DNA of 64,000 bases. Origin: Brucella gallinifaecis (GTDB lineage: Bacteria; Pseudomonadota; Alphaproteobacteria; Rhizobiales; Rhizobiaceae). Numbering within the stretch: the first letter of the stretch is position 1; each line of letters starts with the position of its first letter. Positions 1 through 64,000 of the stretch are shown here, piece after piece. The notes under the pieces were generated by a model. That model was not told the origin of the DNA. It made no database searches and saw only the letters and a list, made by a program, of their open reading frames with translations. A program made the position numbers and the translations under genes. Where the stretch lies: the NCBI RefSeq assembly GCF_006476605.1, contig NZ_ML636801.1, positions 1 through 64,000 of the forward strand, read 5' to 3'.

Positions 1-1731
<1,731 letters not shown>

Positions 1732-1770
1732 ATCGGCAGTCCTTTCAGGCTCCGTGTCGAGGAAGGTATC

Positions 1771-1971
1771 TTAATTCCGTTCAGGGTCGGAGGCGGCTTC
1801 GACGGCCTTGCCGCTGCGCTTCGCCGCTGCCAGCAACTCGTCATATTGGGCGGCCGACATCAGCACAAACTCGCGCCGGCCATGTCGCGTGATCTCCACC
1901 GGCTCACGGTGAGACTCGTTCAGATACTGTCCGAACTTGCGCTGGAATTCGAGGGAGGTTGTGGTTGGCAT
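1771..1971 (-). CDS. Phd/YefM-type antitoxin, no toxin partner
   Basis: A 66-residue protein with the Phd fold signature: an N-terminal DNA-binding part (EFQRKFGQYL), then EPVEITRHGRREFVLMSAAQYDELL, matching the 'prevent-host-death' family that binds its own operator and neutralises a toxin. ATG 1971 is preferred over an upstream start because GGAG lies 6 bases before it and the upstream extension is promoter-like DNA. No RelE/Doc/VapC-like gene is adjacent: one side is the recombinase, the other a small unknown gene. As an orphan it may act as a repressor, possibly of the recombinase 40 bases downstream, which would be co-transcribed. Confidence 0.8.
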   Translation of the reverse strand: MPTTTSLEFQRKFGQYLNESHREPVEITRHGRREFVLMSAAQYDELLAAAKRSGKAVEAASDPERN

Positions 1972-2004
1972 CGCAGACTCCAGGAGAATCGGTCTGCTTA
2001 TAAA

Positions 2005-2021
2005 ATACGTGTTACACGTAT
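2005..2021. promoter_or_regulatory. 17-bp palindromic operator before phd-like gene
   Basis: Perfect inverted repeat ATACGTGT-T-ACACGTAT, 33 bases upstream of the phd-like start. On the minus strand it lies between a possible -35 (TTGCAT) and an AT-rich -10 (TATTTT), so a bound protein would block the promoter. Phd family antitoxins autoregulate through such palindromes; the link to this protein is inference. Confidence 0.6.
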
Positions 2022-2042
2022 AAATGCAAGAGGATTTGCAAA

Positions 2043-2237
2043 TCAACTACGAAGGTGGAGTTGAGCTTTGCGTTCCGCTGCCAGCTTCCGCTCGAACTGC
2101 TCGCGGGCGATCTGGCGACCGATCAGGCGAGCCAGCGACATCAAGGCAGCGTCTTTGCGCGCGGGATCATTCCGGTCCGTTTCCGGGCCGGTCGAGGCTG
2201 TAACCTCGATGCTGATCCTGTTTCGCTTGACCGCCAT
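2043..2237 (-). CDS. Small hypothetical protein
   Basis: A 64-residue basic protein (MAVKRNRISIEV...), with a helical charged C-terminal half (LARLIGRQIAREQFERKLAAERK). ATG 2237 has GGAG at about 6 bases; an in-frame upstream ATG at 2276 lacks one. It is the first gene of a short minus-strand group with the phd-like and recombinase genes. A C/G hairpin (CCCCG-gaa-CGGGG, 2255-2267) sits in its leader. I do not recognise a family; a role as a small DNA-binding accessory of the recombinase is possible but unsupported. Confidence 0.55.
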   Translation of the reverse strand: MAVKRNRISIEVTASTGPETDRNDPARKDAALMSLARLIGRQIAREQFERKLAAERKAQLHLRS

Positions 2238-2394
2238 CGTCTCCAAAATCCCATCCCCGGAACGGGGCTGGGGCAATGGAACCGCGGAATGTCAGCGTAG
2301 GGAAGGTCTCGGGAAACGCTGTGCGGCGAATGGGATGCCTTGGCGTAGAAAAGGGACGGGTCGGTTGGTGGCGATGTACTCCACTATCGCTCTG

Positions 2395-3177
2395 TTAGTC
2401 GGTTCGGGGCATTATTTGTGCTAGTGCATCGGTGGGACTCGCCTTGTAAGCATCGCAAAGATGGAAAAGCTGCAGTCCGACCGACTTCCGCAGCGTCGCT
2501 AGCGCATCTCTAAACCGCAACCAACTGGGGTTTCCGCTGTCGCAACGTAGCGTCACCAAGTCGATTTCCTCGACTTGAACGAAGAACGTCAGGATCGTTT
2601 TCGTCAATGATTGGAGTACCTGATCCAGTTCGCCACCTTGGGGTAGTCCCCTTCGTAAATCAAGTAACCTGAACCGCAGACGGTCCAGCGATTGGCGAAC
2701 CCGGTCGGGAAACTCTGCGTCAAACGACTCCCAGAGTGCGCGATGGTCCTCAAATTCTGAGACTATGTCCTTCGCAAGCTGGGGCGCCTGTTGCCGTGTC
2801 TGCAGAAGCACGAGGCTTTGCGCATAGCCTTTCGTGCGAACCTCCGCGATCAGCGCCTCATGGTCACGTTTCCACTGACGGAGAAGTTCGGGCTTGTGAG
2901 GCGAAGCATCCTTATCAACGATGTCACCGCATTCCCTACAAAGCCACAAGCCGTTTGAGATGTGCTTGCGCTGTTCAGGAGTTTGGTTCTTATCGTAGCG
3001 CGGCCCGTTGCTGGCGGCGGCCCTTATGTGAGCGGCATGACCGGTTCTCAGGCTCTTCTCCTGATCCGAATGTGGCCCCGCAGTCAACTTCAGGCAGTCA
3101 GGATTCGAACAGAAGTGCGCAGCTCGTTCTGCAAGTGTTTGTTTGGTTCTGGGTGAGAACTCATCTCGCGCGCCCAT
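2395..3177 (-). CDS. HNH endonuclease-domain protein
   Basis: A 260-residue protein whose first about 110 residues are an HNH nuclease domain of the type used as an effector in defence proteins: zinc ligands C23/C28 (CSNPDC) and C80/C83 (CREC), the AHI histidine at 50, and N75 in ISNGLWLC followed by VDKD. The rest (residues 115-260) is helical and unrecognised, perhaps a sensing domain. AAGGAG lies 6 bases before ATG 3177. It is the last gene of a minus-strand group with the HEPN-like and TauD-like genes. A DNA-degrading effector role is inferred from the domain and the neighbouring McrBC and OLD/UvrD genes. Confidence 0.8.
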   Translation of the reverse strand: MGARDEFSPRTKQTLAERAAHFCSNPDCLKLTAGPHSDQEKSLRTGHAAHIRAAASNGPRYDKNQTPEQRKHISNGLWLCRECGDIVDKDASPHKPELLRQWKRDHEALIAEVRTKGYAQSLVLLQTRQQAPQLAKDIVSEFEDHRALWESFDAEFPDRVRQSLDRLRFRLLDLRRGLPQGGELDQVLQSLTKTILTFFVQVEEIDLVTLRCDSGNPSWLRFRDALATLRKSVGLQLFHLCDAYKASPTDALAQIMPRTD

Positions 3178-3340
3178 AGTCTTCTCCTTCGGCCGCTCCG
3201 TGGCAGCTAGTTTTCTTTAGGGCTCTCTCCACCGCTCTCCGCAGCGCATCAATGGTGTATCGGCCCAAGTTACCTTGGAGCCGAATATTAACGCTCGTTA
3301 TTGTCGTCTTCGTAGTCGGACCAATCGTCAGCGGGAGCAT
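3161..3340 (-). CDS. Possible small overlapping ORF between HEPN and HNH genes
   Basis: An open frame from ATG 3340 (59 residues) overlaps the 3' end of the HEPN-like gene by 53 bases and the 5' end of the HNH gene by 17. Its middle (SVNIRLQGNLGRYTIDALRRAVERALKK) reads like a real amphipathic helix-forming protein and fills the 110-base gap between the two larger genes. An earlier ATG at 3355 is also possible. No clear ribosome site is seen, so this is a low-confidence call; it might only couple translation across the gap. Confidence 0.3.
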   Translation of the reverse strand: MLPLTIGPTTKTTITSVNIRLQGNLGRYTIDALRRAVERALKKTSCHGAAEGEDYGRAR

Positions 3341-4241
3341 AGTATTCTGCTGCATCGTAGGTCTGAGTCTTCTTGTATCGATCGCTGAGCCCCACTGCGG
3401 CGAGTTTGGAGAGGCCAGCAATCTTGAGGCCGCAGGCTACGCATTCAAAATGCGTCGGGAGATACTCCTGTGTCTCGATGATTTCGTCGTCGTCGAGCTT
3501 CTGCGTTGGGGCCGAAACCGGCTCTCCGAGCACAAGTGCGGTTGACGCACATGACGGACAGTCGACTCTATGACCGCTTTGACGGGTGGCCCACACTGAC
3601 GCCTGCGTTTGCAGCGTCGCGCGCTCGTGTTCTGGCTTGGCGTTCCAGACCTTCTTGTGCGCCTCAACGTCCCCCCTCACGGCTTTCGCACCCTCATCTG
3701 CAGCTGCATCGATCAGCTTCCTAGCAACCTCCGCTTCGTCTTCGCCAAGAAACTCATCGAGTGGGATGCCCATTGACGTCAGAAGGATTTGGCAAGTCTG
3801 ATAGAATCTTGGTTGCCAGGTCGATCCCCTAATTCCCTCGAATGCGAGTTCGCCAGTATGAAGCTCGGCATTGCGCCTACCGGTATGCACGACACCGAAG
3901 CTCTCATGCTCCTTGGTGAACTCCGGCAGTATCCCTGAGAGGCGCTTGAACACCTCGCTGATTGCGATGGATCTTGGCGAGAACCTCTCTTCGAACGGAG
4001 TGAAGCCAAGCGAAAAATAGAGATTCGACCCATTTTTATCGGCTTCTGCAAGCAGCGCGGGGCTTACATTTGCAAGAGCGGCGCGGGCAAGAAATTCTAG
4101 AGCGAGGCTCGACCAGAGGGCGTATTCCCATTTATCGCTGTCATATTCATCCATGTTCTGGATGTAGCGCACAGCCTTCGCGTAGAGTGCCTCCGGGTCG
4201 AAGGTTGCCGGCGTTGCGCCCGGCTTAATTGTAGTCTTCAT
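3288..4241 (-). CDS. HEPN-like protein with C-terminal zinc ribbon
   Basis: A 317-residue protein of no named family known to me. The first half is helical and contains RRNAELHTGE (R123, H128), matching the R-x4-6-H motif of HEPN ribonucleases and DUF4145-like domains. The second half has a zinc ribbon, C228/C231 and C267/C270 (CPSC, CVAC). The C-terminal tail is acidic (DDWSDYEDDNNER). ATG 4241 overlaps the TauD-like stop as ATGA, implying coupled translation. RNA cleavage in a defence response is inferred from the motif and location; a non-catalytic HEPN fold is the alternative. Confidence 0.6.
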   Translation of the reverse strand: MKTTIKPGATPATFDPEALYAKAVRYIQNMDEYDSDKWEYALWSSLALEFLARAALANVSPALLAEADKNGSNLYFSLGFTPFEERFSPRSIAISEVFKRLSGILPEFTKEHESFGVVHTGRRNAELHTGELAFEGIRGSTWQPRFYQTCQILLTSMGIPLDEFLGEDEAEVARKLIDAAADEGAKAVRGDVEAHKKVWNAKPEHERATLQTQASVWATRQSGHRVDCPSCASTALVLGEPVSAPTQKLDDDEIIETQEYLPTHFECVACGLKIAGLSKLAAVGLSDRYKKTQTYDAAEYYAPADDWSDYEDDNNER

Positions 4242-4900
4242 TTTAGCCCTCCCAAATATACTCTCTCAATAGAACGATCCTCTCGTCCTAGCGGTATCGG
4301 CGAACGGGCATGCAGCATGCGCCAGTTGTCGATTATCAGGGTATCCCCCGGACGAAGGAGGGCAATCGACAAAGGGTCACGTTTCGCAAGCCAATCACGA
4401 ATCTGGGCGTCGGCGGTGTCGCCAACTCTGCTCGCTGGCCGAAGAAATATTTCGTCCCATCGTAGGAGATCGGTGCCATCTGACGTACGTTCGAGGAGGC
4501 GAAGAAGCACAAGGGCTCCATGGCGGGGCCGGCGTGGCTTGAAGACTGCGCGTGCGAGAGTGTCTCGAGAAACGGTGTTTACGAGCGCGCGGCCATCGAT
4601 CAGCAATGTGGGAACGTCATCATATCCAATCAGGCATCGTAGGAGTAAGTAGCGCGGTGGTGTCCGCCAATGGGCAAGATCGGTATGAAACGGAAAACGG
4701 CCCAGACCAAAGTTCCCACTATATGTATTCGGAGCCGATTCTTCGCGAGGAATTAAAGTTTGGACAAGACCGCCTTCCCAAGGCGTGAGTGGATCACCAA
4801 GTTCGTTAGCGACTTCGACGATGTCAGCATTAGGGCGATGCTGGGAGATCAGGGCGTAGCCGCTTTCGATAATTTTTTGTCTCAAATCGAACCCCATCAT
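4238..4900 (-). CDS. TauD/TfdA-like Fe(II)/2-oxoglutarate dioxygenase
   Basis: A 220-residue protein with the iron-binding triad of the TauD fold: H72-T-D74 in FPFHTDLAH, distal H197 in MLHARSPI, and an arginine nearby (R209 or R213) for 2-oxoglutarate. It is shorter than TauD (about 280 residues) but keeps the core. The start has a weak site (GAGAA) and a tandem ATG. It is translationally coupled to the HEPN-like gene. In a defence island it is unlikely to serve sulphonate use; hydroxylation of a nucleic acid base, small molecule or protein partner is a guess. Confidence 0.78.
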   Translation of the reverse strand: MMGFDLRQKIIESGYALISQHRPNADIVEVANELGDPLTPWEGGLVQTLIPREESAPNTYSGNFGLGRFPFHTDLAHWRTPPRYLLLRCLIGYDDVPTLLIDGRALVNTVSRDTLARAVFKPRRPRHGALVLLRLLERTSDGTDLLRWDEIFLRPASRVGDTADAQIRDWLAKRDPLSIALLRPGDTLIIDNWRMLHARSPIPLGREDRSIERVYLGGLK

Positions 4901-5115
4901 TTCTCAGTCATTCAAGTTGCCTTCTGGGCTATCGGCAGGGCGCCGACTCGATATCGAGCGACGGCATGATGTAGATTGCCCCGCGATCCATGCTGTCGAG
5001 GAAATGCGTCTTGCTTGAAATCGCGGGCCTCTCGTACGTTTGATCGTGTGAGACAACGGGCTCTGGTTTTGACGATGGTCTCCATGTGCTTCTTGAAGTG
5101 GAGTCAGAATTGCTC

Positions 5116-6876
5116 TCATGCTACGACCGGATCAGGAGGCAGAGCTACGAGATTGTTCTCACCAAACAGCTCTGTGAGCTTCGCCATCGCTGCGGGACTA
5201 ACGAGTTGCGTGAACAGCAACGCCAGGCGGACCTGGGGTCGTGAACATGCAACATAGAACAAATTTCGATTGTTCTCGAAGAACTCCTGCTTATCAGCGG
5301 GAGGCGCTGCATCCATCCATTCTAGGGTTTGGACAAAGTTGTACTTGTTCCAGCCGCGTCCCACGATCACCAAAACATTCTCGAACTCCGCGCCCTTCAC
5401 GCCGTGCTTTGTGGCAAAGGGCGTGTGCCCGTCGATGAAACGATCCAAAGCTATCAACTCCGTATAGCTGACCGCCCGCAGCCCTCGAAGCTGGGTGATC
5501 CGGCGCGACTCCCCTTCTGCGGGTTCATCTCCAGCCTCAGCGAGCTTCGCTTCGCGTTGTTCCACAGCGGCCGGCATCCGCATGTGCGGCTGGGCGGCGA
5601 TGAAATCGATTACTTCACCAATCGTTCCGGTCTGCCGCAACGCGATGAGAGCGTTCATGCCATTGGTCCAGGCGATCTTGTCTTCATGACGTTGGATGCG
5701 TGGCATACTGGACCCGAATGCCTCGAACATTTCCCCATAACGGCTGGCCTCAAATGCCGCGCAAGCGGGTTCAAGCTGGTCCGCAAGAAACTTGATGTGA
5801 GGATCTTCCTTCTTCAACCAGGGATCGTTGAACTGGCCATAGATGCTCCGAATGTTTTCGTAGCCCTGTTCTCGAGCAAGAATACTATGACTGAGCATTA
5901 GGATTTTGGTTTTCTCTACAGACAGGTCCCAGCCTTCGGCAGCCAGCCGATCCTTCACGCACTGAAAGTAAGCACGAGCTGCCTCAGGACTGGTGTCATC
6001 TTTCCAGTGGCCTCCTCCTTGTCCGGTTCGCCGCTGCCCCGGCCAGTTGTTTGTATGAAATACACGGGCCTCACCCTGCGCAGCGGGATCGCTAACCATC
6101 TGCGGCAAGTCTGGGCGCATACGGTTCAGGACTTGCACAATCGGATCGACCGATCGGAAGTTCGCTTGCTTGTCGATAACCTCAAGTGTCTGGTGCTCCA
6201 CCAGCCCGCATCCCTCGCCGTAAATCTTCTGCCAATGGTCGCCGAAAAGACCGATCAACGGGCCTTCACCTCTATCAAGAAACCATTCTTTCAACGCATC
6301 AACGAATCCGGCATCCGTGTCCTGATATTCGTCGATAAGCAAAATGGGATATCGCGAAGTCAGAACCCGTCGAAACTTGGGACGGCTTATCGCCTGGATC
6401 ATCAGTGACAGTACATCTTCATGGCGAAGTGAAACCTGATCGTCCGTAACGCCAGGGTAGCCGAGTTCATAGTGGATACGACGCTGACCGATGCCGCCGG
6501 TGTCCGCAAGTCGCTCTTCCCATGTGGGCAACCCGGGAACCAGTTCACGAAGCGTAGGCTGGAAATCTTGGAGGACTGACCAGCAAAAACCGTGAACGGT
6601 TTCGGGTCTCACCGCAGGATGCGCGTTCGTTCTGGCAATGATTTCGTCTTTGGCGACGTTGGTGTAGGTGATGCAGCCAATTTGTTGGCGCTGCCGCAGC
6701 AACGCGGAGCCTTGCTTTTCAATCAGTCTGCGAAGTGCTTTCTCAAGAGAGTAGGTCTTTCCGGCGCCGGCACCCGCCTCTAGGCGAAAGCTGCGTCCTT
6801 CATCCAAGCAAGCGAACATGCGTTCCAGAGCAATGCGACCAGCGGCATCCGCCGGGCTTTCTTGTCCCTCAGCCAT
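5116..6876 (-). CDS. UvrD/PcrA-like superfamily 1 helicase (GajB-like)
   Basis: A 586-residue helicase/ATPase. Seen motifs: Walker A GAGAGKT near residue 36, Walker B LLIDEYQDTD, motif III-like LFGDHWQKIYG, and the C-terminal motif VI-like NLFYVACSRP. It overlaps the end of the OLD-family gene by 8 bases, so the two are co-translated. Pairing of an OLD-family ATPase/TOPRIM nuclease with a UvrD-like helicase defines class 2 OLD systems, known as Gabija (GajA-GajB), in which the helicase partner aids nucleic-acid sensing and cleavage of invading DNA. Assignment to Gabija rests on gene pairing and motifs. Confidence 0.85.
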   Translation of the reverse strand: MAEGQESPADAAGRIALERMFACLDEGRSFRLEAGAGAGKTYSLEKALRRLIEKQGSALLRQRQQIGCITYTNVAKDEIIARTNAHPAVRPETVHGFCWSVLQDFQPTLRELVPGLPTWEERLADTGGIGQRRIHYELGYPGVTDDQVSLRHEDVLSLMIQAISRPKFRRVLTSRYPILLIDEYQDTDAGFVDALKEWFLDRGEGPLIGLFGDHWQKIYGEGCGLVEHQTLEVIDKQANFRSVDPIVQVLNRMRPDLPQMVSDPAAQGEARVFHTNNWPGQRRTGQGGGHWKDDTSPEAARAYFQCVKDRLAAEGWDLSVEKTKILMLSHSILAREQGYENIRSIYGQFNDPWLKKEDPHIKFLADQLEPACAAFEASRYGEMFEAFGSSMPRIQRHEDKIAWTNGMNALIALRQTGTIGEVIDFIAAQPHMRMPAAVEQREAKLAEAGDEPAEGESRRITQLRGLRAVSYTELIALDRFIDGHTPFATKHGVKGAEFENVLVIVGRGWNKYNFVQTLEWMDAAPPADKQEFFENNRNLFYVACSRPQVRLALLFTQLVSPAAMAKLTELFGENNLVALPPDPVVA

Positions 6877-8944
6877 GTTCGTCTTCCTGGATCGCGTCGA
6901 TCTCGAGCCCGGCAGCTTCGGCGAGGATTTCGACCGCTACTGCCTCTGGGGGAGCCACAGGAGCAGGATTACCCTGTGCCAACCACCTCAAACCTTCAGC
7001 GATGTATCGGGGAACACTCCATTCGGTGTTTGTGATCGCATACTGCAGAGCAAAGGCGGACTTTTTCTGTTCCGCAGCGAGTTCATACGCCGCCGCTGCA
7101 ACATCTTCCTCCCCAAGCGCGAAAAGGCCAGGGTTCGCGATTATGAACGCATCTTCGAAGCTGCGCCCGCAGGCTCCACCATCCTGTTCGGGAATCTGGT
7201 ATGCGATGCGCCTGCCATTGGTAATCTTCTCGTCTGGTGTTTTGATGAGCAAGGCAGCCGGGGATATATCGGCACCGTACAATGCCTTCAGACAGCCGTT
7301 GCTTGTGAATTGCCCTTGGGCGACAGGTACGGCCTCGCGCTTGTTGTTTGCATTCGTACGAACTGTATCTATGTCCGTAATAATCAATGTGCGGAGTTCG
7401 AGGAACGTCAGCAAATCGAAGAAGCGATGGGCATAGGCTCCGCCTACTTCCATGACTGTTAGGTATTGGCTCCCCAGTTGCGGTGCTCCAGGTGCCGCAT
7501 TGTCCGTTTTTCGAATCATTGTCGGAAGGAGGAGGCGTTCCGACGTTCCCTCGATTAAGACGGCCTTATCTGCAAAGAACAGATCGCAACGTGTGAGGGT
7601 CAAATACTGATGTAGAAACTCCCGATCAGGCTCGGGCGCAGCTCCCATGCCCCGGCGCAGATCTTTGATGATGGTTCGCCGAACGCCATCTTCCTCCGCC
7701 TTCGACAGGAAATAACGCATGGATTCAAAGCGGGCCTCGTTAGCCATGTGCGGAGAATGCGTCGTAACGACAAACTGGACGGGCCAAGGGAGGTTATCAT
7801 TCAATTGGGCGACGAAAGCATTCGTGATCTGATCGAGTTGCCGAATGAATACCTCCTGCATCTGGGGATGAAGGTGCGCTTCCGGCTCTTCTATAAAGAT
7901 TAGATGCACGCCAGCCGCCGTCGGTGTCGCCTGATACTCACGAAAGAAGCGCAAGATTTGGAGTAGCATGAAGACGAGATTACGCACGCCGAGACCATTA
8001 TAGGTTTCTGGAAGTGTTATCCCGTTTTTCCCGACATAGCGGACCTTGGTGTGATCGCTCAGCAATCTCTCGACGTCAAAGCTCGTCTCGGTGATGAGTC
8101 CTGGGTCAGCCAGTCCGGGGTAGCCGAACAGTTCAAAGGTGGGCAGCAGCGATGTGAGCTTTACATTGAAGTCGCTGTGCAGATCGCTTTGAATGTCTTC
8201 GACAGCGACTTTCAGCTGCTCGGCGGTAGTCCTTTTTTCAGGATCGATCGGATCGTTTAGCGCCGACTGAAAAAGTATTTCTACTACTTTTCCAAGAACA
8301 TCTCGTTCGCGCTTCGTGTCATCGTCCAATCCACGTTGTGCATTGATGAAACCACCTTGTATTATAGTAGTGAGCATTCTCGTTTCGAGAGGCTTCCTAT
8401 TCGTGGAGTCGTTAGGATCAATCGCCTCTAATACCGAGCTGTAGGCGACAGGAACCCGTGCTCCCAGAGCACGGAAAAGCGCACTTTTGGCATTCTCCCC
8501 ATCTTCTTCTGGTGCAGGGAGATCGGCGAAGAGCAATGTAGTTGCGTTGGGTCGAGGGCCAAAAGTCAGGACAAGACGTGCATATGTACAATCTGGATTT
8601 AGGTCGATGATGCAATCGCCCAATGCTCCAAGGTCTGGCATGTCAACGTCGTACAAAACATCAATTATTATACGAATAACGGGAAGGGTATCCAGTACGT
8701 CGGATACCTCCCCTCCGGCACTGAACGCCTCAAATGCGTTCCAGAATTTCTCGTGACAGCCGAGAGAAAAATCTTCGAGACGGAAGGTGAGAGTCTTTTC
8801 TGAGAGGAGTCGGCGGAAAAGCTCTGCAATCGATGTTTTGCCGCTATTGTTTCGTCCCACGATCAGCGTGGTTCTATCTTCGAAGCCAATCTCGACGTCC
8901 TGCAGCAATCGGAAGTTTTCAATCTTCACATTGTGTAGCTTCAA
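6869..8944 (-). CDS. OLD-family ATPase with TOPRIM nuclease (GajA-like)
   Basis: A 691-residue protein. Walker A GRNNSGKT is at residues 30-37, an ABC-signature-like NGLGVRN near 316, Walker B LIFIEEPE near 350 and the H-loop THSPH near 396. The TOPRIM domain follows, with E465 (VLIEGTSE) and an IITDID acidic pair near 524. This is the architecture of overcoming-lysogenization-defect nucleases; with the overlapping UvrD-like gene it fits Gabija. The start is TTG at 8944, with a G-rich stretch just upstream and no better ATG nearby. An AT-rich 184-base gap separates it from mcrC, so it probably has its own promoter. Confidence 0.88.
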   Translation of the reverse strand: MKLHNVKIENFRLLQDVEIGFEDRTTLIVGRNNSGKTSIAELFRRLLSEKTLTFRLEDFSLGCHEKFWNAFEAFSAGGEVSDVLDTLPVIRIIIDVLYDVDMPDLGALGDCIIDLNPDCTYARLVLTFGPRPNATTLLFADLPAPEEDGENAKSALFRALGARVPVAYSSVLEAIDPNDSTNRKPLETRMLTTIIQGGFINAQRGLDDDTKRERDVLGKVVEILFQSALNDPIDPEKRTTAEQLKVAVEDIQSDLHSDFNVKLTSLLPTFELFGYPGLADPGLITETSFDVERLLSDHTKVRYVGKNGITLPETYNGLGVRNLVFMLLQILRFFREYQATPTAAGVHLIFIEEPEAHLHPQMQEVFIRQLDQITNAFVAQLNDNLPWPVQFVVTTHSPHMANEARFESMRYFLSKAEEDGVRRTIIKDLRRGMGAAPEPDREFLHQYLTLTRCDLFFADKAVLIEGTSERLLLPTMIRKTDNAAPGAPQLGSQYLTVMEVGGAYAHRFFDLLTFLELRTLIITDIDTVRTNANNKREAVPVAQGQFTSNGCLKALYGADISPAALLIKTPDEKITNGRRIAYQIPEQDGGACGRSFEDAFIIANPGLFALGEEDVAAAAYELAAEQKKSAFALQYAITNTEWSVPRYIAEGLRWLAQGNPAPVAPPEAVAVEILAEAAGLEIDAIQEDEHG

Positions 8945-9128
8945 TTTTCACGCCCCCAAATATAATTCCATCGTCTAGTCGTTAGTTCTGTAATTAACAT
9001 CGCGAGATGTCCGATTCGGATCGGCGCAACGAGTATTTTTGCATGGCTCTAAATGCTTATGAAGCCACGATTTTTCATTTCCTTTTTATTTCTCTCAAAT
9101 ATTGCTCTGTCCGCCTGCAGGATCAGCA
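8945..9128 (-). promoter_or_regulatory. AT-rich intergenic region, promoter of the OLD/UvrD pair
   Basis: This gap between the mcrC stop and the TTG start of the OLD-family gene is clearly richer in A/T than the genes around it. On the minus strand TATATT (about 8958-8963) is a good -10 candidate shortly before the TTG. No ORF or strong hairpin was seen. It probably drives the OLD/UvrD unit and perhaps the TauD/HEPN/HNH genes beyond. Confidence 0.4.
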
Positions 9129-10412
9129 CTAAACTACTCTCGTCAGCAGGATATCTTCCCAAGGAGGAATGCCGTTTTCCTTATAATGGATCATGGCATA
9201 AGTGATGATCTCCCAATCCTTTCTTCGTTGGACTTGAGCCAAATCGACTTGCCAGATTTCCACTCTGCGATCTGTGGCGGTATAGTGCCATGTCGTTGGT
9301 GGCGTGTGCTTCCGTCCTGGATAAAGAAGTATGACGCGGCTGGCGTTGTAGACCGCCCCATAGGACGCCAGTTGGTAAAGATCGGCTTGGCTCACATTTG
9401 GCGTAGAGCCGGGCTGCTCGCCGAGATCCTTCCATTTCGTATCAATCACCAGTGGGCCATCAGGGGTGTCAATGACGATGTCGGGGATCAGAGGGTAGGC
9501 GCCATGTTGCAACAGGGTATGCTGTCGGCGCTGAACTGAAACCGATCCGGGCGGAAGAACCCGTTGCAACCAGCGGGCGACATACCGTTCAAACAGTAGG
9601 TTCATCGGAAAGAGCAACGAAATGCCCGTGCCGTGTCCGTAACTCGTGTTTTGCCACTCTGCTTCCAGCAGCATACGCGCAAGCATATGCGCCTGACGAA
9701 ACCTCTCATTCATCCGGTTCCAGACGATCCGCTCCCTCAGGGGGGCGGGGCTGGTGGGGATGTCGGCGAAGCGGGCTGTCAGATTAGCGATCCGGCGACG
9801 CAGAGGCTCGGAGCGCACAAAGGGGATGATGCGCAACAGGCTGGCCTTGAACAGCCGGTTGAGCGGCGTGTTCTCGGAAAACTCGTCAAACCGGCAATGC
9901 AGGCGGGAAGGATCAACCGAACGGCGAACGATCTGCTGCCGCACATCGAGCGCTCCCCGCAGCTTAGGCAAAACATCCTCCTCTGGCACATAGTCGCGCG
10001 TCAGACCGGATTTCGCTTGCTCCGCGAGCCGTGTGACAAACAGGTTGATAAAGGCTTCGAGAAGGTCGCTCTCCTGGGCGGCCATCTGCGCGATCTGCCC
10101 TTCTGAAAGCGGGATGTCGAAGGCGACAGCAATCATCCGCACAAGGGTCGCCCGCAATGCACCGTCCTCGTCGGGGAGCTTGGGCAGGATTTCCAAACTT
10201 ATCCCTGGAACGGAAATAATGCCGCAAACCTGCTTGGTTTCAAGCTTCCGAAAACCGCGCGCCAGTACGCCGTTCTCTGCCACGCCAAGCCTGCGGGCAG
10301 CCGTGATTGCGGCAAGATGCAGTTGCTCGGCTTGTCCATCGCTGATTCCGTCGGGTCCAATGGGCAGAGCGGACCATTCCGGCAGAGAGTAATGGCGTTT
10401 CTGTTTGGGCAT
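9129..10412 (-). CDS. mcrC: McrC-like nuclease subunit of McrBC type IV restriction
   Basis: A 427-residue McrC-family protein. The PD-(D/E)XK nuclease core is visible near the C-terminus as PDIVIDTPDGPLVIDTKWK (the D of PD, the D of IDTKWK and its lysine). The upstream half, with LEILPK and QQIVRR, matches the McrC N-terminal region. Its ATG overlaps the TAA of mcrB by one base, the usual coupling of this pair. In the complex McrB recognises modified-cytosine DNA and translocates by GTP hydrolysis, and McrC cuts; the modification recognised here cannot be read from sequence. Confidence 0.9.
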   Translation of the reverse strand: MPKQKRHYSLPEWSALPIGPDGISDGQAEQLHLAAITAARRLGVAENGVLARGFRKLETKQVCGIISVPGISLEILPKLPDEDGALRATLVRMIAVAFDIPLSEGQIAQMAAQESDLLEAFINLFVTRLAEQAKSGLTRDYVPEEDVLPKLRGALDVRQQIVRRSVDPSRLHCRFDEFSENTPLNRLFKASLLRIIPFVRSEPLRRRIANLTARFADIPTSPAPLRERIVWNRMNERFRQAHMLARMLLEAEWQNTSYGHGTGISLLFPMNLLFERYVARWLQRVLPPGSVSVQRRQHTLLQHGAYPLIPDIVIDTPDGPLVIDTKWKDLGEQPGSTPNVSQADLYQLASYGAVYNASRVILLYPGRKHTPPTTWHYTATDRRVEIWQVDLAQVQRRKDWEIITYAMIHYKENGIPPWEDILLTRVV

Positions 10413-12403
10413 TATTCGTGTCCCAGAAGAGCCATGTAAGCTGCTTCAGGGTATGCGCCTTCTTCCCGAAAAACATCGGAATAGCGATACCGATCCTCAG
10501 CAAATCCCTCAGCTCCCTTGGGAACCGGAATAGGGGATCGGTTCAGGAAGCCGTCGCCGCCACCCAGAACAATGCGAACCCGTTCAATGTCGTCATGGAA
10601 ATACTCACGCAGCAGCGGGATGACCTTGAATGCCATGACGCGATCGAGTTCGGCTTTCGTCTTGACGCCCATAAACCAGGCGTGGCCGATCTGGGCATCC
10701 TCTCCCAGGAAATAGACAAGGCGCAGATTGAGGTTGTCCAGAACGGCTGCAAGATCGATCGCACTATCGTCGAGCTCGATGCCTGCGAGTTCTGCGGAAT
10801 CGGGTGGCAGTTCCTCAAACACGAAACGCCGCCGCAGCGCTGTATCCAGCAGCGAGATGGATCTGTCGGCCGTGTTCATCGTGCCAAGGATGTACAGATT
10901 GGCCGGAAGAGAGAACGAGGTCTTGGAATAAGGAAGTGTGACGGTGATCGCCGCAGGCGCTCCCTGTCTCTTGTCCGCCTCCAGAAGCGTGATGAGTTCG
11001 CCCAGAACCTTCGAGATGTTGGCGCGATTGATCTCGTCAATGATGAGGACATGGTTGCTCGCTTGCTTCGACGCCCGCTCTGCCATCACTTTCAGCACAC
11101 CTGCTTCCGGTTCGAGCGTGAAGCCTGCCCCCGATGCCATCGGCTTGGGTCGCAGTCCCTCGACGAAATCTTCGTAGGTATAGCTTTGGTGGAAGGTGAC
11201 GAAGCCGATGCGCCCGTCCTTGACCAGTTGCTCATAGGATGCGCGTACTGCACCCGGATCGGACGCCATCTGGCCTAGACATATCTCGACGGCGCGTTGT
11301 GCGGTGCTGAACGTCTTGCCAGTACCCGGAGGGCCATAGAAGATCGTATTCAGTTCAAAACCGGATGGAGTTGGCACGATGGCCTCTTCATCCAGTTTAT
11401 CTTTCGAGTGCGCCTTCTTTTCTTTCGGCTTCTGCCAGACGGGTCTGAAGTCACCTTCGTAGAAATCGACGTGTGAACCATGCTTGGCCTCAAGGCTCTT
11501 GCGCAAAGTCAGAAGTGCGTCATCGAGCTTGGCTATGCTCATAGCACCTACATCGGCTGCGGCTGTGGCCCCGAAGCCAGCCAGAATATCCCGTTTATGC
11601 TGGCCGGCGCTGATGCGCTCGAAGCTGTCAGGAAAAAGCAGGAAGGGCAGGATATGGCGCAACTGCCGATTTTCGCCGTTCACCTGTATCTCGAACCAAC
11701 TGGCAAATGCGCCGCCGTCCCCAAGCAGGCGTCGACGTTCATCAACAGGCCTCGATTTGAGATCCTGCATGGCTGTAATCAACAGAACGAGCTCGCGCCA
11801 TTTATTGTTGTTATATCCTTGGCCAGCCCGGCCGACACCGTAAAGAACCTGTTCGGTCAGGGCGGTCACATCTTGCGGCAAATCCTGGCTTGACCAGGAC
11901 CAAACCTCGCGGACTTTCCGATCCTTGGTCGGAGGAGAGACATCGCCACGCTGGAAGGCATAAAGTAGCCAGATCAGCTCGGCCATCAGGCAGTGCGCTT
12001 CAGCGGTTGCGTCAGACAGCTGGACTTTGAGCTTTTCGAAGAACTTGCCTTCGCCCTCATCGAGGTTCTGCACGTAGGTACGCTGCAACTCCGCAAAGTG
12101 TTCAGCGGTCCAGAGTGAGCGTCCAGGTGAAAGCAGGGAACCATCGCCGATCAGGCAATCAGTGCGAAGACGATCCATCGTCTCGTAAAGGGGAGAAAGA
12201 TCAGCATCTGGGTTATAACGGGCCACGAAAATTCCTCGGAAATACTTAGATAACCATTGCGGAATGCAATATTCGTCTTCCGACTGGCGCGAGTCGGTCC
12301 AGCTTGCATAAGAAACCAGCAAAGCTCTTTTTGTCCAGTATACAGAGGCATTTGGGGGAAAGCCTTCCCCCTGGTCGGCACTGGCGTTGCCGACGCCCCC
12401 CAT
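10412..12403 (-). CDS. mcrB: McrB-like GTPase of McrBC type IV restriction
   Basis: A 663-residue AAA+ protein. The N-terminal 340 residues form a specificity region unlike the short DUF3578 domain of E. coli McrB. The motor has Walker A GPPGTGKT (357-364), Walker B LIIDEINRAN (near 445) and MNTADRS, the signature of the McrB motor, followed by LLDTALRRRF. The start at 12403 is uncertain: no good ribosome site is seen, and the first about 20 residues are encoded by DNA next to the ArdC leader, so a later start near residue 20-25 is possible. It is divergent from ardC. Confidence 0.88.
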   Translation of the reverse strand: MGGVGNASADQGEGFPPNASVYWTKRALLVSYASWTDSRQSEDEYCIPQWLSKYFRGIFVARYNPDADLSPLYETMDRLRTDCLIGDGSLLSPGRSLWTAEHFAELQRTYVQNLDEGEGKFFEKLKVQLSDATAEAHCLMAELIWLLYAFQRGDVSPPTKDRKVREVWSWSSQDLPQDVTALTEQVLYGVGRAGQGYNNNKWRELVLLITAMQDLKSRPVDERRRLLGDGGAFASWFEIQVNGENRQLRHILPFLLFPDSFERISAGQHKRDILAGFGATAAADVGAMSIAKLDDALLTLRKSLEAKHGSHVDFYEGDFRPVWQKPKEKKAHSKDKLDEEAIVPTPSGFELNTIFYGPPGTGKTFSTAQRAVEICLGQMASDPGAVRASYEQLVKDGRIGFVTFHQSYTYEDFVEGLRPKPMASGAGFTLEPEAGVLKVMAERASKQASNHVLIIDEINRANISKVLGELITLLEADKRQGAPAAITVTLPYSKTSFSLPANLYILGTMNTADRSISLLDTALRRRFVFEELPPDSAELAGIELDDSAIDLAAVLDNLNLRLVYFLGEDAQIGHAWFMGVKTKAELDRVMAFKVIPLLREYFHDDIERVRIVLGGGDGFLNRSPIPVPKGAEGFAEDRYRYSDVFREEGAYPEAAYMALLGHE

Positions 12404-12430
12404 CAGCGGGGAGACCCCGCAACGCCCCCT

Positions 12431-12515
12431 TCAGAGTGAGAGTGCGGACGGGTTTTCCGTGACGGGTTAGGGACTGGAAGAGAGGCTTCCGGCGCTCGTC
12501 GCGGAGATCATCCCG
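12431..12515 (+). ncRNA. Structured leader, copy A (upstream of ardC)
   Basis: First of three related leaders (see 13693 and 17338). Shared blocks: TCAGAG...GAG, a small capped hairpin, GTGACGGG, CTGG...AGAGAGGCT...CCGG, then a ribosome site. Pairings here: ACGG 12448-12451 with CCGT 12457-12460; GACGGG 12461-12466 with CTCGTC 12495-12500 (one G-T wobble); CTGG 12474-12477 with CCGG 12489-12492. The sequences differ from the other copies while pairing is kept, which favours a functional RNA. It ends directly at the ardC ribosome site. Confidence 0.6.
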
Positions 12516-13478
12516 ATGGCCAGACACGATCGCAGCCCCGCGGAAGGCGGCGCGCGCAGCAACCTCTACGACGACATCACCAACAAGATCATCGCCGAGC
12601 TGGAGCAAGGGCGTCTGCCCTGGGTCCAGCCCTGGGGCGCGTCGCCCGATACCGCGCCGCTGGGCCTGCCGAGAAATGCTTCAACCGGCCGGTCCTATTC
12701 CGGCATCAATGTTCTCATCCTCTGGGGCGCCGTCATCCAGCATGGTTTCCCCGGTCAGGCGTGGCTGACTTTCCGCCAGGCGCTTTCACTTGGCGGAAAT
12801 GTCAGGAAGGGTGAGCGTGGCACAACCGTTGTATACGCCGACCGTTTCACCCCCGAGGACGAAAAACGCCGTGCCCGCGAGACGGGTGAGGATGCGCATG
12901 CCATACCGTTCCTGAAGCGGTTCATGGTCTTTAACGCCGCGCAATGCGATGGCCTACCCGATGACATCACGGCAGTCGCGCCGCCACCGCCGCCGGGCCT
13001 GATCGAACCTCGGGTCGAGGCGCTGATCCGGGCCACCGGCATCGATTTCCGTATCGGTGGCAATCGCGCCTTCTATATGCCGTCCCTCGACTATGTGCAG
13101 GTGCCGCCTCCGCAAGCCTATTTCGAGCCGATCAACTGGCACCGGACGGCCCTCCACGAGCTGGGTCACGCCAGCGGCCATCACAGCCGTCTCAATCGCG
13201 ATCTGACCGGTTCGTTCGGCTCGAAAAAATACGCCTTCGAGGAACTGGTGGCCGAGATGAACGCGGCTTTCAGCTGCGCCGCGCTTGGGATCGTGCCGAC
13301 TGTCCGCCATGCCGATTACATTGGGTCGTGGCTGGAATGCCTTCGCGAGGATTCCCGCGCCATTGTCCGCGCGGCCTCGCAGGCCAGCAAGGCGGCGGAC
13401 TGGCTGCTGTCGCATCTGCCGGCCGGGGACACCGTGGAGCCGGATGCCAGCGTGACCGACCGGAGGGCTGCGGCATGA
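12516..13478 (+). CDS. ardC: ArdC-like antirestriction protein
   Basis: A 320-residue protein with the ArdC layout: an N-terminal ssDNA-binding domain (DUF1738; DDITNKIIAELEQGRLPWVQPW at residues about 18-40) and a C-terminal zincin-like metallopeptidase with HELGHASGHHSR (zinc ligands H-E-x-x-H) around residues 212-223. ArdC proteins protect incoming single-stranded conjugative DNA from host restriction. It is the first plus-strand gene of the ICE core, preceded by structured leader A, and its stop overlaps the next gene as ATGA. Early expression after entry would suit its job; that the leader provides this is inference. Confidence 0.92.
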   Translation: MARHDRSPAEGGARSNLYDDITNKIIAELEQGRLPWVQPWGASPDTAPLGLPRNASTGRSYSGINVLILWGAVIQHGFPGQAWLTFRQALSLGGNVRKGERGTTVVYADRFTPEDEKRRARETGEDAHAIPFLKRFMVFNAAQCDGLPDDITAVAPPPPPGLIEPRVEALIRATGIDFRIGGNRAFYMPSLDYVQVPPPQAYFEPINWHRTALHELGHASGHHSRLNRDLTGSFGSKKYAFEELVAEMNAAFSCAALGIVPTVRHADYIGSWLECLREDSRAIVRAASQASKAADWLLSHLPAGDTVEPDASVTDRRAAA

Positions 13479-13654
13479 TCCTCCTGACCGGCACACAGCG
13501 CGACCGCCTGCTGGCGAATGGTCGTCAGCGCGATCAGGATCACATCCCGGTCGTGAAGTTCTTCAACCCCCTCGGTGAAGGCGTCTGGCTCGCCACCGAA
13601 CTGGATGAGGATGGCGACATCATGTTCGGTCTGGCCGCTCTCGGCTATCCCTGA
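13475..13654 (+). CDS. Truncated DUF2958-like protein
   Basis: A 59-residue ORF whose ATG overlaps the ardC stop. The sequence (ILLTGTQRDRLLANG...HIPVVKFFNPLGEGVWLATELDEDGDIMFGL) matches the N-terminal half of DUF2958 proteins, which usually run to about 100-110 residues and continue with PELG... after this point. Here the frame stops after LGYP, and no continuation is visible in the other frames. Leader B starts 40 bases later, so the C-terminal half may have been lost when that leader was acquired. It may be non-functional. Confidence 0.6.
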   Translation: MILLTGTQRDRLLANGRQRDQDHIPVVKFFNPLGEGVWLATELDEDGDIMFGLAALGYP

Positions 13655-13692
13655 TTTCCGGGTTTCAGGTTCAGCGGCTGGCGTCGCTCTCT

Positions 13693-13778
13693 TCAGAGGA
13701 AGAGGGCGGCGCTTCGCTTCGTGACGGGCTGATAGCCGGAGAGAGAGGCTCACCGGCGTCCGTCATGGAGTAACTGAC
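13693..13778 (+). ncRNA. Structured leader, copy B (upstream of parB)
   Basis: Second copy of the repeated leader. TGACGG 13722-13727 pairs with CCGTCA 13760-13765; inner GCCGG 13735-13739 pairs with CCGGC 13753-13757 around the conserved AGAGAGAGGCTCA loop; a GCG/CGC hairpin lies before it. The GGAG ribosome site directly follows the 3' strand of the outer stem. The inner stem has a C-G pair where copies A and C have T-G. Confidence 0.6.
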
Positions 13779-15917
13779 ATGGCCACTGCCGTTCAGAAGA
13801 TCATCCTGTCGTCCTCGCGCGACATTCCCTTCAATAAGCTGGTGCTCAGCCAGTCCAATGTCCGGCGCGTCAAGGCCGGGATCTCGGTCGAGGAGCTGGC
13901 CGGGTCCATCGCCCGTCGTGGCCTGATCCAGTCCCTGCATGTCCGCCCGGTTGTGGATGCTGGGGGGAAGGAAACCGGCATGTTCGAGGTGCCCGCCGGC
14001 GGTCGCCGCTTCCGGGCGCTGGAACTGCTGGTCAAGCAGAAGCGCCTGGCCAAGGTCGCGCCGGTTCCGTGTGTCGTGTCGGAGGCCAGCGCCGATGTGC
14101 TGATCGACGAGGTTTCGCTCGCCGAGAACATCGAGCGCGCACCGCTGCATCCGCTCGACCAGTTCCGCGCCTTCCAGGCCATGCGCGAGAAGGGCATGAC
14201 GGAGGAAGCCATCGCCGCCGCCTTCTTCGTGGATACCAAGGTGGTGAAGCAGCGCCTGCGTCTGGTTTCGGTCTCACCGGCATTGCTCGACGTCTATGCC
14301 GAGGACGGCATGACGCTGGAGCAGCTCATGGCCTTCAGCGTCAGTTCTGACCATGCCCGGCATGAGCAGGTATGGGACGCGATCAAGGATGGCTGGCAGA
14401 AAGAACCCTACCACATTCGCCACCTTCTGACCGAAACCACGGTCCGCGCCGCCGACAAGCGTGCAGTGTTTGTCGGTATTGCCGCCTATGAAGAGGCTGG
14501 CGGTTGTGTCCTGCGCGATCTCTTCCAGCAGGACGATGGTGGGTGGCTGCAAGATCCGGTGCTGCTCAACCGGCTGGTGGGCGAAAAGCTGAAGACCGAG
14601 GCCGAAGCCATTGCCGCCGAGGGCTGGAAGTGGATCGAGGTCGCCATCACCTTTCCCTATGGTCACTACCATGGCCTTCGCCAGATTGTCGGTGCCACGG
14701 TCGATCTGAGTGACGAGGAACGTGCCACCCGAGAGGCATTGCGGGACGAATATGACCGGCTTGAAGCCGAATATGGCGAGGCTGACGAATTGCCTGACGA
14801 GATCGACGCCCGCCTCGGTGAGATCGAACAGGCGCTGGAAACCTTCGAGCGCCGCCCGATGACCTTCGAGCCGGACCAAATCAGCAAGGCAGGCGTCTTC
14901 GTCAGCATCGACTCCGATGGCGCATTGCTGATCGAACGCGGCTATGTTCGCGCCGAGGACGAAACGCCTGCGGAACCGGAGGCTGAGATCGTGGACCCGG
15001 AAACCGGCGAGGTGATCCAGCGCGCCGAACCGGAGGTGAGCCACATGCGTGCAGTCATCACGCTGGGCGGCCAGCCGGTCGAAACGGAGGAGGAAGATGA
15101 GGCCGACACCATCAAGCCGCTGCCCGATCGTCTGGTCGGCGAACTGACCGCGCATCGCACGCTGGCGCTACGGGATGCGGTCGCAGTGAACCCGCATGTC
15201 GCCATGACGGCACTGCTCCACCGGCTGGTCATGGATCGCTTCATGCTGCATTCCAGCAAGGGTTGCTTGGAAGCGCAGGTCCGAAAAGTGGATCTGCCCG
15301 CCCAGGCCGAGGATCTGCGCGATAGTGCCTCGGCCAAGGCCATCGCAGATCGGCATGAACGCTGGGGCGATCATGTCCCGGCAGACGATGCCGCCCTCTG
15401 GGATTGGCTGACCAATCTGGACGATGGTTCGCGCATGGAGTTGCTCGCCCATTGCGTCAGCTACGGTATCAACGCGCTCTATGAAAAGCCCAACCCCTAT
15501 AGCGGCACGGGCGTCAGTCAGCACGGGCTGGACATCCGCCTGTCGCAGGCTGATCGGCTGGCCCGTTCGACTGGCCTCGACATGGTGGCCGTGGGCTGGC
15601 GGGCGACAGTTGGCAATTATCTCGGCCGCGTGACCAAGCCGCGTATCCTTGAGGCCGTGCGCGAAGGAGCTGGAGACCGGGCCGCCGATCTGATCGGGCA
15701 CCTCAAGAAGGGCGACATGGCCAAGGAAGCCGAACGCCTGCTGGCCGAGACCGGCTGGCTGCCTGAGCCGCTGCGCATGGTGGACGAAGGTATCGAAGTC
15801 GATCCGACATCGGGCGCTGCGGCGGAAGCCGACGATCTGCCCGATTTCCTCTCAGGCGACGGCGAGGACGACCCGGCTGACGACGAGGAAGAACGGCATA
15901 TGGTCGCTGCTGAATAG
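13779..15917 (+). CDS. parB: Large ParB/RepB-family partition protein
   Basis: A 712-residue protein. The N-terminal ParB CTPase domain is clear: SQSNVRRV, SIARRGLIQSL, PAGGRRFRALELL and LAENIERAPLHPLDQFRAFQAM, followed by a KorB/ParB helix-turn-helix (MTEEAIAAAFFVDTKVVKQRLRL). The following about 450 residues are longer than in chromosomal ParB (about 300 in total) and typical of the long ICE version; an acidic coiled section lies around 310-360 and the tail is very acidic. With ParA at 30652 it may stabilise the excised circle, although the two genes are 15 kb apart. Long ParB-like proteins can also be nucleases or transcription factors. Confidence 0.88.
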   Translation: MATAVQKIILSSSRDIPFNKLVLSQSNVRRVKAGISVEELAGSIARRGLIQSLHVRPVVDAGGKETGMFEVPAGGRRFRALELLVKQKRLAKVAPVPCVVSEASADVLIDEVSLAENIERAPLHPLDQFRAFQAMREKGMTEEAIAAAFFVDTKVVKQRLRLVSVSPALLDVYAEDGMTLEQLMAFSVSSDHARHEQVWDAIKDGWQKEPYHIRHLLTETTVRAADKRAVFVGIAAYEEAGGCVLRDLFQQDDGGWLQDPVLLNRLVGEKLKTEAEAIAAEGWKWIEVAITFPYGHYHGLRQIVGATVDLSDEERATREALRDEYDRLEAEYGEADELPDEIDARLGEIEQALETFERRPMTFEPDQISKAGVFVSIDSDGALLIERGYVRAEDETPAEPEAEIVDPETGEVIQRAEPEVSHMRAVITLGGQPVETEEEDEADTIKPLPDRLVGELTAHRTLALRDAVAVNPHVAMTALLHRLVMDRFMLHSSKGCLEAQVRKVDLPAQAEDLRDSASAKAIADRHERWGDHVPADDAALWDWLTNLDDGSRMELLAHCVSYGINALYEKPNPYSGTGVSQHGLDIRLSQADRLARSTGLDMVAVGWRATVGNYLGRVTKPRILEAVREGAGDRAADLIGHLKKGDMAKEAERLLAETGWLPEPLRMVDEGIEVDPTSGAAAEADDLPDFLSGDGEDDPADDEEERHMVAAE

Positions 15918-15970
15918 CACTCATGCGGGGCGGCTTTGGTCGCCCCGTCCTCTTTCCACTTCCACAGCAA

Positions 15971-15997
15971 GGCCCGGCACTCCGCCGGGCCATTTTT
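15971..15997 (+). terminator. Rho-independent terminator after parB
   Basis: Stem GGCCCGGC (15971-15978), loop ACTCC, GCCGGGCC (15984-15991), then ATTTTTG. It lies 54 bases after the parB stop and 18 bases before the next start, so it either ends parB transcription or attenuates the following gene. Confidence 0.7.
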
Positions 15998-16015
15998 GTT
16001 CAAGGAGACAAAATC

Positions 16016-16363
16016 ATGCTGCACAACGCCAAGGCTCCGAACGACCAGTGTAGCCCGAAGTCGGTTCATGTCGCCATCTACGATCATCCGCACGGCACGG
16101 ATGTCCGTGTTTTTCTCGCCAGGAATCGGGCTTTGAGCTGGCGCACAGGCATTGCCAAGGAATGGTGGAGCAATGCCTATGACGACGATCCCCCGTCGGA
16201 CGACGAGATCGGGGAGAAGTATTTCGACCGAATGCTGGATCGTGGCGAGGAGTTTTTCTCGATACAGCTCTGTGACGTCGAAGTCACGACCACGCTCCCA
16301 CCGATCCGACCGTTCTCGCTCCGCGCAGTGCCAGCGGAGGTGCATCATGCTGACCGTCGATGA
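16016..16363 (+). CDS. Hypothetical protein
   Basis: A 115-residue acidic protein starting at ATG 16016, with AAGGAG 8 bases before it. Residues are rich in D, E, W and H (WWSNAYDDDPPSDDEIGEKYFDRMLDRGEEFF); no signal peptide or membrane segment is visible and I recognise no family. It begins directly after a terminator-like hairpin and its end overlaps the next ORF by 17 bases, so the two are probably co-expressed. An uncharacterised ICE accessory protein, perhaps a DNA mimic given its acidity (guess). Confidence 0.65.
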   Translation: MLHNAKAPNDQCSPKSVHVAIYDHPHGTDVRVFLARNRALSWRTGIAKEWWSNAYDDDPPSDDEIGEKYFDRMLDRGEEFFSIQLCDVEVTTTLPPIRPFSLRAVPAEVHHADRR

Positions 16364-16643
16364 GATATTTACCCAAGATCGGGAAAACCATCCAACGGAG
16401 CGCACACTGCCCTGGGAGGAAACCCGCGACGGCATCACCGTCGTCGTGGAACCCAAACCCCATTGGGCCGAAGATATGCGCGTGTTCCGCCTCGATGCAT
16501 GCGAGCATTGCCGCTACGCCGAATGGACCGCCCATGGCGGCCGTGTGCGCTCCTATGGTCATATCGACACCTCCGGCGACGATCTGATGATGAAAGCACG
16601 CGCCATGATCGCCCGCGAAATTTCCGATGGGCTTTGGAGCTGA
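16347..16643 (+). CDS. Hypothetical protein with CxxC pair
   Basis: A 98-residue protein, ATG 16347 with GGAGG 6 bases upstream, overlapping the previous gene by 17 bases. It has one CxxC-like pair (DACEHCRYAEW) but no second pair, so a full zinc ribbon is not evident. The composition is mixed acidic and aromatic, with no membrane segment. Family unknown to me. It forms a two-gene unit with the previous gene inside the ICE maintenance region. Confidence 0.6.
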   Translation: MLTVDEIFTQDRENHPTERTLPWEETRDGITVVVEPKPHWAEDMRVFRLDACEHCRYAEWTAHGGRVRSYGHIDTSGDDLMMKARAMIAREISDGLWS

Positions 16644-17064
16644 AGACCTGATCGCAGGGTGTCTGGCCATGAGGATGGGGGGCTGCACCTGACGGGTCCA
16701 ATCCGGCTTCACCATGCAATCAGCCATCCCCTTCAAGACAAGCGGCGTGGGTGCCGTCTCCGGCCTGAAGGGAACACGATTCTGATGCCAGCATGGTGGC
16801 AAGGCTGGCGCGGCAGAGCATCTGCGACGGGTATCCGGCATCCAGTCAGATGCGAAAAACCACCCCCGCTTCCATTCGCAAACCTTGGTCCGATCCGTCT
16901 CTTTGACATTCAACCCCAAAGGGGTCGGCTTACGCGAGCGTGCCGCCCTCGGGGATTCGGAAAAAGTCCGAACGCCCTCGGGTGATTGCAGATCCGGTCA
17001 GACACTTCGGGCGCCTGTCGCGCGGGGGGATGGTCCCCGCCTCCAAAGACAGGAGCCGGAACCC
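16644..17064. other. 420-base non-coding region with structured DNA
   Basis: No convincing gene. An inverted repeat TTCGGA-aaaag-TCCGAA (16956-16972) is flanked by the direct repeat GCCCTCGGG (16945-16953 and 16974-16982). A C/G palindrome CCCC-aaa-GGGG lies just upstream (about 16915-16925), preceded by TTTGACA, a possible -35. The next gene starts at 17065 with GGAG upstream. A promoter/operator or protein-binding site is likely; which protein is unknown. Confidence 0.45.
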
Positions 17065-17229
17065 ATGTCCTATGCAGATGCCACTGCCTTCGCCGCCAGC
17101 CTCGCCACCACGCTGATGGTTTCGATCGTTGTGTTCCAGGCCGGAGACGGCACCCACGCCGCTTGCCCCGCCGCCGAGTTCGACGGCGACGACGACATGG
17201 TGAAGCTGGAGCTGGACCCGTGGGAGTAA
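17065..17229 (+). CDS. Small acidic hypothetical protein
   Basis: A 54-residue protein, ATG 17065 with AGGAG 10 bases before it. The N-terminal part is mildly hydrophobic (FAASLATTLMVSIVVFQ), the second half acidic (AEFDGDDDMVKLELDP). Short proteins of this shape recur next to ParB and MTase/helicase genes in related ICEs, to my recollection, without known function. It is bounded downstream by a strong hairpin, so it is a single-gene unit. Confidence 0.55.
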   Translation: MSYADATAFAASLATTLMVSIVVFQAGDGTHAACPAAEFDGDDDMVKLELDPWE

Positions 17230-17254
17230 GGCGCGAAAGCGCCTCATCCCCGAC

Positions 17255-17286
17255 GGCCCGAGCGCGACACTCGCGATCGGGCCTTC
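17255..17286 (+). terminator. Strong hairpin terminator
   Basis: Stem GGCCCGA/TCGGGCC (17255-17261 with 17277-17283), extended inside by CGCGA-cac-TCGCG. Only a few T follow, so termination is likely but not textbook. A smaller hairpin GGCGC-gaaa-GCGCC (17230-17243) lies directly after the preceding stop codon. Confidence 0.55.
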
Positions 17287-17337
17287 AGCCTTGCGATGCT
17301 TGCCCATCGCCGGCAGCGGAACCGGGAACAAGCCCGG

Positions 17338-17425
17338 TCAGAGAGGAAGAGTGCGGGCCTTTCGGCCGTGACGGGTTGAGGGCTGGAGAGAGAGGCTCGC
17401 CGGCGCCCGTCATGGAGTGATCCCG
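17338..17425 (+). ncRNA. Structured leader, copy C
   Basis: Third copy of the repeated leader and the best paired. GGCC 17356-17359 with GGCC 17364-17367 (TTTC loop); TGACGGG 17369-17375 with CCCGTCA 17406-17412; GCTGG 17382-17386 with CCGGC 17400-17404 around the AGAGAGAGGCTCG loop. The ribosome site GGAG (17414-17417) follows the outer stem by one base. Confidence 0.62.
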
Positions 17426-17974
17426 ATGACCTTTGCCCGATCCGAAACCTTCCGTTCCATCGGCCAGATTCTGGCTGCCGATGTGCTGCCCGCGCTTTAT
17501 CGGTCGCAAAAACTGCCGCTGCGCATCTCGTGCCTCGGCGTGGCCAGCTATGACGCCAGTGATGCGGCAAACAGCTTTGACCGTGTGATCCCGCTTGGGG
17601 AATGCCCATCACCGGAAGAGGCCATCCAAACCGCAGCCTTGCGCGTGGCGCGCGGTGATATTTGCACGGGGCCGGACAGCTTCCCGTATTTTCAGCCGCG
17701 CATCATGCTCATTCAGGACCAAGATCAGCGTCTGGTCCTCGCCGGCGAAATCCGCGCCGACATTATCCTCTGGGAACAGCCCGTCGCATCCGATGCCGAA
17801 GCACGCAGGATCGTGACCGAGGCCAGCAGCCTGCGCGGTATGGCATTCCGGACATCAGATCCCGCAGAGGCGAGACGGCTGCGTTACCGCGCCGCTGCGC
17901 TGGAGGCACGGCTGGTCGATCCCTTCTGGCGCGATGCCGCGGCTGATCTGCTCCGCCTGCCACAGGCCGCGTGA
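17426..17974 (+). CDS. Hypothetical protein under a structured leader
   Basis: A 182-residue protein. ATG 17426 is chosen over in-frame GTG 17417 because GGAG is 8 bases before the ATG and overlaps the GTG. No motif is recognised; the C-terminal third (DAEARRIVTEASSLRGMAF...EARRLRYRAAALEARL) is helical and charged. It shares its leader type with ardC and parB, so it is probably expressed with them and may have an early, DNA-related role. This is inferred only from the shared leader. Confidence 0.65.
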   Translation: MTFARSETFRSIGQILAADVLPALYRSQKLPLRISCLGVASYDASDAANSFDRVIPLGECPSPEEAIQTAALRVARGDICTGPDSFPYFQPRIMLIQDQDQRLVLAGEIRADIILWEQPVASDAEARRIVTEASSLRGMAFRTSDPAEARRLRYRAAALEARLVDPFWRDAAADLLRLPQAA

Positions 17975-17997
17975 CCGTTACCCATCCCCGTCATTTC

Positions 17998-18022
17998 GCC
18001 CGGTGCCATGCCGGGCTTTCTT
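17998..18022 (+). terminator. Terminator-like hairpin
   Basis: GCCCGG (17998-18003), loop TGCCATG, CCGGGC (18011-18016), then TTTCTTG. It lies between two genes and close to the next ribosome site, so it could terminate the first or attenuate the second, as at 15971. Confidence 0.5.
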
Positions 18023-18038
18023 GTTTCAGGAGGCTGAT

Positions 18039-18455
18039 ATGGCCGATTACCACACCCACTTTTCCTGCCTGCTCGACGTTGGGACACATGAGAATGCCGT
18101 CCGTGCCGTCGATCTCTATAAAGCCTTGCCGGACCGAAGCAGCGCCGACCATGAACCTGCCAACAGCTTCCTACTCTCGATCCAGCCTGAGCATGACGGT
18201 ACGCAGCTCTGGATACGCGACGATGACACGGGCGATCCCGAGCATGTCATCCGGTTCGTCATGCACTGCGCGGCGACCTTCGGCCTGACCGGATTATGGG
18301 GACTGCAATGGGCAAACAGTTGCTCTCGACCCCGCCTGGATGGCTTCGGCGGCGGCGCCCATGTCCTCGATCTCGCAACCGGCGAGACGGTGGACTGGAT
18401 CGACACCGATGGCTGGCTTTCCTCGGTTCTCGAAGGGAGAGATCCCTATGCCTGA
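18039..18455 (+). CDS. Hypothetical protein
   Basis: A 138-residue acidic soluble protein, ATG 18039 with a strong AGGAGG site 5 bases before it. No membrane segment or signal peptide. Visible features are a G-rich stretch (LDGFGGGAHVLDLATGETVDWIDTDGWL) and one cysteine-serine spot; no family recognised. It overlaps the following gene by 8 bases, indicating an operon. Function unknown. Confidence 0.65.
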   Translation: MADYHTHFSCLLDVGTHENAVRAVDLYKALPDRSSADHEPANSFLLSIQPEHDGTQLWIRDDDTGDPEHVIRFVMHCAATFGLTGLWGLQWANSCSRPRLDGFGGGAHVLDLATGETVDWIDTDGWLSSVLEGRDPYA

Positions 18456-19092
18456 GATCATCGAAACCACCGTTTACCGCTTAGGCGAGCTTTCCGATGC
18501 GGCGAAGGACAAGGCCCGCGCCTGGTATCGTGAGGTGGGCTTCGACTATGACTGGTACGATGCCGTCTATGAGGATTTCCAGCGCATCGCCGAAATCCAC
18601 GGGCTGAACCTCAAGACCCGCACCATCCGGTTGATGGGCGGTGGCACACGGCAAGACCCCTGCATCTGGTTCCGCGGCTTCTCCTCGCAGGGCGACGGCG
18701 CCTGCTTTGAATCATGGTATTCCTACCGCAAACAGGCGCCGCGCCTGATCCGGGAATACGCCCCGCAGGACACCGAACTGCATCGCATTGCCGACGCCCT
18801 TCAGGCGATCCAGCGCCGCAACTTCTATCAACTTCGCGCCGATGTCAGCCATCGCGGCCATTATTATCACGAATACTGCATGTCGTTCTCGGTCGAGCGC
18901 GACAGCCCGACCTGGCAGGACATGACCGCCGATGCCGAGGAGACGATCATCGAGGCGCTGCGCGATCTGGCTCGATGGCTCTACCGCCAGCTTGAACGCG
19001 AATATGATTATCTGTCCTCGGACGAGGCGGTCGATGAAACCATCGCCGCCAATGAATACACTTTTACCGAAGCCGGTCGCCGCTTCGGATGA
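18448..19092 (+). CDS. Hypothetical protein (DUF-type, ICE accessory)
   Basis: A 214-residue protein starting at ATG 18448 (GGGAGAG upstream), overlapping the previous gene by 8 bases. Notable parts: ETTVYRLGELSDAAKDKARAWYRE, FDYDWYDAVYEDFQRIAE, and a long tail of alternating aromatic and acidic residues. I recall similar proteins labelled as antitoxin of a toxin-antitoxin stability system in ICEs and phages, but nothing in the sequence proves this and no toxin is adjacent. A strong terminator follows, ending this transcription unit. Confidence 0.6.
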   Translation: MPEIIETTVYRLGELSDAAKDKARAWYREVGFDYDWYDAVYEDFQRIAEIHGLNLKTRTIRLMGGGTRQDPCIWFRGFSSQGDGACFESWYSYRKQAPRLIREYAPQDTELHRIADALQAIQRRNFYQLRADVSHRGHYYHEYCMSFSVERDSPTWQDMTADAEETIIEALRDLARWLYRQLEREYDYLSSDEAVDETIAANEYTFTEAGRRFG

Positions 19093-19110
19093 TCCCGGGA
19101 AGACACTGAC

Positions 19111-19145
19111 AAGCGCCCCGCCGTTCGGTCGGGGCGCTTTTTTTT
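19111..19145 (+). terminator. Rho-independent terminator
   Basis: AAGCGCCCCG (19111-19120) pairs perfectly with CGGGGCGCTT (19130-19139), followed by a run of T to 19145. It separates the small-gene operon from the MTase/helicase gene. Confidence 0.9.
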
Positions 19146-19175
19146 ATGCTGCGTTTTGAGAGTCAGAGGCGGGCC

Positions 19176-19251
19176 GGGAGGAGTCAGGTCCGGGTGGTCG
19201 AAAGAGAGCGCCGTTCGGGCTTGTCCTTCTCGCTCTCCTGAGGCTCCCGAC
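19176..19251 (+). ncRNA. Structured leader of the MTase/helicase gene
   Basis: GGGAG (19176-19180) and TCAGG (19184-19188) can pair with CTCCC (19244-19248) and CCTGA (19237-19241); inside, GAGAGCG (19204-19210) faces CGCTCTC (19231-19237). The likely ribosome site GAGG (19240-19243) is caught in the outer stem, so translation could be switched. The sequence differs from leaders A-C but the plan (outer stem closing just before the start) is similar. Confidence 0.4.
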
Positions 19252-22200
19252 ATGAACATGGTTTTCCCCGTGGCCGATCCGGTCACGCCGCTCGCGGCTG
19301 CGCCCGCGATCCTGGCTGCGGCCAACCTTCTGCTTCCCCATCTCGAACGCGGTCAGCGCGTCGATGCCGCCACCTTGCGCGGCGCGATGGAAACGGCCTT
19401 CGGCGCGTCGGACGCTACCGGCGTCTGGGACTGGAAGCTGGCCTATGAGGCCTGCGAGGTCGCTACCGTCCTTTTCTTACGCAAATACGGAAAGGCGCTT
19501 TTCCGTAAAGCCGTGTCTCCGGCTGCACGGATTTCCGTGCTGGCAAAGATCGCGGGGCTGTTGCCCACGCAGACCCGACGCTCCGAGGAAAGCCACAACT
19601 TCCAGCAGTTTTCGACGCCGGTTCCGCTCGGCCTTGCAGCTCTGACGGCCGCTGCGATCACGCCTGATGACAGGGTGCTGGAACCATCGGCTGGCACCGG
19701 CCTTCTCGCGATCCTGGCGCAGACCATCGGCGGTTCGCTGATCCTCAACGAACTCGCCGATACCCGCGCCGATCTGCTGGCCCAGCTCTTTCCGGCCTTT
19801 GCCGTCACCCGGTTCGACGCCGCCCAGATCGACGATCATCTGACCCCGGATGCCGTCCCGTCCGTGGTGCTGATGAACCCGCCATTTTCGGTCATGGCCA
19901 ATGTCAGCGGGTGTGTCGCAGATGCGGCCTACCGGCATGTTGCCTCGGCGCTGGCCCGCCTTGCTCCCGGCGGTCGGTTGGTGACGATCACCGGCGCTGG
20001 CTTTGGCCCCGAGGCTCCGGCATGGCGGGATGCCTTCATCCGCTTGCAGGACCGTGGCCGTGTGGTGTTCAGCGCCGCCGTCGATGGTGCGGTCTATGCA
20101 AAGCACGGCACCACGATCGACACGCGGCTGACCGTGATCGACAAACTGCCCGCCGTCGATCCGGCCAGTTTCCCGGCCTCACCAGGCATCGCTCCCGATG
20201 TTGCCACGCTGATCGGATGGATCGGGGCGCATGTCCCGCAGCGTTCGCCGGTATCATTGCCGAAGATCGTGGTGCCTGCTTCTACCGCCGCGCCGAAAAC
20301 CGTGCGGGGCTATCTGGCCCGCGCGACAGCTGCTCGGCCTGCCGCTGCTCCCGCCAATGATCCCGAGGGCGTCGAACTCGCCTATGAGCCCGTGGACTGG
20401 GTGCCACCGGAGGGCGCTCGCCTGTCCGATGCCATCTATGAGGAATATGCACTGCAATCGCTACGCATTGCTGGCGCACAGCCGCACCCGACCAAGCTGG
20501 TGCAGTCCGCCGCCATGGCCTCGGTCGCACCGCCGAAGCCGTCTTACCGCCCCATGCTGCCCGCAGACATCTGCGCGCGTGTGTCGGACGCCCAGCTTGA
20601 AACGGTGATCTATGCCGGTGAAGCCCATGCCGATCATCTCGCGGGTGCCTGGACCGTGGACGAGCATTTCGACAATGTGAGCGCCGCGCCCGAAGATGCT
20701 GCCGGATCGATCCGTTTCCGCCGGGGGTTCATGCTCGGTGACGGAACCGGCGCTGGCAAGGGCCGCCAGTCCGCTGCCGTCATTCTCGACAACTGGCTTC
20801 GCGGTCGGCGCAAGGCGATCTGGATCTCCAAATCCGACAAGCTGATCGAGGACGCGCAGCGCGACTGGGCAGCACTCGGCATGGAACGCCTGCTGGTCAC
20901 GCCTCTGTCACGCTTCCCTCAAGGCGCAAAGATCACGCTGTCGGAAGGCATCCTTTTCACCACCTATGCCACGCTACGCTCCGACGACCGGGGCGAGAAG
21001 GTTTCGCGCGTCAAGCAGATCGTCGAATGGTTGGGGGCTGATTTCGATGGAGCCATTATATTCGACGAAAGCCATTCCATGCAGAATGCCGGTGGCGGAA
21101 AAGGCGAACGCGGTGATGTCGCCGCTTCGCAGCAGGGACGTGCGGGCCTGCGGCTTCAGCACGCGCTGCCCGACGCCCGCGTGGTCTATGTCTCGGCGAC
21201 CGGCGCCACCACAGTCCACAATCTCGCCTATGCGCAGCGCCTTGGCCTCTGGGGCGGGGAGGACTTTCCGTTTGCCACCCGCGCCGAGTTCGTTGAGGCG
21301 ATTGAGGCCGGTGGCGTTGCGGCCATGGAAGTGCTGGCCCGCGATCTGCGATCCCTCGGCCTCTATACCGCCCGCTCGCTCTCTTACGATGGCGTCGAAT
21401 ATGAACTGATCGAGCATCAGCTCACCGACGAACAGCGGCACATCTACGATTCATATGCTGCCGCCTTCGCTGTGATTCATGGGAATCTGGACGCGGCCAT
21501 GGAAGCCGCCAACATCACCGGCAGCGAAGGAACGCTGAACCGGCAGGCGAAATCGGCCGCCCGTTCGGCCTTTGAAAGCACCAAGCAGCGCTTCTTCGGC
21601 CATCTGCTGACCTCCATGAAAACCCCGACCCTGATCCGGTCCATGGATGCCGATCTGGAGGCGGGCCATGCCGCCGTCATCCAAATCGTCTCGACCGGCG
21701 AAGCCCTGATGGAACGGCGGCTGTCCGAGATCCCGACCGAGGAGTGGAATGATATTTCCGTCGATGTGACGCCCAGGGAGTATGTCGGCTCGTATTTGCA
21801 GCATTCCTTCCCAGTGCAGCTCTATGAACCTTTCACCGACGGCGAGGGAAACCTCTCGTCACGCCCCGTCTTCCGCGATGGTCAGCCGGTGCAATGCCGC
21901 GAGGCGGTAGCGCGGCGCGACGAGATGCTGGAGCAGCTGGGTTCGCTTCCACCAGTGCCGGGGGCGCTCGACCAGATCGTCCAGCGTTTCGGCACAGATA
22001 TGGTGGCGGAGGTCACAGGCCGTTCGCGTCGGATCGTGCGCAAGGGCAACGGGGCATCGGCCCGCCTTGCTGTCGAGAACCGAGCGCCTTCCGCCAACCT
22101 TGCCGAGACTTCGGCCTTCATGGATGACCAGAAGCGCATTCTGGTTTTCTCTGATGCCGGTGGCACCGGACGCAGCTATCACGCCGAACTCTCGGCGAGA

Positions 22201-23574
22201 AACCAGCGGCAGCGCGTGCATTACCTGCTGGAGCCGGGCTGGAAGGCCGATGCCGCCATTCAGGGACTGGGCCGCACCAACCGGACCAATCAGGCGCAAC
22301 CGCCACTGTTCCGGCCTATCGCCACGGACGTCAAAGCCGAGAAGCGCTTCCTCTCGACCATCGCCCGCCGCCTCGACACGCTGGGTGCGATCACGCGCGG
22401 CCAGCGCCAGACCGGCGGCCAGGGCCTGTTCCGTCCCGAGGATAATCTGGAATCCGCCTATGCCCGTGATGCGTTGCGCCAGCTCTATCTGCTGATCGTG
22501 CGCGGCAAGGTCGAGGGATGCTCTCTCGAACGGTTTGAATCCGCCACCGGGCTGAAGCTGATGGACAGCAACGGTGTGAAGGACGACCTGCCGCCGATCA
22601 CCACCTTCCTCAACCGCCTGCTGGCGCTGACCATCGAGTTGCAGGGCATTCTGTTCTCCGCCTTCGAGCAGCTTCTGCAGGCCCGGCTCGACGGGGCGAT
22701 TGCATCCGGCACCTATGACATGGGGCTGGAAACGTTGAAGGCCGAAAGCTTCATCGTCACGGACCGGCAGGTGATCCACACCCATCCGGGCACAGGAGCA
22801 GAAACCCGGCTCCTGACGCTCACCGAGCGCAGGCGCAATCAGCCGGTCACGCTCGATGCGGCCCTGGCGGAACTGAATGATCCCCGCGCAAGATTGCTCA
22901 TCAACGAGCGATCCGGTCGTGCCGCCGTGCAGATCCCGACCACCAGCGTCATGCTGGATGATGGCGAGATCGAACGGCGCGTGCGGCTGATCCGGCCGAT
23001 GGAGGCGATGAACATTCCGGTGCGGGCGATGGGCGAGACCCATTGGCTTGAGGCCGACCGTGCCGCCTTCACCGTGGCCTGGAAGGCGGAACTGGCCGAG
23101 GTGCCCGAGTTCACCGACAGCATCCTGCATATGGTGACGGGGTTGCTTCTGCCGATCTGGAAGCGTCTGCCGCAGGAATCCTCTCGCGTCTATCGCCTCC
23201 AGACCGACGAGGGCGAACGCATCATCGGTCGCCGGGTATCGCCGGCATGGGCCGCCAATGCCTCGACCAGTGGCGTCACCAGCAGCCTGACACCGGATGC
23301 CGCCTATGCCGCGCTGATCGAAGGTCGCACGATCCTTGATCTCGCCGAGGGGCTGCAACTGCGCCGCGTCCGGGTCATGGGTGCCAACCGGATCGAACTG
23401 ACCGGCTTTACTGACACAATGCGCGACCGGCTGCGGGCCTATGGCCTCTTCAGCGAAATCATCTCGTGGAAGCTGCGCTTCTTCGTGCCCGTCGATGCAA
23501 CGGGACCGGAGATCACTGGCAAACTGCTTGACCGCTTCCCGGTTGAACGCATCGGTGAGCGGGAGGCCGCATAA
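19252..23574 (+). CDS. Strawberry-notch-like DNA methyltransferase/helicase
   Basis: A 1440-residue fusion. The N-terminal third holds an adenine-type methyltransferase: motif I LEPSAGTGLLA near residue 142 and motif IV LMNPPFS near 210. The middle is a superfamily 2 helicase of the strawberry-notch type: Walker A GDGTGAGKGRQ near 500, DEXH-like IIFDESHSM near 605, and a C-terminal helicase part with FSDAGGTGRSYHAE and GLGRTNRTNQ. Proteins like this are carried by many phages and ICEs and are thought to modify or remodel element DNA against host restriction. ATG 19252 is chosen because the frame before it runs through the structured leader. Confidence 0.88.
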   Translation: MNMVFPVADPVTPLAAAPAILAAANLLLPHLERGQRVDAATLRGAMETAFGASDATGVWDWKLAYEACEVATVLFLRKYGKALFRKAVSPAARISVLAKIAGLLPTQTRRSEESHNFQQFSTPVPLGLAALTAAAITPDDRVLEPSAGTGLLAILAQTIGGSLILNELADTRADLLAQLFPAFAVTRFDAAQIDDHLTPDAVPSVVLMNPPFSVMANVSGCVADAAYRHVASALARLAPGGRLVTITGAGFGPEAPAWRDAFIRLQDRGRVVFSAAVDGAVYAKHGTTIDTRLTVIDKLPAVDPASFPASPGIAPDVATLIGWIGAHVPQRSPVSLPKIVVPASTAAPKTVRGYLARATAARPAAAPANDPEGVELAYEPVDWVPPEGARLSDAIYEEYALQSLRIAGAQPHPTKLVQSAAMASVAPPKPSYRPMLPADICARVSDAQLETVIYAGEAHADHLAGAWTVDEHFDNVSAAPEDAAGSIRFRRGFMLGDGTGAGKGRQSAAVILDNWLRGRRKAIWISKSDKLIEDAQRDWAALGMERLLVTPLSRFPQGAKITLSEGILFTTYATLRSDDRGEKVSRVKQIVEWLGADFDGAIIFDESHSMQNAGGGKGERGDVAASQQGRAGLRLQHALPDARVVYVSATGATTVHNLAYAQRLGLWGGEDFPFATRAEFVEAIEAGGVAAMEVLARDLRSLGLYTARSLSYDGVEYELIEHQLTDEQRHIYDSYAAAFAVIHGNLDAAMEAANITGSEGTLNRQAKSAARSAFESTKQRFFGHLLTSMKTPTLIRSMDADLEAGHAAVIQIVSTGEALMERRLSEIPTEEWNDISVDVTPREYVGSYLQHSFPVQLYEPFTDGEGNLSSRPVFRDGQPVQCREAVARRDEMLEQLGSLPPVPGALDQIVQRFGTDMVAEVTGRSRRIVRKGNGASARLAVENRAPSANLAETSAFMDDQKRILVFSDAGGTGRSYHAELSARNQRQRVHYLLEPGWKADAAIQGLGRTNRTNQAQPPLFRPIATDVKAEKRFLSTIARRLDTLGAITRGQRQTGGQGLFRPEDNLESAYARDALRQLYLLIVRGKVEGCSLERFESATGLKLMDSNGVKDDLPPITTFLNRLLALTIELQGILFSAFEQLLQARLDGAIASGTYDMGLETLKAESFIVTDRQVIHTHPGTGAETRLLTLTERRRNQPVTLDAALAELNDPRARLLINERSGRAAVQIPTTSVMLDDGEIERRVRLIRPMEAMNIPVRAMGETHWLEADRAAFTVAWKAELAEVPEFTDSILHMVTGLLLPIWKRLPQESSRVYRLQTDEGERIIGRRVSPAWAANASTSGVTSSLTPDAAYAALIEGRTILDLAEGLQLRRVRVMGANRIELTGFTDTMRDRLRAYGLFSEIISWKLRFFVPVDATGPEITGKLLDRFPVERIGEREAA

Positions 23575-24611
23575 TGGCGCGTCTCAACGCTTCCGAACTG
23601 GCGCAGCGTCTCGGCCGACAGGCCGAGGCGGTGTGCCGTCACTATCTCTCGAATGGTCGCAAACAGGGCAGTTACTGGCAGGTTGGCGATGTCCGAAACA
23701 CGGCTGGCCGATCCATGTTCGTCCGGCTGCACGACAGCGTGAAAGGCATTGCCGGTAAATGGCAGGACTCGGCCACGGGTGAATATGGCGATCTGCTGGA
23801 CGTGATCCGGGACTCGCTCGGTCTGATCGACTTCGCAGACGTTGCCGAAGAAGCCCGGCGCTTCCTCAGCCTGCCGCATCCTGAACCGCAGCCGCCATCC
23901 CGTCGGTCCCGAACGCCAGCACCATCGGGATCATCCGAGGCCGCACGTCGCCTCTGGCGTATGACGCAGCCGCTGATCGGCAGTACCGCAGAAGCGTATT
24001 TACGCGGACGCGGCATTACGGATTTACGCCAGACCGCAAATCTGCGCTTCCATCCCAACTGCTACTGGCGGCCCGAGGACGATGGCCCGACCGAAACATG
24101 GCCCGCGATGATCGCCGCCGTCACCGACCTCGATGGCAGGATCACCGGCGCACACCGCACATGGCTGGCCCCGGACGGTTCCGGCAAGGCACCCGTCGAT
24201 CCGCCGAGGAAGGCAATGGGCGACCTGCTCGGACATGCAGTGCGTTTCGGTGATGTGCAGGATGTCATGGCGGCTGGGGAAGGTATCGAAACCATCCTGT
24301 CGCTGCGTCAGGCTTTGCCCATCATGCCGATGGTTTCCGCACTCTCGGCCGGACACCTCGCTGCCATCCTGTTCCCGCCGCAACTGCGCAGGCTCTATAT
24401 CGTCCGCGACAACGATCCGGCAGGTGACAGCGCCCGTGATAGCCTGGTGGACCGGGCGCACGAGGTCGGGATCGAGGCTATCACGCTCTCGCCCATGATG
24501 GGGGACTTCAACGAAGATCTTGCAACTCACGGGCTGGATGCCGTTCGGGCAGAGATCCGGGTGCAAATCGCTCCCGAGGACGTCAGCCGTTTCATGGCTT
24601 CAATCGCATAG
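23574..24611 (+). CDS. Toprim-domain protein (primase-like)
   Basis: A 345-residue protein whose ATG overlaps the MTase/helicase stop by one base. The N-terminal part resembles the zinc-finger/primase-associated domain of plasmid primases (DSVKGIAGKWQDSATGEYGDLLDVI). The C-terminal half is a Toprim_3 domain with AGEGIETILSLRQ (catalytic Glu) and IVRDNDPAGD (DxD). The linker is rich in P, S and R. Such proteins are annotated as DUF7146/toprim in ICEs; priming or topology work on the transferred single strand is the likely role, together with the helicase it is coupled to. Confidence 0.85.
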   Translation: MARLNASELAQRLGRQAEAVCRHYLSNGRKQGSYWQVGDVRNTAGRSMFVRLHDSVKGIAGKWQDSATGEYGDLLDVIRDSLGLIDFADVAEEARRFLSLPHPEPQPPSRRSRTPAPSGSSEAARRLWRMTQPLIGSTAEAYLRGRGITDLRQTANLRFHPNCYWRPEDDGPTETWPAMIAAVTDLDGRITGAHRTWLAPDGSGKAPVDPPRKAMGDLLGHAVRFGDVQDVMAAGEGIETILSLRQALPIMPMVSALSAGHLAAILFPPQLRRLYIVRDNDPAGDSARDSLVDRAHEVGIEAITLSPMMGDFNEDLATHGLDAVRAEIRVQIAPEDVSRFMASIA

Positions 24612-24918
24612 CCGGTACGGAGCCGTGATCGGGCCATTCCGATCTTGTCATGCGCATTGGCTGCATCCTGTCATCAGCAGAGGACCGCGCCTTGGCCTTC
24701 TGAGAGGGCGATCGGCCCACAAACGCCCCGGTCAGGCAATGGCGGCGCCCGACTGATTTCCGTCGGCGGGCAAGCCCGCCTTTACAGCGCGAAACAAATC
24801 AGCCGGGCTTTGCCATCAAGGCCCTCGCCAGAGGCTCGCGCTGCCAGACCGGAGCGCCCGTGAGCTTTCGTCGCCATGAAGGCCGCGACGGTCGCGGTCC
24901 AACTGACGGAAGCATCCC
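24612..24918. other. 307-base intergenic region
   Basis: No credible gene. Hairpin CCGCGA-cgg-TCGCGG (24883-24897) lies 21 bases before the next start and could be part of a leader. AGAGGCTCGC upstream (about 24831) is reminiscent of leaders A-C, but the pairing pattern is not the same. A promoter for the DUF2493 gene is expected here; no clear -35/-10 was found. Confidence 0.35.
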
Positions 24919-25845
24919 ATGTACGCGCACGACGATTTCGAACCCGATCACAGCACGTCCCCGACCGGCCACGCCATCGAAGAACTCGAACTCTACGGCT
25001 ACCGTCCCTCCGAAGACGAGGCCGATCCCCGGATCACACCCGAAGATCACGTCATCCAGGGCGCAGTCTCCGACATCTTCGACGCCCTGATTTCCACCAT
25101 GGCTGACACCAGCCTCGATTTCGACCTCGACGAGATCATGTGGTCCACCGTCAACACCTTCCACCGCGCCGCCCTGCGGATCGAGACCAAACTCGACGAT
25201 AACGAGCAGGCACAGAAGCGCCTTCAGCGCGAACAGGACGGCAGCGAGGTCAAGTCCGTCCAGCTCGAAACCCTGATCGGCGCGGGCCAAAGCCTGATCG
25301 AGCGCCGCGACAGTATGGAGACGTTCCGCGATGCCGCCGCCGACATCTATCTGCGCACCACCGGAACGCCCTGGTCGCAACGCTCCGGCTCTCGGGTCAA
25401 CCATCGCCAGATGACCTCGGCCATGATCGACAGCCGCGACTTCCTCGCCGCAAAACGCCGGGCCGACAACGAGGTGCTGCTGCCCGCCGGACCGAAAATC
25501 GCCTTCTCGGGCGGTGACACCACCGATCACCGGACGATCTGGGCCAAGCTCGATCAGGTCCACGCCAAGCACCCGGACATGGTGCTGATGCACGGCGGAT
25601 CGCCAAAGGGCGCGGAACGCATCGCGGCCACCTGGGCCAATAACCGCAAGGTCGCACAGGTTGCTTTCAAACCCGACTGGGCAAAACATGCCAAGGCAGC
25701 ACCGTTCAAGCGCAACGACCACATGCTCGCCACGATGCCGATCGGGGTCATCATCTTCCCCGGCACGGGCATTCAGGACAACCTGGCCGACAAGGCCCGC
25801 AAAATGGGCATCCCGGTCTATCGCTTCGGGGCCGGCAGCGCGTGA
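24919..25845 (+). CDS. DUF2493 protein (SLOG-like)
   Basis: A 308-residue protein. The N-terminal 170 residues are acidic and helical; the C-terminal part is a DUF2493 Rossmann-like domain: KIAFSGGDTTDHRTIWAKLD, MVLMHGGSPKGAERIAATWA, PIGVIIFPGTGIQDNLADKARKMGIPVYRF. This is the SLOG-superfamily fold, which binds nucleotides or nucleotide-derived ligands. It is a stable member of the alphaproteobacterial ICE core, function unknown. ATG 24919 has a weak site (GGAAG) upstream. Confidence 0.8.
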   Translation: MYAHDDFEPDHSTSPTGHAIEELELYGYRPSEDEADPRITPEDHVIQGAVSDIFDALISTMADTSLDFDLDEIMWSTVNTFHRAALRIETKLDDNEQAQKRLQREQDGSEVKSVQLETLIGAGQSLIERRDSMETFRDAAADIYLRTTGTPWSQRSGSRVNHRQMTSAMIDSRDFLAAKRRADNEVLLPAGPKIAFSGGDTTDHRTIWAKLDQVHAKHPDMVLMHGGSPKGAERIAATWANNRKVAQVAFKPDWAKHAKAAPFKRNDHMLATMPIGVIIFPGTGIQDNLADKARKMGIPVYRFGAGSA

Positions 25846-25996
25846 GCGCTGCCTTCCCACCTCATCATGAGCATGACGATGGCACCCGCCGACCATTCCA
25901 TGTCGCACAGACAGGCATATTCATGCTATATGTCGCAGTGCGCCGTGGTGGTGGTGGAAGGCGCAACCGTCCAACCTTTTGCACGGAGACACCACC

Positions 25997-26437
25997 ATGA
26001 TCGTTCTCGGAATCCTCGTTTCCATCGCAGCCATCGGCACCATGTGCTGGTTGCTGTTCAATCTAGCTGTCTTTGCCCTGCCGTTCTTTATCGGCCTCAA
26101 CGCCGGTACCTGGGCCTATGGCACAGGGGCTGGCTGGCTCGGCGGCATCGTCGTCGGTCTTCTCGCCGCTGGTCTGACGCTGGCAGTCGGTCAGGGCCTG
26201 CTCATGCTGATCCGCCCGATCTGGGCGCGGCTGTTGATCGCTCTGGCCTTCGTCGCTCCGGCGGGGATGGCCGGGTTCTATGCTACCCTCGGTATCGTCA
26301 AGCACATGATGCCGTCTGAGACATGGCAGCTCATCTTCTCGGTGATCGGGGCGATTGCGGTGGGCGTGACGGCTTTCCTGCGCGTTGCAGGCATGGCGGC
26401 AGCCGGTCCAGCGGACGGGAACCTTGCACGCACCTGA
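25997..26437 (+). CDS. Small integral membrane protein
   Basis: A 146-residue protein, ATG 25997 with CGGAG about 9 bases before it. It shows four hydrophobic segments: residues about 4-30 (ILVSIAAIGTMCWLLFNLAVFALPFF), 42-63, 75-95 and 105-130, so it should sit in the inner membrane. No family recognised; similar small membrane proteins occur at this place in related ICEs. The upstream 150 bases hold a direct repeat TGTCGCA flanking an A/T-rich CATAT...ATATG, possibly its promoter/operator. Confidence 0.65.
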   Translation: MIVLGILVSIAAIGTMCWLLFNLAVFALPFFIGLNAGTWAYGTGAGWLGGIVVGLLAAGLTLAVGQGLLMLIRPIWARLLIALAFVAPAGMAGFYATLGIVKHMMPSETWQLIFSVIGAIAVGVTAFLRVAGMAAAGPADGNLART

Positions 26438-27004
26438 ACCGCAACGATCCGTTGATGGCGACCAGAAGCGGGTGCGGATCATCTTCCATCTTCGTCAGGA
26501 AAATGGTGGCAGACAGCGACCAGGCATCGGATCAACTTGAGGCACAGACCCGGCCCATAGGAGCGCAGAACGGTCAGCGCCAGCGTTGTGGGCTGACCAG
26601 AACCCGATTGGGGGCAATGCCGGTAGAACAGGTCGGGCAGAGAGATGCGCATAGCCTGAGACGCAGGGCGACAAGCAAGGCCGGTGTTACTCGTCTGGTC
26701 ATCATGATGGGCCTCAAGATTGCCAGGTCTCCGTTCAGCCCCCGTGTCTCAACCGCTCCAAACGGCCTCTTCAATGGCCTGATCTGGCCGAAGAACAGTG
26801 CGATGCGCTTCGACCGCTTTAGCGCAACAGCGTCGTCACAACTTTCTTCCCCTGACGGCAGAGCCGCCATTCCGCGCGGAACAAGAAAGTTTCTCCTGTG
26901 CTGTCCAGCCCCCAAAGGGGGTGCGCCAGCGTTCGTCTCCGGCCGGTCGATCGCCATAGAGGCCGCAATGGTGCGGGCTCGGAAACGGAAAACGGAGACT
27001 TAAA
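26438..27004. other. 567-base intergenic region
   Basis: Open frames here have poor composition and no ribosome sites, so I call none. One perfect C/G palindrome, CCCCC-aaa-GGGGG (26909-26921), lies about 85 bases before the DUF736 gene; related palindromes occur before other operons. The rest looks like degraded or regulatory DNA. Confidence 0.4.
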
Positions 27005-27331
27005 ATGGCAACCATCGGCACCTTCAAGAAGACCGGCTCGAACGACTTCACCGGCGAAATCGTCACCCTGAGCGTCAAGGCCAAAGCCGTGCGCATCGTT
27101 CCCGACCTGCGCGCCACCGGCGAGAACGCCCCCAGCCACCGGGTTCTGGTCGGCCGCGCCGAAATCGGCGCCGCCTGGTCCAAGCGCTCCAACGAGGGCC
27201 GCGACTATCTGGGCCTCAAGCTGGACGATCCGAGCTTCAACGCCCCGATCTACGCCAACCTCTTCGATGACGAAGAAGGCGACACCTTCTCCCTCATCTG
27301 GTCCCGCCCCAACGGTCGCCGCGGCGACTGA
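27005..27331 (+). CDS. DUF736 protein
   Basis: A 108-residue DUF736 protein (MATIGTFKKTGSNDFTGEIVTL...EIGAAWSKRSNEGRDYLGLKLDDPSFNAPIYANLF...LIWSRP). Family members are small, presumably beta-rich proteins almost always found in ICEs and plasmids; function unknown. GGAG 7 bases before the ATG, and a strong terminator follows. A second DUF736 gene is at 32649, more divergent, so the element carries two paralogues in different operons. Confidence 0.9.
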   Translation: MATIGTFKKTGSNDFTGEIVTLSVKAKAVRIVPDLRATGENAPSHRVLVGRAEIGAAWSKRSNEGRDYLGLKLDDPSFNAPIYANLFDDEEGDTFSLIWSRPNGRRGD

Positions 27332-27341
27332 GGCGCGGCAC

Positions 27342-27375
27342 AAAGGCCCCGACAGCAAGGTCGGGGCCTTTCTCA
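27342..27375 (+). terminator. Rho-independent terminator after DUF736
   Basis: Perfect 12-base stem AAAGGCCCCGAC (27342-27353), loop AGCAAG, GTCGGGGCCTTT (27360-27371), then CTCAT. Because both strands carry an A/T end it may work in either direction. Confidence 0.85.
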
Positions 27376-27726
27376 TACCCGCAGGAAAGCCGTCACTCCC
27401 ACCACGATCAGCCCGTCGCTGCGGGCATGTGCGCCGAGCTACCCATAGTGGGCGGCCGCCCTGTCGCCCAGCGGGCCGCGCTCTCGGCTGCGCCGGAACC
27501 ACGCAGTCGCGCGTTTCCGCCATTCGGCTGCGATCACTGACACGGGAATGTCGCTAGGGCGTCTCCCATGTGATGCGCAACAGTGCTAACGAGAGATTCT
27601 TTAATGGATTGATCGGGTTAGGCGATCCACTTATCGCGTTAGATGCGCTACCGCAAAACCATTCAATACCGCAGCCTTTTCAAGTCGGACGTAGCCTTGT
27701 GCCGTCCGGCTTTGGGAGGACGCGCC
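27376..27726 (+). promoter_or_regulatory. Upstream region of the fseA-like gene
   Basis: No gene seen. TTGATC (about 27610), 17 bases, TATCGC could be a weak sigma-70 promoter; GCGAT-ccactt-ATCGC (27622-27637) is an inverted repeat across its -10 end and two GTTAG repeats lie nearby. No clear LuxR-type tra box was found. The gene's GGGAGG site is at 27714-27719. Confidence 0.35.
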
Positions 27727-27942
27727 ATGCAGAGCATAGATTGGCGTACTCCGGCGGCCTATAAACGCATTAAAGACCTTCCGCCCGCCGGTTTCGCTTG
27801 GGAATATCTTCGTCGCAACGAAGACTATCGCCGTGACGTCGAGAGACTCACGCAGAGGAGAGAACCCGCGGGAGAAGAGGTTAACGCCTTTGCTTCCCGC
27901 TGGGGGGTGCGATTTCGCACACGACCCCGACGCGCAGCCTGA
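27727..27942 (+). CDS. fseA: DUF6499 protein, 5' part of FseA-like frameshift pair
   Basis: A 71-residue ORF (MQSIDWRTPAAYKRIKDLPPAGFAWEYLRRNEDYRRDVERL...) of the DUF6499 'transcriptional regulator' type, matching Msi172 of ICEMlSymR7A. There, Msi172 and Msi171 are fused by a +1 ribosomal frameshift to make FseA, the activator of the excisionase gene rdfS. Here the stop is at 27942, and the DUF2285 frame, +1 relative to this one, is open from 27833. GGGAGG precedes ATG 27727. The unshifted product alone lacks the second domain. Homology to FseA is by domain order and context. Confidence 0.85.
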   Translation: MQSIDWRTPAAYKRIKDLPPAGFAWEYLRRNEDYRRDVERLTQRREPAGEEVNAFASRWGVRFRTRPRRAA

Positions 27943-28522
27943 CGGCGCACCGCCTTTCTGGTCGCCGCATTTCAATCCGCAGGCCATTATTCTGTCTCCG
28001 GTCGAGCAGAACGATCCGGATGACGGGCGGCTTGTCGCTCTCGCACATCTCGATGGCCTGATCCTGCGCCGCGCGCCGGATGGCTGGCACGCAATCTGGC
28101 GTGTCGGTGGGATGGAGCATCAATTCTGGCTGCAACAGGGCGCGATAGATGCGGCAGCTTTCTATGCTGCTATCCTGCCCATGGACGAGTTCATGGAATT
28201 ACGCGCCCATGCGGCCCGCCGACTCTGGCGGTGCCTGACAGGCCGTTCTCCGGGACCGGATATTCGCGCCATGCCAGCGCAGCTTCGGCAATGGCACCTT
28301 CTGTCGCTACGGGCGCTGGACGCACGGCTGCACGGCGAAAGCTATCGCGCCGTTGCCGAAGTTCTACTCGGCTTCTGTGGCAACAAGGAAGATTTCGAGA
28401 CTGATCCGCGCAAGAATAAGGCTCGTCGTCTGGTTGCCCACGGTATCAGGATGATGCGCGGGGGCTATCGGCTGCTTTTGCACTATCCGGTCAAGCCGAT
28501 TCCACGATCAAAAGGCAAATGA
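27833..28522 (+). CDS. fseA: DUF2285 protein, 3' part of FseA-like frameshift pair
   Basis: The frame is open from 27833, but the family match begins near 27908: CDFAHDP...PPFWSPHFNPQAIILSPV, then a C-terminal DUF2285 helix-turn-helix region (QLRQWHLLSLRALDARLHGESYRAVAEVLLG...RLVAHGIRMMRGGYRLLLHYP). It corresponds to Msi171 of ICEMlSymR7A. No ATG with a ribosome site starts this frame before the domain, so it is probably made only by frameshift from 27727. It ends 8 bases from the convergent QseM-like gene. Confidence 0.82.
   Translation: MTSRDSRRGENPREKRLTPLLPAGGCDFAHDPDAQPDGAPPFWSPHFNPQAIILSPVEQNDPDDGRLVALAHLDGLILRRAPDGWHAIWRVGGMEHQFWLQQGAIDAAAFYAAILPMDEFMELRAHAARRLWRCLTGRSPGPDIRAMPAQLRQWHLLSLRALDARLHGESYRAVAEVLLGFCGNKEDFETDPRKNKARRLVAHGIRMMRGGYRLLLHYPVKPIPRSKGK
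27902..27910 (+). other. Candidate +1 ribosomal frameshift site (GGG-G run)
   Basis: Six G in a row (27902-27907) follow a TGG context. Zero-frame codons are TGG GGG GTG CGA; a P-site glycine tRNA on GGG (27904-27906) can move one base to GGG (27905-27907) with full pairing and continue TGC GAT TTC. The fused reading RWG-CDFAHDP joins the two domains without gap, giving a 264-residue protein. Confidence 0.7.
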
Positions 28523-28529
28523 GGCAATC

Positions 28530-28820
28530 TCACCGATTCCTGTTTGCCGCAGTCTGTTCCAGCATTTGCCTGTAACCTTCCCGTGACAGCCATTGAGCGC
28601 GTTCCAGATGGCTCTGCCAGCATCGCCGGGTTCGCATCTCATCTGATGCCGGATCGCGGTGCAGAACAATTCGCGCCACTTCCTTCCAGTCGGCTTCCTC
28701 GGACTTGGCGTCCAGAATACGCAAATAGGTTACAAAGTGCTGCTCGTCATAGGCGGTGATGACATCACCGGACGGCGCCAGATCATCCACATCGGGATCA
28801 AGTTCAACGGGTGCTTTCAC
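28530..28820 (-). CDS. Small DUF2285 protein, QseM-like antiactivator
   Basis: A 96-residue protein: an acidic lead, then TAYDEQHFVTYLRILDAKSEEADWKEVARIVLHRDP...RRCWQSHLERAQWLSREGYRQML, the C-terminal DUF2285 motif on its own. In ICEMlSymR7A, QseM is such a single-domain protein; it binds FseA and TraR and blocks excision and quorum-sensing activation. It sits tail-to-tail with the FseA-like gene. No qseC, traR or traI homologue is seen nearby. QseM function is inferred from family and place. Confidence 0.75.
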   Translation of the reverse strand: MKAPVELDPDVDDLAPSGDVITAYDEQHFVTYLRILDAKSEEADWKEVARIVLHRDPASDEMRTRRCWQSHLERAQWLSREGYRQMLEQTAANRNR

Positions 28821-28899
28821 GGTTATTCCCCTTCTTTCAGAAGAGTTTCTGCGGTTCGCCCCCGCAATAAAACTCTCTGACTCCTGGTGATCGGGGAGT

Positions 28900-29032
28900 T
28901 AGTAACCGTGACTAGACGGCCCCATGGCCTTTAGCTGGAAAGCCTGTTGCATACGCCACAGGCTCCCCGACCATAGGGTCAAGGAGTATGGTGCCGTCAC
29001 GGCCGACACCAACCGCTAGTCAGGGGTTACTA
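28900..29032. ncRNA. Structured intergenic element between qseM-like gene and rdfS
   Basis: An imperfect long inverted repeat, TAGTAACC-g-TGACTAG (28900-28915) against CTAGTCA-gg-GGTTACTA (29016-29032), closes a 133-base element. Inside: ACGGC (28916-28920) with GCCGT (28993-28997), GCCTGT (28942-28947) with ACAGGC (28958-28963), and GACC (28969-28972) with GGTC (28977-28980). A further hairpin ACTCC/GGAGT is at 28880-28899. No ORF overlaps. It could be a non-coding RNA, a leader of either flanking gene, or a protein-binding DNA site; strand unknown. Confidence 0.45.
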
Positions 29033-29290
29033 CGCCCCCGGAGCAGTGCGTCTGCCCCATCTGTATTCATAGCCGAACTGCGGGCGGATGTCTTGGGCGA
29101 ATCCGCATCGGTCTCCTTGAGTCGCTGAAATCTCACGTCTTTTCGCACTGACACAGCCCCCTTCAGGGGTGCCGTCTGCGTATAGGCGCAAATGCGGCAC
29201 GCTACACGTCGCCGATCACTTCCCATGGTTCGCCATAGCGCGCCGCCGTCTCCGGCAGCCGCATCAACCTGACGAACCGGAGGTGATCTC
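29033..29290 (+). promoter_or_regulatory. Upstream region of rdfS-like gene
   Basis: No gene. It contains CCCC-cttca-GGGGTGCCGTCTGCGTATA (from about 29157), one of several C/G palindromes before operons, 130 bases upstream of rdfS. GGAGG (29279-29283) is the ribosome site. In ICEMlSymR7A the FseA activator works at the rdfS promoter, so this is the region to look for its site. Confidence 0.35.
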
Positions 29291-29563
29291 ATGATCGAGC
29301 GCCGCAACACGGAAATGCCACCGCGCATGCTGCGCACTCAGGAAGCGGCGCGTTTCCTTGGTATTTCTCTTCGCACACTGGAAAAACACCGGACCTACGG
29401 GACCGGCCCGACCTATCGCAAAATCGGTGGGCGCGTCCTCTATACCGTCGATGATCTCCAGTCCTGGGCCGACATCGGCGCGCGAAAGTCCACCAGTGAC
29501 AAGGACGCTGGCACGGTTTTCCCGGCGCGTCCCCTGACGCCTGAAGAGCGGAGCAAGCTCTGA
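29291..29563 (+). CDS. rdfS: RdfS-like excisionase (AlpA/MerR-type HTH)
   Basis: A 90-residue protein with a winged helix-turn-helix of the Xis/AlpA/BldC type: MLRTQEAARFLGISLRTLEKHRTYGTGPTYRKIGGRVLYTVDDLQSWADI. It occupies the place of rdfS in ICEMlSym-family elements, downstream of fseA, and directly precedes repA with no gap. RdfS directs the integrase to excision. GGAGG is 8 bases before the ATG. The partner integrase is unclear, since the only recombinase visible is of the serine type while RdfS of R7A works with a tyrosine integrase. Confidence 0.75.
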   Translation: MIERRNTEMPPRMLRTQEAARFLGISLRTLEKHRTYGTGPTYRKIGGRVLYTVDDLQSWADIGARKSTSDKDAGTVFPARPLTPEERSKL

Positions 29564-30655
29564 ATGCGGCGCGTCGATCACCATGACGCCCTGCGGCGAG
29601 AAGGGGGCAGCGAGCGCAGCCACCTCGATCCATTCGTGGTTGCAACCGGCGATGCCAGTCCGCGCGACCAGCGCGATCTGATGGAGCGGCCATTCTTCTC
29701 GCTGGCGAAGACGACGCGCACGAAACCGATCCTCTACAAGAGCGCCGATGTCGAGGTGCAGGTATTCGGAATGCCTGAACACGGCATGGCGACGATCTGG
29801 GATGCTGATGTGCTGATCTGGGCTGCGAGCCAGATCGTTGCCGCCGAAAACAACGGCATCAAGACATCCCGTTTCTTCCGTTTTACGCCCTATCATCTGC
29901 TGCGCGCCATCGGACGCGACACCGGAAACAGGCAATATCTGCTGCTGAAGGCAGCGCTTGCCCGCCTGCAATCCACGGTCGTCGCCACGACGATCCGCAA
30001 CGGCAAGCATTGGCGCCGCCGCCAGTTCTCCTGGATCAACGAATGGGAAGAGATGACCACCCGCGACGGTCGCGTCGAGGGCATGGAGTTTGTCCTGCCT
30101 GAATGGTTTTACAACAGCGTTCTCGACCGGTCGCTGGTCCTCACCATCGACCCGGACTATTTTCGGCTGACCGGCGGTATCGAGCGCTGGCTCTACCGTG
30201 TCGCCCGTAAACACGCCGGACATCAGCCGCATGGCTGGCTGTTCGAGGTTGCGCACCTTTACCAGAAATCCGGCAGCATGGCCCGGCCATCGGACTTTGC
30301 ACTGGACCTGCGCCGCATCGCGGCCCGCCAGCCGCTGCCCGGCTACCAGCTCAAGATCCTGCGCGAAGATCGCCGCGAACTGCTGCGAATCCGCCCTGAA
30401 AATCTATCCACAGTGCCTGTGGATAACATTGTGGATGCCGTCGGTACATCAGGCGCACGGGGTATCGGTACATCAGGCGCAGGACTATCGGCACATCAGG
30501 CGCACGAACCCCAGTTAAGTCTCTGGAACGAAAAGCAGAATGCGACTGCTAACTTAGAATCTAACATAGATTCTAAGTTTTCTTCTTTGACGCGCGCGCA
30601 TGGGAGGCGCGGTGCCAGTGCCACTTCCCGCCGACCTGGGCGGGGTACGCCATGA
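29564..30655 (+). CDS. repA: Replication initiator RepA-like protein
   Basis: A 363-residue plasmid-type initiator (RepA_N/'replication initiator protein A' family): FFSLAKTTRTKPILYKSADVEVQVFG, ADVLIWAASQIV, FFRFTPYHLLRAIGRDTG..YLLLKAALARL, GIERWLYRVARKHAG. It would start theta or rolling replication of the excised circle. It starts right after the rdfS stop. The first about 40 residues are unlike the family, so a later start (LMERPFF, about residue 39) is possible. Its last 80 codons carry DnaA boxes, iterons and a palindrome, which explains the odd peptide repeats (GTSGA twice). It overlaps parA by 4 bases. Confidence 0.85.
   Translation: MRRVDHHDALRREGGSERSHLDPFVVATGDASPRDQRDLMERPFFSLAKTTRTKPILYKSADVEVQVFGMPEHGMATIWDADVLIWAASQIVAAENNGIKTSRFFRFTPYHLLRAIGRDTGNRQYLLLKAALARLQSTVVATTIRNGKHWRRRQFSWINEWEEMTTRDGRVEGMEFVLPEWFYNSVLDRSLVLTIDPDYFRLTGGIERWLYRVARKHAGHQPHGWLFEVAHLYQKSGSMARPSDFALDLRRIAARQPLPGYQLKILREDRRELLRIRPENLSTVPVDNIVDAVGTSGARGIGTSGAGLSAHQAHEPQLSLWNEKQNATANLESNIDSKFSSLTRAHGRRGASATSRRPGRGTP
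30405..30504. other. Candidate replication origin inside repA
   Basis: Two DnaA boxes face each other: TATCCACAG (30405-30413), spacer TGC, CTGTGGATA (30417-30425); TGTGGATAA (30418-30426) is a perfect consensus box and a third weaker TGTGGATG follows (30430-30437). Then come three direct repeats TCGG(T/C)ACATCAGGCGCA at 30441-30457, 30465-30481 and 30488-30504, spaced 24 and 23 bases, as expected of iterons bound by RepA on one DNA face. All lie in the coding frame. Confidence 0.7.
30551..30579. repeat. AT-rich perfect palindrome before parA (parS- or operator-like)
   Basis: AACTTAGAATCT (30551-30562), spacer AACAT, AGATTCTAAGTT (30568-30579): 12-base arms, perfect, followed by TTCTTCTTTG. 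It is within the repA 3' end, 73 bases before parA, and much richer in A/T than its surroundings. A partition site, parA operator, AT-rich unwinding element or intragenic terminator would all fit. Confidence 0.6.
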
Positions 30656-31305
30656 TCGTCGCGTTCCTCAATCAGAAGGGCGGCGTGGGCAAGACCACGC
30701 TGGCGCTGCATCTCGCCGGAGCCTGGGCTGCGCAAGGACAGCGGGTCATCCTGATCGATGCCGACCCGCAAGGCTCCGCGCTCGACTGGTCGGAGCGGCG
30801 CGGCCATGAAGGGCTGCCAAGGCTGTTCAGTGTCATCGGTCTGGCCCGCGATACGCTGCACAGGGAAGCGCCGGAACTGGCACGTGACGCCGATCATGTC
30901 GTCATTGATGGTCCGCCCCGTGTCGCGGGCCTCATGCGCTCAGCGCTGCTTGCAGCCGATCTGGTGCTGATCCCTGTGCAGCCATCCCCCTTTGACGGTT
31001 GGGCCTCAGACGAGATGCTGGCGCTTCTGAACGAAGCCCGCATCTTTCGCCCGGAGCTTGCTGCCCGCTTTCTGCTGAACCGATGCGGTGCGCGCACCGT
31101 CATCGCCCGCGAAACGGTCGAGGCACTGGCAGACCATGATCCGCCATTGCTGGCCACAACGGTCGGCCAGCGTGTCGTCTTCGCCGAAGCCGCACAGACC
31201 GGACGGCTGGTCTCCGAGACCGATGGCGGAGAACGCGCCGCACGGGAAGTCACAGCGCTGGTGGCTGAGATCGGTGGCCTCGTTATCGGGAGGATCGTGC
31301 CATGA
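30652..31305 (+). CDS. parA: ParA-family partition ATPase
   Basis: A 217-residue small ParA/MinD-type ATPase with the deviant Walker A KGGVGKTT near residue 9, LIDADPQGSALDW (Walker A'-type motif) and VVIDGPPRVAG (Walker B). It lacks the N-terminal HTH of P1-type ParA, so it belongs to the short type that pairs with small RHH partners such as the next gene. Together they would segregate the excised replicating circle. It overlaps repA and the next gene by 4 bases each (ATGA). Confidence 0.92.
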   Translation: MIVAFLNQKGGVGKTTLALHLAGAWAAQGQRVILIDADPQGSALDWSERRGHEGLPRLFSVIGLARDTLHREAPELARDADHVVIDGPPRVAGLMRSALLAADLVLIPVQPSPFDGWASDEMLALLNEARIFRPELAARFLLNRCGARTVIARETVEALADHDPPLLATTVGQRVVFAEAAQTGRLVSETDGGERAAREVTALVAEIGGLVIGRIVP

Positions 31306-31556
31306 CACGTCCGCACGTCAAATCCGGCTTCGCGTCGCGTCCAGGCAATCCCGATAGCTGGGTCAGTGGCGCCGAAGCGCCGGCAACCGGCAAGACGGCG
31401 ACGGAGGCGTTCACCGCCCGTCTGACCATCGACATCACGCCCGAACTGCGCGGGCGCATCAAGGTTGCCGCTTTCCGGCGCGGCGTCACCGTCGCCGTGA
31501 TGCTGCGCGAGCTGCTGGTCCGCGAGTTTCCACCCACCGAAGGAGATCAGCTATGA
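31302..31556 (+). CDS. Small ribbon-helix-helix protein (ParG/ParB-like)
   Basis: An 84-residue protein: a basic, disordered N-terminus, then FTARLTIDITPELRGRIKVAAFRRGVTVAVMLRELLVREF, which reads as a ribbon-helix-helix (beta strand RLTIDI, two helices). Placed directly after parA with ATGA overlap, it is the likely DNA-binding partner for centromere binding and autoregulation. The palindrome at 30551 is one candidate site. It is also coupled to the DUF2840 gene by a 4-base overlap. Confidence 0.72.
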   Translation: MTRPHVKSGFASRPGNPDSWVSGAEAPATGKTATEAFTARLTIDITPELRGRIKVAAFRRGVTVAVMLRELLVREFPPTEGDQL

Positions 31557-32071
31557 CCGGCAAAACCGTGCGCGCTGCGCATGAACATCCGCAGCCGAAC
31601 GGGCCAGCACCGTTCACCACAATGGTCGAACTGACCTTCCAGAAGAAGAAGGTCGAGCGCTGGATACGCTTCGGCCGCAAGAGCTTTGAGCAGATCATCG
31701 ACCGCCGCCGCAGTCTGATCGGTTTTGCGCCCGAAAGCATCTTCGCCTTCGTCCGCTGGGCCTCCAACGATTATGGCACCATCGTTTCGCGGCTCGACAT
31801 CCTGCGCGCTACCGGGCGTGGCGAACCGTACCAGACCGTGCCCTTCGTTCGTCCTGGCGGCGAGATCCTGCTGCGCATCGACGGCTGGCGACAAGTCCAG
31901 CGGGTGTTGGCCCTGATTGATGCCGTGGACGCGCTTGGCGTCGATCCGGCGGATGTTGCGCCGGATCATTGGCGGCACGTCCACAACCGTTTGAGCGCCG
32001 GTCAGGAACCCAATCCCTACACCCCGGAGCGCCATGCCGCATGGGTCAGCCGCCGGAGGATCGCACTATGA
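31553..32071 (+). CDS. DUF2840 protein
   Basis: A 172-residue DUF2840 protein (VELTFQKKKVERWIRFGRKSFEQIIDRRRSLIGFAPESIFAFVRWASNDYGTIVSRLDILRA...). The family is found almost only in the parA-traF interval of proteobacterial ICEs; function unknown. It is basic and without membrane segments, and overlaps genes on both sides by 4 bases, so it belongs to the parA-traF operon. Confidence 0.88.
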   Translation: MTGKTVRAAHEHPQPNGPAPFTTMVELTFQKKKVERWIRFGRKSFEQIIDRRRSLIGFAPESIFAFVRWASNDYGTIVSRLDILRATGRGEPYQTVPFVRPGGEILLRIDGWRQVQRVLALIDAVDALGVDPADVAPDHWRHVHNRLSAGQEPNPYTPERHAAWVSRRRIAL

Positions 32072-32613
32072 GCCGCCGTCACATCCTTGCCGTGTCGATG
32101 CTGGCCGTCGGCACGCTTGTCGTCACGGCGGTTGCCGATCTGCCAACCCGGCTGATCTGGAATGCGACTGCCAGCGCGCCCATCGGCTTCTACACAGTTG
32201 CTCCCGCTGATGCGCTCGAAGTGCCCGAACTGGTCGCCATCATGCCGTCCGAACCGCTGGAACGGTTCATGGTCGAGCGCGGCTATATCGGACGCGGCGT
32301 GCCGCTGCTGAAGCGCGTCCTCGGCCTGCCGGGCCAGCGCGTCTGCCGCAACGGTGCGACCATTACAGTCGATCATGTCGAGATGGGGGATGCGCTGGAG
32401 CGCGACCGCATGGGCCGCGATCTGCCGGTCTGGCAGGGCTGCCGTATCATCGGTGACGGTGAACTCTTCCTCATGAATTGGGAAGTCCGGGACAGCCTCG
32501 ACGGCCGTTACTTCGGACCTGTTCCCGTCAGTTCCGTCATCGGCCGGGCGCTTCCGCTCTGGACCGATGGGGAAGGTGATGGCCGCTACGAATGGCGGGC
32601 GGCCACGCATTGA
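32068..32613 (+). CDS. traF: TraF-like conjugal S26 peptidase
   Basis: A 181-residue periplasmic-facing peptidase of family S26. An N-terminal signal anchor (residues about 5-23) is followed by the catalytic serine in NATASAPIGFY and the lysine in GVPLLKRVLGLPGQ. TraF of RP4 processes the TrbC pilin to the cyclic form, and trbC is present at 49492 in this window. ATG 32068 overlaps DUF2840 by 4 bases; GGAGG is 9-13 bases before it. Confidence 0.9.
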   Translation: MSRRHILAVSMLAVGTLVVTAVADLPTRLIWNATASAPIGFYTVAPADALEVPELVAIMPSEPLERFMVERGYIGRGVPLLKRVLGLPGQRVCRNGATITVDHVEMGDALERDRMGRDLPVWQGCRIIGDGELFLMNWEVRDSLDGRYFGPVPVSSVIGRALPLWTDGEGDGRYEWRAATH

Positions 32614-32648
32614 ACCCACGCCGAAACCTCAACGACAGGAGATTTTTC

Positions 32649-32984
32649 ATGCCACAGATCGGATCGTTCACGCGCGATGAAACGGGCTTTTCCGGGCGCG
32701 TTCACACGCTCACGCTTTACCGTGAGCTTACCATCATGCCAGCCGAGCATTCGGACGCCGAAAACGCGCCGGACTACCGTGTCCATCACGGAGCTGATGA
32801 CGGCCCCGAGGTCGGCGCTGCATGGAAACGTACCGGCGAAAAGGCTGGCGAATATCTCTCGGTACTGCTCGACGATCCCGCTTTGCCGCAGCCGATCCGC
32901 GCCAATCTGTTTCGCGACGACGATGCAGGCTCGTCATGGTCGCTGCACTGGAGCCGCCCGCGGCCCCGCGAAGATCGGGACTAA
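32649..32984 (+). CDS. DUF736 protein (second copy)
   Basis: A 111-residue DUF736 protein (MPQIGSFTRDETGFSGRVHTLTLYRELTIMPAEHSDAENAPDYRVHHG...GAAWKRTGEKAGEYLSVLLDDPALPQPIRANLF...LHWSRP). It is divergent from the copy at 27005 but keeps the same order of conserved patches. ATG 32649 has AGGAG 7 bases upstream. It lies in the traF-transglycosylase-relaxase operon, where one DUF736 is nearly always found. Confidence 0.9.
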   Translation: MPQIGSFTRDETGFSGRVHTLTLYRELTIMPAEHSDAENAPDYRVHHGADDGPEVGAAWKRTGEKAGEYLSVLLDDPALPQPIRANLFRDDDAGSSWSLHWSRPRPREDRD

Positions 32985-32988
32985 GATC

Positions 32989-33699
32989 ATGCGATCCCGC
33001 GCCCTTCTTCTCTTCACGGCCATGCTGTCGGCCGGCAGCGGATTGACGCCAGCGATTGCGCAGGTCACGCCGCAACCCGCGCCTGTCACTGCGCATCCCC
33101 ATGCTGCTTTCATTGCCGAGGCGTCACAGCGTTTCGGCATTCCAGAGCACTGGATTCGGGCCGTGCTGCGTGTGGAAAGCGCGGGCGATGTGCGCGCCAT
33201 CTCATCGGCGGGTGCAATGGGACTGATGCAGGTTATGCCCGATACCTGGGCGGGCCTGCGCAGCCGCCATGGCCTCGGGCGCGATCCTTACCATCCGCGC
33301 GACAGCATCCTCGCAGGTACAGCGTATCTGCGCGAGATGTGGGACCGCTATGGCAATGTCGCGGCCATGCTTGCCGCCTACAATGCCGGTCCCGGCCGCT
33401 ATGACGAGCATCTGGCGACTGGCCGCACTTTGCCCGCAGAAACACGCGCCTATGTCGCCACGCTCGCACCTGTTCTTGGGCTTGCGACTGCGCCTGATGT
33501 GCCGACGATCGTGCCGCCGCCACCGCCGGATTGGCGCGAAGCTCCACTCTTCGTTGCGCAATCCGGCGGCAATTTGGCGGCGGCCAATCAGCCGTCGAGC
33601 GATGTCCGTGCAACCGTTCCTCTGCGCGTTTCCGTCGATCAGGAGCCGCAGGACGGCGGCATATTCGTGGCCCGTGCAAGCGATGGAGATGGGTCATGA
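32989..33699 (+). CDS. Lytic transglycosylase (VirB1-like)
   Basis: A 236-residue exported protein: signal peptide (residues 1-25, cut near AIA-Q), then a SLT lysozyme-like domain with the catalytic Glu in VLRVESAGD, ISSAGAMGLMQVMPDTW and AAYNAGPGRYDEH. The C-terminal 70 residues are proline-rich and probably disordered. It opens the peptidoglycan for the conjugation channel. It starts 5 bases after the DUF736 stop and is followed by the oriT-like region. Confidence 0.92.
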   Translation: MRSRALLLFTAMLSAGSGLTPAIAQVTPQPAPVTAHPHAAFIAEASQRFGIPEHWIRAVLRVESAGDVRAISSAGAMGLMQVMPDTWAGLRSRHGLGRDPYHPRDSILAGTAYLREMWDRYGNVAAMLAAYNAGPGRYDEHLATGRTLPAETRAYVATLAPVLGLATAPDVPTIVPPPPPDWREAPLFVAQSGGNLAAANQPSSDVRATVPLRVSVDQEPQDGGIFVARASDGDGS

Positions 33700-34012
33700 G
33701 CATGGCGTCCCCACGCTCCTTCGGTCCGCTTCCGGTGTGCAGCGAGGCTTGGGGGCGCCTAGCTGTATTACCGGCAGGAAGGGCAAAAAGGGCAGGGAAG
33801 GCGGAGGGCAAGATAAAGGAAACCGGCACCCTGTCGGGCCTGTTTCTGGGCAAGCCCTTGTCTGCACACTGTTTTGGGGCGCGGCGCACGGCACCCTGCT
33901 TTTGGGTCTCGCGTGCCGCGATATGGCGCAAAGCCTTGGCTTTGCTGGGTTTTGACCGGCACTATAGCCGAATATCTGCCGTTTGCGTGCCTAAACGGCA
34001 TGGGATGCGCCC
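33700..34012. other. Region before the relaxase, candidate oriT
   Basis: Two inverted repeats stand close to the relaxase start: CAAAGCC-tt-GGCTTTG (33929-33944) and GCCGTTT-gcgtgcct-AAACGGC (33978-33999). This is where oriT lies in relatives, adjacent to the relaxase gene. A 106-residue frame (33696-34016, starting with ATGA overlap of the previous stop) is open through the region, but its composition is unlike a protein and part of it also reads in the other frames, so I do not call it a gene. Confidence 0.45.
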
Positions 34013-36085
34013 ATGAGCGCCGACGACGAGAACCGCTTTCGTCCCAGGCCAGGTCGGATCAAATCCGACGTGCCGAAGGCGAGCAAGGCGAAGAGCTTTC
34101 TGACGCAGGTGAAGAAGCTGGCGCGACAGCACAGCAACAGCACCGGCAGATCATCATCATTCGCATCCCGGACGTCCTCGTCGCCTGCATCTGGTTCGGC
34201 CGGAAATAGCGGGAATGCGTCGCGGGCTGGCAAAGGTCCGGGCGTCAAGCGGGGCCGTGGCGCGGCCTTTGTCCGCGCCCGAACCCTGTCGGGCGGGTGG
34301 CGTCACAGTGCGACTGGCGTGCGCCGCGTCGTCGTCAAAACCCGGTACGTCCAGGGCGCGGGGAAGAACGGCAAAGGGGCTGCCCATCTGCGCTACATCC
34401 AGCGCGACGGCACCTCGCGTGATGGCGAACGTGGCCAGCTCTATTCGGCGACCGACGATCGCGCTGATGGAGATGCCTTTCTTGATCGCGGCAAGGATGA
34501 TCGCCACCAGTTCCGCTTCATCGTTTCCCCCGAAGATGCCGCCGATCTTTCCGATCTCACCGAACACACCCGCGATCTGATGAGCCGCATCGAGGCCGAC
34601 CTTGGCACGAAACTCGATTGGGTGGCCGTCAATCACCACAATACCGGCCATCCTCATGTCCATATCATCATTCGGGGGAAGGACGATCTGGGCGAGAACC
34701 TGGTCATCAATGGCGACTATCTCGCCAATGGTATTCGTGAGCGGGCAAGCGAACTGACCACGCTGGAACTCGGCCCCGTGACCGAGATCGAGCAGAGCCG
34801 CAAGCTGTCTGTCGAAATCGATCAGGATCGCTTCACGCGCATCGACCGCGCCATGACCGAGGAGGCCGACGAACGGTTCCTCGATCTGCGCCATGAACAG
34901 TCAGATGCACACCGCCAGTTCAACCGCACACTTCGCCTGCGCCGTCTCGCCAAGCTGGAAAAGATGGGGCTGGCCTCGGAACATGCACCCGGCGTCTGGG
35001 AGCTTGGCGCGAAGATGGAACCGGCGCTGCGTGAACTCGGTGAACACGGCGACATCATCCGCAACATGCACAAGGCGCTGAAGGCCGATGGGCAGGAACG
35101 TGATCCAATGACCTTCCAGCTTCACGATGCAGCACCCGCAGCACCCATCACCGGCCGCGTCGTGGACAAATATCTCACCGACGAGATGGGCGAGAACCTG
35201 ACGCTTGTGGTGGACGGCATTGACGGGCGAACACACCATCTTCCTGGCATTGATCCGGCCCACGTCGAAGATGCCCGGATCGGCAGTATCGTGGAAGTCG
35301 GCCCCGCTGACACAGCACAACGTCCCTCTGATCGCACCATCGCTGCGATCTCGGAGAGCGGCATCTACCAGCCCAGCCGCCATCTCAAACAGGCGAAGTT
35401 CGAGGGACGTGTGCCGGGTGGTGATTACGAGGGCTATGTCGATGCCCATGTCCGGCGACTGGAGGCGCTGCGCCGCGCTGGCATTGCTGAACGGATCGAC
35501 GCTGACCAGTGGCGCATTCCCGATGACTTCGAGAGCCGCGCCACCGCCTATGATGCCGGTCGCAACCGGCAAGCCAGCATCCGCGTTGTCTCGACCTTCG
35601 ATCTGGAAAAGCAGATCGGCGCCGATGGTGCGACCTGGCTGGATCGGCGACTGGTTACGCCGGGCGCTTCGGACATTACCTCGGCAGGGTTCGGTCAGCA
35701 GGTGCGCGAGGCGATGGATCAGCGCCGCGAGCATCATGTCGCACAGGGCGATGCCACGCGGCAGCAGAATGGACGCATCCTCTATAGGCGTAATCTGCTC
35801 GCCAATCTGCGGGAACGGGAAGTGGCCCGCGTCGGTGCAGAAATGGCCGGGAGCAAAGGATTGCCATTCCGGGCGGCTGCCGATGGCGAAAATGTCAGCG
35901 GCAAGTTCACCGGGACCGCACACCTATCGAGCGGCAAGTTCGCCATTGTCGAAGAGAGCCATGAGTTCACCCTTGTCCCATGGCGACCTGTCATCGACCG
36001 CCAACTTGGCCGAGAGGTTGCCGGAATTGTGCAGGGCGGATCAGTGTCGTGGCAGCTTGGGCGGCACCGGGGCTTGGGATTGTAG
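34013..36085 (+). CDS. rlxS: VirD2-family relaxase (DUF3363, RlxS-like)
   Basis: A 690-residue relaxase. The N-terminal 90 residues are basic and low-complexity. The relaxase core follows: AAHLRYIQRDG (124-133), HQFRFIVSPEDA (165-176) and the metal-binding histidine motif HHNTGHPHVHIIIRG (208-222). The C-terminal two thirds match DUF3363, shared with TraI/VirD2-like relaxases of ICEMlSym. It nicks oriT, stays bound to the 5' end and is led to TraG. The catalytic tyrosine is not certain; RYIQRDG or the R/Y pair before it are candidates. The next ICE gene, traG, is 9.8 kb away because cargo intervenes. Confidence 0.93.
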   Translation: MSADDENRFRPRPGRIKSDVPKASKAKSFLTQVKKLARQHSNSTGRSSSFASRTSSSPASGSAGNSGNASRAGKGPGVKRGRGAAFVRARTLSGGWRHSATGVRRVVVKTRYVQGAGKNGKGAAHLRYIQRDGTSRDGERGQLYSATDDRADGDAFLDRGKDDRHQFRFIVSPEDAADLSDLTEHTRDLMSRIEADLGTKLDWVAVNHHNTGHPHVHIIIRGKDDLGENLVINGDYLANGIRERASELTTLELGPVTEIEQSRKLSVEIDQDRFTRIDRAMTEEADERFLDLRHEQSDAHRQFNRTLRLRRLAKLEKMGLASEHAPGVWELGAKMEPALRELGEHGDIIRNMHKALKADGQERDPMTFQLHDAAPAAPITGRVVDKYLTDEMGENLTLVVDGIDGRTHHLPGIDPAHVEDARIGSIVEVGPADTAQRPSDRTIAAISESGIYQPSRHLKQAKFEGRVPGGDYEGYVDAHVRRLEALRRAGIAERIDADQWRIPDDFESRATAYDAGRNRQASIRVVSTFDLEKQIGADGATWLDRRLVTPGASDITSAGFGQQVREAMDQRREHHVAQGDATRQQNGRILYRRNLLANLREREVARVGAEMAGSKGLPFRAAADGENVSGKFTGTAHLSSGKFAIVEESHEFTLVPWRPVIDRQLGREVAGIVQGGSVSWQLGRHRGLGL

Positions 36086-36162
36086 GAGCTTCTGTTCAAT
36101 CGCTTGCAAAACGTTTGCGCCACTTTTTCTTGTGCCGCACCAGCCGGTGCCAGGCGCATGAC

Positions 36163-36981
36163 TTAAGCAGATTTAGCAGTCGGTGGATTTCGGATCGCAA
36201 AATACTGCGCCGGCGTGCTGCCGAGAGCCTTCTTGAACATCGTGATAAACGAATTCACGGAATCGTATCCCAGTGTCGCCGCAACATTCTGAACACTCTC
36301 ACCACTTGCGAGCTCACGAAGTGCGACAACCAGATGGAGTTGCTGTCTCCAACGTCCAAACGTCAGTCCTGTCTCCCGTATCAGCAGCCTAGCTAATGAT
36401 CTGTCGCTCATCGCGACCCGGTTCCCCCAATCGCTCAGCGTGCTGCGATCGGAAGGCTCGGTTGTTAGAGCGTCTGCCATCGCTCGGATTTTCGGATGGC
36501 TGGAAATTGGCAGATTGAACCGCTCATGCGGCATCTGCACGAGTTCGTCGAGGATCACCCGCGCGATGCGGGCGGCATGGCTGTCGGCGTGATAGTCCGC
36601 ACGCTCGCGAGCAAGCCGATCGACCATTTCGCGGATCATTGGGGAAACTGCCAGCGTGCAGCTGTTTTCAGGCAGTTTGGCAGACCCCGGTTCGACGAAC
36701 AGATAGTTGAGCCGGGCATTGGCGGTTGCGCGTGCACTATGGGGCACGCCGCCCGGAATCCACACACCGCAATTGGGCGGCACGATCCAGATTTCGTTGC
36801 CCGCAGTGCAGGTAACAGCTCCGTGCAGAGCGAGGATCAGCTGCCCCTTGCGATGCACGTGCAGAGGCACTTCCGCCTCATGATCCGCGAAGTCGAGCTT
36901 GTGGGCGACCGCAGGAAGTAGCGTCAGGTCGGGATCGAAAACGGAAACAGCAGATCGCGATAGCGACATGAGAATGGCCAT
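36163..36981 (-). CDS. AraC-family regulator
   Basis: A 272-residue regulator with an N-terminal cupin sensor (HVHRKGQLILALHG...PNCGVWIPGGVPHSA) and a C-terminal pair of helix-turn-helix motifs (RSLARLLIRETGLTFGRWRQQLHL, VQNVAATLGYDSVNSFITMFKKALGSTPAQYF). It is divergent from the FUSC efflux operon with a 65-base gap, so it probably controls that operon in response to an aromatic or lipophilic ligand. No strong ribosome site; an in-frame ATG lies 4 codons further in. Confidence 0.9.
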   Translation of the reverse strand: MAILMSLSRSAVSVFDPDLTLLPAVAHKLDFADHEAEVPLHVHRKGQLILALHGAVTCTAGNEIWIVPPNCGVWIPGGVPHSARATANARLNYLFVEPGSAKLPENSCTLAVSPMIREMVDRLARERADYHADSHAARIARVILDELVQMPHERFNLPISSHPKIRAMADALTTEPSDRSTLSDWGNRVAMSDRSLARLLIRETGLTFGRWRQQLHLVVALRELASGESVQNVAATLGYDSVNSFITMFKKALGSTPAQYFAIRNPPTAKSA

Positions 36982-37013
36982 TTTTAGGTATTTTATGTCA
37001 CAATATCGAATTT

Positions 37014-37029
37014 ATTTGCTTTTGCAAAT
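37014..37029. promoter_or_regulatory. Inverted repeat in the divergent araC/FUSC promoter
   Basis: ATTTGC-tttt-GCAAAT, perfect 6-base arms, in the A/T-rich 65-base gap between the divergent genes. A plausible binding site for the AraC-type protein; TATTTTATG (about 36990) and other A/T stretches could be -10 boxes for either strand. Confidence 0.4.
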
Positions 37030-37046
37030 CGATCACAACTAGCGGC

Positions 37047-39158
37047 ATGAACACCGCTAAGCTCATACCCCCCTTAAACACGACCCTTGCAGCCATGGTT
37101 AAAGCTGGGATGAGCTTCCTGCGCACGCCCACCTTGAAGGCGGATGCGGATGCGATTCTGTTTTCGGCGAAGAGTTTCGCTGCAGCGATGCTGGCCTACT
37201 ACATTTCGCTGCGGATCGGGCTTCCCAAGCCGTTCTGGGCCATCGTAACTGTCTACATCGTCTCACAGACGTCTGCCGGGGCGTCCTTTAGCCGTGGTGT
37301 CTATCGCTTCGCCGGGACGCTGGTCGGCGCCATAGCAACGGTCGCGATCGTTCCGAACTTCGTGAACGATCCGATGGTGTGCAGCGTCGTGCTTGCGGCC
37401 TGGATCGGACTGTGCCTGTTTTTCTCGCTGCTTGATCGCACACCGCGCGCTTATGCCTTTGTTCTTGCCGGCTATACCGCAAGCCTGATCGGGTTCCCGA
37501 GTGTGCTTGATCCAGGCGCGATTTTCGAGACAGCGTCGGTGCGCGTTCAAGAAATCTCAATCGGGATTCTGTGCGCAGTCCTGATCCATCGCTACATCGT
37601 GCCGAAACGCATGACCGGCCAGTTCACCGGCAAGCTATCGGCCACGCTGCGGGACGCTCGTCGGCTGACAGGCGATGCACTGAGTGGAACGCCCGGAGAA
37701 AACCGCCGAGACCGCCACCAACTCGCAGCGGACCTGTTAGCAATTCAGGGACTTGCCACGCATCTACCCTATGATCCGGCGCCGACACCTCCACGTCAGA
37801 TACTGCAACTTATCCATGATCGGCTTGCCCGCTTGCTGTGGCTCGCAGGCGAGATCGAAGACCGGATTGAGGCACTTCGATTAGGCGACAGCGATGCGCC
37901 CGGTGAGCTGATCGCCTTGGTCGGTGACGTCGGTGCCTGGGCCGCAAACGCCGAAACGGAAGAGCGGGAGGCTGCCACAGCCCAACTCATCGCGCACGCA
38001 CGATCAGTCCAGAAGCGTTATGGCGCCGATGCTACGATGCCCGACGACAGGCTTGCAGCTAACCTGGCAGGTCATCTCGCCGAAATGGTCGGTCTGCTAC
38101 AGGACTGCGACAGGCTGGAGCGGAACGTCGCAGCGACCGGGCGGTTGCGCGATGCCACGTCGCTTCATGGACCGAAGCGAGCGAAGGGCTATGTCTATCA
38201 CCGCGATCCATGGATGGCGGGGCGCACTGCGCTCGGCGCGATCATCGGCATTCTCATTGGCTGCGCGTTCTGGATCTGGACGGCCTGGCCGGAGGGCGGA
38301 ATGGCCGTATCCATTCTTGGCGTCTGCTGCACCCTGTTCGGCAATTTCGATGCGCCTGTGCCGTTTGTTGTCAAATATATCGTCGGCTCAATCTACGGGG
38401 TCTTAATCAGCCTCATCTACAGTTTCGTCATCCTGCCCCAGGTCACGGACTTCCGAGTTCTTGTCGCGGTGCTTGCGCCGGCGTTCCTGTTCGCCGGCTC
38501 TTTGCAGGCACGCCTGCCGACAACCTTCATGGCGCTCGGCATCACGCTGACTATTCCAATCCTTTCGGCTCTCGGTCCCTATTACACAGGCGACTTCGCC
38601 ACCTCACTCAACAGTACGATCGCGCTGTTTGCTGCGGTCGGCTTCGGCGCCGTGAGCATGTCCTTGTTCCAGACCGTGCCGGTCGACGGGGCGATCAACC
38701 GCTTGCTTCGCTTAAGCCGTCGGGACGTTGGCCGACGCGCGCTTGGCTCTGCGCCTAACGAAGCGCGCTGGGCAAGCCTGATGATTGATCGGACAGCCTT
38801 GCTGCTGCCAAGGTTGCGGCTGACCGGCAAAGCCTATCCAGATGTGCTCGACGATACGCTGAACCATCTTCGCATCGGGCATGTCGCCGGACAGCTTCGC
38901 AAGACAATTCCGCAGATCAAGGGCGAGGCCGGCGTTGAACTGAACGAGCTTCTATTCGTCATCGCGGCACGCTTCAGTGGCCGGAGGCCGCCAACGCCTG
39001 CCGACCTCCGAGACCTCGATAAGCGGATAGAGACCCTGATCGAGAAGACGGCCGGCGGCGTGTTCAAGAACCGCCTGCAGATTGTCGATCTGCTCATCGA
39101 CATGCGGTTCGCGCTTGGCTCTCAGGCAGATAGGAGGATCACGACCGATGATCGTTGA
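37047..39158 (+). CDS. FUSC-family efflux protein (AaeB-like)
   Basis: A 703-residue inner-membrane protein. Two blocks of hydrophobic segments (about residues 45-180 and 390-510), each with the FUSC signature (residues KPFWAIVTVYIVSQTSAGASFSRGVYRFAGTLVG in the first), flank a long cytosolic part, as in AaeB, the exporter of aromatic carboxylic acids (E. coli AaeB has 655 residues). With DUF1656 and HlyD-like proteins downstream it forms an AaeXAB-type tripartite pump. The start has no clear ribosome site. Confidence 0.9.
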   Translation: MNTAKLIPPLNTTLAAMVKAGMSFLRTPTLKADADAILFSAKSFAAAMLAYYISLRIGLPKPFWAIVTVYIVSQTSAGASFSRGVYRFAGTLVGAIATVAIVPNFVNDPMVCSVVLAAWIGLCLFFSLLDRTPRAYAFVLAGYTASLIGFPSVLDPGAIFETASVRVQEISIGILCAVLIHRYIVPKRMTGQFTGKLSATLRDARRLTGDALSGTPGENRRDRHQLAADLLAIQGLATHLPYDPAPTPPRQILQLIHDRLARLLWLAGEIEDRIEALRLGDSDAPGELIALVGDVGAWAANAETEEREAATAQLIAHARSVQKRYGADATMPDDRLAANLAGHLAEMVGLLQDCDRLERNVAATGRLRDATSLHGPKRAKGYVYHRDPWMAGRTALGAIIGILIGCAFWIWTAWPEGGMAVSILGVCCTLFGNFDAPVPFVVKYIVGSIYGVLISLIYSFVILPQVTDFRVLVAVLAPAFLFAGSLQARLPTTFMALGITLTIPILSALGPYYTGDFATSLNSTIALFAAVGFGAVSMSLFQTVPVDGAINRLLRLSRRDVGRRALGSAPNEARWASLMIDRTALLLPRLRLTGKAYPDVLDDTLNHLRIGHVAGQLRKTIPQIKGEAGVELNELLFVIAARFSGRRPPTPADLRDLDKRIETLIEKTAGGVFKNRLQIVDLLIDMRFALGSQADRRITTDDR

Positions 39159-39363
39159 TCTCAATATCGGAGGCGTCCTGATCCCCGGCCTTGTGGTTAT
39201 CGCGTTCATCGCGCTGGTCATCACCATGGCAACGCTCCGCCTGTTTTCCGCAGCTGGCCTGCATCGGCGGTTCGCTTATTGGCCGCTCGTGGAGCTCGCC
39301 ATCTTTGTCATCATCTACGGTCTGCTCGTGCAGTACCTGCCATCGATCGGAAACCTGCCTTGA
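39148..39363 (+). CDS. DUF1656 protein (AaeX-like)
   Basis: A 71-residue membrane protein with two hydrophobic segments (about 10-32 and 45-65) and the DUF1656 pattern (VDLNIGGVLIPGLVVIAFIAL, GLHRRFAYWPLVELAIFVIIYGL). It overlaps the FUSC gene by 11 bases, with AGGAGG 10 bases before its ATG. AaeX-like proteins always accompany FUSC/HlyD pumps; the role is unknown. Confidence 0.88.
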   Translation: MIVDLNIGGVLIPGLVVIAFIALVITMATLRLFSAAGLHRRFAYWPLVELAIFVIIYGLLVQYLPSIGNLP

Positions 39364-40256
39364 CGTCTGTTCTATCCTTGCTGGGCCGCTATGCCCTGAC
39401 CCTTTGCCTCGTCGCCGTCTCCGCCTTTATCGCGCTGAAGGCATGGAACCATTACGAGCGGACGCCCTGGACCCGCGACGGGCGGGTTGGCGTCGATGTC
39501 GTGCAGATCGCGCCGGAAGTCTCCGGCACGGTCAACGCGGTTTCCGTGGTTGATAACCAATATGTCCGTCGGGGTGACATCCTTTACGAGATCGACCCCG
39601 AGCGGCTCAGATTGGCAGTGGCGCTGGCTGAGGCTGAGGTTGAAGCCAAGCGCCAGGATGTGATCGTTCGTCAGGCAACGGCGCGGCGGCACAGCCAACT
39701 CAAGGACGTCGTTTCTCAGGAGGCGGCTCAGCAATCGAGCGGTGCTGCTGCGGTCGCCGGCGCCGCCTATCAGTCAGCGGTGGCGGCGCTCGATCTGGCC
39801 AAGCTTAACCTTGCCCGCTCGACGGTCCGTGCGCCGGTCGACGGTTATGTTACCAATTTGAGGCTTCGGCCAGGCGACTATGCGACGGCGGGTGTGACGA
39901 AGGTCGCCGTCCTCGACGCCGCCAGCTTCTGGATCACCGGTTATTTCGAGGAGACGAAGATCCGCCAGATCCGCGTTGGCGACCAGGCTCACATCATGCT
40001 GATGGGTTTTGACCAGCCGGTCACTGGTCATGTCGAAAGCCTCGGTCGGGGAATCGAGAACAGCAACGATGCGCCCGGCCATCTCGGCCTGCCCAATGTG
40101 GCTGCAACCTTTTCCTGGGTGCGGCTTGCCCAGCGCATCCCGGTACGCATCAAGATTGATCGGGCGCCGTCCGGTGTGGAACTAGCGGCGGGTATGACGG
40201 CAACGGTTGAGATATTAGCCTCAGATGCTGAGGCAGGAACGATAGAGCGGCCATGA
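39360..40256 (+). CDS. HlyD-family periplasmic adaptor (AaeA/EmrA-like)
   Basis: A 298-residue membrane fusion protein: one N-terminal membrane segment (YALTLCLVAVSAFIALKAW), then barrel and lipoyl halves (GRVGVDVVQIAPEVSGTVNAVSVVDNQYVRRGDILYEID; STVRAPVDGYVTNLRLRPGDYA) around a helical hairpin. Best start is TTG 39360, which overlaps the DUF1656 stop by 4 bases; ATG 39279 lies too far inside that gene. It links the FUSC pump to an outer-membrane channel, which is not encoded here. Confidence 0.9.
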   Translation: MTSVLSLLGRYALTLCLVAVSAFIALKAWNHYERTPWTRDGRVGVDVVQIAPEVSGTVNAVSVVDNQYVRRGDILYEIDPERLRLAVALAEAEVEAKRQDVIVRQATARRHSQLKDVVSQEAAQQSSGAAAVAGAAYQSAVAALDLAKLNLARSTVRAPVDGYVTNLRLRPGDYATAGVTKVAVLDAASFWITGYFEETKIRQIRVGDQAHIMLMGFDQPVTGHVESLGRGIENSNDAPGHLGLPNVAATFSWVRLAQRIPVRIKIDRAPSGVELAAGMTATVEILASDAEAGTIERP

Positions 40257-40387
40257 TGGCCATATCACTCGGCCGTTCCCTGTATATTGTCGAACTTCAT
40301 GGGAGCGATAAACGACGTTCACGCGATATGCCGATACGGCGTTTCACAGGTACGACTCGCCCCAGCCGAACGTTCCAGAAGTTAGCA

Positions 40388-40972
40388 TTATTTCCAGCTT
40401 CGGAGAACTAGGGGCAAGAACACCTCGTCTATGATTTCTTCAATGCTTTTGTCAGAGAGAGGTTTGAGAGTCATTAGCATGTCATGACGCGCTAGCTCGA
40501 TTGGTAACGAGGCAATTCGTGGGGTAATGCGTGCGAGGTCAATTTCACCACGATTTGCTCCACGCTCCAGGATCTCGGCAACCAGTCCATGTTCACCGAT
40601 CCTGCTGGGAACATCGACAAAACTCAGGTTGTCCTTCAACAGGTCCTCACGCATATCAACGAGAATCCGCATCAAATGAGGTTGAGCTCGGTCTGAAAGC
40701 CGCTTCAGTAGCAGTACCATCTCGCTGCGGACGCTGCCCTGATCCGTAATCGAAATTGGGTTGAGGGCTACGTAGCGAGCTAAGGCCGCCATTACCAAGT
40801 CATTTAAGCTTTTCCACCGACGATGGATCACTGGTCTGCTAGTGCCGGCTCGGCTCGCAACCGAATCCAACGTCAATCCACCATAGCCTTTCGCCGATAG
40901 CTCATCCCAGACAGCCTGAAGAATGGCTTCGTCCAACTCAGGGCCACGTCGTCTTTGCGCCTTCGTATCCAT
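40388..40972 (-). CDS. TetR-family repressor
   Basis: A 194-residue TetR-type regulator, ATG 40972. The N-terminal HTH is LDEAILQAVWDELSAKGYGGLTLDSVASRAGTSRPVIHRRWKSLNDLV; the C-terminal domain (about residues 60-194) is the TetR_C_11/16-like ligand part. Divergent from the FAD monooxygenase, with two matching palindromes in the 85-base gap, so it very likely represses both genes. The longer open frame upstream is a shadow in the monooxygenase gene. Confidence 0.92.
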   Translation of the reverse strand: MDTKAQRRRGPELDEAILQAVWDELSAKGYGGLTLDSVASRAGTSRPVIHRRWKSLNDLVMAALARYVALNPISITDQGSVRSEMVLLLKRLSDRAQPHLMRILVDMREDLLKDNLSFVDVPSRIGEHGLVAEILERGANRGEIDLARITPRIASLPIELARHDMLMTLKPLSDKSIEEIIDEVFLPLVLRSWK

Positions 40973-40986
40973 TACAACCTCAAAAT

Positions 40987-41038
40987 AAGATGCGAGCCGC
41001 ATCTTGACTCTTGCGAGATAGGATGCGACGTGTATCTT
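40987..41038. promoter_or_regulatory. Paired TetR operators between tetR and monooxygenase genes
   Basis: Site 1: AAGATGCG-agc-CGCATCTT (40987-41005), a perfect 8-base palindrome. Site 2: AGGATGCG-acg-TGTATCTT (41020-41038), a looser copy with the same 3-base spacer. The sites start 33 bases apart, about three helical turns, and overlap the promoter for the monooxygenase (TTGCGA at 41011, TATCTT at 41033). Confidence 0.75.
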
Positions 41039-41057
41039 ATATGCAGGAGCATGAGAT

Positions 41058-42353
41058 ATGTCAAAAGCTGATAGTTTTGCCGGCAACCGGCCCAAAGTTC
41101 TGATCGTCGGCGCCAGTATCGCTGGACCGACAGCCGCCTTCTGGCTTGTCCGCGCCGGCTTCGATGTGACCATCGTGGAGCAGGCGCCAGAGTTGCGCCG
41201 CGGCGGAAACGGCGTGGATATAAGGTCCGAAGCGCTCGCCGTTGTCGAGAGAATGGGCCTCACATCTGCCGTTCGCGCCAAGGTGCTGAGAATCGAGGGC
41301 ATGCGCTTCGTCGATCACCGCGATCGAGAACGCGCGAGAATGCCACTTGAGGCGATGGAACGGATGGTGGGTTCCGAGGATCTGGAGATCAAGCGGGGCG
41401 ATCTTGCGGAACTGCTCTTCGATGCGACCAAGAATGACGTGAATTACATATTTGGCGAAACGATCAAAACCATCGAGCAAGATGAAGGCGGGGTGGATGT
41501 CACCTTCGCAAAAGGGCGTCCTAGACGATTTGATCTCGTTATCGGCGCGGATGGGCTGCATTCTAGCGTTCGTCGCTCCGTGTTCGGAGCAGAAGAAGAG
41601 TTTTTAAAATTCAAGCAGCACTACTTTGCTTTTCTGAACGTCGATCTTCCGATGGGTGAACACGGCTGGGTGACGTTTTACAACGAGCCTGGAAAATCCG
41701 CCGCAATCTTCCGTGCCGAGCCTGGACTTGGACAGATCAACTTTATGTTCCGCAGCGACACTCCGCTCAGCTACGATTACCGCGATGTCGATAAACAGCG
41801 CGATTTGCTTCGCCAAGCATTTACGGGTCTCGGCTGGCATGTACCTGCATTGCTTGAGAAGACCGACAGCGCTCCCAATTTCTACTTTGATGCGCTCGCT
41901 CAAGTGCAGATGCCATCATGGTCGTCGGGGCGGGTGGTGCTCGTCGGCGATGCCGCATATTGCGCTTCACCTGCGTCAGGTGCAGGTGCGCTTCTTGGAT
42001 TAACCGGCGCTTACCGGCTCGCAGGAGAACTGGCCACTCATGGTATTTCTTCCGCAGCCTTGACAGGCTACGAAGCTGCCCAGCGCCCGTTGGTGGCGCA
42101 AAAGCAAAAGCAGTTGTTTACGGGGCTATCTACGCCTCGCACCCGATTGGGTATTATCACTCGTAACTGGCTACTGTCGCCGCCGCTTAATGCGCTGATC
42201 TCAAGGATGCAGGGCAAGGAAACGCCTGCCGATATCCACGAATACCGGTTTCCAACCGCCGTCTCGCTGCAATCGGAGGGTGCGACTAGACTTGCAACAG
42301 AGAGGCTGCCTTTTAGCCCGATTGAGCCCGCGGGCCGGGGTGCCGAACGTTGA
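41058..42353 (+). CDS. FAD-dependent monooxygenase (PHBH/TetX fold)
   Basis: A 431-residue group A flavoprotein hydroxylase. VGASIAGPTAAF (FAD-binding GxGxxG variant) is near residue 17, DLVIGADGLHSSVRR (DG motif) near 160 and VVLVGDAAYCASPASGAGALLG (GD motif) near 290. It uses NAD(P)H and oxygen to hydroxylate a ring substrate or inactivate a drug; members close to tetracycline destructases share this pattern, but the substrate cannot be read. Controlled by the divergent TetR. GGAG is 8 bases before the ATG. Confidence 0.9.
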   Translation: MSKADSFAGNRPKVLIVGASIAGPTAAFWLVRAGFDVTIVEQAPELRRGGNGVDIRSEALAVVERMGLTSAVRAKVLRIEGMRFVDHRDRERARMPLEAMERMVGSEDLEIKRGDLAELLFDATKNDVNYIFGETIKTIEQDEGGVDVTFAKGRPRRFDLVIGADGLHSSVRRSVFGAEEEFLKFKQHYFAFLNVDLPMGEHGWVTFYNEPGKSAAIFRAEPGLGQINFMFRSDTPLSYDYRDVDKQRDLLRQAFTGLGWHVPALLEKTDSAPNFYFDALAQVQMPSWSSGRVVLVGDAAYCASPASGAGALLGLTGAYRLAGELATHGISSAALTGYEAAQRPLVAQKQKQLFTGLSTPRTRLGIITRNWLLSPPLNALISRMQGKETPADIHEYRFPTAVSLQSEGATRLATERLPFSPIEPAGRGAER

Positions 42354-43297
42354 TGGGACTTTATACTGCGAGACGCGAAACCGCGCAAACAATTGCGATA
42401 AGGTCCGGATCGGACAGGCAGCGTTTCACCAAGGATCACGCGACGCGTCTTGGTAGAGCATTGGTATCGCCGTGCCGTACTCGGCTTTTTTTTCTCTTGG
42501 CTATGCCGTTGCTTGCAGCATGTACGTCCGTGCCTCTGAAAGAGGGCGGCACGCTAAGCTCGTACAGTCGTCTCAGTCCTGAGAAAGGCACCCTATCGAA
42601 GCGGCGCACATATGTTGACAGCGTAGCTCTGTCACGATTGAGGACAGCTACGATCATTCCTGCGAGCTTCACCCATGATGCCGCCTCGCAGGTAGGATCC
42701 CTAGATGATCGCCGAATGGTTGCGAACATCCTCGATCGCGCTCTCTGTATATCACTCAGCGATAGGTTTGAGATGGTGCCCTACGGGCAGGTCGCCGACA
42801 TGACCGTTCGTGCTGTCGTCACAGGTCTCGTGCCAACGGACAAGGTCGCAGCGGGAGCTTCAGCGGCACTAACACTCGGGACCGGATTTGCACTTCCGAT
42901 AGCAGCTCCACGCCTGCCAATCGGGCTCGGCGGCATTGCCGTTGAAGCAGAAGCGATTGACCACTCAGGCAATCAGCTTGCAGCGACAGTCTGGGCACGC
43001 GGAGCCAACTCGATTTCAAACACGCCGCGAGTATCCCAGGTCGGGGATGCTTACACGTTAGCAGCCACCTTTGGGAACGAGTTCTCGAAACTCATAGTCG
43101 ACGGTCAGGATCGAAATGGCTCCGGTCTCTCGCTGCCTTCAGCACATCGCGTCCAATCCTGGTTCGGCGGCACACCCAAGCACGCCGCGTGCGAGACCTT
43201 TGGGCGTTCTCCAGGTCTGGTTGGCTTGATCGCCAGTCGGTTTGGAGCGCCACCAAAATGGACGGACAACCAAGCCCAACTAAGTGCATCAAAGTAA
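42353..43297 (+). CDS. DUF3313-like lipoprotein
   Basis: A 314-residue protein with a lipobox LLAAC near residue 56, so a lipoprotein after a long N-terminal lead. The ATG at 42353 overlaps the monooxygenase stop; a later start close to the hydrophobic stretch FFLLAMPLLAAC would give a normal signal peptide, but no ATG is there. The body (LSSYSRLSPEKGTLSKRRTYVDSVALSRLRTATIIPASF...) matches DUF3313 family features to my reading. Its function is unknown; it may be an outer-membrane partner of the efflux or oxygenase genes. Confidence 0.65.
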   Translation: MGLYTARRETAQTIAIRSGSDRQRFTKDHATRLGRALVSPCRTRLFFLLAMPLLAACTSVPLKEGGTLSSYSRLSPEKGTLSKRRTYVDSVALSRLRTATIIPASFTHDAASQVGSLDDRRMVANILDRALCISLSDRFEMVPYGQVADMTVRAVVTGLVPTDKVAAGASAALTLGTGFALPIAAPRLPIGLGGIAVEAEAIDHSGNQLAATVWARGANSISNTPRVSQVGDAYTLAATFGNEFSKLIVDGQDRNGSGLSLPSAHRVQSWFGGTPKHAACETFGRSPGLVGLIASRFGAPPKWTDNQAQLSASK

Positions 43298-43414
43298 TGG
43301 CGGTGCTGAAGGAGTTTAATGAATACGCCATGCCGCCGTCACGAAACAACAGAGATCGAGCACATGTTGACGCATAACACTTTAAAGTGGCGATTAGACT
43401 GCGGATACACCTCA

Positions 43415-43762
43415 ATGCATCGCCTTCTCATTCGATTCGTAGTGAGCGGTTTGGTGGGCATGTGCTCGCAAGTAGCGCTGGCAAACTCGCCGTCACCTGC
43501 CGTCAAAGAGGCGTGCGGCGCGGAGATACGCTCGCTTTGCGTTCGACCATGGCGGCTATCGCCTGACAGCATCAACCAATGTGCCCGTCAAAATCGAGAG
43601 AAACTTTCTCCAGCATGCCAGATTTTTTGGGATACGGCCCAGATGTGCCAGGCGGAGATGAAGAATATCTGTGGCGGGCTAAATCCGCTCACAATCAAAA
43701 GCTGCCTACGGGATTCCATCCAGAAGTTCTCCAAAACATGTCAGGACACGTTGGATTTGTGA
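43415..43762 (+). CDS. Secreted cysteine-rich protein
   Basis: A 115-residue protein from ATG 43415: a signal peptide (LLIRFVVSGLVGMCSQVALA) and a mature part with regularly spaced cysteines (ACGAEIRSLCV, INQCARQNREKLSPACQ, MCQAEMKNICGG, IKSCLRDSIQKFSKTC), two repeats of a Cys-rich motif like that in eukaryotic-type Golgi protein repeats found in some proteobacterial periplasmic proteins. Probably stabilised by disulphides. The upstream ATG at 43319 would add residues before the signal peptide. Function unknown. Confidence 0.6.
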   Translation: MHRLLIRFVVSGLVGMCSQVALANSPSPAVKEACGAEIRSLCVRPWRLSPDSINQCARQNREKLSPACQIFWDTAQMCQAEMKNICGGLNPLTIKSCLRDSIQKFSKTCQDTLDL

Positions 43763-43835
43763 GGTCCGAACAGCGGCATATTCCCAAATTTGTTTACCTT
43801 GAATTCTTCATCTAATCAAAGAGAGGACACTAGAT

Positions 43836-44678
43836 ATGTCGGAACACAAAAGCTTCCTAGACTCCAGTCATTGCAGTTCATTTGAACAATACAAATCGTC
43901 GTACGAGAAGTTTATCGCTCTAACCAGGGAGAATGGCGTCATTGAGTGCCGGTTTCATCACGAGGGAGGACCCGCGGTTCATAGCTGGGAAGCTCATCAT
44001 GCTTGGCGCGAAGCCTGGATCGATATCGGTCGAGATCGCAACAACGAAGTTCTTATCGTAACGGGGACCGGGGATCGCTGGCAAATCGGTAATCCCGAGG
44101 TGTGGACGACGCCATTTCGCGAATGGGATCGCGAAGAGCAACTGGCACTATTTCACGACTCAAGGCGTCTGATCGAAAACATGGTATTCAACATCGATAT
44201 ACCTACGATCGGTATAATCAACGGTCCTGGCACCCATTGCGAACTCGCGACGCTTTGCGACATTACGCTTTGTGCAGAAGACGCTGACTTCTTTGATCCA
44301 CATTTCCTTGGCGGCACGCCTCCGGGTGATGGAATGGCGCTGATCCTTCAGCGGACTATAGGCGTTAAGCGAGCGGCCTACTACGCCTACACTGGCCAGT
44401 GCATTGACGGGCGCACCGCTGTGGAACTTGGGTTGGCAAATGAGTGCTTGCCACGTGAAGAGTTGCTGCCCCGGGCTCGGGAGATCGCCGGAATGATGAT
44501 GGAACGGTCTAAGATGACCCGTCATCTAACGCACGCAATCCTGTCCAGGCCCTGGAAGCAAGCAGTGGTACAGGACATGGGCTTTCACCTGATGCATCAG
44601 TCGTATGAGATGACGACCGATCGTGAAGGCGCATTCGCACGCCTCATGAAGAACGCCCATCGTTTCCGAGATCGTTGA
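43836..44678 (+). CDS. Crotonase-family hydratase/hydrolase
   Basis: A 280-residue enoyl-CoA hydratase/isomerase family protein: VLIVTGTGDRWQIG, PTIGIINGPGTHCELATLCDITLCAEDADFFDPHFLGGTPPGDGMALILQRTIG and VELGLANECLPREELL. It has GPGTHCEL where catalytic CoA enzymes have the oxyanion-hole loop, and lacks the usual Glu pair, similar to 6-oxocamphor hydrolase, which cleaves a diketone ring without CoA. GAGAGG is 9 bases before the ATG. Likely a ring-opening step; exact substrate unknown. Confidence 0.85.
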   Translation: MSEHKSFLDSSHCSSFEQYKSSYEKFIALTRENGVIECRFHHEGGPAVHSWEAHHAWREAWIDIGRDRNNEVLIVTGTGDRWQIGNPEVWTTPFREWDREEQLALFHDSRRLIENMVFNIDIPTIGIINGPGTHCELATLCDITLCAEDADFFDPHFLGGTPPGDGMALILQRTIGVKRAAYYAYTGQCIDGRTAVELGLANECLPREELLPRAREIAGMMMERSKMTRHLTHAILSRPWKQAVVQDMGFHLMHQSYEMTTDREGAFARLMKNAHRFRDR

Positions 44679-44792
44679 TCGTTCGAGATCGCTCATATTG
44701 AGGCCGAAAGCTGTCATCGATCTCGTTCAGTGGGTAGATCCTCGTGTAAAAAGCGCCTGCTGGTTGCTGCGAATCTTATCGAAGAGGTAGTT

Positions 44793-45761
44793 TTGCGTCG
44801 TAGTAAAGGTCGGGCTGCAAGAGCGTCACGGGTTTACGCACTTATAGACGGGCGGGTTTCACTGAAATCGCTCGTCCAAACGCTTGCGGTTGCCGAGTAT
44901 TTGAGTTTCCAACGGGCCGCTGCGGCGCTGGGCACCAGTCAATCAAGTGTCAGCGCCCGGATCAAGCAGCTGGAGGAGGACCTAGGCGTCATCCTCTTCC
45001 AGCGCAACACGCGCGGCGTTCGACTCACCGATGCTGGACGCGAGTTCGTCGATCAGGTTCAGGAAGCTATCAGCACTCTTGATGCTGCGATCAACACCGC
45101 AGGAATCAACGCGCGCGGGGGTAAGGGCGAACTGCGGATTGGCGTTTATGCTCTTACAGCAGGCTGGTTCCTCGACCAATTACTAAATCAATTCCACGAC
45201 ACGTACCCAGATGTTCAATTGCAAATCACAGAAGCAACGGCACGTGACGCTGAGATCATGCTTCGTGAAAGCAAAATTGATATCGCTTTCATGGCTCAGA
45301 ATCATGAAATTTCTGACCTCAATTCGCGCGTCATATGGCGCGATCGTCTGGTGGTCGCGTTACCATTTGGGCATCCCTTGGCCCTGCAGACAAACATCGA
45401 GTGGCGTCAACTCGCCGGGGAAACATTTCTCGTTCGGCATGGCGGAAGCGGCCCACAGATTCATGACCTGATCGTCACGCGGGCGACTGGAAACTGGTTG
45501 ACGCCGACAATTCACCGTTGCGATGTTGGACGCAGCACGTTGCTGTCGATGATTGCGGCCGGACACGGTATTTCTCTTTTCGTGGAGGAAGTGGTCCAGG
45601 CCAATACTGCGAACGTTTGCTTTCTGCCGATCAGCGACGAACCGGAAACGATCGCCTTTTCTGCTGTCTGGTCGCCCCAAAACTGCGATCCTGCGCTTTT
45701 AAAACTCCTCAGCGTTACGAAGAAAGTGGACTGCCAACACCTTTCTTCTGATACACGTTAA
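44793..45761 (+). CDS. LysR-family regulator
   Basis: A LysR-type regulator: HTH near the N-terminus (LAVAEYLSFQRAAAALGTSQSSVSARIKQLEEDLGVILFQRNTRGVRLTDAGREF) and a substrate-binding domain. I choose TTG 44793, 5 bases after GAAGAGG, giving 322 residues; GTG 44730 is the only farther start and adds 21 unlike residues. It lies downstream of the crotonase on the same strand and may regulate it or the FAD monooxygenase; no palindrome of LysR type (T-N11-A) was examined in detail. Confidence 0.88.
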   Translation: MRRSKGRAARASRVYALIDGRVSLKSLVQTLAVAEYLSFQRAAAALGTSQSSVSARIKQLEEDLGVILFQRNTRGVRLTDAGREFVDQVQEAISTLDAAINTAGINARGGKGELRIGVYALTAGWFLDQLLNQFHDTYPDVQLQITEATARDAEIMLRESKIDIAFMAQNHEISDLNSRVIWRDRLVVALPFGHPLALQTNIEWRQLAGETFLVRHGGSGPQIHDLIVTRATGNWLTPTIHRCDVGRSTLLSMIAAGHGISLFVEEVVQANTANVCFLPISDEPETIAFSAVWSPQNCDPALLKLLSVTKKVDCQHLSSDTR

Positions 45762-45903
45762 CGCACCCTGATGGTGCCGCTGCAGCCCATCCGATTCGCC
45801 GCCGATAGTATTCGGCAGCCCTACGGCCACACCTTTGCTGTTGCAACGCTCAAAATAGCACATTCTCTGATCGCCTCCGTCTCTTTTGCCGATTGGGGTC
45901 TGT

Positions 45904-47892
45904 ATGCGTGGAGGGCGAATACTCTGGGGCCAGATCATTGTGGTGCTCACCATCGTCGTGGTGATGGTCTGGACTGCAACGCAATGGGTGGCTTTCCGGC
46001 TCGGCTTCCAGCCCCAGCTCGGCGCCCCCTGGTTCGATATTTCCGGATGGCCATTTTATTATCCACCTGCCTTCTTCTGGTGGTGGTTTTCTTATGACGC
46101 CTATGCGCCCGGCATCTTTACCGAAGGTGCGTTCATCGCCACGTCCGGGGCGGTTCTTGCAATAGCCGCCGCCCTCTTCATGTCGATCATCCGGGCACGG
46201 GAAGCCCGCAATGTCGCCACCTACGGTTCGGCGCGATGGGCCGAGGATAAGGAAATCCATGCGGCCGGATTGCTTGGTCCTGATGGCGTCGTGTTGGGAC
46301 GGCACAGCAAGGACTATCTGCGTCATGACGGCCCAGAACATGTACTGTGCTTTGCACCAACCCGATCCGGCAAGGGCGTGGGCCTCGTCGTACCGACGCT
46401 GCTGACCTGGCCGGGGAGCTGCATTGTCCATGACATCAAAGGGGAGAATTGGAACCTGACCGCAGACTTCCGCTCCCGTCATGGCCGCGTCCTGCTGTTC
46501 GATCCGACCAATGTGCATTCCGCAGCCTATAATCCGCTTCTGGAAGTGCGGCAGGGTGAATGGGAAGTCCGTGACGTCCAGAACATCGCGGACATCCTAG
46601 TTGATCCCGAAGGTTCTCTCGACAAGCGCAATCATTGGGAAAAGACCTCGCACAGCCTGCTGGTCGGCGCGATCCTGCATGTTCTCTATGCCGAGAAGGA
46701 AAAGACACTGGCTGGTGTCGCAAATTTTCTGTCCGATCCGCGCCGTCCGGTCGAAGCGACATTACGTGCGATGATGGACACGCCGCATCTGGGCGAAGCC
46801 GGGGTGCATCCCGTCATTGCTTCTTCTGCGCGGGAATTGCTGAACAAATCCGAGAACGAGCGCTCCGGCGTGCTTTCGACCGCCATGTCTTTTCTCGGCC
46901 TTTACCGAGATCCAGTTGTGGCCCGCGTGACGGCGCGGTGCGATTGGCGCATCGCCGATCTGGTCGGTGCGAAAGAACCGGTCAGCCTCTATCTCGTAGT
47001 GCCACCCTCTGACATCAACCGCACCAAGCCGCTGATCCGCCTCATCCTCAATCAGGTCGGGCGCCGGCTGACCGAGGAACTGGAAACCTCCGGCAAGCGG
47101 CATCGGCTGCTATTGATGCTCGATGAGTTTCCGGCATTGGGCAGGCTCGACTTCTTTGAATCGGCGCTGGCCTTTATGGCCGGCTACGGGCTGAAAGCGT
47201 TCCTGATCGCCCAATCGCTCAATCAGATCGAGCGCGCCTATGGTCAGAACAATGCCATTCTCGACAACTGCCATGTACGCGTTGCCTTCGCGGCCAATGA
47301 TGAGCGTACTGCCAAGCGGATCAGCGATGCGCTCGGCACGGCAACCGAAATGCGCGATTCCACTAACTATGCCGGCCATCGCCTCGCGCCATGGCTGGGG
47401 CATCTCATGGTGTCGCGGCAGGAAACGGCGCGGCCGCTGCTGACACCCGGGGAGATCATGCAGCTTCCGCCCACCGACGAGATCGTCATGGTGGCGGGGG
47501 TGCTGCCGATCCGCGCAGCCAAGGCACGCTACTATGCTGATGCGCGGTTTCAGGAGCGGGTGATGTCACCGCCCGATCTGCACAAACAGCCGGTGAAAAT
47601 CGCCACATCGGCACAGGACGACTGGACGAGCCGCATTGTTGCGGCTGCGACCGGCAATGTCTCCGCCTCAGATACATCCGATGACGATCCGGCCAATGCT
47701 GGTATTCGGCGTGAACCGGAACTGCCTGAGCATGAGGAAATCATCCCGCCACCTCCGCCACCATCGCAGGAGTTCGATTTCCTCGATGATGAGCCGGACG
47801 TCGATGCCGCCAAAGCCCGAGCCATGCGCCAGCGTATGCGCATGGTGGCGCGGCAGGCGTCACTTGACCCAAATGACGGCATCGAGCTTTGA
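45904..47892 (+). CDS. traG: Conjugal coupling protein TraG
   Basis: A 662-residue VirD4/TraG-type coupling ATPase. Two membrane segments precede residue 95; Walker A APTRSGKGVG (near 147) and Walker B LLLMLDEFPALGR (near 405), then AQSLNQIERAYGQNN. The tail is acidic and proline-rich. TraG takes the relaxase-DNA complex to the Trb channel. ATG 45904 is preferred to TTG 45886. It opens the transfer operon; relaxase and traG are usually adjacent, but here 9.8 kb of cargo lies between. Confidence 0.95.
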   Translation: MRGGRILWGQIIVVLTIVVVMVWTATQWVAFRLGFQPQLGAPWFDISGWPFYYPPAFFWWWFSYDAYAPGIFTEGAFIATSGAVLAIAAALFMSIIRAREARNVATYGSARWAEDKEIHAAGLLGPDGVVLGRHSKDYLRHDGPEHVLCFAPTRSGKGVGLVVPTLLTWPGSCIVHDIKGENWNLTADFRSRHGRVLLFDPTNVHSAAYNPLLEVRQGEWEVRDVQNIADILVDPEGSLDKRNHWEKTSHSLLVGAILHVLYAEKEKTLAGVANFLSDPRRPVEATLRAMMDTPHLGEAGVHPVIASSARELLNKSENERSGVLSTAMSFLGLYRDPVVARVTARCDWRIADLVGAKEPVSLYLVVPPSDINRTKPLIRLILNQVGRRLTEELETSGKRHRLLLMLDEFPALGRLDFFESALAFMAGYGLKAFLIAQSLNQIERAYGQNNAILDNCHVRVAFAANDERTAKRISDALGTATEMRDSTNYAGHRLAPWLGHLMVSRQETARPLLTPGEIMQLPPTDEIVMVAGVLPIRAAKARYYADARFQERVMSPPDLHKQPVKIATSAQDDWTSRIVAAATGNVSASDTSDDDPANAGIRREPELPEHEEIIPPPPPPSQEFDFLDDEPDVDAAKARAMRQRMRMVARQASLDPNDGIEL

Positions 47893-47906
47893 GAGCGGAG
47901 ACAGGC

Positions 47907-48362
47907 ATGACGACGCGCACCCGCATGAATGTCTACTTCGATCCCGCTCTGCTGAAACAGGTGGAAGCGCTGGCATTGCGCCGAAATGTCTCGAAATCCG
48001 CAGTGATCGAGGCCGCGGTCGCATCCTTCATGTCAGGCGATACGACTGAGCGACTGGAAGCCGCCATGTCGCGCCGCCTGGACAAGCTTGGCCGTCAGTT
48101 CGACATACTGGACGAGGATATCGCCGTGCTGGGCGAAACCCTTTCGCTATTCGTACAATTCTGGCTGACCCTCACGCCGCCGCTGCCCGACAGCGCAAAA
48201 CAATCTGCGCGAATCAAGGGAAACGAGCGTTTCGAGGGATTCATGCAGGCGCTTGGTAAGCGCCTCGCCACCGGTGACAGGTTCCTCAAAGAAATATCGC
48301 ACGACATGGCTGCGCTACACGACACCCCGCCGGAGGGTGTGTCCGAAGGCGATGGGGATTAG
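47907..48362 (+). CDS. CopG-family ribbon-helix-helix protein
   Basis: A 151-residue protein. Residues 1-45 are a RHH domain (TRTRMNVYFDPALLKQVEALALRRNVSKSAVIEAAVASFM); the rest is helical with one amphipathic or membrane-touching part (LGETLSLFVQFWLTLTPPLP). The position between traG and trbB is conserved in this ICE family. It probably binds DNA in the oriT or traG region as an accessory or regulator. ATG 47907 (AGCGGAGAC upstream) is chosen over an ATG 18 bases before, within traG. Confidence 0.8.
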   Translation: MTTRTRMNVYFDPALLKQVEALALRRNVSKSAVIEAAVASFMSGDTTERLEAAMSRRLDKLGRQFDILDEDIAVLGETLSLFVQFWLTLTPPLPDSAKQSARIKGNERFEGFMQALGKRLATGDRFLKEISHDMAALHDTPPEGVSEGDGD

Positions 48363-48462
48363 CCTCAGGATTTGAACTCGTCCTATTCACCGCCAGGCCT
48401 CGCCGATGGCCGCACGCGCGTAAACATCTGTTGAAATAGCCCAAAATCAGGTTCTTTTAATC

Positions 48463-48487
48463 GACCCCGATCCGGGGTCCGTCTTTT
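48463..48487 (+). terminator. Hairpin before trbB (terminator or operator)
   Basis: GACCCCG-atc-CGGGGTC (48463-48479), then CGTCTTTTG. A second hairpin GCCCCGT-catga-ACGGGGC (48492-48510) directly precedes the trbB start and covers an alternative ATG at 48500. Together they could end the traG-copG message or control trbB translation. Confidence 0.5.
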
Positions 48488-48514
48488 GCGCGCCCCGTCA
48501 TGAACGGGGCCGCC

Positions 48515-49495
48515 ATGACTGCATCACATCAAAAACCGGAAACGATTGCCCGTGGCGCGCGGATGCTGCGCACCGCGCTTGGGGCATCCATCGGTCGACT
48601 TCTGGAAGACCCCGGTGTGGTCGAGGTGATGCTGAACCCGGACGGCCGTATCTGGGTGGATCGGCTGTCCGAAGGGCTGGTCGATACGGGGGAGAGGCTG
48701 TCCGCCGCCGATGGCGAACGGATCGTGCGTCTCGTCGCCCATCATGTCGGGGCAGAGGTTCATGCCCGCGCTCCCCGCGTTTCAGCAGAGCTTCCCGAAA
48801 CCGGCGAGCGGTTCGAGGGCCTTTTGCCGCCCGTTGTCGCGTCACCCGCCTTCGCCATCCGCAAGCCCGCCGTCGCGGTGTTCACGCTCGACGACTATGT
48901 GAACGCCGGGATCATGACCAGCCTTCAGGCGGAGGTGCTGCGCCTGAACGTCGCCACACGCGCCAACATCCTTGTCGCAGGCGGCACCTCCACCGGCAAA
49001 ACCACACTGACCAACGCTTTGCTGGCCCAGGTGGCGAAGACCTCGGATCGCGTGGTCATCATCGAAGACACGCGCGAACTGCAATGCGCCGCGCCCAATC
49101 TCGTGGCAATGCGCACGAAGGATGGCGTTGCCACGCTTTCCGATCTGGTGCGCTCTTCGCTGCGCCTACGCCCTGATCGCATCCCGGTCGGGGAGGTCCG
49201 CGGGTCCGAAGCTCTCGATCTGCTCAAAGCTTGGGGGACGGGACATCCGGGCGGCATCGGCACTATCCACGCCGGTTCCGGCATCGGTGCGCTGCGCCGC
49301 CTCGAACAGCTCATCCAGGAAGCCGTGATCACGGTTCCACGCGCCCTGATCGCCGAGACGATCGACCTTGTTGCTGTCCTTGCCGGGCGTGGATCGTCGC
49401 GTCGGCTGGTCGAACTGGCCCGCGTCGACGGGCTGGGGCCGGACGGCGACTACGCCATTACCCCCGCAACCACCTCAAAAGGAGATCCTTCATGA
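48515..49495 (+). CDS. trbB: Conjugal transfer ATPase TrbB
   Basis: A 326-residue secretion ATPase of the VirB11/TrbB type: Walker [11 protein letters not shown], Asp box [12 protein letters not shown], Walker B-like [15 protein letters not shown] and the His-box [14 protein letters not shown]. It forms the hexameric motor at the base of the channel. ATG 48515 ([10 protein letters not shown]...) is preferred since this N-terminus matches the family; ATG 48500 is buried in a hairpin. It overlaps trbC by 4 bases. Confidence 0.95.
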
Positions 49496-49824
49496 TCCGC
49501 ACGATTTCGCGCGGCTGCCACGTCATGGCAACCGCCGCCGCCACCGTTTCCGTCAGCCTGATGCTGGCGCCTGCAGCACACGCCTCCGGTTCCTCCATGC
49601 CGTGGGAGGCGCCGCTTCAGAGTATCCTCCAGTCGATCGAAGGGCCGGTCGCCAAGATCATCGCAGTGATCGTCATTATCTCCACCGGCCTTGCGCTGGC
49701 CTTCGGTGATACGGGTGGTGGCTTCCGCAAGCTGATTCAGATCGTGTTCGGTCTGTCTATCGCGTTCGCGGCCAGTTCGTTCTTCCTGTCGTTCTTCTCG
49801 TTTGGCGGCGGGGCGCTCATCTGA
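49492..49824 (+). CDS. trbC: TrbC pilin precursor
   Basis: A 110-residue VirB2/TrbC pilin: a long signal peptide ending near AHA-S (residue 32), followed by two hydrophobic helices (IIAVIVIISTGLALAFG and LIQIVFGLSIAFAASSFFLSFFSF). Family members are processed by TraF (gene at 32068) and, in RP4, cyclised. AAGGAG is 7-12 bases before the ATG, which overlaps the trbB stop. Confidence 0.93.
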   Translation: MIRTISRGCHVMATAAATVSVSLMLAPAAHASGSSMPWEAPLQSILQSIEGPVAKIIAVIVIISTGLALAFGDTGGGFRKLIQIVFGLSIAFAASSFFLSFFSFGGGALI

Positions 49825-50105
49825 TGGCGGGCGGCCTCGAACAGCTCGATGCGGTGCCGGGGTTTTCGATCCCGGTCCATCGGGCGCTGACCGAGCATAT
49901 CCTGCTCGGAGGCGCGCCACGCTCCATCGCTATTGTGAACGGCACGCTGGCCGGGGCCGTCGGCCTCGGCCTCCGTCTCTGGCTGGTTGGTATCGCCATC
50001 TGGGCCATCGGACACTTCCTCGCGGTATGGGCAGCCAAACGCGATCCGCTCTTTGTCGAGGTCGGGCGCAGGCATCTGCGCATCCCCGGTCATCTGTCGG
50101 TGTGA
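49824..50105 (+). CDS. trbD: TrbD, mating-pair formation
   Basis: A 93-residue VirB3-like inner-membrane protein (VPGFSIPVHRALTEHILLGGAPRSIAIVNGTLAGAVGLGLRLWLVGIAIWAIGHFLAVWAAKRDP). One long hydrophobic hairpin lies around residues 38-70. It overlaps trbC by one base and is followed 10 bases later by trbE, with which VirB3-type proteins interact. Confidence 0.93.
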   Translation: MAGGLEQLDAVPGFSIPVHRALTEHILLGGAPRSIAIVNGTLAGAVGLGLRLWLVGIAIWAIGHFLAVWAAKRDPLFVEVGRRHLRIPGHLSV

Positions 50106-50115
50106 GGGCGCGAGC

Positions 50116-52623
50116 ATGATGAACCTCATCGAATATCGCCGCACCTCCGCTCGGCTTTCCGACTATCTGCCATGGGCAGCCCTGGTCGGTCCCGGCATTG
50201 TGCTGAACAAGGATGGCAGCTTCCAGAGGACGGCGAAGTTTCGCGGGCCGGATCTTGATTCTGCTGTCGCCGTCGAACTGGTCGCTGTCGCCGGTCGTAT
50301 CAACAACGCCGTGCGGCGTCTTGGTTCCGGCTGGTCGATCTTCGTCGAGGCGCAGCGTTCCGAGGCCGCGACCTATCCCGACAGCCGTTTTCCAGATGCC
50401 GCCTCCGCACTGGTCGATGCCGAGCGCAAGGCCGGGTTCGAGGAAGTGGGCACGCATTTCGTGTCCGGCTATTTCCTGACCCTCCTTTGGCTTCCGCCTG
50501 CCGAAGACGCCGCGCGCGCCGAGACCTGGCTTTATGAAGGCCGTGAGCAATCCGGCGTCAATCCTCATGAACTGCTGCGCGGCTTCAGCGACCGCACCGA
50601 CCGCGTGCTGGCGCTGCTCGACGGCTTTATGCCGGAATGCCGCTGGCTCGATGACGCTGGCACGCTGACATACCTCCATTCGGCGATTTCCACGAACCGT
50701 CATCGCGTCCGCGTGCCCGAAGTGCCGATGCACCTCGATGCGCTGCTGGCCGATCAGCCACTGACCGGCGGACTGGAGCCGTGCCTTGGTGATGCGCATC
50801 TGCGCATCCTGACCTTCATAGGCTTTCCGACCGCGACCACGCCTGGCCTGCTCGACGAAATGAACCGGCTCGCGTTCCCATATCGCTGGTCCACCCGCGC
50901 CATCCTGATGGACAAGACGGATGCAACGAAGCTGCTGACCAAAATCCGCCGCCAGTGGTTTGCCAAGCGTAAGAGCATCGCCGCGATCCTCAAGGAGGTG
51001 ATGACCAACGAACAATCGGCGCTGGTGGACACCGATGCGTCTAACAAGGCGCTCGATGCCGACATGGCCTTGCAGGAGCTGGGCGCTGACGTCGCTGGCA
51101 TGGCCTATGTCACAGCAACCGTCACCGTCTGGGACATTGATCCGCGGATCGCCGACGAGAAGCTGCGTCTGGTCGAGAAGATCATTCAAGGCCGTGACTT
51201 CACGGCCATGCCCGAAACCGTCAATTCCGTCGATGCCTGGCTCGGCTCGCTCCCCGGACATGCCTACGCCAATGTCCGGCAGCCGCCAATCTCGACCCTA
51301 AACCTTGCCCACATGATCCCGCTATCGGCCGTGTGGGCGGGGCCGGAACGGAACGAACACCTCGGAGCGCCCCCCTTGCTGTATGGCAAGACCGAAGGTT
51401 CGACGCCGTTCCGGCTTTCCCTTCATGTCGGCGACGTGGGCCATACCCTCGTCGTCGGCCCGACCGGCGCAGGCAAATCCGTGCTGCTGGCACTGATGGC
51501 GCTGCAATTCCGCCGCTATGAACGCAGTCAGATATTCGCCTTCGACTTCGGGGGATCGATCCGGGCATCCGCGCTCGCCATGGGTGGCGACTGGCATGAC
51601 CTCGGCGGCGGGTTGACCGAGGGATCGGAGGTTTCCGTTTCCCTGCAACCGCTCGCGCAAATTGATGACGCTTATGAGCGATCATGGGCCGCTGACTGGA
51701 TTGCCGCAATTCTGATGCGTGAAGGCGTGACCATCACGCCTGAGGTGAAGGAGCATATCTGGACGGCGCTGACCTCGCTGGCATCTGCACCCGTCAGCGA
51801 GCGCACCATCACCGGTCTCGCGGTGCTCTTGCAATCCAATGATCTCAAGCAGGCGCTGCGACCCTATTGCATCGGTGGTGCCTATGGCCGGTTGCTCGAT
51901 GCGGAGACCGAACAACTCGGCTCAGCGGATGTGCAGGCGTTCGAGATCGAGGGACTGGTCGGAACTGGCGCGGCCCCGGCCGTGCTCGCCTACCTGTTCC
52001 ATCGCATCGGCGACCGGCTCGACGGGCGGCCGACTTTGCTCATCATCGACGAAGGTTGGCTGGCGCTGGATGACGAAGGGTTCGCCAACCAGCTGCGCGA
52101 ATGGCTGAAGACGCTCCGCAAGAAAAACGCCAGCGTCATCTTCGCCACGCAGTCGCTCTCGGACATCGACGGCAGCAACATCGCGCCTGCCATCATCGAA
52201 AGCTGCCCGACACGGCTGCTGCTGCCGAATGAACGCGCGATCGAGCCGCAGATCACTGCGATCTATCGGCGGTTCGGCCTCAATGACCGGCAGATCGAGA
52301 TCCTCGCACGGGCAACGCCCAAGCGCGACTATTACTGCCAGTCGCGCCGCGGCAATCGCCTGTTCGAGCTGGGCCTGTCCGAAGTCGGCCTCGCGCTCTG
52401 CGCCGCATCATCCAAAACCGATCAGACCCGCATTGCCGCTCTCGTCGCCGAGCATGGGCAGGAAGGCTTCCTCGCCGCCTGGCTGCGCGAGCGCGGCGTC
52501 GAATGGGCGGCCGAGCTGATCCCCGATCTCACCAATCTTGCCGAACGGCCCGAGCCCGCTCAGCCGGTCAGGCCAGATCCAATCCAACCCGATGACATCC
52601 AAGAAGAGGAGACCTTGCCATGA
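50116..52623 (+). CDS. trbE: TrbE ATPase (VirB4-like)
   Basis: An 835-residue VirB4/CagE-family ATPase: YLPWAALVGPGIVLNKDGSF at the N-terminus, Walker A VVGPTGAGKSVLLA near residue 455, Walker B LLIIDEGWLALDDEGF near 645, and FATQSLSDIDGS. It powers pilus assembly and substrate movement. Tandem ATG at 50116/50119. The C-terminal tail is P/D/E-rich and overlaps trbJ by 4 bases. Confidence 0.95.
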   Translation: MMNLIEYRRTSARLSDYLPWAALVGPGIVLNKDGSFQRTAKFRGPDLDSAVAVELVAVAGRINNAVRRLGSGWSIFVEAQRSEAATYPDSRFPDAASALVDAERKAGFEEVGTHFVSGYFLTLLWLPPAEDAARAETWLYEGREQSGVNPHELLRGFSDRTDRVLALLDGFMPECRWLDDAGTLTYLHSAISTNRHRVRVPEVPMHLDALLADQPLTGGLEPCLGDAHLRILTFIGFPTATTPGLLDEMNRLAFPYRWSTRAILMDKTDATKLLTKIRRQWFAKRKSIAAILKEVMTNEQSALVDTDASNKALDADMALQELGADVAGMAYVTATVTVWDIDPRIADEKLRLVEKIIQGRDFTAMPETVNSVDAWLGSLPGHAYANVRQPPISTLNLAHMIPLSAVWAGPERNEHLGAPPLLYGKTEGSTPFRLSLHVGDVGHTLVVGPTGAGKSVLLALMALQFRRYERSQIFAFDFGGSIRASALAMGGDWHDLGGGLTEGSEVSVSLQPLAQIDDAYERSWAADWIAAILMREGVTITPEVKEHIWTALTSLASAPVSERTITGLAVLLQSNDLKQALRPYCIGGAYGRLLDAETEQLGSADVQAFEIEGLVGTGAAPAVLAYLFHRIGDRLDGRPTLLIIDEGWLALDDEGFANQLREWLKTLRKKNASVIFATQSLSDIDGSNIAPAIIESCPTRLLLPNERAIEPQITAIYRRFGLNDRQIEILARATPKRDYYCQSRRGNRLFELGLSEVGLALCAASSKTDQTRIAALVAEHGQEGFLAAWLRERGVEWAAELIPDLTNLAERPEPAQPVRPDPIQPDDIQEEETLP

Positions 52624-53402
52624 TCCGTATACCTATTTCGCGTTTTGCCAGTGCATCCATGCTGGCGTTGACCCTCGCTATGCCGGTCGCACTATCACCA
52701 ATCCTGACAAGTCCGGCTCACGCCTTTGGCTTTGGCCGCATCGTCTATGATCCGACCAACTATGCGCAGAACCTTCTCACCGCCGCGCGCACGCTGGAGC
52801 AGATCAACCACCAGATCACTTCGCTTCAGAACGAAGCGCAGATGCTCATCAATCAGGCGAAGAACCTCGCCAGCCTGCCATATTCCTCGCTCCAGACCTT
52901 GCAGCAAAATGTGCAGCGCACACAGCAGCTCCTGAGCCAGGCCCAAAACATCGCCTTCGACGTCCAGAACGTCGATCAGATGTTCCAGCAGAAATACGGC
53001 AATGTCTCGCTGTCGGCCACCGACACCCAGCTTGTCGAAGATGCCCGTTCGCGCTGGCAGAACACAGTTGGCGGTTTGCAGGACGCCATGCGCGTGCAGG
53101 CCGGTGTGGTCGGCAATATCGATACCAACCGCGCCGAGATGTCGGCATTGGTCGGCCAGAGCCAGAACGCCACCGGCGCCTTGCAGGCTACGCAGGCGAG
53201 CAATCAGCTTCTCGCCCTCCAGTCGCAGCAGCTTTCCGACCTGATCGCGCTGATGTCGGCCAATGGCCGGTCCGAGGCGCTGATCGAGGCCGAGCGGGCC
53301 ACCGCCGCCGAACAGGGCCGCGTCCAGCGTGAACGCTTCCTGACGCCGGGATCGGGCTACCAGCCCGGCAATGCCCGGATGTTCGGCAAAGGCAACAACT
53401 GA
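52620..53402 (+). CDS. trbJ: TrbJ, VirB5-like
   Basis: A 260-residue exported protein with signal peptide (ending near AHA-F, residue 38), then RIVYDPTNYAQNLLTAARTLEQINHQITSLQNEAQMLINQAKNLASL, a long coiled-coil region typical of TrbJ. It is a minor pilus component thought to act at the tip and in contact with recipients. It overlaps trbE by 4 bases. Confidence 0.93.
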   Translation: MIRIPISRFASASMLALTLAMPVALSPILTSPAHAFGFGRIVYDPTNYAQNLLTAARTLEQINHQITSLQNEAQMLINQAKNLASLPYSSLQTLQQNVQRTQQLLSQAQNIAFDVQNVDQMFQQKYGNVSLSATDTQLVEDARSRWQNTVGGLQDAMRVQAGVVGNIDTNRAEMSALVGQSQNATGALQATQASNQLLALQSQQLSDLIALMSANGRSEALIEAERATAAEQGRVQRERFLTPGSGYQPGNARMFGKGNN

Positions 53403-53422
53403 CCGGACAGGAGGGGCGCGAC

Positions 53423-53710
53423 ATGGACGGCAAGATGCTGGCACGGCTGGGCGCGATCATATTCGTGGCTATCGCCATCACCGCCACGGTGATCGAAATG
53501 ACCCGTGAGGATGAACCTGCGCAGAACCGTCCGGCTCCTTCGCTTCAGCCCTCTGCCGATCCGCTGCGCCAGAGCCTGCGCGATTGTCAGCGTCTTGGCG
53601 AGGCCGCCGCGAGCGATCCCGATTGCCTCGCCACCTGGGCGGAGAACCGCGACCGCTTTCTCGGCCGGACGCCGGTGCCCACCGCCCCGCATCAGAACGG
53701 GGGAGAGTGA
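53423..53710 (+). CDS. trbK: TrbK-like entry-exclusion protein
   Basis: A 95-residue protein with one N-terminal membrane segment (LARLGAIIFVAIAITATVIEMT) and a short periplasmic part with two cysteines (LRDCQRLGEAAASDPDCLATWAENRDRFLG), the pattern of the alternative TrbK family found between trbJ and trbL in alphaproteobacteria. It is expected to block redundant transfer between cells carrying the same element. AGGAGG lies 12 bases before the ATG. Confidence 0.85.
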   Translation: MDGKMLARLGAIIFVAIAITATVIEMTREDEPAQNRPAPSLQPSADPLRQSLRDCQRLGEAAASDPDCLATWAENRDRFLGRTPVPTAPHQNGGE

Positions 53711-53713
53711 ACC

Positions 53714-55081
53714 ATGGGTGGCACCGGCGTCATCGACTCGTTTCTAGGCGTATTCACCAGCTATATCGACAGTGGCTTTGGTCTGCTTGGCGGGGAAGTC
53801 GCCTTCATCGCCACCACGCTGATCGTCATCGACGTGACGCTGGCGGCACTGTTCTGGTCTTGGGGTGCCGACGACGACATCATCGCGCGATTGGTTAAGA
53901 AGACGCTCTTCGTGGGCGTCTTCGCCTATCTGATCGGCAACTGGAACAATCTCGCACAGATCATCTTCGACAGCTTTGCGGGCTTGGGCCTCAAGGGATC
54001 GGGCACCGGCTTTTCCGCCGCCGATCTGCTGCGTCCCGGCAAGGTGGCGCAGACCGGCCTTGATGCTGGTCGCCCGCTGCTCGAATCCATCTCCGATATG
54101 ATGGGCTACTGGTCCTTCTTTGAGAACTTCATCCAGATCGCCTGCCTGATGTTCGCCTGGGCGCTGGTGCTCCTGGCCTTCTTCATTCTCGCCGTTCAGC
54201 TCTTCGTCACGCTGATCGAGTTCAAGCTGACCACGTTGGCCGGTTTTGTGCTGATCCCCTTCGGCCTCTTCGGCAAGACCGCCTTCATGGCTGAGCGGGT
54301 GCTGGGCAATGTCGTTTCCTCTGGAATCAAGGTTCTGGTGCTGGCCGTTATCATCGGCATCGGATCGACCCTGTTCTCGCAGTTCACGGCAGGCTTCGGT
54401 AGCGTGACGCCGACCATCGATGATGCCATGGCGATCGTGCTGGCGGCCCTTTCCCTTCTCGGCCTCGGCATATTCGGTCCCGGCATCGCTTCCGGTCTGG
54501 TTTCCGGCGGCCCGCAGCTTGGCGCAGGTGCTGCCGTTGGAACCGGCCTTGCTGCAGGCGGCATGGTGCTTGCCGGGGGTGCCGCCGCTGGCATGGCCGC
54601 GAAGGGAGGAGCCGCAGCGCTCTCTGGTGGAGCGGCTGCCGTGCGGGGTGGTGCTGCCGCCGCAGGTGCGGCGAGCGCCGCCTACAGTGTCGGTTCGCTT
54701 GGCCAGTCTGGTGCTGCCGGTGTCGCCTCCGGTCTGGGCGGTGTTGCCCGTGCCGCAGGCTCCGCCGCCGCATCGCCCCTGAAGCGCGCCGCTTCCAAAA
54801 CCTCCGAAAGCATCAAGTCCAGCTTTTCCGATGGTGCGCGTGCCGGCTTCGGCGTCACCGGCGGCTCCTCCACGGCTGGAACAGTCGGAGGCGCAAGCGA
54901 GGCCGCAAGCGCTGCCCCATCGCCCGCCGCGCAGGCTGGCGGCTCTCCTGCATGGGCAAAGCAAATGCAGCGCAAACAGACACTCAGCCAGGGCACGTCG
55001 ATGGCCGCCCATGCCGTGCGCTCCGGCGACAGCCATGGCGGCGGCTCCTCCATCAATCTTTCTGAAAGTGACCGCTCATGA
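53714..55081 (+). CDS. trbL: TrbL, VirB6-like membrane protein
   Basis: A 455-residue polytopic membrane protein. Hydrophobic segments cover about residues 30-280, including AWALVLLAFFILAVQLFVTLIEFKLTTLAGFVLIPFGLFGKTAFMAERVLG, the TrbL/VirB6 signature. The C-terminal 170 residues are Gly/Ala/Ser-rich and low-complexity (AAGGMVLAGGAAAGMAAKGGAAAL...). It forms part of the inner-membrane channel. 3 bases separate it from trbK; it overlaps trbF by 4. Confidence 0.94.
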   Translation: MGGTGVIDSFLGVFTSYIDSGFGLLGGEVAFIATTLIVIDVTLAALFWSWGADDDIIARLVKKTLFVGVFAYLIGNWNNLAQIIFDSFAGLGLKGSGTGFSAADLLRPGKVAQTGLDAGRPLLESISDMMGYWSFFENFIQIACLMFAWALVLLAFFILAVQLFVTLIEFKLTTLAGFVLIPFGLFGKTAFMAERVLGNVVSSGIKVLVLAVIIGIGSTLFSQFTAGFGSVTPTIDDAMAIVLAALSLLGLGIFGPGIASGLVSGGPQLGAGAAVGTGLAAGGMVLAGGAAAGMAAKGGAAALSGGAAAVRGGAAAAGAASAAYSVGSLGQSGAAGVASGLGGVARAAGSAAASPLKRAASKTSESIKSSFSDGARAGFGVTGGSSTAGTVGGASEAASAAPSPAAQAGGSPAWAKQMQRKQTLSQGTSMAAHAVRSGDSHGGGSSINLSESDRS

Positions 55082-55767
55082 ACATCTTCAAACGTCCATC
55101 TGCCCATTACGGCAAATCGCCCGAACCCGAGACGCCCTATCAGAAAGCTGCCCAGGCATGGGACGAGCGTATCGGTTCGGCTCGCGTGCAGGCGAAGAAC
55201 TGGCGTATCATGGCCTTCGGCTCGCTGATCCTCTCGGCCGGATTCGCCACCGCCCTCGTCTGGCAATCGGCGCGCGGGACGGTCGTGCCCTGGGTGGTGC
55301 AGGTCGATAATCTCGGCCAGTCGCAGGCCGTTGCGCCCGCCGTGGCTGACTATCGCCCGACCGATCCCCAGATCGCATTCCATCTCGGCCGCTTCATCGA
55401 GCAGACGCGCTCGATCCCGTCCGACGCCATCATCGTGCGGCAGAACTGGCTGCGCGCCTATGAGTTCACCACGGATCGGGGTGCGGCAACTCTCAATGAT
55501 TACGCTCGCGCCAATGACCCGTTCTCCAAGGTCGGGCGTCAGCAGATCGCGGTCGAGGTGTCGTCGGTGATCCGCGCCTCGAATGACAGCTTCCGTGTCG
55601 CCTGGACGGAGCGCCATTACGAAAACGGCCAGCTCTCCACGACCGAACGCTGGACGGCAATCTTGACCATCGTGATCCAGACGCCGCGCGATGCTGAACG
55701 CCTGCGCGTCAATCCGCTCGGCATCTACGTCAATGCAATTTCATGGTCGCGGGAGATGAGCCAATGA
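55078..55767 (+). CDS. trbF: TrbF, VirB8-like
   Basis: A 229-residue bitopic protein: cytosolic N-terminus, membrane segment about residues 40-62 (MAFGSLILSAGFATALVWQS) and a periplasmic VirB8-type domain (PWVVQVDNLGQSQAVAPAV...IIVRQNWLRAYEFTTDRGAATLNDYA...ERWTAILTIVIQTPRDAERLRVNPLGIYVNAISWSRE). It nucleates assembly of the secretion channel. Overlaps trbL and trbG by 4 bases each. Confidence 0.95.
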   Translation: MNIFKRPSAHYGKSPEPETPYQKAAQAWDERIGSARVQAKNWRIMAFGSLILSAGFATALVWQSARGTVVPWVVQVDNLGQSQAVAPAVADYRPTDPQIAFHLGRFIEQTRSIPSDAIIVRQNWLRAYEFTTDRGAATLNDYARANDPFSKVGRQQIAVEVSSVIRASNDSFRVAWTERHYENGQLSTTERWTAILTIVIQTPRDAERLRVNPLGIYVNAISWSREMSQ

Positions 55768-56777
55768 CCCGCACAATGGTTCTTATTTCCGGCTTGCCGG
55801 TTTTCCGTAAACCCGCTTTGGCGGCTTTGTTGCTGTCCGCCACCATGCTGGCCGGTTGCGCCACCAACCGCACCCCGCAGTTCAGCTATGATGACGATGT
55901 GCCGTCGCTTCCTGTCGTACCGGCAGCCGTTACCGACGACCGGCCCCGGCCTTTGCACACGCCGCCGGCATGGACTGTCGCGCGCGGCGGAACCGCTGCC
56001 GGAACACCGACGGGCCGCGTCGAGAACGCCAATGCCGCCGCCCGTGTCGAACCGCGCCGGGAAGGCTACTATAACGCCATCCAGATCTACCCGTGGTCGG
56101 AAGGGGCGCTGTTTCAGGTCTATGCCGCTCCGGGGCAGATCACGACAATCGCGCTTGAACCCGGCGAAAGCCTGACTGGCGCGGGGCCGATTGCAGCAGG
56201 CGATACCGCCCGATGGATCATTGGCGATACCGAAAGCGGATCGGGTACAAGCCGCCGCGTCCATATCCTCGTCAAACCGACTCGTGAGGATATTTCCACC
56301 AATCTTGTCATCAGCACGGATCGTCGCGTTTACCTCATTGAGCTTCGCGCCCGCGCGGCGCTCTATATGCCCGCTGTGGCCTGGGCCTATCCCGCGCTAC
56401 CTGCCGGTCAGCGCGTGACCGTTCCGGCAGCCCCCATCATCCCTGTCGAGACGGCCCGAAACTATCGCTATGGACTGACTGGCGATAGTCCGCCGTGGCG
56501 ACCCATTTCTGTCTTTGACGATGGCCGCCGCGTCTATGTCGTCTTCCCGCGCGGCATCGTGCAGGGCGAGATGCCACCGATCTTCGTCATCGGCTCCGAG
56601 GGCGAGACCCAGATCGTCAACAGCCGCATTCACCAGAACATCCTGATCGTGGATCGCCTGTTCGGGGCTGCCGAGCTGCGCCTTGGCAGCGGCGATCGCC
56701 AGCAGACCGTCAGGATCGTCCGCGTCGAACAAAGGCCGGCGGCCCAGCCCGCAAAGACCGGGGAGACTCCGTCATGA
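55764..56777 (+). CDS. trbG: TrbG, VirB9-like outer-membrane-associated lipoprotein
   Basis: A 337-residue protein with lipobox MLAGC near residue 32. The body has VirB9 features: VYAAPGQITTIALEPGESLTGAGPIAAGDTARWIIGDTESG, HILVKPTREDISTNLVISTDRRVYLIEL and the C-terminal FDDGRRVYVVFP...PPIFVIG. It binds TrbI in the outer-membrane core complex. ATG 55764 overlaps the trbF stop. Confidence 0.94.
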   Translation: MTRTMVLISGLPVFRKPALAALLLSATMLAGCATNRTPQFSYDDDVPSLPVVPAAVTDDRPRPLHTPPAWTVARGGTAAGTPTGRVENANAAARVEPRREGYYNAIQIYPWSEGALFQVYAAPGQITTIALEPGESLTGAGPIAAGDTARWIIGDTESGSGTSRRVHILVKPTREDISTNLVISTDRRVYLIELRARAALYMPAVAWAYPALPAGQRVTVPAAPIIPVETARNYRYGLTGDSPPWRPISVFDDGRRVYVVFPRGIVQGEMPPIFVIGSEGETQIVNSRIHQNILIVDRLFGAAELRLGSGDRQQTVRIVRVEQRPAAQPAKTGETPS

Positions 56778-57907
56778 GCGAAGAGGCGACCACCAACTCA
56801 GCCCCGATGCGTCTGCGCGCCGAGCCGCCGCGCGTCACCCGCCTGTCACGCAAGATGCTGGCCGGTGTGGGCGCCGTCGCGCTCCTCGGCATTGGTGGCG
56901 CATTGATCTATGCGCTCCAAACCCGCGACATGAATGGCAGCGGCGAAGAACTCTATTCAACCGAGAACCGCGCAACAGCGGACGGGCTGGCTGGTCTGCC
57001 GCGCGATTATACCGGCCCCGTCCTGGGGCCAGCTTTGCCGGGCGACCTCGGCGGCCCGATCCTCGACGCTCAGAACAGGGGGCAGCCTGTTACGCCGCCC
57101 CTAATAGTAACACCAACTCGCGATCCTGCCGAGGAGCGACGTCTTGCCGAAGAAGAAGCCGCGCGTCTGAGCGCGGTGTTCTTCCAGTCGGGGCAGCGAT
57201 CAGCGACGACACCCGGCTCCAATATGCCGGGCTTCGCTGGCCTTGACCTTGGCGGTCAGCCCACAACGCAGGACCGGCACACGGCATTTCTGAATGGTCC
57301 GGTGGATCGCCAGACCGTCGCCACCGATCGGATCATGGCACCAGCCTCGCCCTATATCCTTTATGCAGGAGCCGTGATCCCGGCGGCGATGATTACCGGC
57401 ATCCGTTCCGATCTCCCCGGCCAGATTACCGCGCAGGTGACAGAAAATGTCTATGACAGCCCGACGGGCAGCCTGCTCCTGATCCCGCAGGGAACGCGCA
57501 TCATCGGCCAGTACGACGCCGGTGTGCAGTTCGGGCAGCGCCGCGTGCTGCTGGTATGGAACCGCCTGATCCTGCCCAATGGCCGCTCCATCGTGCTGGA
57601 GCGCCAGCCGGGTGCTGACGCTTCCGGCTATGCCGGTCTTGAGGATGGCGTCGATTACCACTGGTGGGATCTGATGAGGGCGGCGGGCCTGTCCACTCTA
57701 CTCGGCATCGGCACGGAACTGGCGACCGACGACGAGGATCGCCTGATCCGCGCCATCCGCGACGGGGCGCAGGACACCATCAATCAGGCCGGACAGCAGA
57801 TCGTCCAGCGACAGTTGCAGGTCGCGCCGACGCTGACCATCCGGCCTGGCTATCCCGTCAGGGTCATCGTCACCCGCGACCTGATACTCGAACCTTACAG
57901 GAGCTGA
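56774..57907 (+). CDS. trbI: TrbI, VirB10-like
   Basis: A 377-residue VirB10-type protein: one membrane segment (residues about 27-48, MLAGVGAVALLGIGGALIYAL), a proline-rich periplasmic linker and the C-terminal barrel domain (ILYAGAVIPAAMITGIRSDLPGQITAQVTENVYDSPTGSLLLIPQGTRIIGQYD, LPNGRSIVLERQPGADASGYAGLEDGVDYHW). It spans both membranes and links the motor to the outer-membrane pore. It overlaps trbG by 4 bases. Confidence 0.95.
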   Translation: MSEEATTNSAPMRLRAEPPRVTRLSRKMLAGVGAVALLGIGGALIYALQTRDMNGSGEELYSTENRATADGLAGLPRDYTGPVLGPALPGDLGGPILDAQNRGQPVTPPLIVTPTRDPAEERRLAEEEAARLSAVFFQSGQRSATTPGSNMPGFAGLDLGGQPTTQDRHTAFLNGPVDRQTVATDRIMAPASPYILYAGAVIPAAMITGIRSDLPGQITAQVTENVYDSPTGSLLLIPQGTRIIGQYDAGVQFGQRRVLLVWNRLILPNGRSIVLERQPGADASGYAGLEDGVDYHWWDLMRAAGLSTLLGIGTELATDDEDRLIRAIRDGAQDTINQAGQQIVQRQLQVAPTLTIRPGYPVRVIVTRDLILEPYRS

Positions 57908-57909
57908 CC

Positions 57910-58146
57910 ATGACGAAGCTGAAACTTGGGCCACTCGTTGAAGACAAACCCGTCAAAGTGACGGTGGAACTGCCCGGAGCGCTCCACCGCGATCTGATCG
58001 CCTATGCCGAGGTGCTGGCCCGCGAAAGCGGCCAGCCCACTGCTGACCCTGTCAGACTCATCGTGCCGATGCTGGAGCGTTTCATCGCCACAGATCGCGG
58101 GTTCTTAAGGATGCGGCGAGCCGAAAAGAGGGGGCTGACAGTTTGA
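57910..58146 (+). CDS. DUF2274 protein
   Basis: A 78-residue DUF2274 protein (TKLKLGPLVEDKPVKVTVELPGALHRDLIAYAEVLARESGQ...DPVRLIVPMLERFIATDRGF), starting 2 bases after the trbI stop. The strand-helix-helix pattern suggests a ribbon-helix-helix DNA-binding protein. It is the standard last gene of trb operons in alphaproteobacteria; it may regulate the operon. Confidence 0.9.
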   Translation: MTKLKLGPLVEDKPVKVTVELPGALHRDLIAYAEVLARESGQPTADPVRLIVPMLERFIATDRGFLRMRRAEKRGLTV

Positions 58147-58319
58147 TCGGCCGCATTGATGCCGATAACCCCTCAAATGGGGTCCGTATTCCATGGTGAA
58201 TGACATACGGTGAATTCCATCGAAGTTGCCACGCTCCATGGTTGGAATTGCGGATAACTTCGCCTTTATGCGCCTAGCCATCTTGGCCTGATGTGTATCC
58301 AAGGGCTACACTCCGACTC
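58147..58319. promoter_or_regulatory. Intergenic region with nested inverted repeats
   Basis: ACCCC-tcaaat-GGGGT (58168-58183) follows the trb operon and might end it weakly. Further on, two inverted repeats interlock: AATTCCA (58213-58219) with TGGAATT (58243-58249), and CGAAGTT (58221-58227) with AACTTCG (58256-58262). They lie just upstream of the RHH-methyltransferase operon, where a RHH autoregulator or a restriction-system controller would bind. Confidence 0.45.
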
Positions 58320-58526
58320 ATGAAGGAAAAAGATGCCGGAATGCGAATCCGTGTCGAGCGGGTGCTTCGCGATGAATTCCTGAAGATGTGCCGCGAGCAG
58401 GATCGCCCTGCCGCGCAGGTCATCCGGGAATTCATGCGGGAATACATTGCGGCAAGAAGAATGCAGCGCGCTGGCCAGGTCGAGACCATCGGCGAAATGG
58501 ATGTCGCGCCAAGGGGTGAAGAATGA
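58320..58526 (+). CDS. Small ribbon-helix-helix protein
   Basis: A 68-residue protein (MRIRVERVLRDEFLKMCREQDRPAAQVIREFMREYIAARR) with a RHH fold: strand MRIRVERV, helices DEFLKMCREQ and PAAQVIREFMREYI. The start is uncertain: ATG 58320 or ATG 58341 (AGGA 13 bases before). It overlaps the methyltransferase gene by 4 bases. It could be the transcriptional controller of the downstream system, in the manner of C proteins, or an antitoxin-like regulator. Confidence 0.7.
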   Translation: MKEKDAGMRIRVERVLRDEFLKMCREQDRPAAQVIREFMREYIAARRMQRAGQVETIGEMDVAPRGEE

Positions 58527-61282
58527 ACGCCGTAGAGATCGAAGAAGCCATATCGGCTCTCGCCGAGCAGCCGTTTGACGCAGACGAATTTCCGTTCGCG
58601 TTCCTTCAGGCGTTCGGGGCGAAGGAGACCACGCTTCGACGGCTGCGTAGTGGCGAGACCAACAAGTCCGATCTGGGCGGCGTTCTTCAGACCAACAACA
58701 TTCACATCGCGGTTGCGCCCGAAGGTGCGGTGACCGAGACGCTCGGCAAGCTCAAAGCCAGCCCGGCGACAACACGCGCGAAGGCGAAATTCGCACTCGC
58801 CACGGACGGCAGGGAATTCCAGGCGGAAGACCTGAACACGGGCGAAGTCGTCGTTTGCGACTTCCCGGATTTCCCGGATCATTTCGGTGTATTCCTGCCG
58901 CTTGCGGGCATTTCCACTGTCAAACAAATCCGTGAAAGCGCCTTCGACATCAAGGCGACGGGGCGACTGAACCGGCTCTATATCGAACTGCTGAAAGACA
59001 ATCCGGAATGGAGTTCTGCCGCCCGCCGCCATGACATGAACCATTTCATGGCCCGCCTGATCTTCAGCTTCTTTGCCGAAGATACCGATATCTTCCTGAA
59101 GGATGATTTGTTCACCTCGACCATCGAGAAGATGAGCGACAAGGACAGCTCGAACACCCATGAGGTGATCAGCGAGATTTTTCGTGCGATGAACACCAAA
59201 CGGGAAGATCGGGCCAGCGCTGGCATCGCCCGTTGGGCAAATGACTTCCCCTATGTGAACGGCGGCCTATTCTCCGGCAGCACCGAGGTTCCGCGCTTTT
59301 CCAAGATCGCCCGCTCCTATCTGCTGCATGTCGGCAAGCTCGATTGGAAAAAGATCAACCCTGACATTTTCGGGTCGATGATCCAGGCTGTCGCCGATGA
59401 CGAGGAGCGCGGCGCGCTCGGTATGCACTACACCAGCGTGCCGAACATCTTGAAGGTCCTCAATCCGCTATTTCTGGACGATCTGCGCGAACAGCTTGAA
59501 GAAGCGGGAGACAATGCTCGCAAGCTTTTGAACCTTCGCAACCGCATGGCGCGCATTCGTGTGTTTGATCCGGCCTGCGGCTCCGGCAATTTCCTTGTTA
59601 TCGCCTATAAGGAAATGCGCTCTATAGAGGCTGAGATTAACAAGCGGCGCGGTGAATCTGATCTCCGCACGGAAATCCCTCTGACCAACTTTCGTGGGAT
59701 CGAGCTTCGAGATTTCCCTGCGGAGATTGCGCGCCTTGCATTGATCATAGCTGAATATCAGTGCGACGTGCTTTATCGTGGTCAGAAGGAGGCATTGGCT
59801 GATTTTCTGCCGCTTGACGCCAATAATTGGATCACTTGTGGCAATGCCTTGCGGCTTGACTGGCTTGGCTTGATGGATGTCGAAAACGTCGGTGTGAAAC
59901 ATCATGCCACTGATCTATTTCACGTGCCAGTCGACCAGCCGAAGATTGACTTCCAAAACAAGCATGGGGAAATTTATATCTGCGGAAATCCCCCTTTCAA
60001 GGGCGCTCGAAAGCAGTCGAGCGAGCAAAAGTCCGATCTTTGTGAGATATTTGGAGGTGGAAATGACTACAAGGACTGCGACTATGTCACTGGATGGTAT
60101 TTAAAGGGGGCAGACTTTCTCGCCCGCGAACCTGGCGCTTTAGCGTTTGTCTCAACAAGTTCGGTTTGTGAAGGTGAGCAGGTTCAACATATTTGGAAGA
60201 GAATTTTCGACAAGGGGTTAAGTATATTCTTTGCGCACAGACCGTTTCCTTGGAGAAATAATGCAAGCAATATCGCAGTTGTAACATGCATTATTGTCGG
60301 GTTGCGTAGTTCCTCGGAAAAAACGTTGGGTATCTATGAAGGCGATAGTTTCCTGAGATGCCAAGGTATATCTCCATACCTGGTGCCAGGTAGCCCTGTG
60401 TTTGTGCAGGCAGAAAATTCGCCTATATCAGAGAATTTTCATGTGATGTCGTCGGGCAGTATGCCCAGAGATGGCGGCTATTTGCTTTTAGACAACGACG
60501 AAAAGTCAGACCTTGAAAAAGATTGGCCTCTCGCGACGAAATTCTTGAAACGGTACTCGGGCACCAGTGAACTTACCAACGGAAGTATACGGTGGTGCAT
60601 TTGGATTGATGATGAAACGCTGCACGAGGCTGTCCATATCCCGCCAATTGCAGAGAGGGTTCGGCTGGTTGAGAAGTTTCGCCTAGATTCCACGGCCAAA
60701 ACGACCGTGGGCTATGCTCGAATTCCGCATAAGTTCGCGCAACGATCACATCGTCAAGGAAATGCCGTATTAGTGTCTGCGACAAGCTCTCAAAATAGAG
60801 AATATATACCTGCTGACTGGATAAACGATAGAATAGTAGTATCAAATGCTGCGTATGTTGTTTATTGCGCAGACTTATTTGAAATTTCGATTGTTATGTC
60901 TCGAATGCATCTGGTTTGGATTGCGACCGTTTGCGGGAGGATGAAAACCGATTACAGGTATTCAAAAACCCTGGGTTGGAATGCCTATCCCGTCCCTAAG
61001 TTGACCGAGAAGAACAAAGTTGATCTGGCCCGCTGTGCCGAGGACATCCTTTTAGCACGCGAGGCGCATTTCCCCGCGACCATCGCCGATCTGTATGATC
61101 CTGAACAAATGCCAGCTGACTTGCGTGCTGCGCATGATCGCAATGATGAGGTGTTAGAGCGCATCTATATCGGTCGCCGCTTCCGCAGTGATACGGAACG
61201 CCTCGAAAAGCTTTTCGAGCTTTATACCAAGATGACGACCTTGAAGGATTCCAAAACTAGCAATTTGAAGATGAAAGCCTAA
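58523..61282 (+). CDS. Class I SAM-dependent DNA methyltransferase (N6-adenine type)
   Basis: A 919-residue methyltransferase of the YeeA/MmeI-like group. MHYTS lies at 301-305, motif I VFDPACGSGNFLV at 347-359 and motif IV CGNPPFKGARK at 488-498. The N-terminal 150 residues show no PD-(D/E)XK nuclease, so cutting must be done by a partner. The C-terminal 400 residues are the target recognition part; DNA from about 59990 to 60960 is notably richer in A/T, with rarer codons, than the rest of the gene. AAGGGGTG precedes the ATG. It modifies host and element DNA at its target. Confidence 0.88.
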   Translation: MNAVEIEEAISALAEQPFDADEFPFAFLQAFGAKETTLRRLRSGETNKSDLGGVLQTNNIHIAVAPEGAVTETLGKLKASPATTRAKAKFALATDGREFQAEDLNTGEVVVCDFPDFPDHFGVFLPLAGISTVKQIRESAFDIKATGRLNRLYIELLKDNPEWSSAARRHDMNHFMARLIFSFFAEDTDIFLKDDLFTSTIEKMSDKDSSNTHEVISEIFRAMNTKREDRASAGIARWANDFPYVNGGLFSGSTEVPRFSKIARSYLLHVGKLDWKKINPDIFGSMIQAVADDEERGALGMHYTSVPNILKVLNPLFLDDLREQLEEAGDNARKLLNLRNRMARIRVFDPACGSGNFLVIAYKEMRSIEAEINKRRGESDLRTEIPLTNFRGIELRDFPAEIARLALIIAEYQCDVLYRGQKEALADFLPLDANNWITCGNALRLDWLGLMDVENVGVKHHATDLFHVPVDQPKIDFQNKHGEIYICGNPPFKGARKQSSEQKSDLCEIFGGGNDYKDCDYVTGWYLKGADFLAREPGALAFVSTSSVCEGEQVQHIWKRIFDKGLSIFFAHRPFPWRNNASNIAVVTCIIVGLRSSSEKTLGIYEGDSFLRCQGISPYLVPGSPVFVQAENSPISENFHVMSSGSMPRDGGYLLLDNDEKSDLEKDWPLATKFLKRYSGTSELTNGSIRWCIWIDDETLHEAVHIPPIAERVRLVEKFRLDSTAKTTVGYARIPHKFAQRSHRQGNAVLVSATSSQNREYIPADWINDRIVVSNAAYVVYCADLFEISIVMSRMHLVWIATVCGRMKTDYRYSKTLGWNAYPVPKLTEKNKVDLARCAEDILLAREAHFPATIADLYDPEQMPADLRAAHDRNDEVLERIYIGRRFRSDTERLEKLFELYTKMTTLKDSKTSNLKMKA

Positions 61283-61286
61283 TGCA

Positions 61287-63332
61287 ATGACCAGCGAAAA
61301 ACACGTCCCTTCCGTTTCCGTCACCTACGCGCAGAATGGCAATTCAACCAAGCCGAACGAGCTTGGCATGCGGCCTATGCAGGAGGCGGTGTACGAGAAG
61401 CGGGGCGAGCAGTATTTGCTGATCAAATCGCCTCCCGCATCGGGCAAGAGCCGAGCGCTGATGTTCGTCGCGCTGGACAAGCTCAACAATCAGGGCTGCA
61501 AACAGGCGATTGTCGTTGTGCCGGAGAAATCCATCGGGTCCAGCTTCGCCGACGAGGCGCTGTCGAAGCACGGTTTCTATTGGGATTGGCATGTCTCTCC
61601 GAAATGGAACCTTTGCAATGCGCCCGGCGCAGACGGCGGCAAGGTCAATTCCGTGGAGGCGTTTCTGGATGGCGACGACAAGGTTCTCGTCTGCACCCAC
61701 GCCACTTTCCGCTTCGCCGTCGATAAATTCGGCATTGAGGTTTTCGATGACCGGCTGATCGCGGTGGATGAGTTTCACCACGTTTCCGCGAATCCTGACA
61801 ACAAGCTTGGTTCGCATCTTGGTCAGCTCATCGGGCGCGGCAAGACGCATATCGTTGCCATGACCGGCTCTTATTTCCGGGGCGACGCCGAGCCCGTGCT
61901 GATGCCCGAGGACGAGACCAAGTTCGAGCCTGTTACCTACACCTACTATCAGCAGCTCAACGGCTATAAATATCTGAAGTCACTGGATATCGGCTACTTC
62001 TTCTACGCCGGAGCCTATTCAGACGACATCCTGAAGGTGCTCAATCCGGATGAAAAAACCATCATCCATATCCCGTCTGTCAATTCACGCGAGAGCACCA
62101 AGGACAAGATCAGGGAAGTCGAGCATATCATTGAAGAGCTGGGCACCTGGCAGGGCTCCGATCCGGCAACCGGCTTCCAACTGGTGAAACGTCCCGATGG
62201 ACGTATCCTGAAAATCGCCGATCTGGTCGATCCCGATCATCAGGCGACAATCCAGGCCAGTCTCCGTTCGCCCGAAATGAAAACCAACCGCGATTATGTG
62301 GACATCATCATCGCCCTTGGCATGGCCAAAGAAGGCTTTGACTGGATTTGGTGCGAGCACGCCCTCACCGTTGGCTACCGCTCCAGCCTGACCGAGGTCG
62401 TTCAGATCATTGGCCGCGCGACACGTGATGCCCCTGGCAAAGCCCGCGCGCGTTTCACCAATCTGATTGCCGAGCCGGATGCGTCCGAGGAGGCCGTAAC
62501 GGAAGCGATCAACGATACGCTGAAAGCCATTGCGGCGAGCTTGCTCATGGAACAGGTGCTCGCGCCCCGTTTCAATTTTACGCCGAAGCGCCCGGAAAAC
62601 GAGCCGACGCCCGGCTTCGACTATGGCGATGGCGGTTATGATCCGAACAAATGCAATGTCGGTTTCAACGAAGAGAGCGGTGAGTTCCAGATCGAGATCA
62701 AGGGTCTTGCCGAGCCGAAGAGCAAGGAAGCGCAGCGCATTTGCCAGGAAGACCTGAACGAGGTCATTACAGCTTTCGTTCAGGACAAGAGGTCAATTGA
62801 ACGGGGCCTGTTCGATGAAGAATTGGTGCCGGAAGAGCTGACCCAGGTCCGCCTTGGCAAGATCATCAAGGATAAATATCCGGAATTGGACGACGAGGAT
62901 CAGGAGGCCGTGCGCCAGCATGCTATTGCAGCGCTGAACCTGACCCAGCAGGCCAAAGCCGCGCTGAACCCCGATGGTGAAGCTCCGAAGTCCGGCAATA
63001 CAGCCTTGCTTGACGGCATACGGAAGATCGCCATGGATGTGCGAGAGCTCGACATTGACCTGATCGACCGCATCAATCCGTTCGGCGAAGCATATGCCAT
63101 CCTTGCCAAGACGATGAACGAGGAGAGCCTGAAGCAGGTCGCGGCCGTCATTTCCGGGAAGAATGTCAAGTTGACACCCGAAGAGGCTCGCGATCTTGCG
63201 CGCCGGGCCGTCAAATTCAAGCAGGAGCGCGGGCGTTTGCCGTCCATCACCGCCGCCGATGCGTGGGAACGGAAGCTAGCGGAAGGTGTGGCTTTCCTCG
63301 CGCGCATGAAAGCGGAGGCCGCAAATGGCTGA
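61287..63332 (+). CDS. DEAD/DEAH-box superfamily 2 helicase
   Basis: A 681-residue helicase starting 4 bases after the methyltransferase stop. Walker A SPPASGKSRAL at 48-58, motif II VDEFHH at 160-165, motif III-like AMTGSYFRG and motif VI QIIGRATRD near 377, preceded by GMAKEGFDWIWCEHALTVGYRSS. The C-terminal 250 residues are helical. This arrangement resembles the translocase subunits of type I/III-like restriction systems. Its end overlaps the next gene by 8 bases. Confidence 0.87.
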   Translation: MTSEKHVPSVSVTYAQNGNSTKPNELGMRPMQEAVYEKRGEQYLLIKSPPASGKSRALMFVALDKLNNQGCKQAIVVVPEKSIGSSFADEALSKHGFYWDWHVSPKWNLCNAPGADGGKVNSVEAFLDGDDKVLVCTHATFRFAVDKFGIEVFDDRLIAVDEFHHVSANPDNKLGSHLGQLIGRGKTHIVAMTGSYFRGDAEPVLMPEDETKFEPVTYTYYQQLNGYKYLKSLDIGYFFYAGAYSDDILKVLNPDEKTIIHIPSVNSRESTKDKIREVEHIIEELGTWQGSDPATGFQLVKRPDGRILKIADLVDPDHQATIQASLRSPEMKTNRDYVDIIIALGMAKEGFDWIWCEHALTVGYRSSLTEVVQIIGRATRDAPGKARARFTNLIAEPDASEEAVTEAINDTLKAIAASLLMEQVLAPRFNFTPKRPENEPTPGFDYGDGGYDPNKCNVGFNEESGEFQIEIKGLAEPKSKEAQRICQEDLNEVITAFVQDKRSIERGLFDEELVPEELTQVRLGKIIKDKYPELDDEDQEAVRQHAIAALNLTQQAKAALNPDGEAPKSGNTALLDGIRKIAMDVRELDIDLIDRINPFGEAYAILAKTMNEESLKQVAAVISGKNVKLTPEEARDLARRAVKFKQERGRLPSITAADAWERKLAEGVAFLARMKAEAANG

Positions 63333-64000
63333 TTTCACCGACGAAGATGATGCTCTGCTTGCTGAGCTAGGGGTTGAGGTCGAAACCAAGAAGGCTGGCA
63401 GCCGCACGCCGCGCGAAGAGCGCATTATCGCAGGCTTTGAAGAAATTCAGCGCTTTGTCGAAGAACATGGCCGTGCGCCACGCCACGGCGAAGATCGCGA
63501 CATTTTCGAGCGGCTTTATGCCGTTCGGCTGGATCGTATCCGTTCGCTGGAAGAGTGCCGCGCGCTGGTCGAACCGCTCGATCATCAAGGCTTACTTGGC
63601 GATGAGATTGCAACCGCTCAGCCCGATATTGACGAAATGGACGATGATGCGCTTCTGGCCGAACTCGGAATCGAGGCGGAAGCGCCAGAGATTACGACTC
63701 TGAGGCATGTTCGTTCAACGGCAGAAAAACGGGCAGCGGAGGAGATTGCCAACCGTGAGCGCTGCGAGGATTTCGAGAAATTCAAGCCACTGTTCGACCA
63801 GGTCCAGGCCGATCTGAAAAGCGGCGTCCGGACGACACGGAAATTCGTGAAGGACGCGGGGTTCTTGAAAGCCGAAATCACGGTGGGCCAGTTTTTCATT
63901 CTGGGCGGACAGACTGCCTATGTCGCGGACGTTGGCGAAACGATCAAGGCTCCGAATGGTGAGACAGACGCCCGTTTGCGTGTGATCTATTCCAATGGCA
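63325..64000 (+). CDS. Putative GIY-YIG nuclease-family protein, cut by window end
   Basis: The first 225 residues of a longer protein. It has two copies of an acidic N-terminal motif (DEDDALLAELGVEVE and DDDALLAELGIEAE), a helical region and then KDAGFLKAEITVGQFFILGGQTAYVADVGE...DARLRVIYSNG. From recollection, proteins with this start next to such methyltransferase/helicase pairs end in a GIY-YIG (T5orf172-like) nuclease domain, but that domain would lie beyond 64000 and is not seen. It overlaps the helicase by 8 bases and would be the nuclease of the system. Confidence 0.6.
   Translation, partial: MADFTDEDDALLAELGVEVETKKAGSRTPREERIIAGFEEIQRFVEEHGRAPRHGEDRDIFERLYAVRLDRIRSLEECRALVEPLDHQGLLGDEIATAQPDIDEMDDDALLAELGIEAEAPEITTLRHVRSTAEKRAAEEIANRERCEDFEKFKPLFDQVQADLKSGVRTTRKFVKDAGFLKAEITVGQFFILGGQTAYVADVGETIKAPNGETDARLRVIYSNG

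Follow-up and report, generated by a model that had tools for sequence, protein, structure and literature searches.

The gene analysed here raises the question of how a single protein could be produced from two overlapping reading frames. It lies in the window, a 64,000-nt stretch of Brucella gallinifaecis contig NZ_ML636801.1. Frame 0 begins with the ATG at 27727 and ends with the TGA at 27940–27942, while the +1 frame stops at 28520–28522 (Table 1). In Pfam searches frame 1 matched PF20109 (3.5e-24) and frame 2 matched PF10074 (6.9e-29). The preliminary description of this DNA had reported DUF6499 and DUF2285 frames overlapping at +1, a six-G run (27902–27907) and a fusion of 264 residues, and all of these were found as described. 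The arrangement resembles FseA (msi172-msi171) of ICEMlSymR7A from Mesorhizobium japonicum, in which DUF6499 and DUF2285 also lie in +1 frames, and the FseA alignment-A1 profile matched RovC (6xz5, 5.8e-22). The middle domain (28007–28243) matched PDB chains Ika8/Ika4 (6g6o, 1.7e-7; 6g6q, 0.021), which we take to be designed beta-propellers.

Table 1. Positions in the window of the fseA-like gene, its proposed recoding site and the neighbouring transfer genes.
Feature	Position	Strand	Evidence
fseA frame 1: DUF6499 / PF20109, 71 aa, AWEYLRRN motif	27727..27942	+	
GGGGGGTG, Shine-Dalgarno-like stretch holding the six-G run; putative stimulator	27902..27909	+	
CGA codon, occupying the E site when the P site holds UUU; putative role	27910..27912	+	
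TTT C, proposed +1 shift site: UUU would re-pair to UUC, one base skipped	27913..27916	+	
fseA frame 2: middle domain and DUF2285 / PF10074 RovC_DNA-bd, stop included	27917..28522	+	
Putative QseM-like antiactivator, DUF2285 only, convergent with fseA	28530..28820	-	Pfam, PDB match
Conserved structured RNA, 160 nt, leader of the QseM-like gene	28886..29045	-	covariation
Candidate FseA box: inverted repeat GTGCCG-N20-CGGCAC, 90 nt 5' of the RdfS-like ORF	29169..29200		
RdfS-like gene (HTH_17), first of the transfer operon	29291..29563	+	
RepA-like RPA, ParA, ribbon-helix-helix-like ORF (below Pfam cut-off), ORF 31553-32071, TraF-type peptidase	29564..32613	+	
RlxS-like relaxase, DUF3363; NF041267 667.7 bits (cut-off 850)	34013..36085	+	
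T4SS coupling protein (45886), VirB11-type ATPase (48500), TrbE-like ATPase (49987), TrbI (56774)	45886..57907	+	

Relatives were collected with iterated profiles run on the six-frame ORFs of 198 sources (the window and 197 loci, some of them near copies). A scan of named genomes supplied 36 loci, to which a second fseA copy from the same genome as the window was added. Places of the DUF6499 family were drawn from 398, 385 and 397 genomes at the level of phylum, class and order, and the 160 stretches retrieved are a part of all places listed. All 36 loci of the named-genome scan were split with a +1 offset. The 201 DUF6499 hits comprised 163 genes split at +1 (a count that takes in the window gene and the second copy in its genome), 31 fused genes, a single gene split at +2 (L157) and six hits without a partner. 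The offset is thus +1 in 163 of the 164 two-frame genes; it is not random, and the observation lies beyond chance. This constancy contradicts a simple pseudogene and supports the earlier proposal that an FseA-like protein is made by +1 frameshifting. Because some loci are near copies of one another, the statistics below rest on 92 representatives from 80% clustering, treated as independent.

Relatives at 95–98% protein identity come from contigs bearing the titles Chelativorans, Aliihoeflea, Agrobacterium, Paracoccus, Neorhizobium, Pseudogemmobacter and others; on Ketogulonicigenium plasmids a relative at 97.3% has its halves annotated as separate genes. In the C frame, synonymous differences outnumbered other differences against 11 of 11 near relatives, and in the N frame the raw counts were mixed. 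Summed over L009, L011, L016 and L017, pN/pS was 0.41 for the N frame and 0.18 for the C frame, values given without a significance test. FseA-like genes with a conserved +1 site throughout alpha-, beta- and gammaproteobacteria are described in Jowsey 2023 (PMC10359603). The UUU site and the spread of split FseA across proteobacteria are both already published, so the window gene adds one more member to a well described family. The view that split FseA occurs outside the symbiosis islands holds; the accompanying notion of low-level, stochastic control goes beyond the sequence evidence.

In frame 0 the window site reads CGC TGG GGG GTG CGA TTT CGC ACA, with TGG at 27901 and TTT at 27913, so that Trp stands four codons 5' of UUU. 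The pattern usual in the split genes is TGG GGN NTN NNN TTT Y. TGG-N9-TTT was found in 161 of 163; L230 has its TTT one codon further and L169 has TGT. In 162 of the 163, TTT stands in frame 0 with C or T as the next base, and this is the fair figure because the site finder used for the 92 representatives requires TTT. Among these representatives the following base was C in 86 and T in 6, and TTT, with a usage of 26% in the same genes, is over-used at the site. Passages of Atkins 2016 (PMC5009743) identify the shift site of the ICE gene as UUU and the fourth codon before it as Trp, as in the window, name UUU_Ynn as +1-prone, and describe the glycine codon as conserved in its first two bases only. 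Our site counts agree with that work and rest on many more loci than these passages showed. A copy of the FseA site on plasmid pMLb of M. japonicum MAFF 303099 reads TGG GGT TTG CAG TTT CGC. The slip is most likely better placed at UUU-C (27913–27916), two codons past the G run, and this correction of the slip site is already in the literature (Atkins 2016).

The TGGGGNNTNCGATTTC pattern matched once in the window and in none of 100 shuffles. In the whole 3.7-Mb genome there were three matches: the window fseA, a second fseA on contig C4, and a place on contig C1 (14976–14991) where the DUF6499 profile gave no hit. The second copy (L041, 9091–10404) is diverged and carries the site TGG GGG TTG CGA TTT CCC. 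It too is split at +1 and has a convergent QseM-like gene and the leader RNA described below, so the host has two such modules.

Codon choice around the site is strongly skewed. GGG was present at 72 of 91 representative sites (13% in the same genes) and TTG at 46 of 79 (12%), and together they spell GGGGGUUG; CGA made up 49 of the 59 Arg codons at its position (10%). The sites paired with the anti-Shine-Dalgarno sequence more strongly than synonymous random sequences (mean −8.86 versus −6.07 kcal/mol, nominal P 7e-33), and the 15-nt duplex that holds GGGGGGUG in the window reached −13.0 kcal/mol. UGGGGG was noted as RBS-like, with stalling suggested, in Jowsey 2023 (PMC10359603). From these statistics we infer that the six-G run more plausibly serves as a Shine-Dalgarno-like stimulator and CGA as a weak E-site pair. 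An internal Shine-Dalgarno-like, G-rich stretch 5' of a slippery codon that slips by +1 is also the arrangement of prfB, the gene for release factor 2. In prfB the stretch lies 3 nt from the slip codon and in the window about 5–6 nt from UUU, so its effect may differ. Unlike in prfB, the 0-frame codon after the slip is CGC and not a stop, and fseA controls a mobile element rather than RF2. The signal would thus be a composite of the Shine-Dalgarno-like stretch, CGA and UUU-C, each part of which is measurable separately.

Two other candidate elements were rejected. No downstream mRNA structure was found that could act as a stimulator, since folding of the 60 nt that follow the site is weaker than in other parts of the gene (−16.4 versus −18.8 kcal/mol). 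A conserved frame-0 tail after the shift was not supported either: its median length was 27.5 codons against 41 elsewhere in the same frame, with a range of 2 to 545, which points at best to a weak tendency to early stops. In the window, 8 residues remain in frame 0 after the shift codon.

The preliminary description had tRNA-Gly slip from GGG to the overlapping GGG within the six-G run, with RWGCDFAH as the junction. The product would have 264 residues for a slip at either GGG or TTT, and the alternatives WGCDFAHDP and WGVRFAHDP are two residues apart. TGG GGG GTG in the window does allow perfect re-pairing and the resulting frame is open, the preference for GGG suits such a slip, and the naturally fused gene L320 (TGG GGT TGC GAT TTC CCG) encodes WGCDF, so this junction is tolerated. 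However, GGG occupies only 116 of 161 split sites, the remaining 45 carrying GGT, GGC, GGA or CAC, and at four sites (L170, L228, L254, L255) a stop closes the +1 frame after TGG and before TTT, where a glycine slip could not yield a fusion. The near-invariant TTT and the CGA bias would also go unexplained. In the fused genes the residue after WG is L, V or I in 33 of 36 cases (24 + 12 genes), the same as in the 0 frame of the split genes, and C in two. L313, alone among the fused WG-motif genes listed, has TTT then C at the site, a point against the UUU reading. Comparison across relatives thus upheld the +1 arrangement and showed the GGG codon to be variable. We consider a glycine slip improbable as the main event and expect the junction RWGVRF-AHDP instead; the six-G window could also slip at GGG as a second, minor site.

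The G run bears on two further explanations. Transcriptional slippage there would give mixed mRNAs that restore the frame, and the window does offer a six-base homopolymer; across 161 sites, however, the usual run is five Gs (98 sites), 44 sites have four only and 18 have six (6 of the 92 representatives), the TTT and CGA biases are unaccounted for, and the portions of PMC10359603 and PMC5009743 concerned treat the shift as ribosomal. The chance that slippage of this kind is responsible seems slight indeed. The run also resembles a ribosome-binding site, and a possible +1-frame start (ATG, GTG or TTG) lies near the site in 60 of 92 representatives, as would be expected if the frames were separate proteins with the second started internally. 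Yet a Shine-Dalgarno-like stretch lies 4–16 nt before such a start in only 9 of 92, and the commonest ATG position is shared by only 5 representatives, which makes separate proteins very improbable. Decay of the window gene is hinted at by L157 with its +2 split, L169 without TTT and the six unpartnered DUF6499 hits, but the offset shared by 163 of 164 genes, pN/pS well below 1 in both frames, and a further copy of identical layout elsewhere in this genome leave a pseudogene as remote as transcriptional slippage.

We therefore return to the UUU-C slip. On the observed frames, conservation, codon bias, gene order and homologies, we put at roughly 0.85 the probability that this gene encodes an FseA-type excision activator of an alphaproteobacterial conjugative element, made by a +1 slip at UUU-C. 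Translation would start at 27727 and proceed in frame 0 through WGVRF. The internal GGGGGGUG would pair with the ribosome, and a weakly read CGA would sit in the E site while the P site contains tRNA-Phe paired with UUU. A minority of ribosomes may then slip from UUU to UUC, skip C27916 and continue with GCA CAC GAC, giving the 264-residue product ...RWGVRF-AHDPDAQ..., and most would terminate at 27940–27942 and release DUF6499 alone. The fused FseA would bind the inverted repeat 5' of the RdfS-like gene and turn on excision and transfer; the convergent QseM-like protein would restrain FseA by binding its DUF6499 part. The slip, its efficiency and the roles of the Shine-Dalgarno-like stretch and CGA are deduced from the sequence features above, whereas DNA binding and antiactivation are proposed by homology with ICEMlSymR7A. 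On this scheme, the junction peptide named earlier would most likely miss the product, and altering the G run alone would probe the stimulator, not the slip.

Single-frame DUF6499-DUF2285 (RovC-like) proteins have the same domains with similar spacing around WG...DP, but differ in occupying one frame; they make up 31 of the 201 hits. One-piece matches came from Pseudomonas, Delftia, Klebsiella, Hydrogenophaga and Polaromonas plasmids. A tree was built from 112 C-frame sequences (65% clusters; L178, L189 and L196, with long or gappy rows, were omitted), and on it the split/fused label changes at least 14 times, at least 7 of them on well supported branches. With the tree unrooted, changes from split to fused and from fused to split are both possible. 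The fused genes L320, L321 and L326 stand beside split relatives on starred branches; L320 is nested in a split clade, and the loss of one base would explain its codon pattern. Fused genes lie inside split clades at several places and most of the genes examined are still split, from which we argue that the frameshift is kept by selection. For rihF1b/rihF1a of Azorhizobium caulinodans ORS571, a passage of PMC9601964 denies frameshifting on the ground that both halves possess start and end codons of their own. The halves of split FseA genes look the same in this respect, so this claim may deserve a check.

One possible reason for the split state, that the unshifted DUF6499 acts as a decoy for QseM, was rejected as a general link. 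In the first count a QseM-like gene lay within 2 kb of 132 of 163 split genes and 2 of 31 fused genes, and two more split loci (L212, L242) also had one. We then added 14 loci chosen for long open frames: the 12 fused ones all had a QseM-like gene and the two split ones had none, so the contrast vanished with more fused relatives. For independent pairs on the tree, the median p for the link was 0.5 before and 1 after the addition. The initial contrast was probably mostly a clade effect.

The surroundings follow much of the R7A plan, with an RdfS-like gene heading a traF/relaxase operon and a QseM-like antiactivator. The putative antiactivator matched PF10074 (3.4e-7) and the solved QseM structure 7uqt (5e-17, over 7uqt residues 11–87). 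The RdfS-like gene is on the same strand as, and downstream of, fseA in all 140 loci that have both, and in most of these the distance between the two profile matches is 157–269 nt or, in the layout of the window, 807–848 nt. In the T4SS region the domain scan covered ORFs outside 52620–56774. Unlike in R7A, the QseM-like gene of the window is adjacent to fseA and convergent with it, and the candidate FseA box has another spacer. A related repeat is present in all 17 aligned sequences, the window included; its spacer is 20 nt in the window, 18 in 12 of the 17 and 16 in L268, whereas the part of PMC10359603 on rdfS promoters gives 15–16. A general inverted-repeat search of 28820–29290 reported none, though the covarying RNA and the shorter repeat of the candidate box lie there.

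According to PMC5882170, TraR activates the traI2-msi172-msi171 operon of R7A. By contrast, a profile search of the window's contig found no LuxR-type autoinducer-binding domain; in this genome PF03472 matched on contigs C5 and C11 only. PF00765 was silent in this genome and likewise in all 14 controls, and is hence uninformative. Gene order together with the result for the LuxR-type domain suggests that the R7A plan is present, apparently without a linked TraR.

Several other features of the window were recorded. At the contig start a large serine recombinase ORF (34–1731, minus strand) overlaps a tRNA-Met gene, and 1–1731 is perhaps an attachment-site edge. Positions 5116–12403 (minus strand) hold a pair of UvrD-type helicase and OLD-type nuclease genes adjoining McrBC genes; in its domain composition the pair is Gabija-like. 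An ArdC-type anti-restriction protein is encoded at 12516 and an MmeI-type enzyme at 58523. The cargo at 37047–45758 comprises a FUSC-type transporter, an HlyD-type fusion protein, TetR, an FAD-binding protein, DUF3313, an enoyl-CoA hydratase and LysR.

The leader of the QseM-like gene contains a conserved structured RNA. Of 25 leaders aligned at first, three were removed: L258 (unalignable), L236 (masked bases) and L005 (near copy). Another seven convergent loci had already been excluded, and the covariance model later found nothing in them. The remaining 22 leaders support 65 pairs, with 99.3% of 1423 cells able to pair and double changes at 14 pairs (76 cells). Four of five measures were reached by none of 500 shuffles, and the fifth, further pair types, was reached by 257. 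With the partner slid, 29–48% of cells paired, a comparison that favours the proposed structure because it was derived from the same alignment. On the qseM-sense strand there were 149 G-U cells and 3 A-C cells, which assigns the RNA to the same strand as the QseM-like gene. An origin of transfer is the less likely explanation of the structured region. A passage of PMC11963761 places the R7A rdfS operon upstream of oriT and rlxS, and with this position and the G-U excess an RNA fits better than oriT.

The covariance model scored above 70 bits on the qseM-sense strand in 35 of 99 and 13 of 100 sources (counts that include the model-building loci); on the opposite strand it never exceeded 27 bits. 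Nearly all matches were in loci with the layout of the window. In the second layout, in which the QseM-like gene is upstream of fseA (83 split genes), L303 (122.9 bits) and L305 (114 bits) have the QseM-like gene on the same strand as fseA and the RNA just 5' of it; most other loci of this layout gave no match to the model. L224 had a 33.5-bit match only, 1.7 kb from its QseM-like gene. By blastn the leader RNA was found in 200 of 72,556 plasmid records, 144 of them with at least 80% of it. Six plasmid loci were inspected, and in all five that were annotated the next gene downstream was on the same strand; these genes encode an HTH_3 regulator, a methyltransferase and three proteins that match no Pfam family.

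Among Rfam families, sRNA-Xcc1 (RF02221) scored 35.1 bits in the window, below its gathering score of 53; it scored 37.5 in one of five relatives and 32.6 and 34.6 in two of six plasmid loci, with none in the rest at E 0.05. Chen 2011 describes sRNA-Xcc1 in its title as 'plasmid-transferred', which makes a link of the leader RNA with a known family possible. The sRNA-Xcc1 helix GGUCGGGGAG-CUCCCCGAUC competes with a helix of the leader-RNA consensus. Enforcing it in a single-sequence fold costs about 12 kcal/mol (−105.2 versus −117.3), so the two-state idea is only a suggestion.

We tentatively propose, as a speculation that we consider rather unlikely in full, an excision switch that this family of elements would run without a linked TraR. 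In addition to the ribosomal frameshift, two helices of an RNA switch on the sense strand of the qseM leader would compete for one CUCCCC stretch, tune the amount of the QseM-like protein and thereby set the excising fraction of cells, and the same module may have been reused on many alphaproteobacterial conjugative plasmids before other genes, some of them regulators. If the leader RNA acts on the antiactivator, it adds an RNA layer to the control of conjugation, and it is the part of this locus most worth following.
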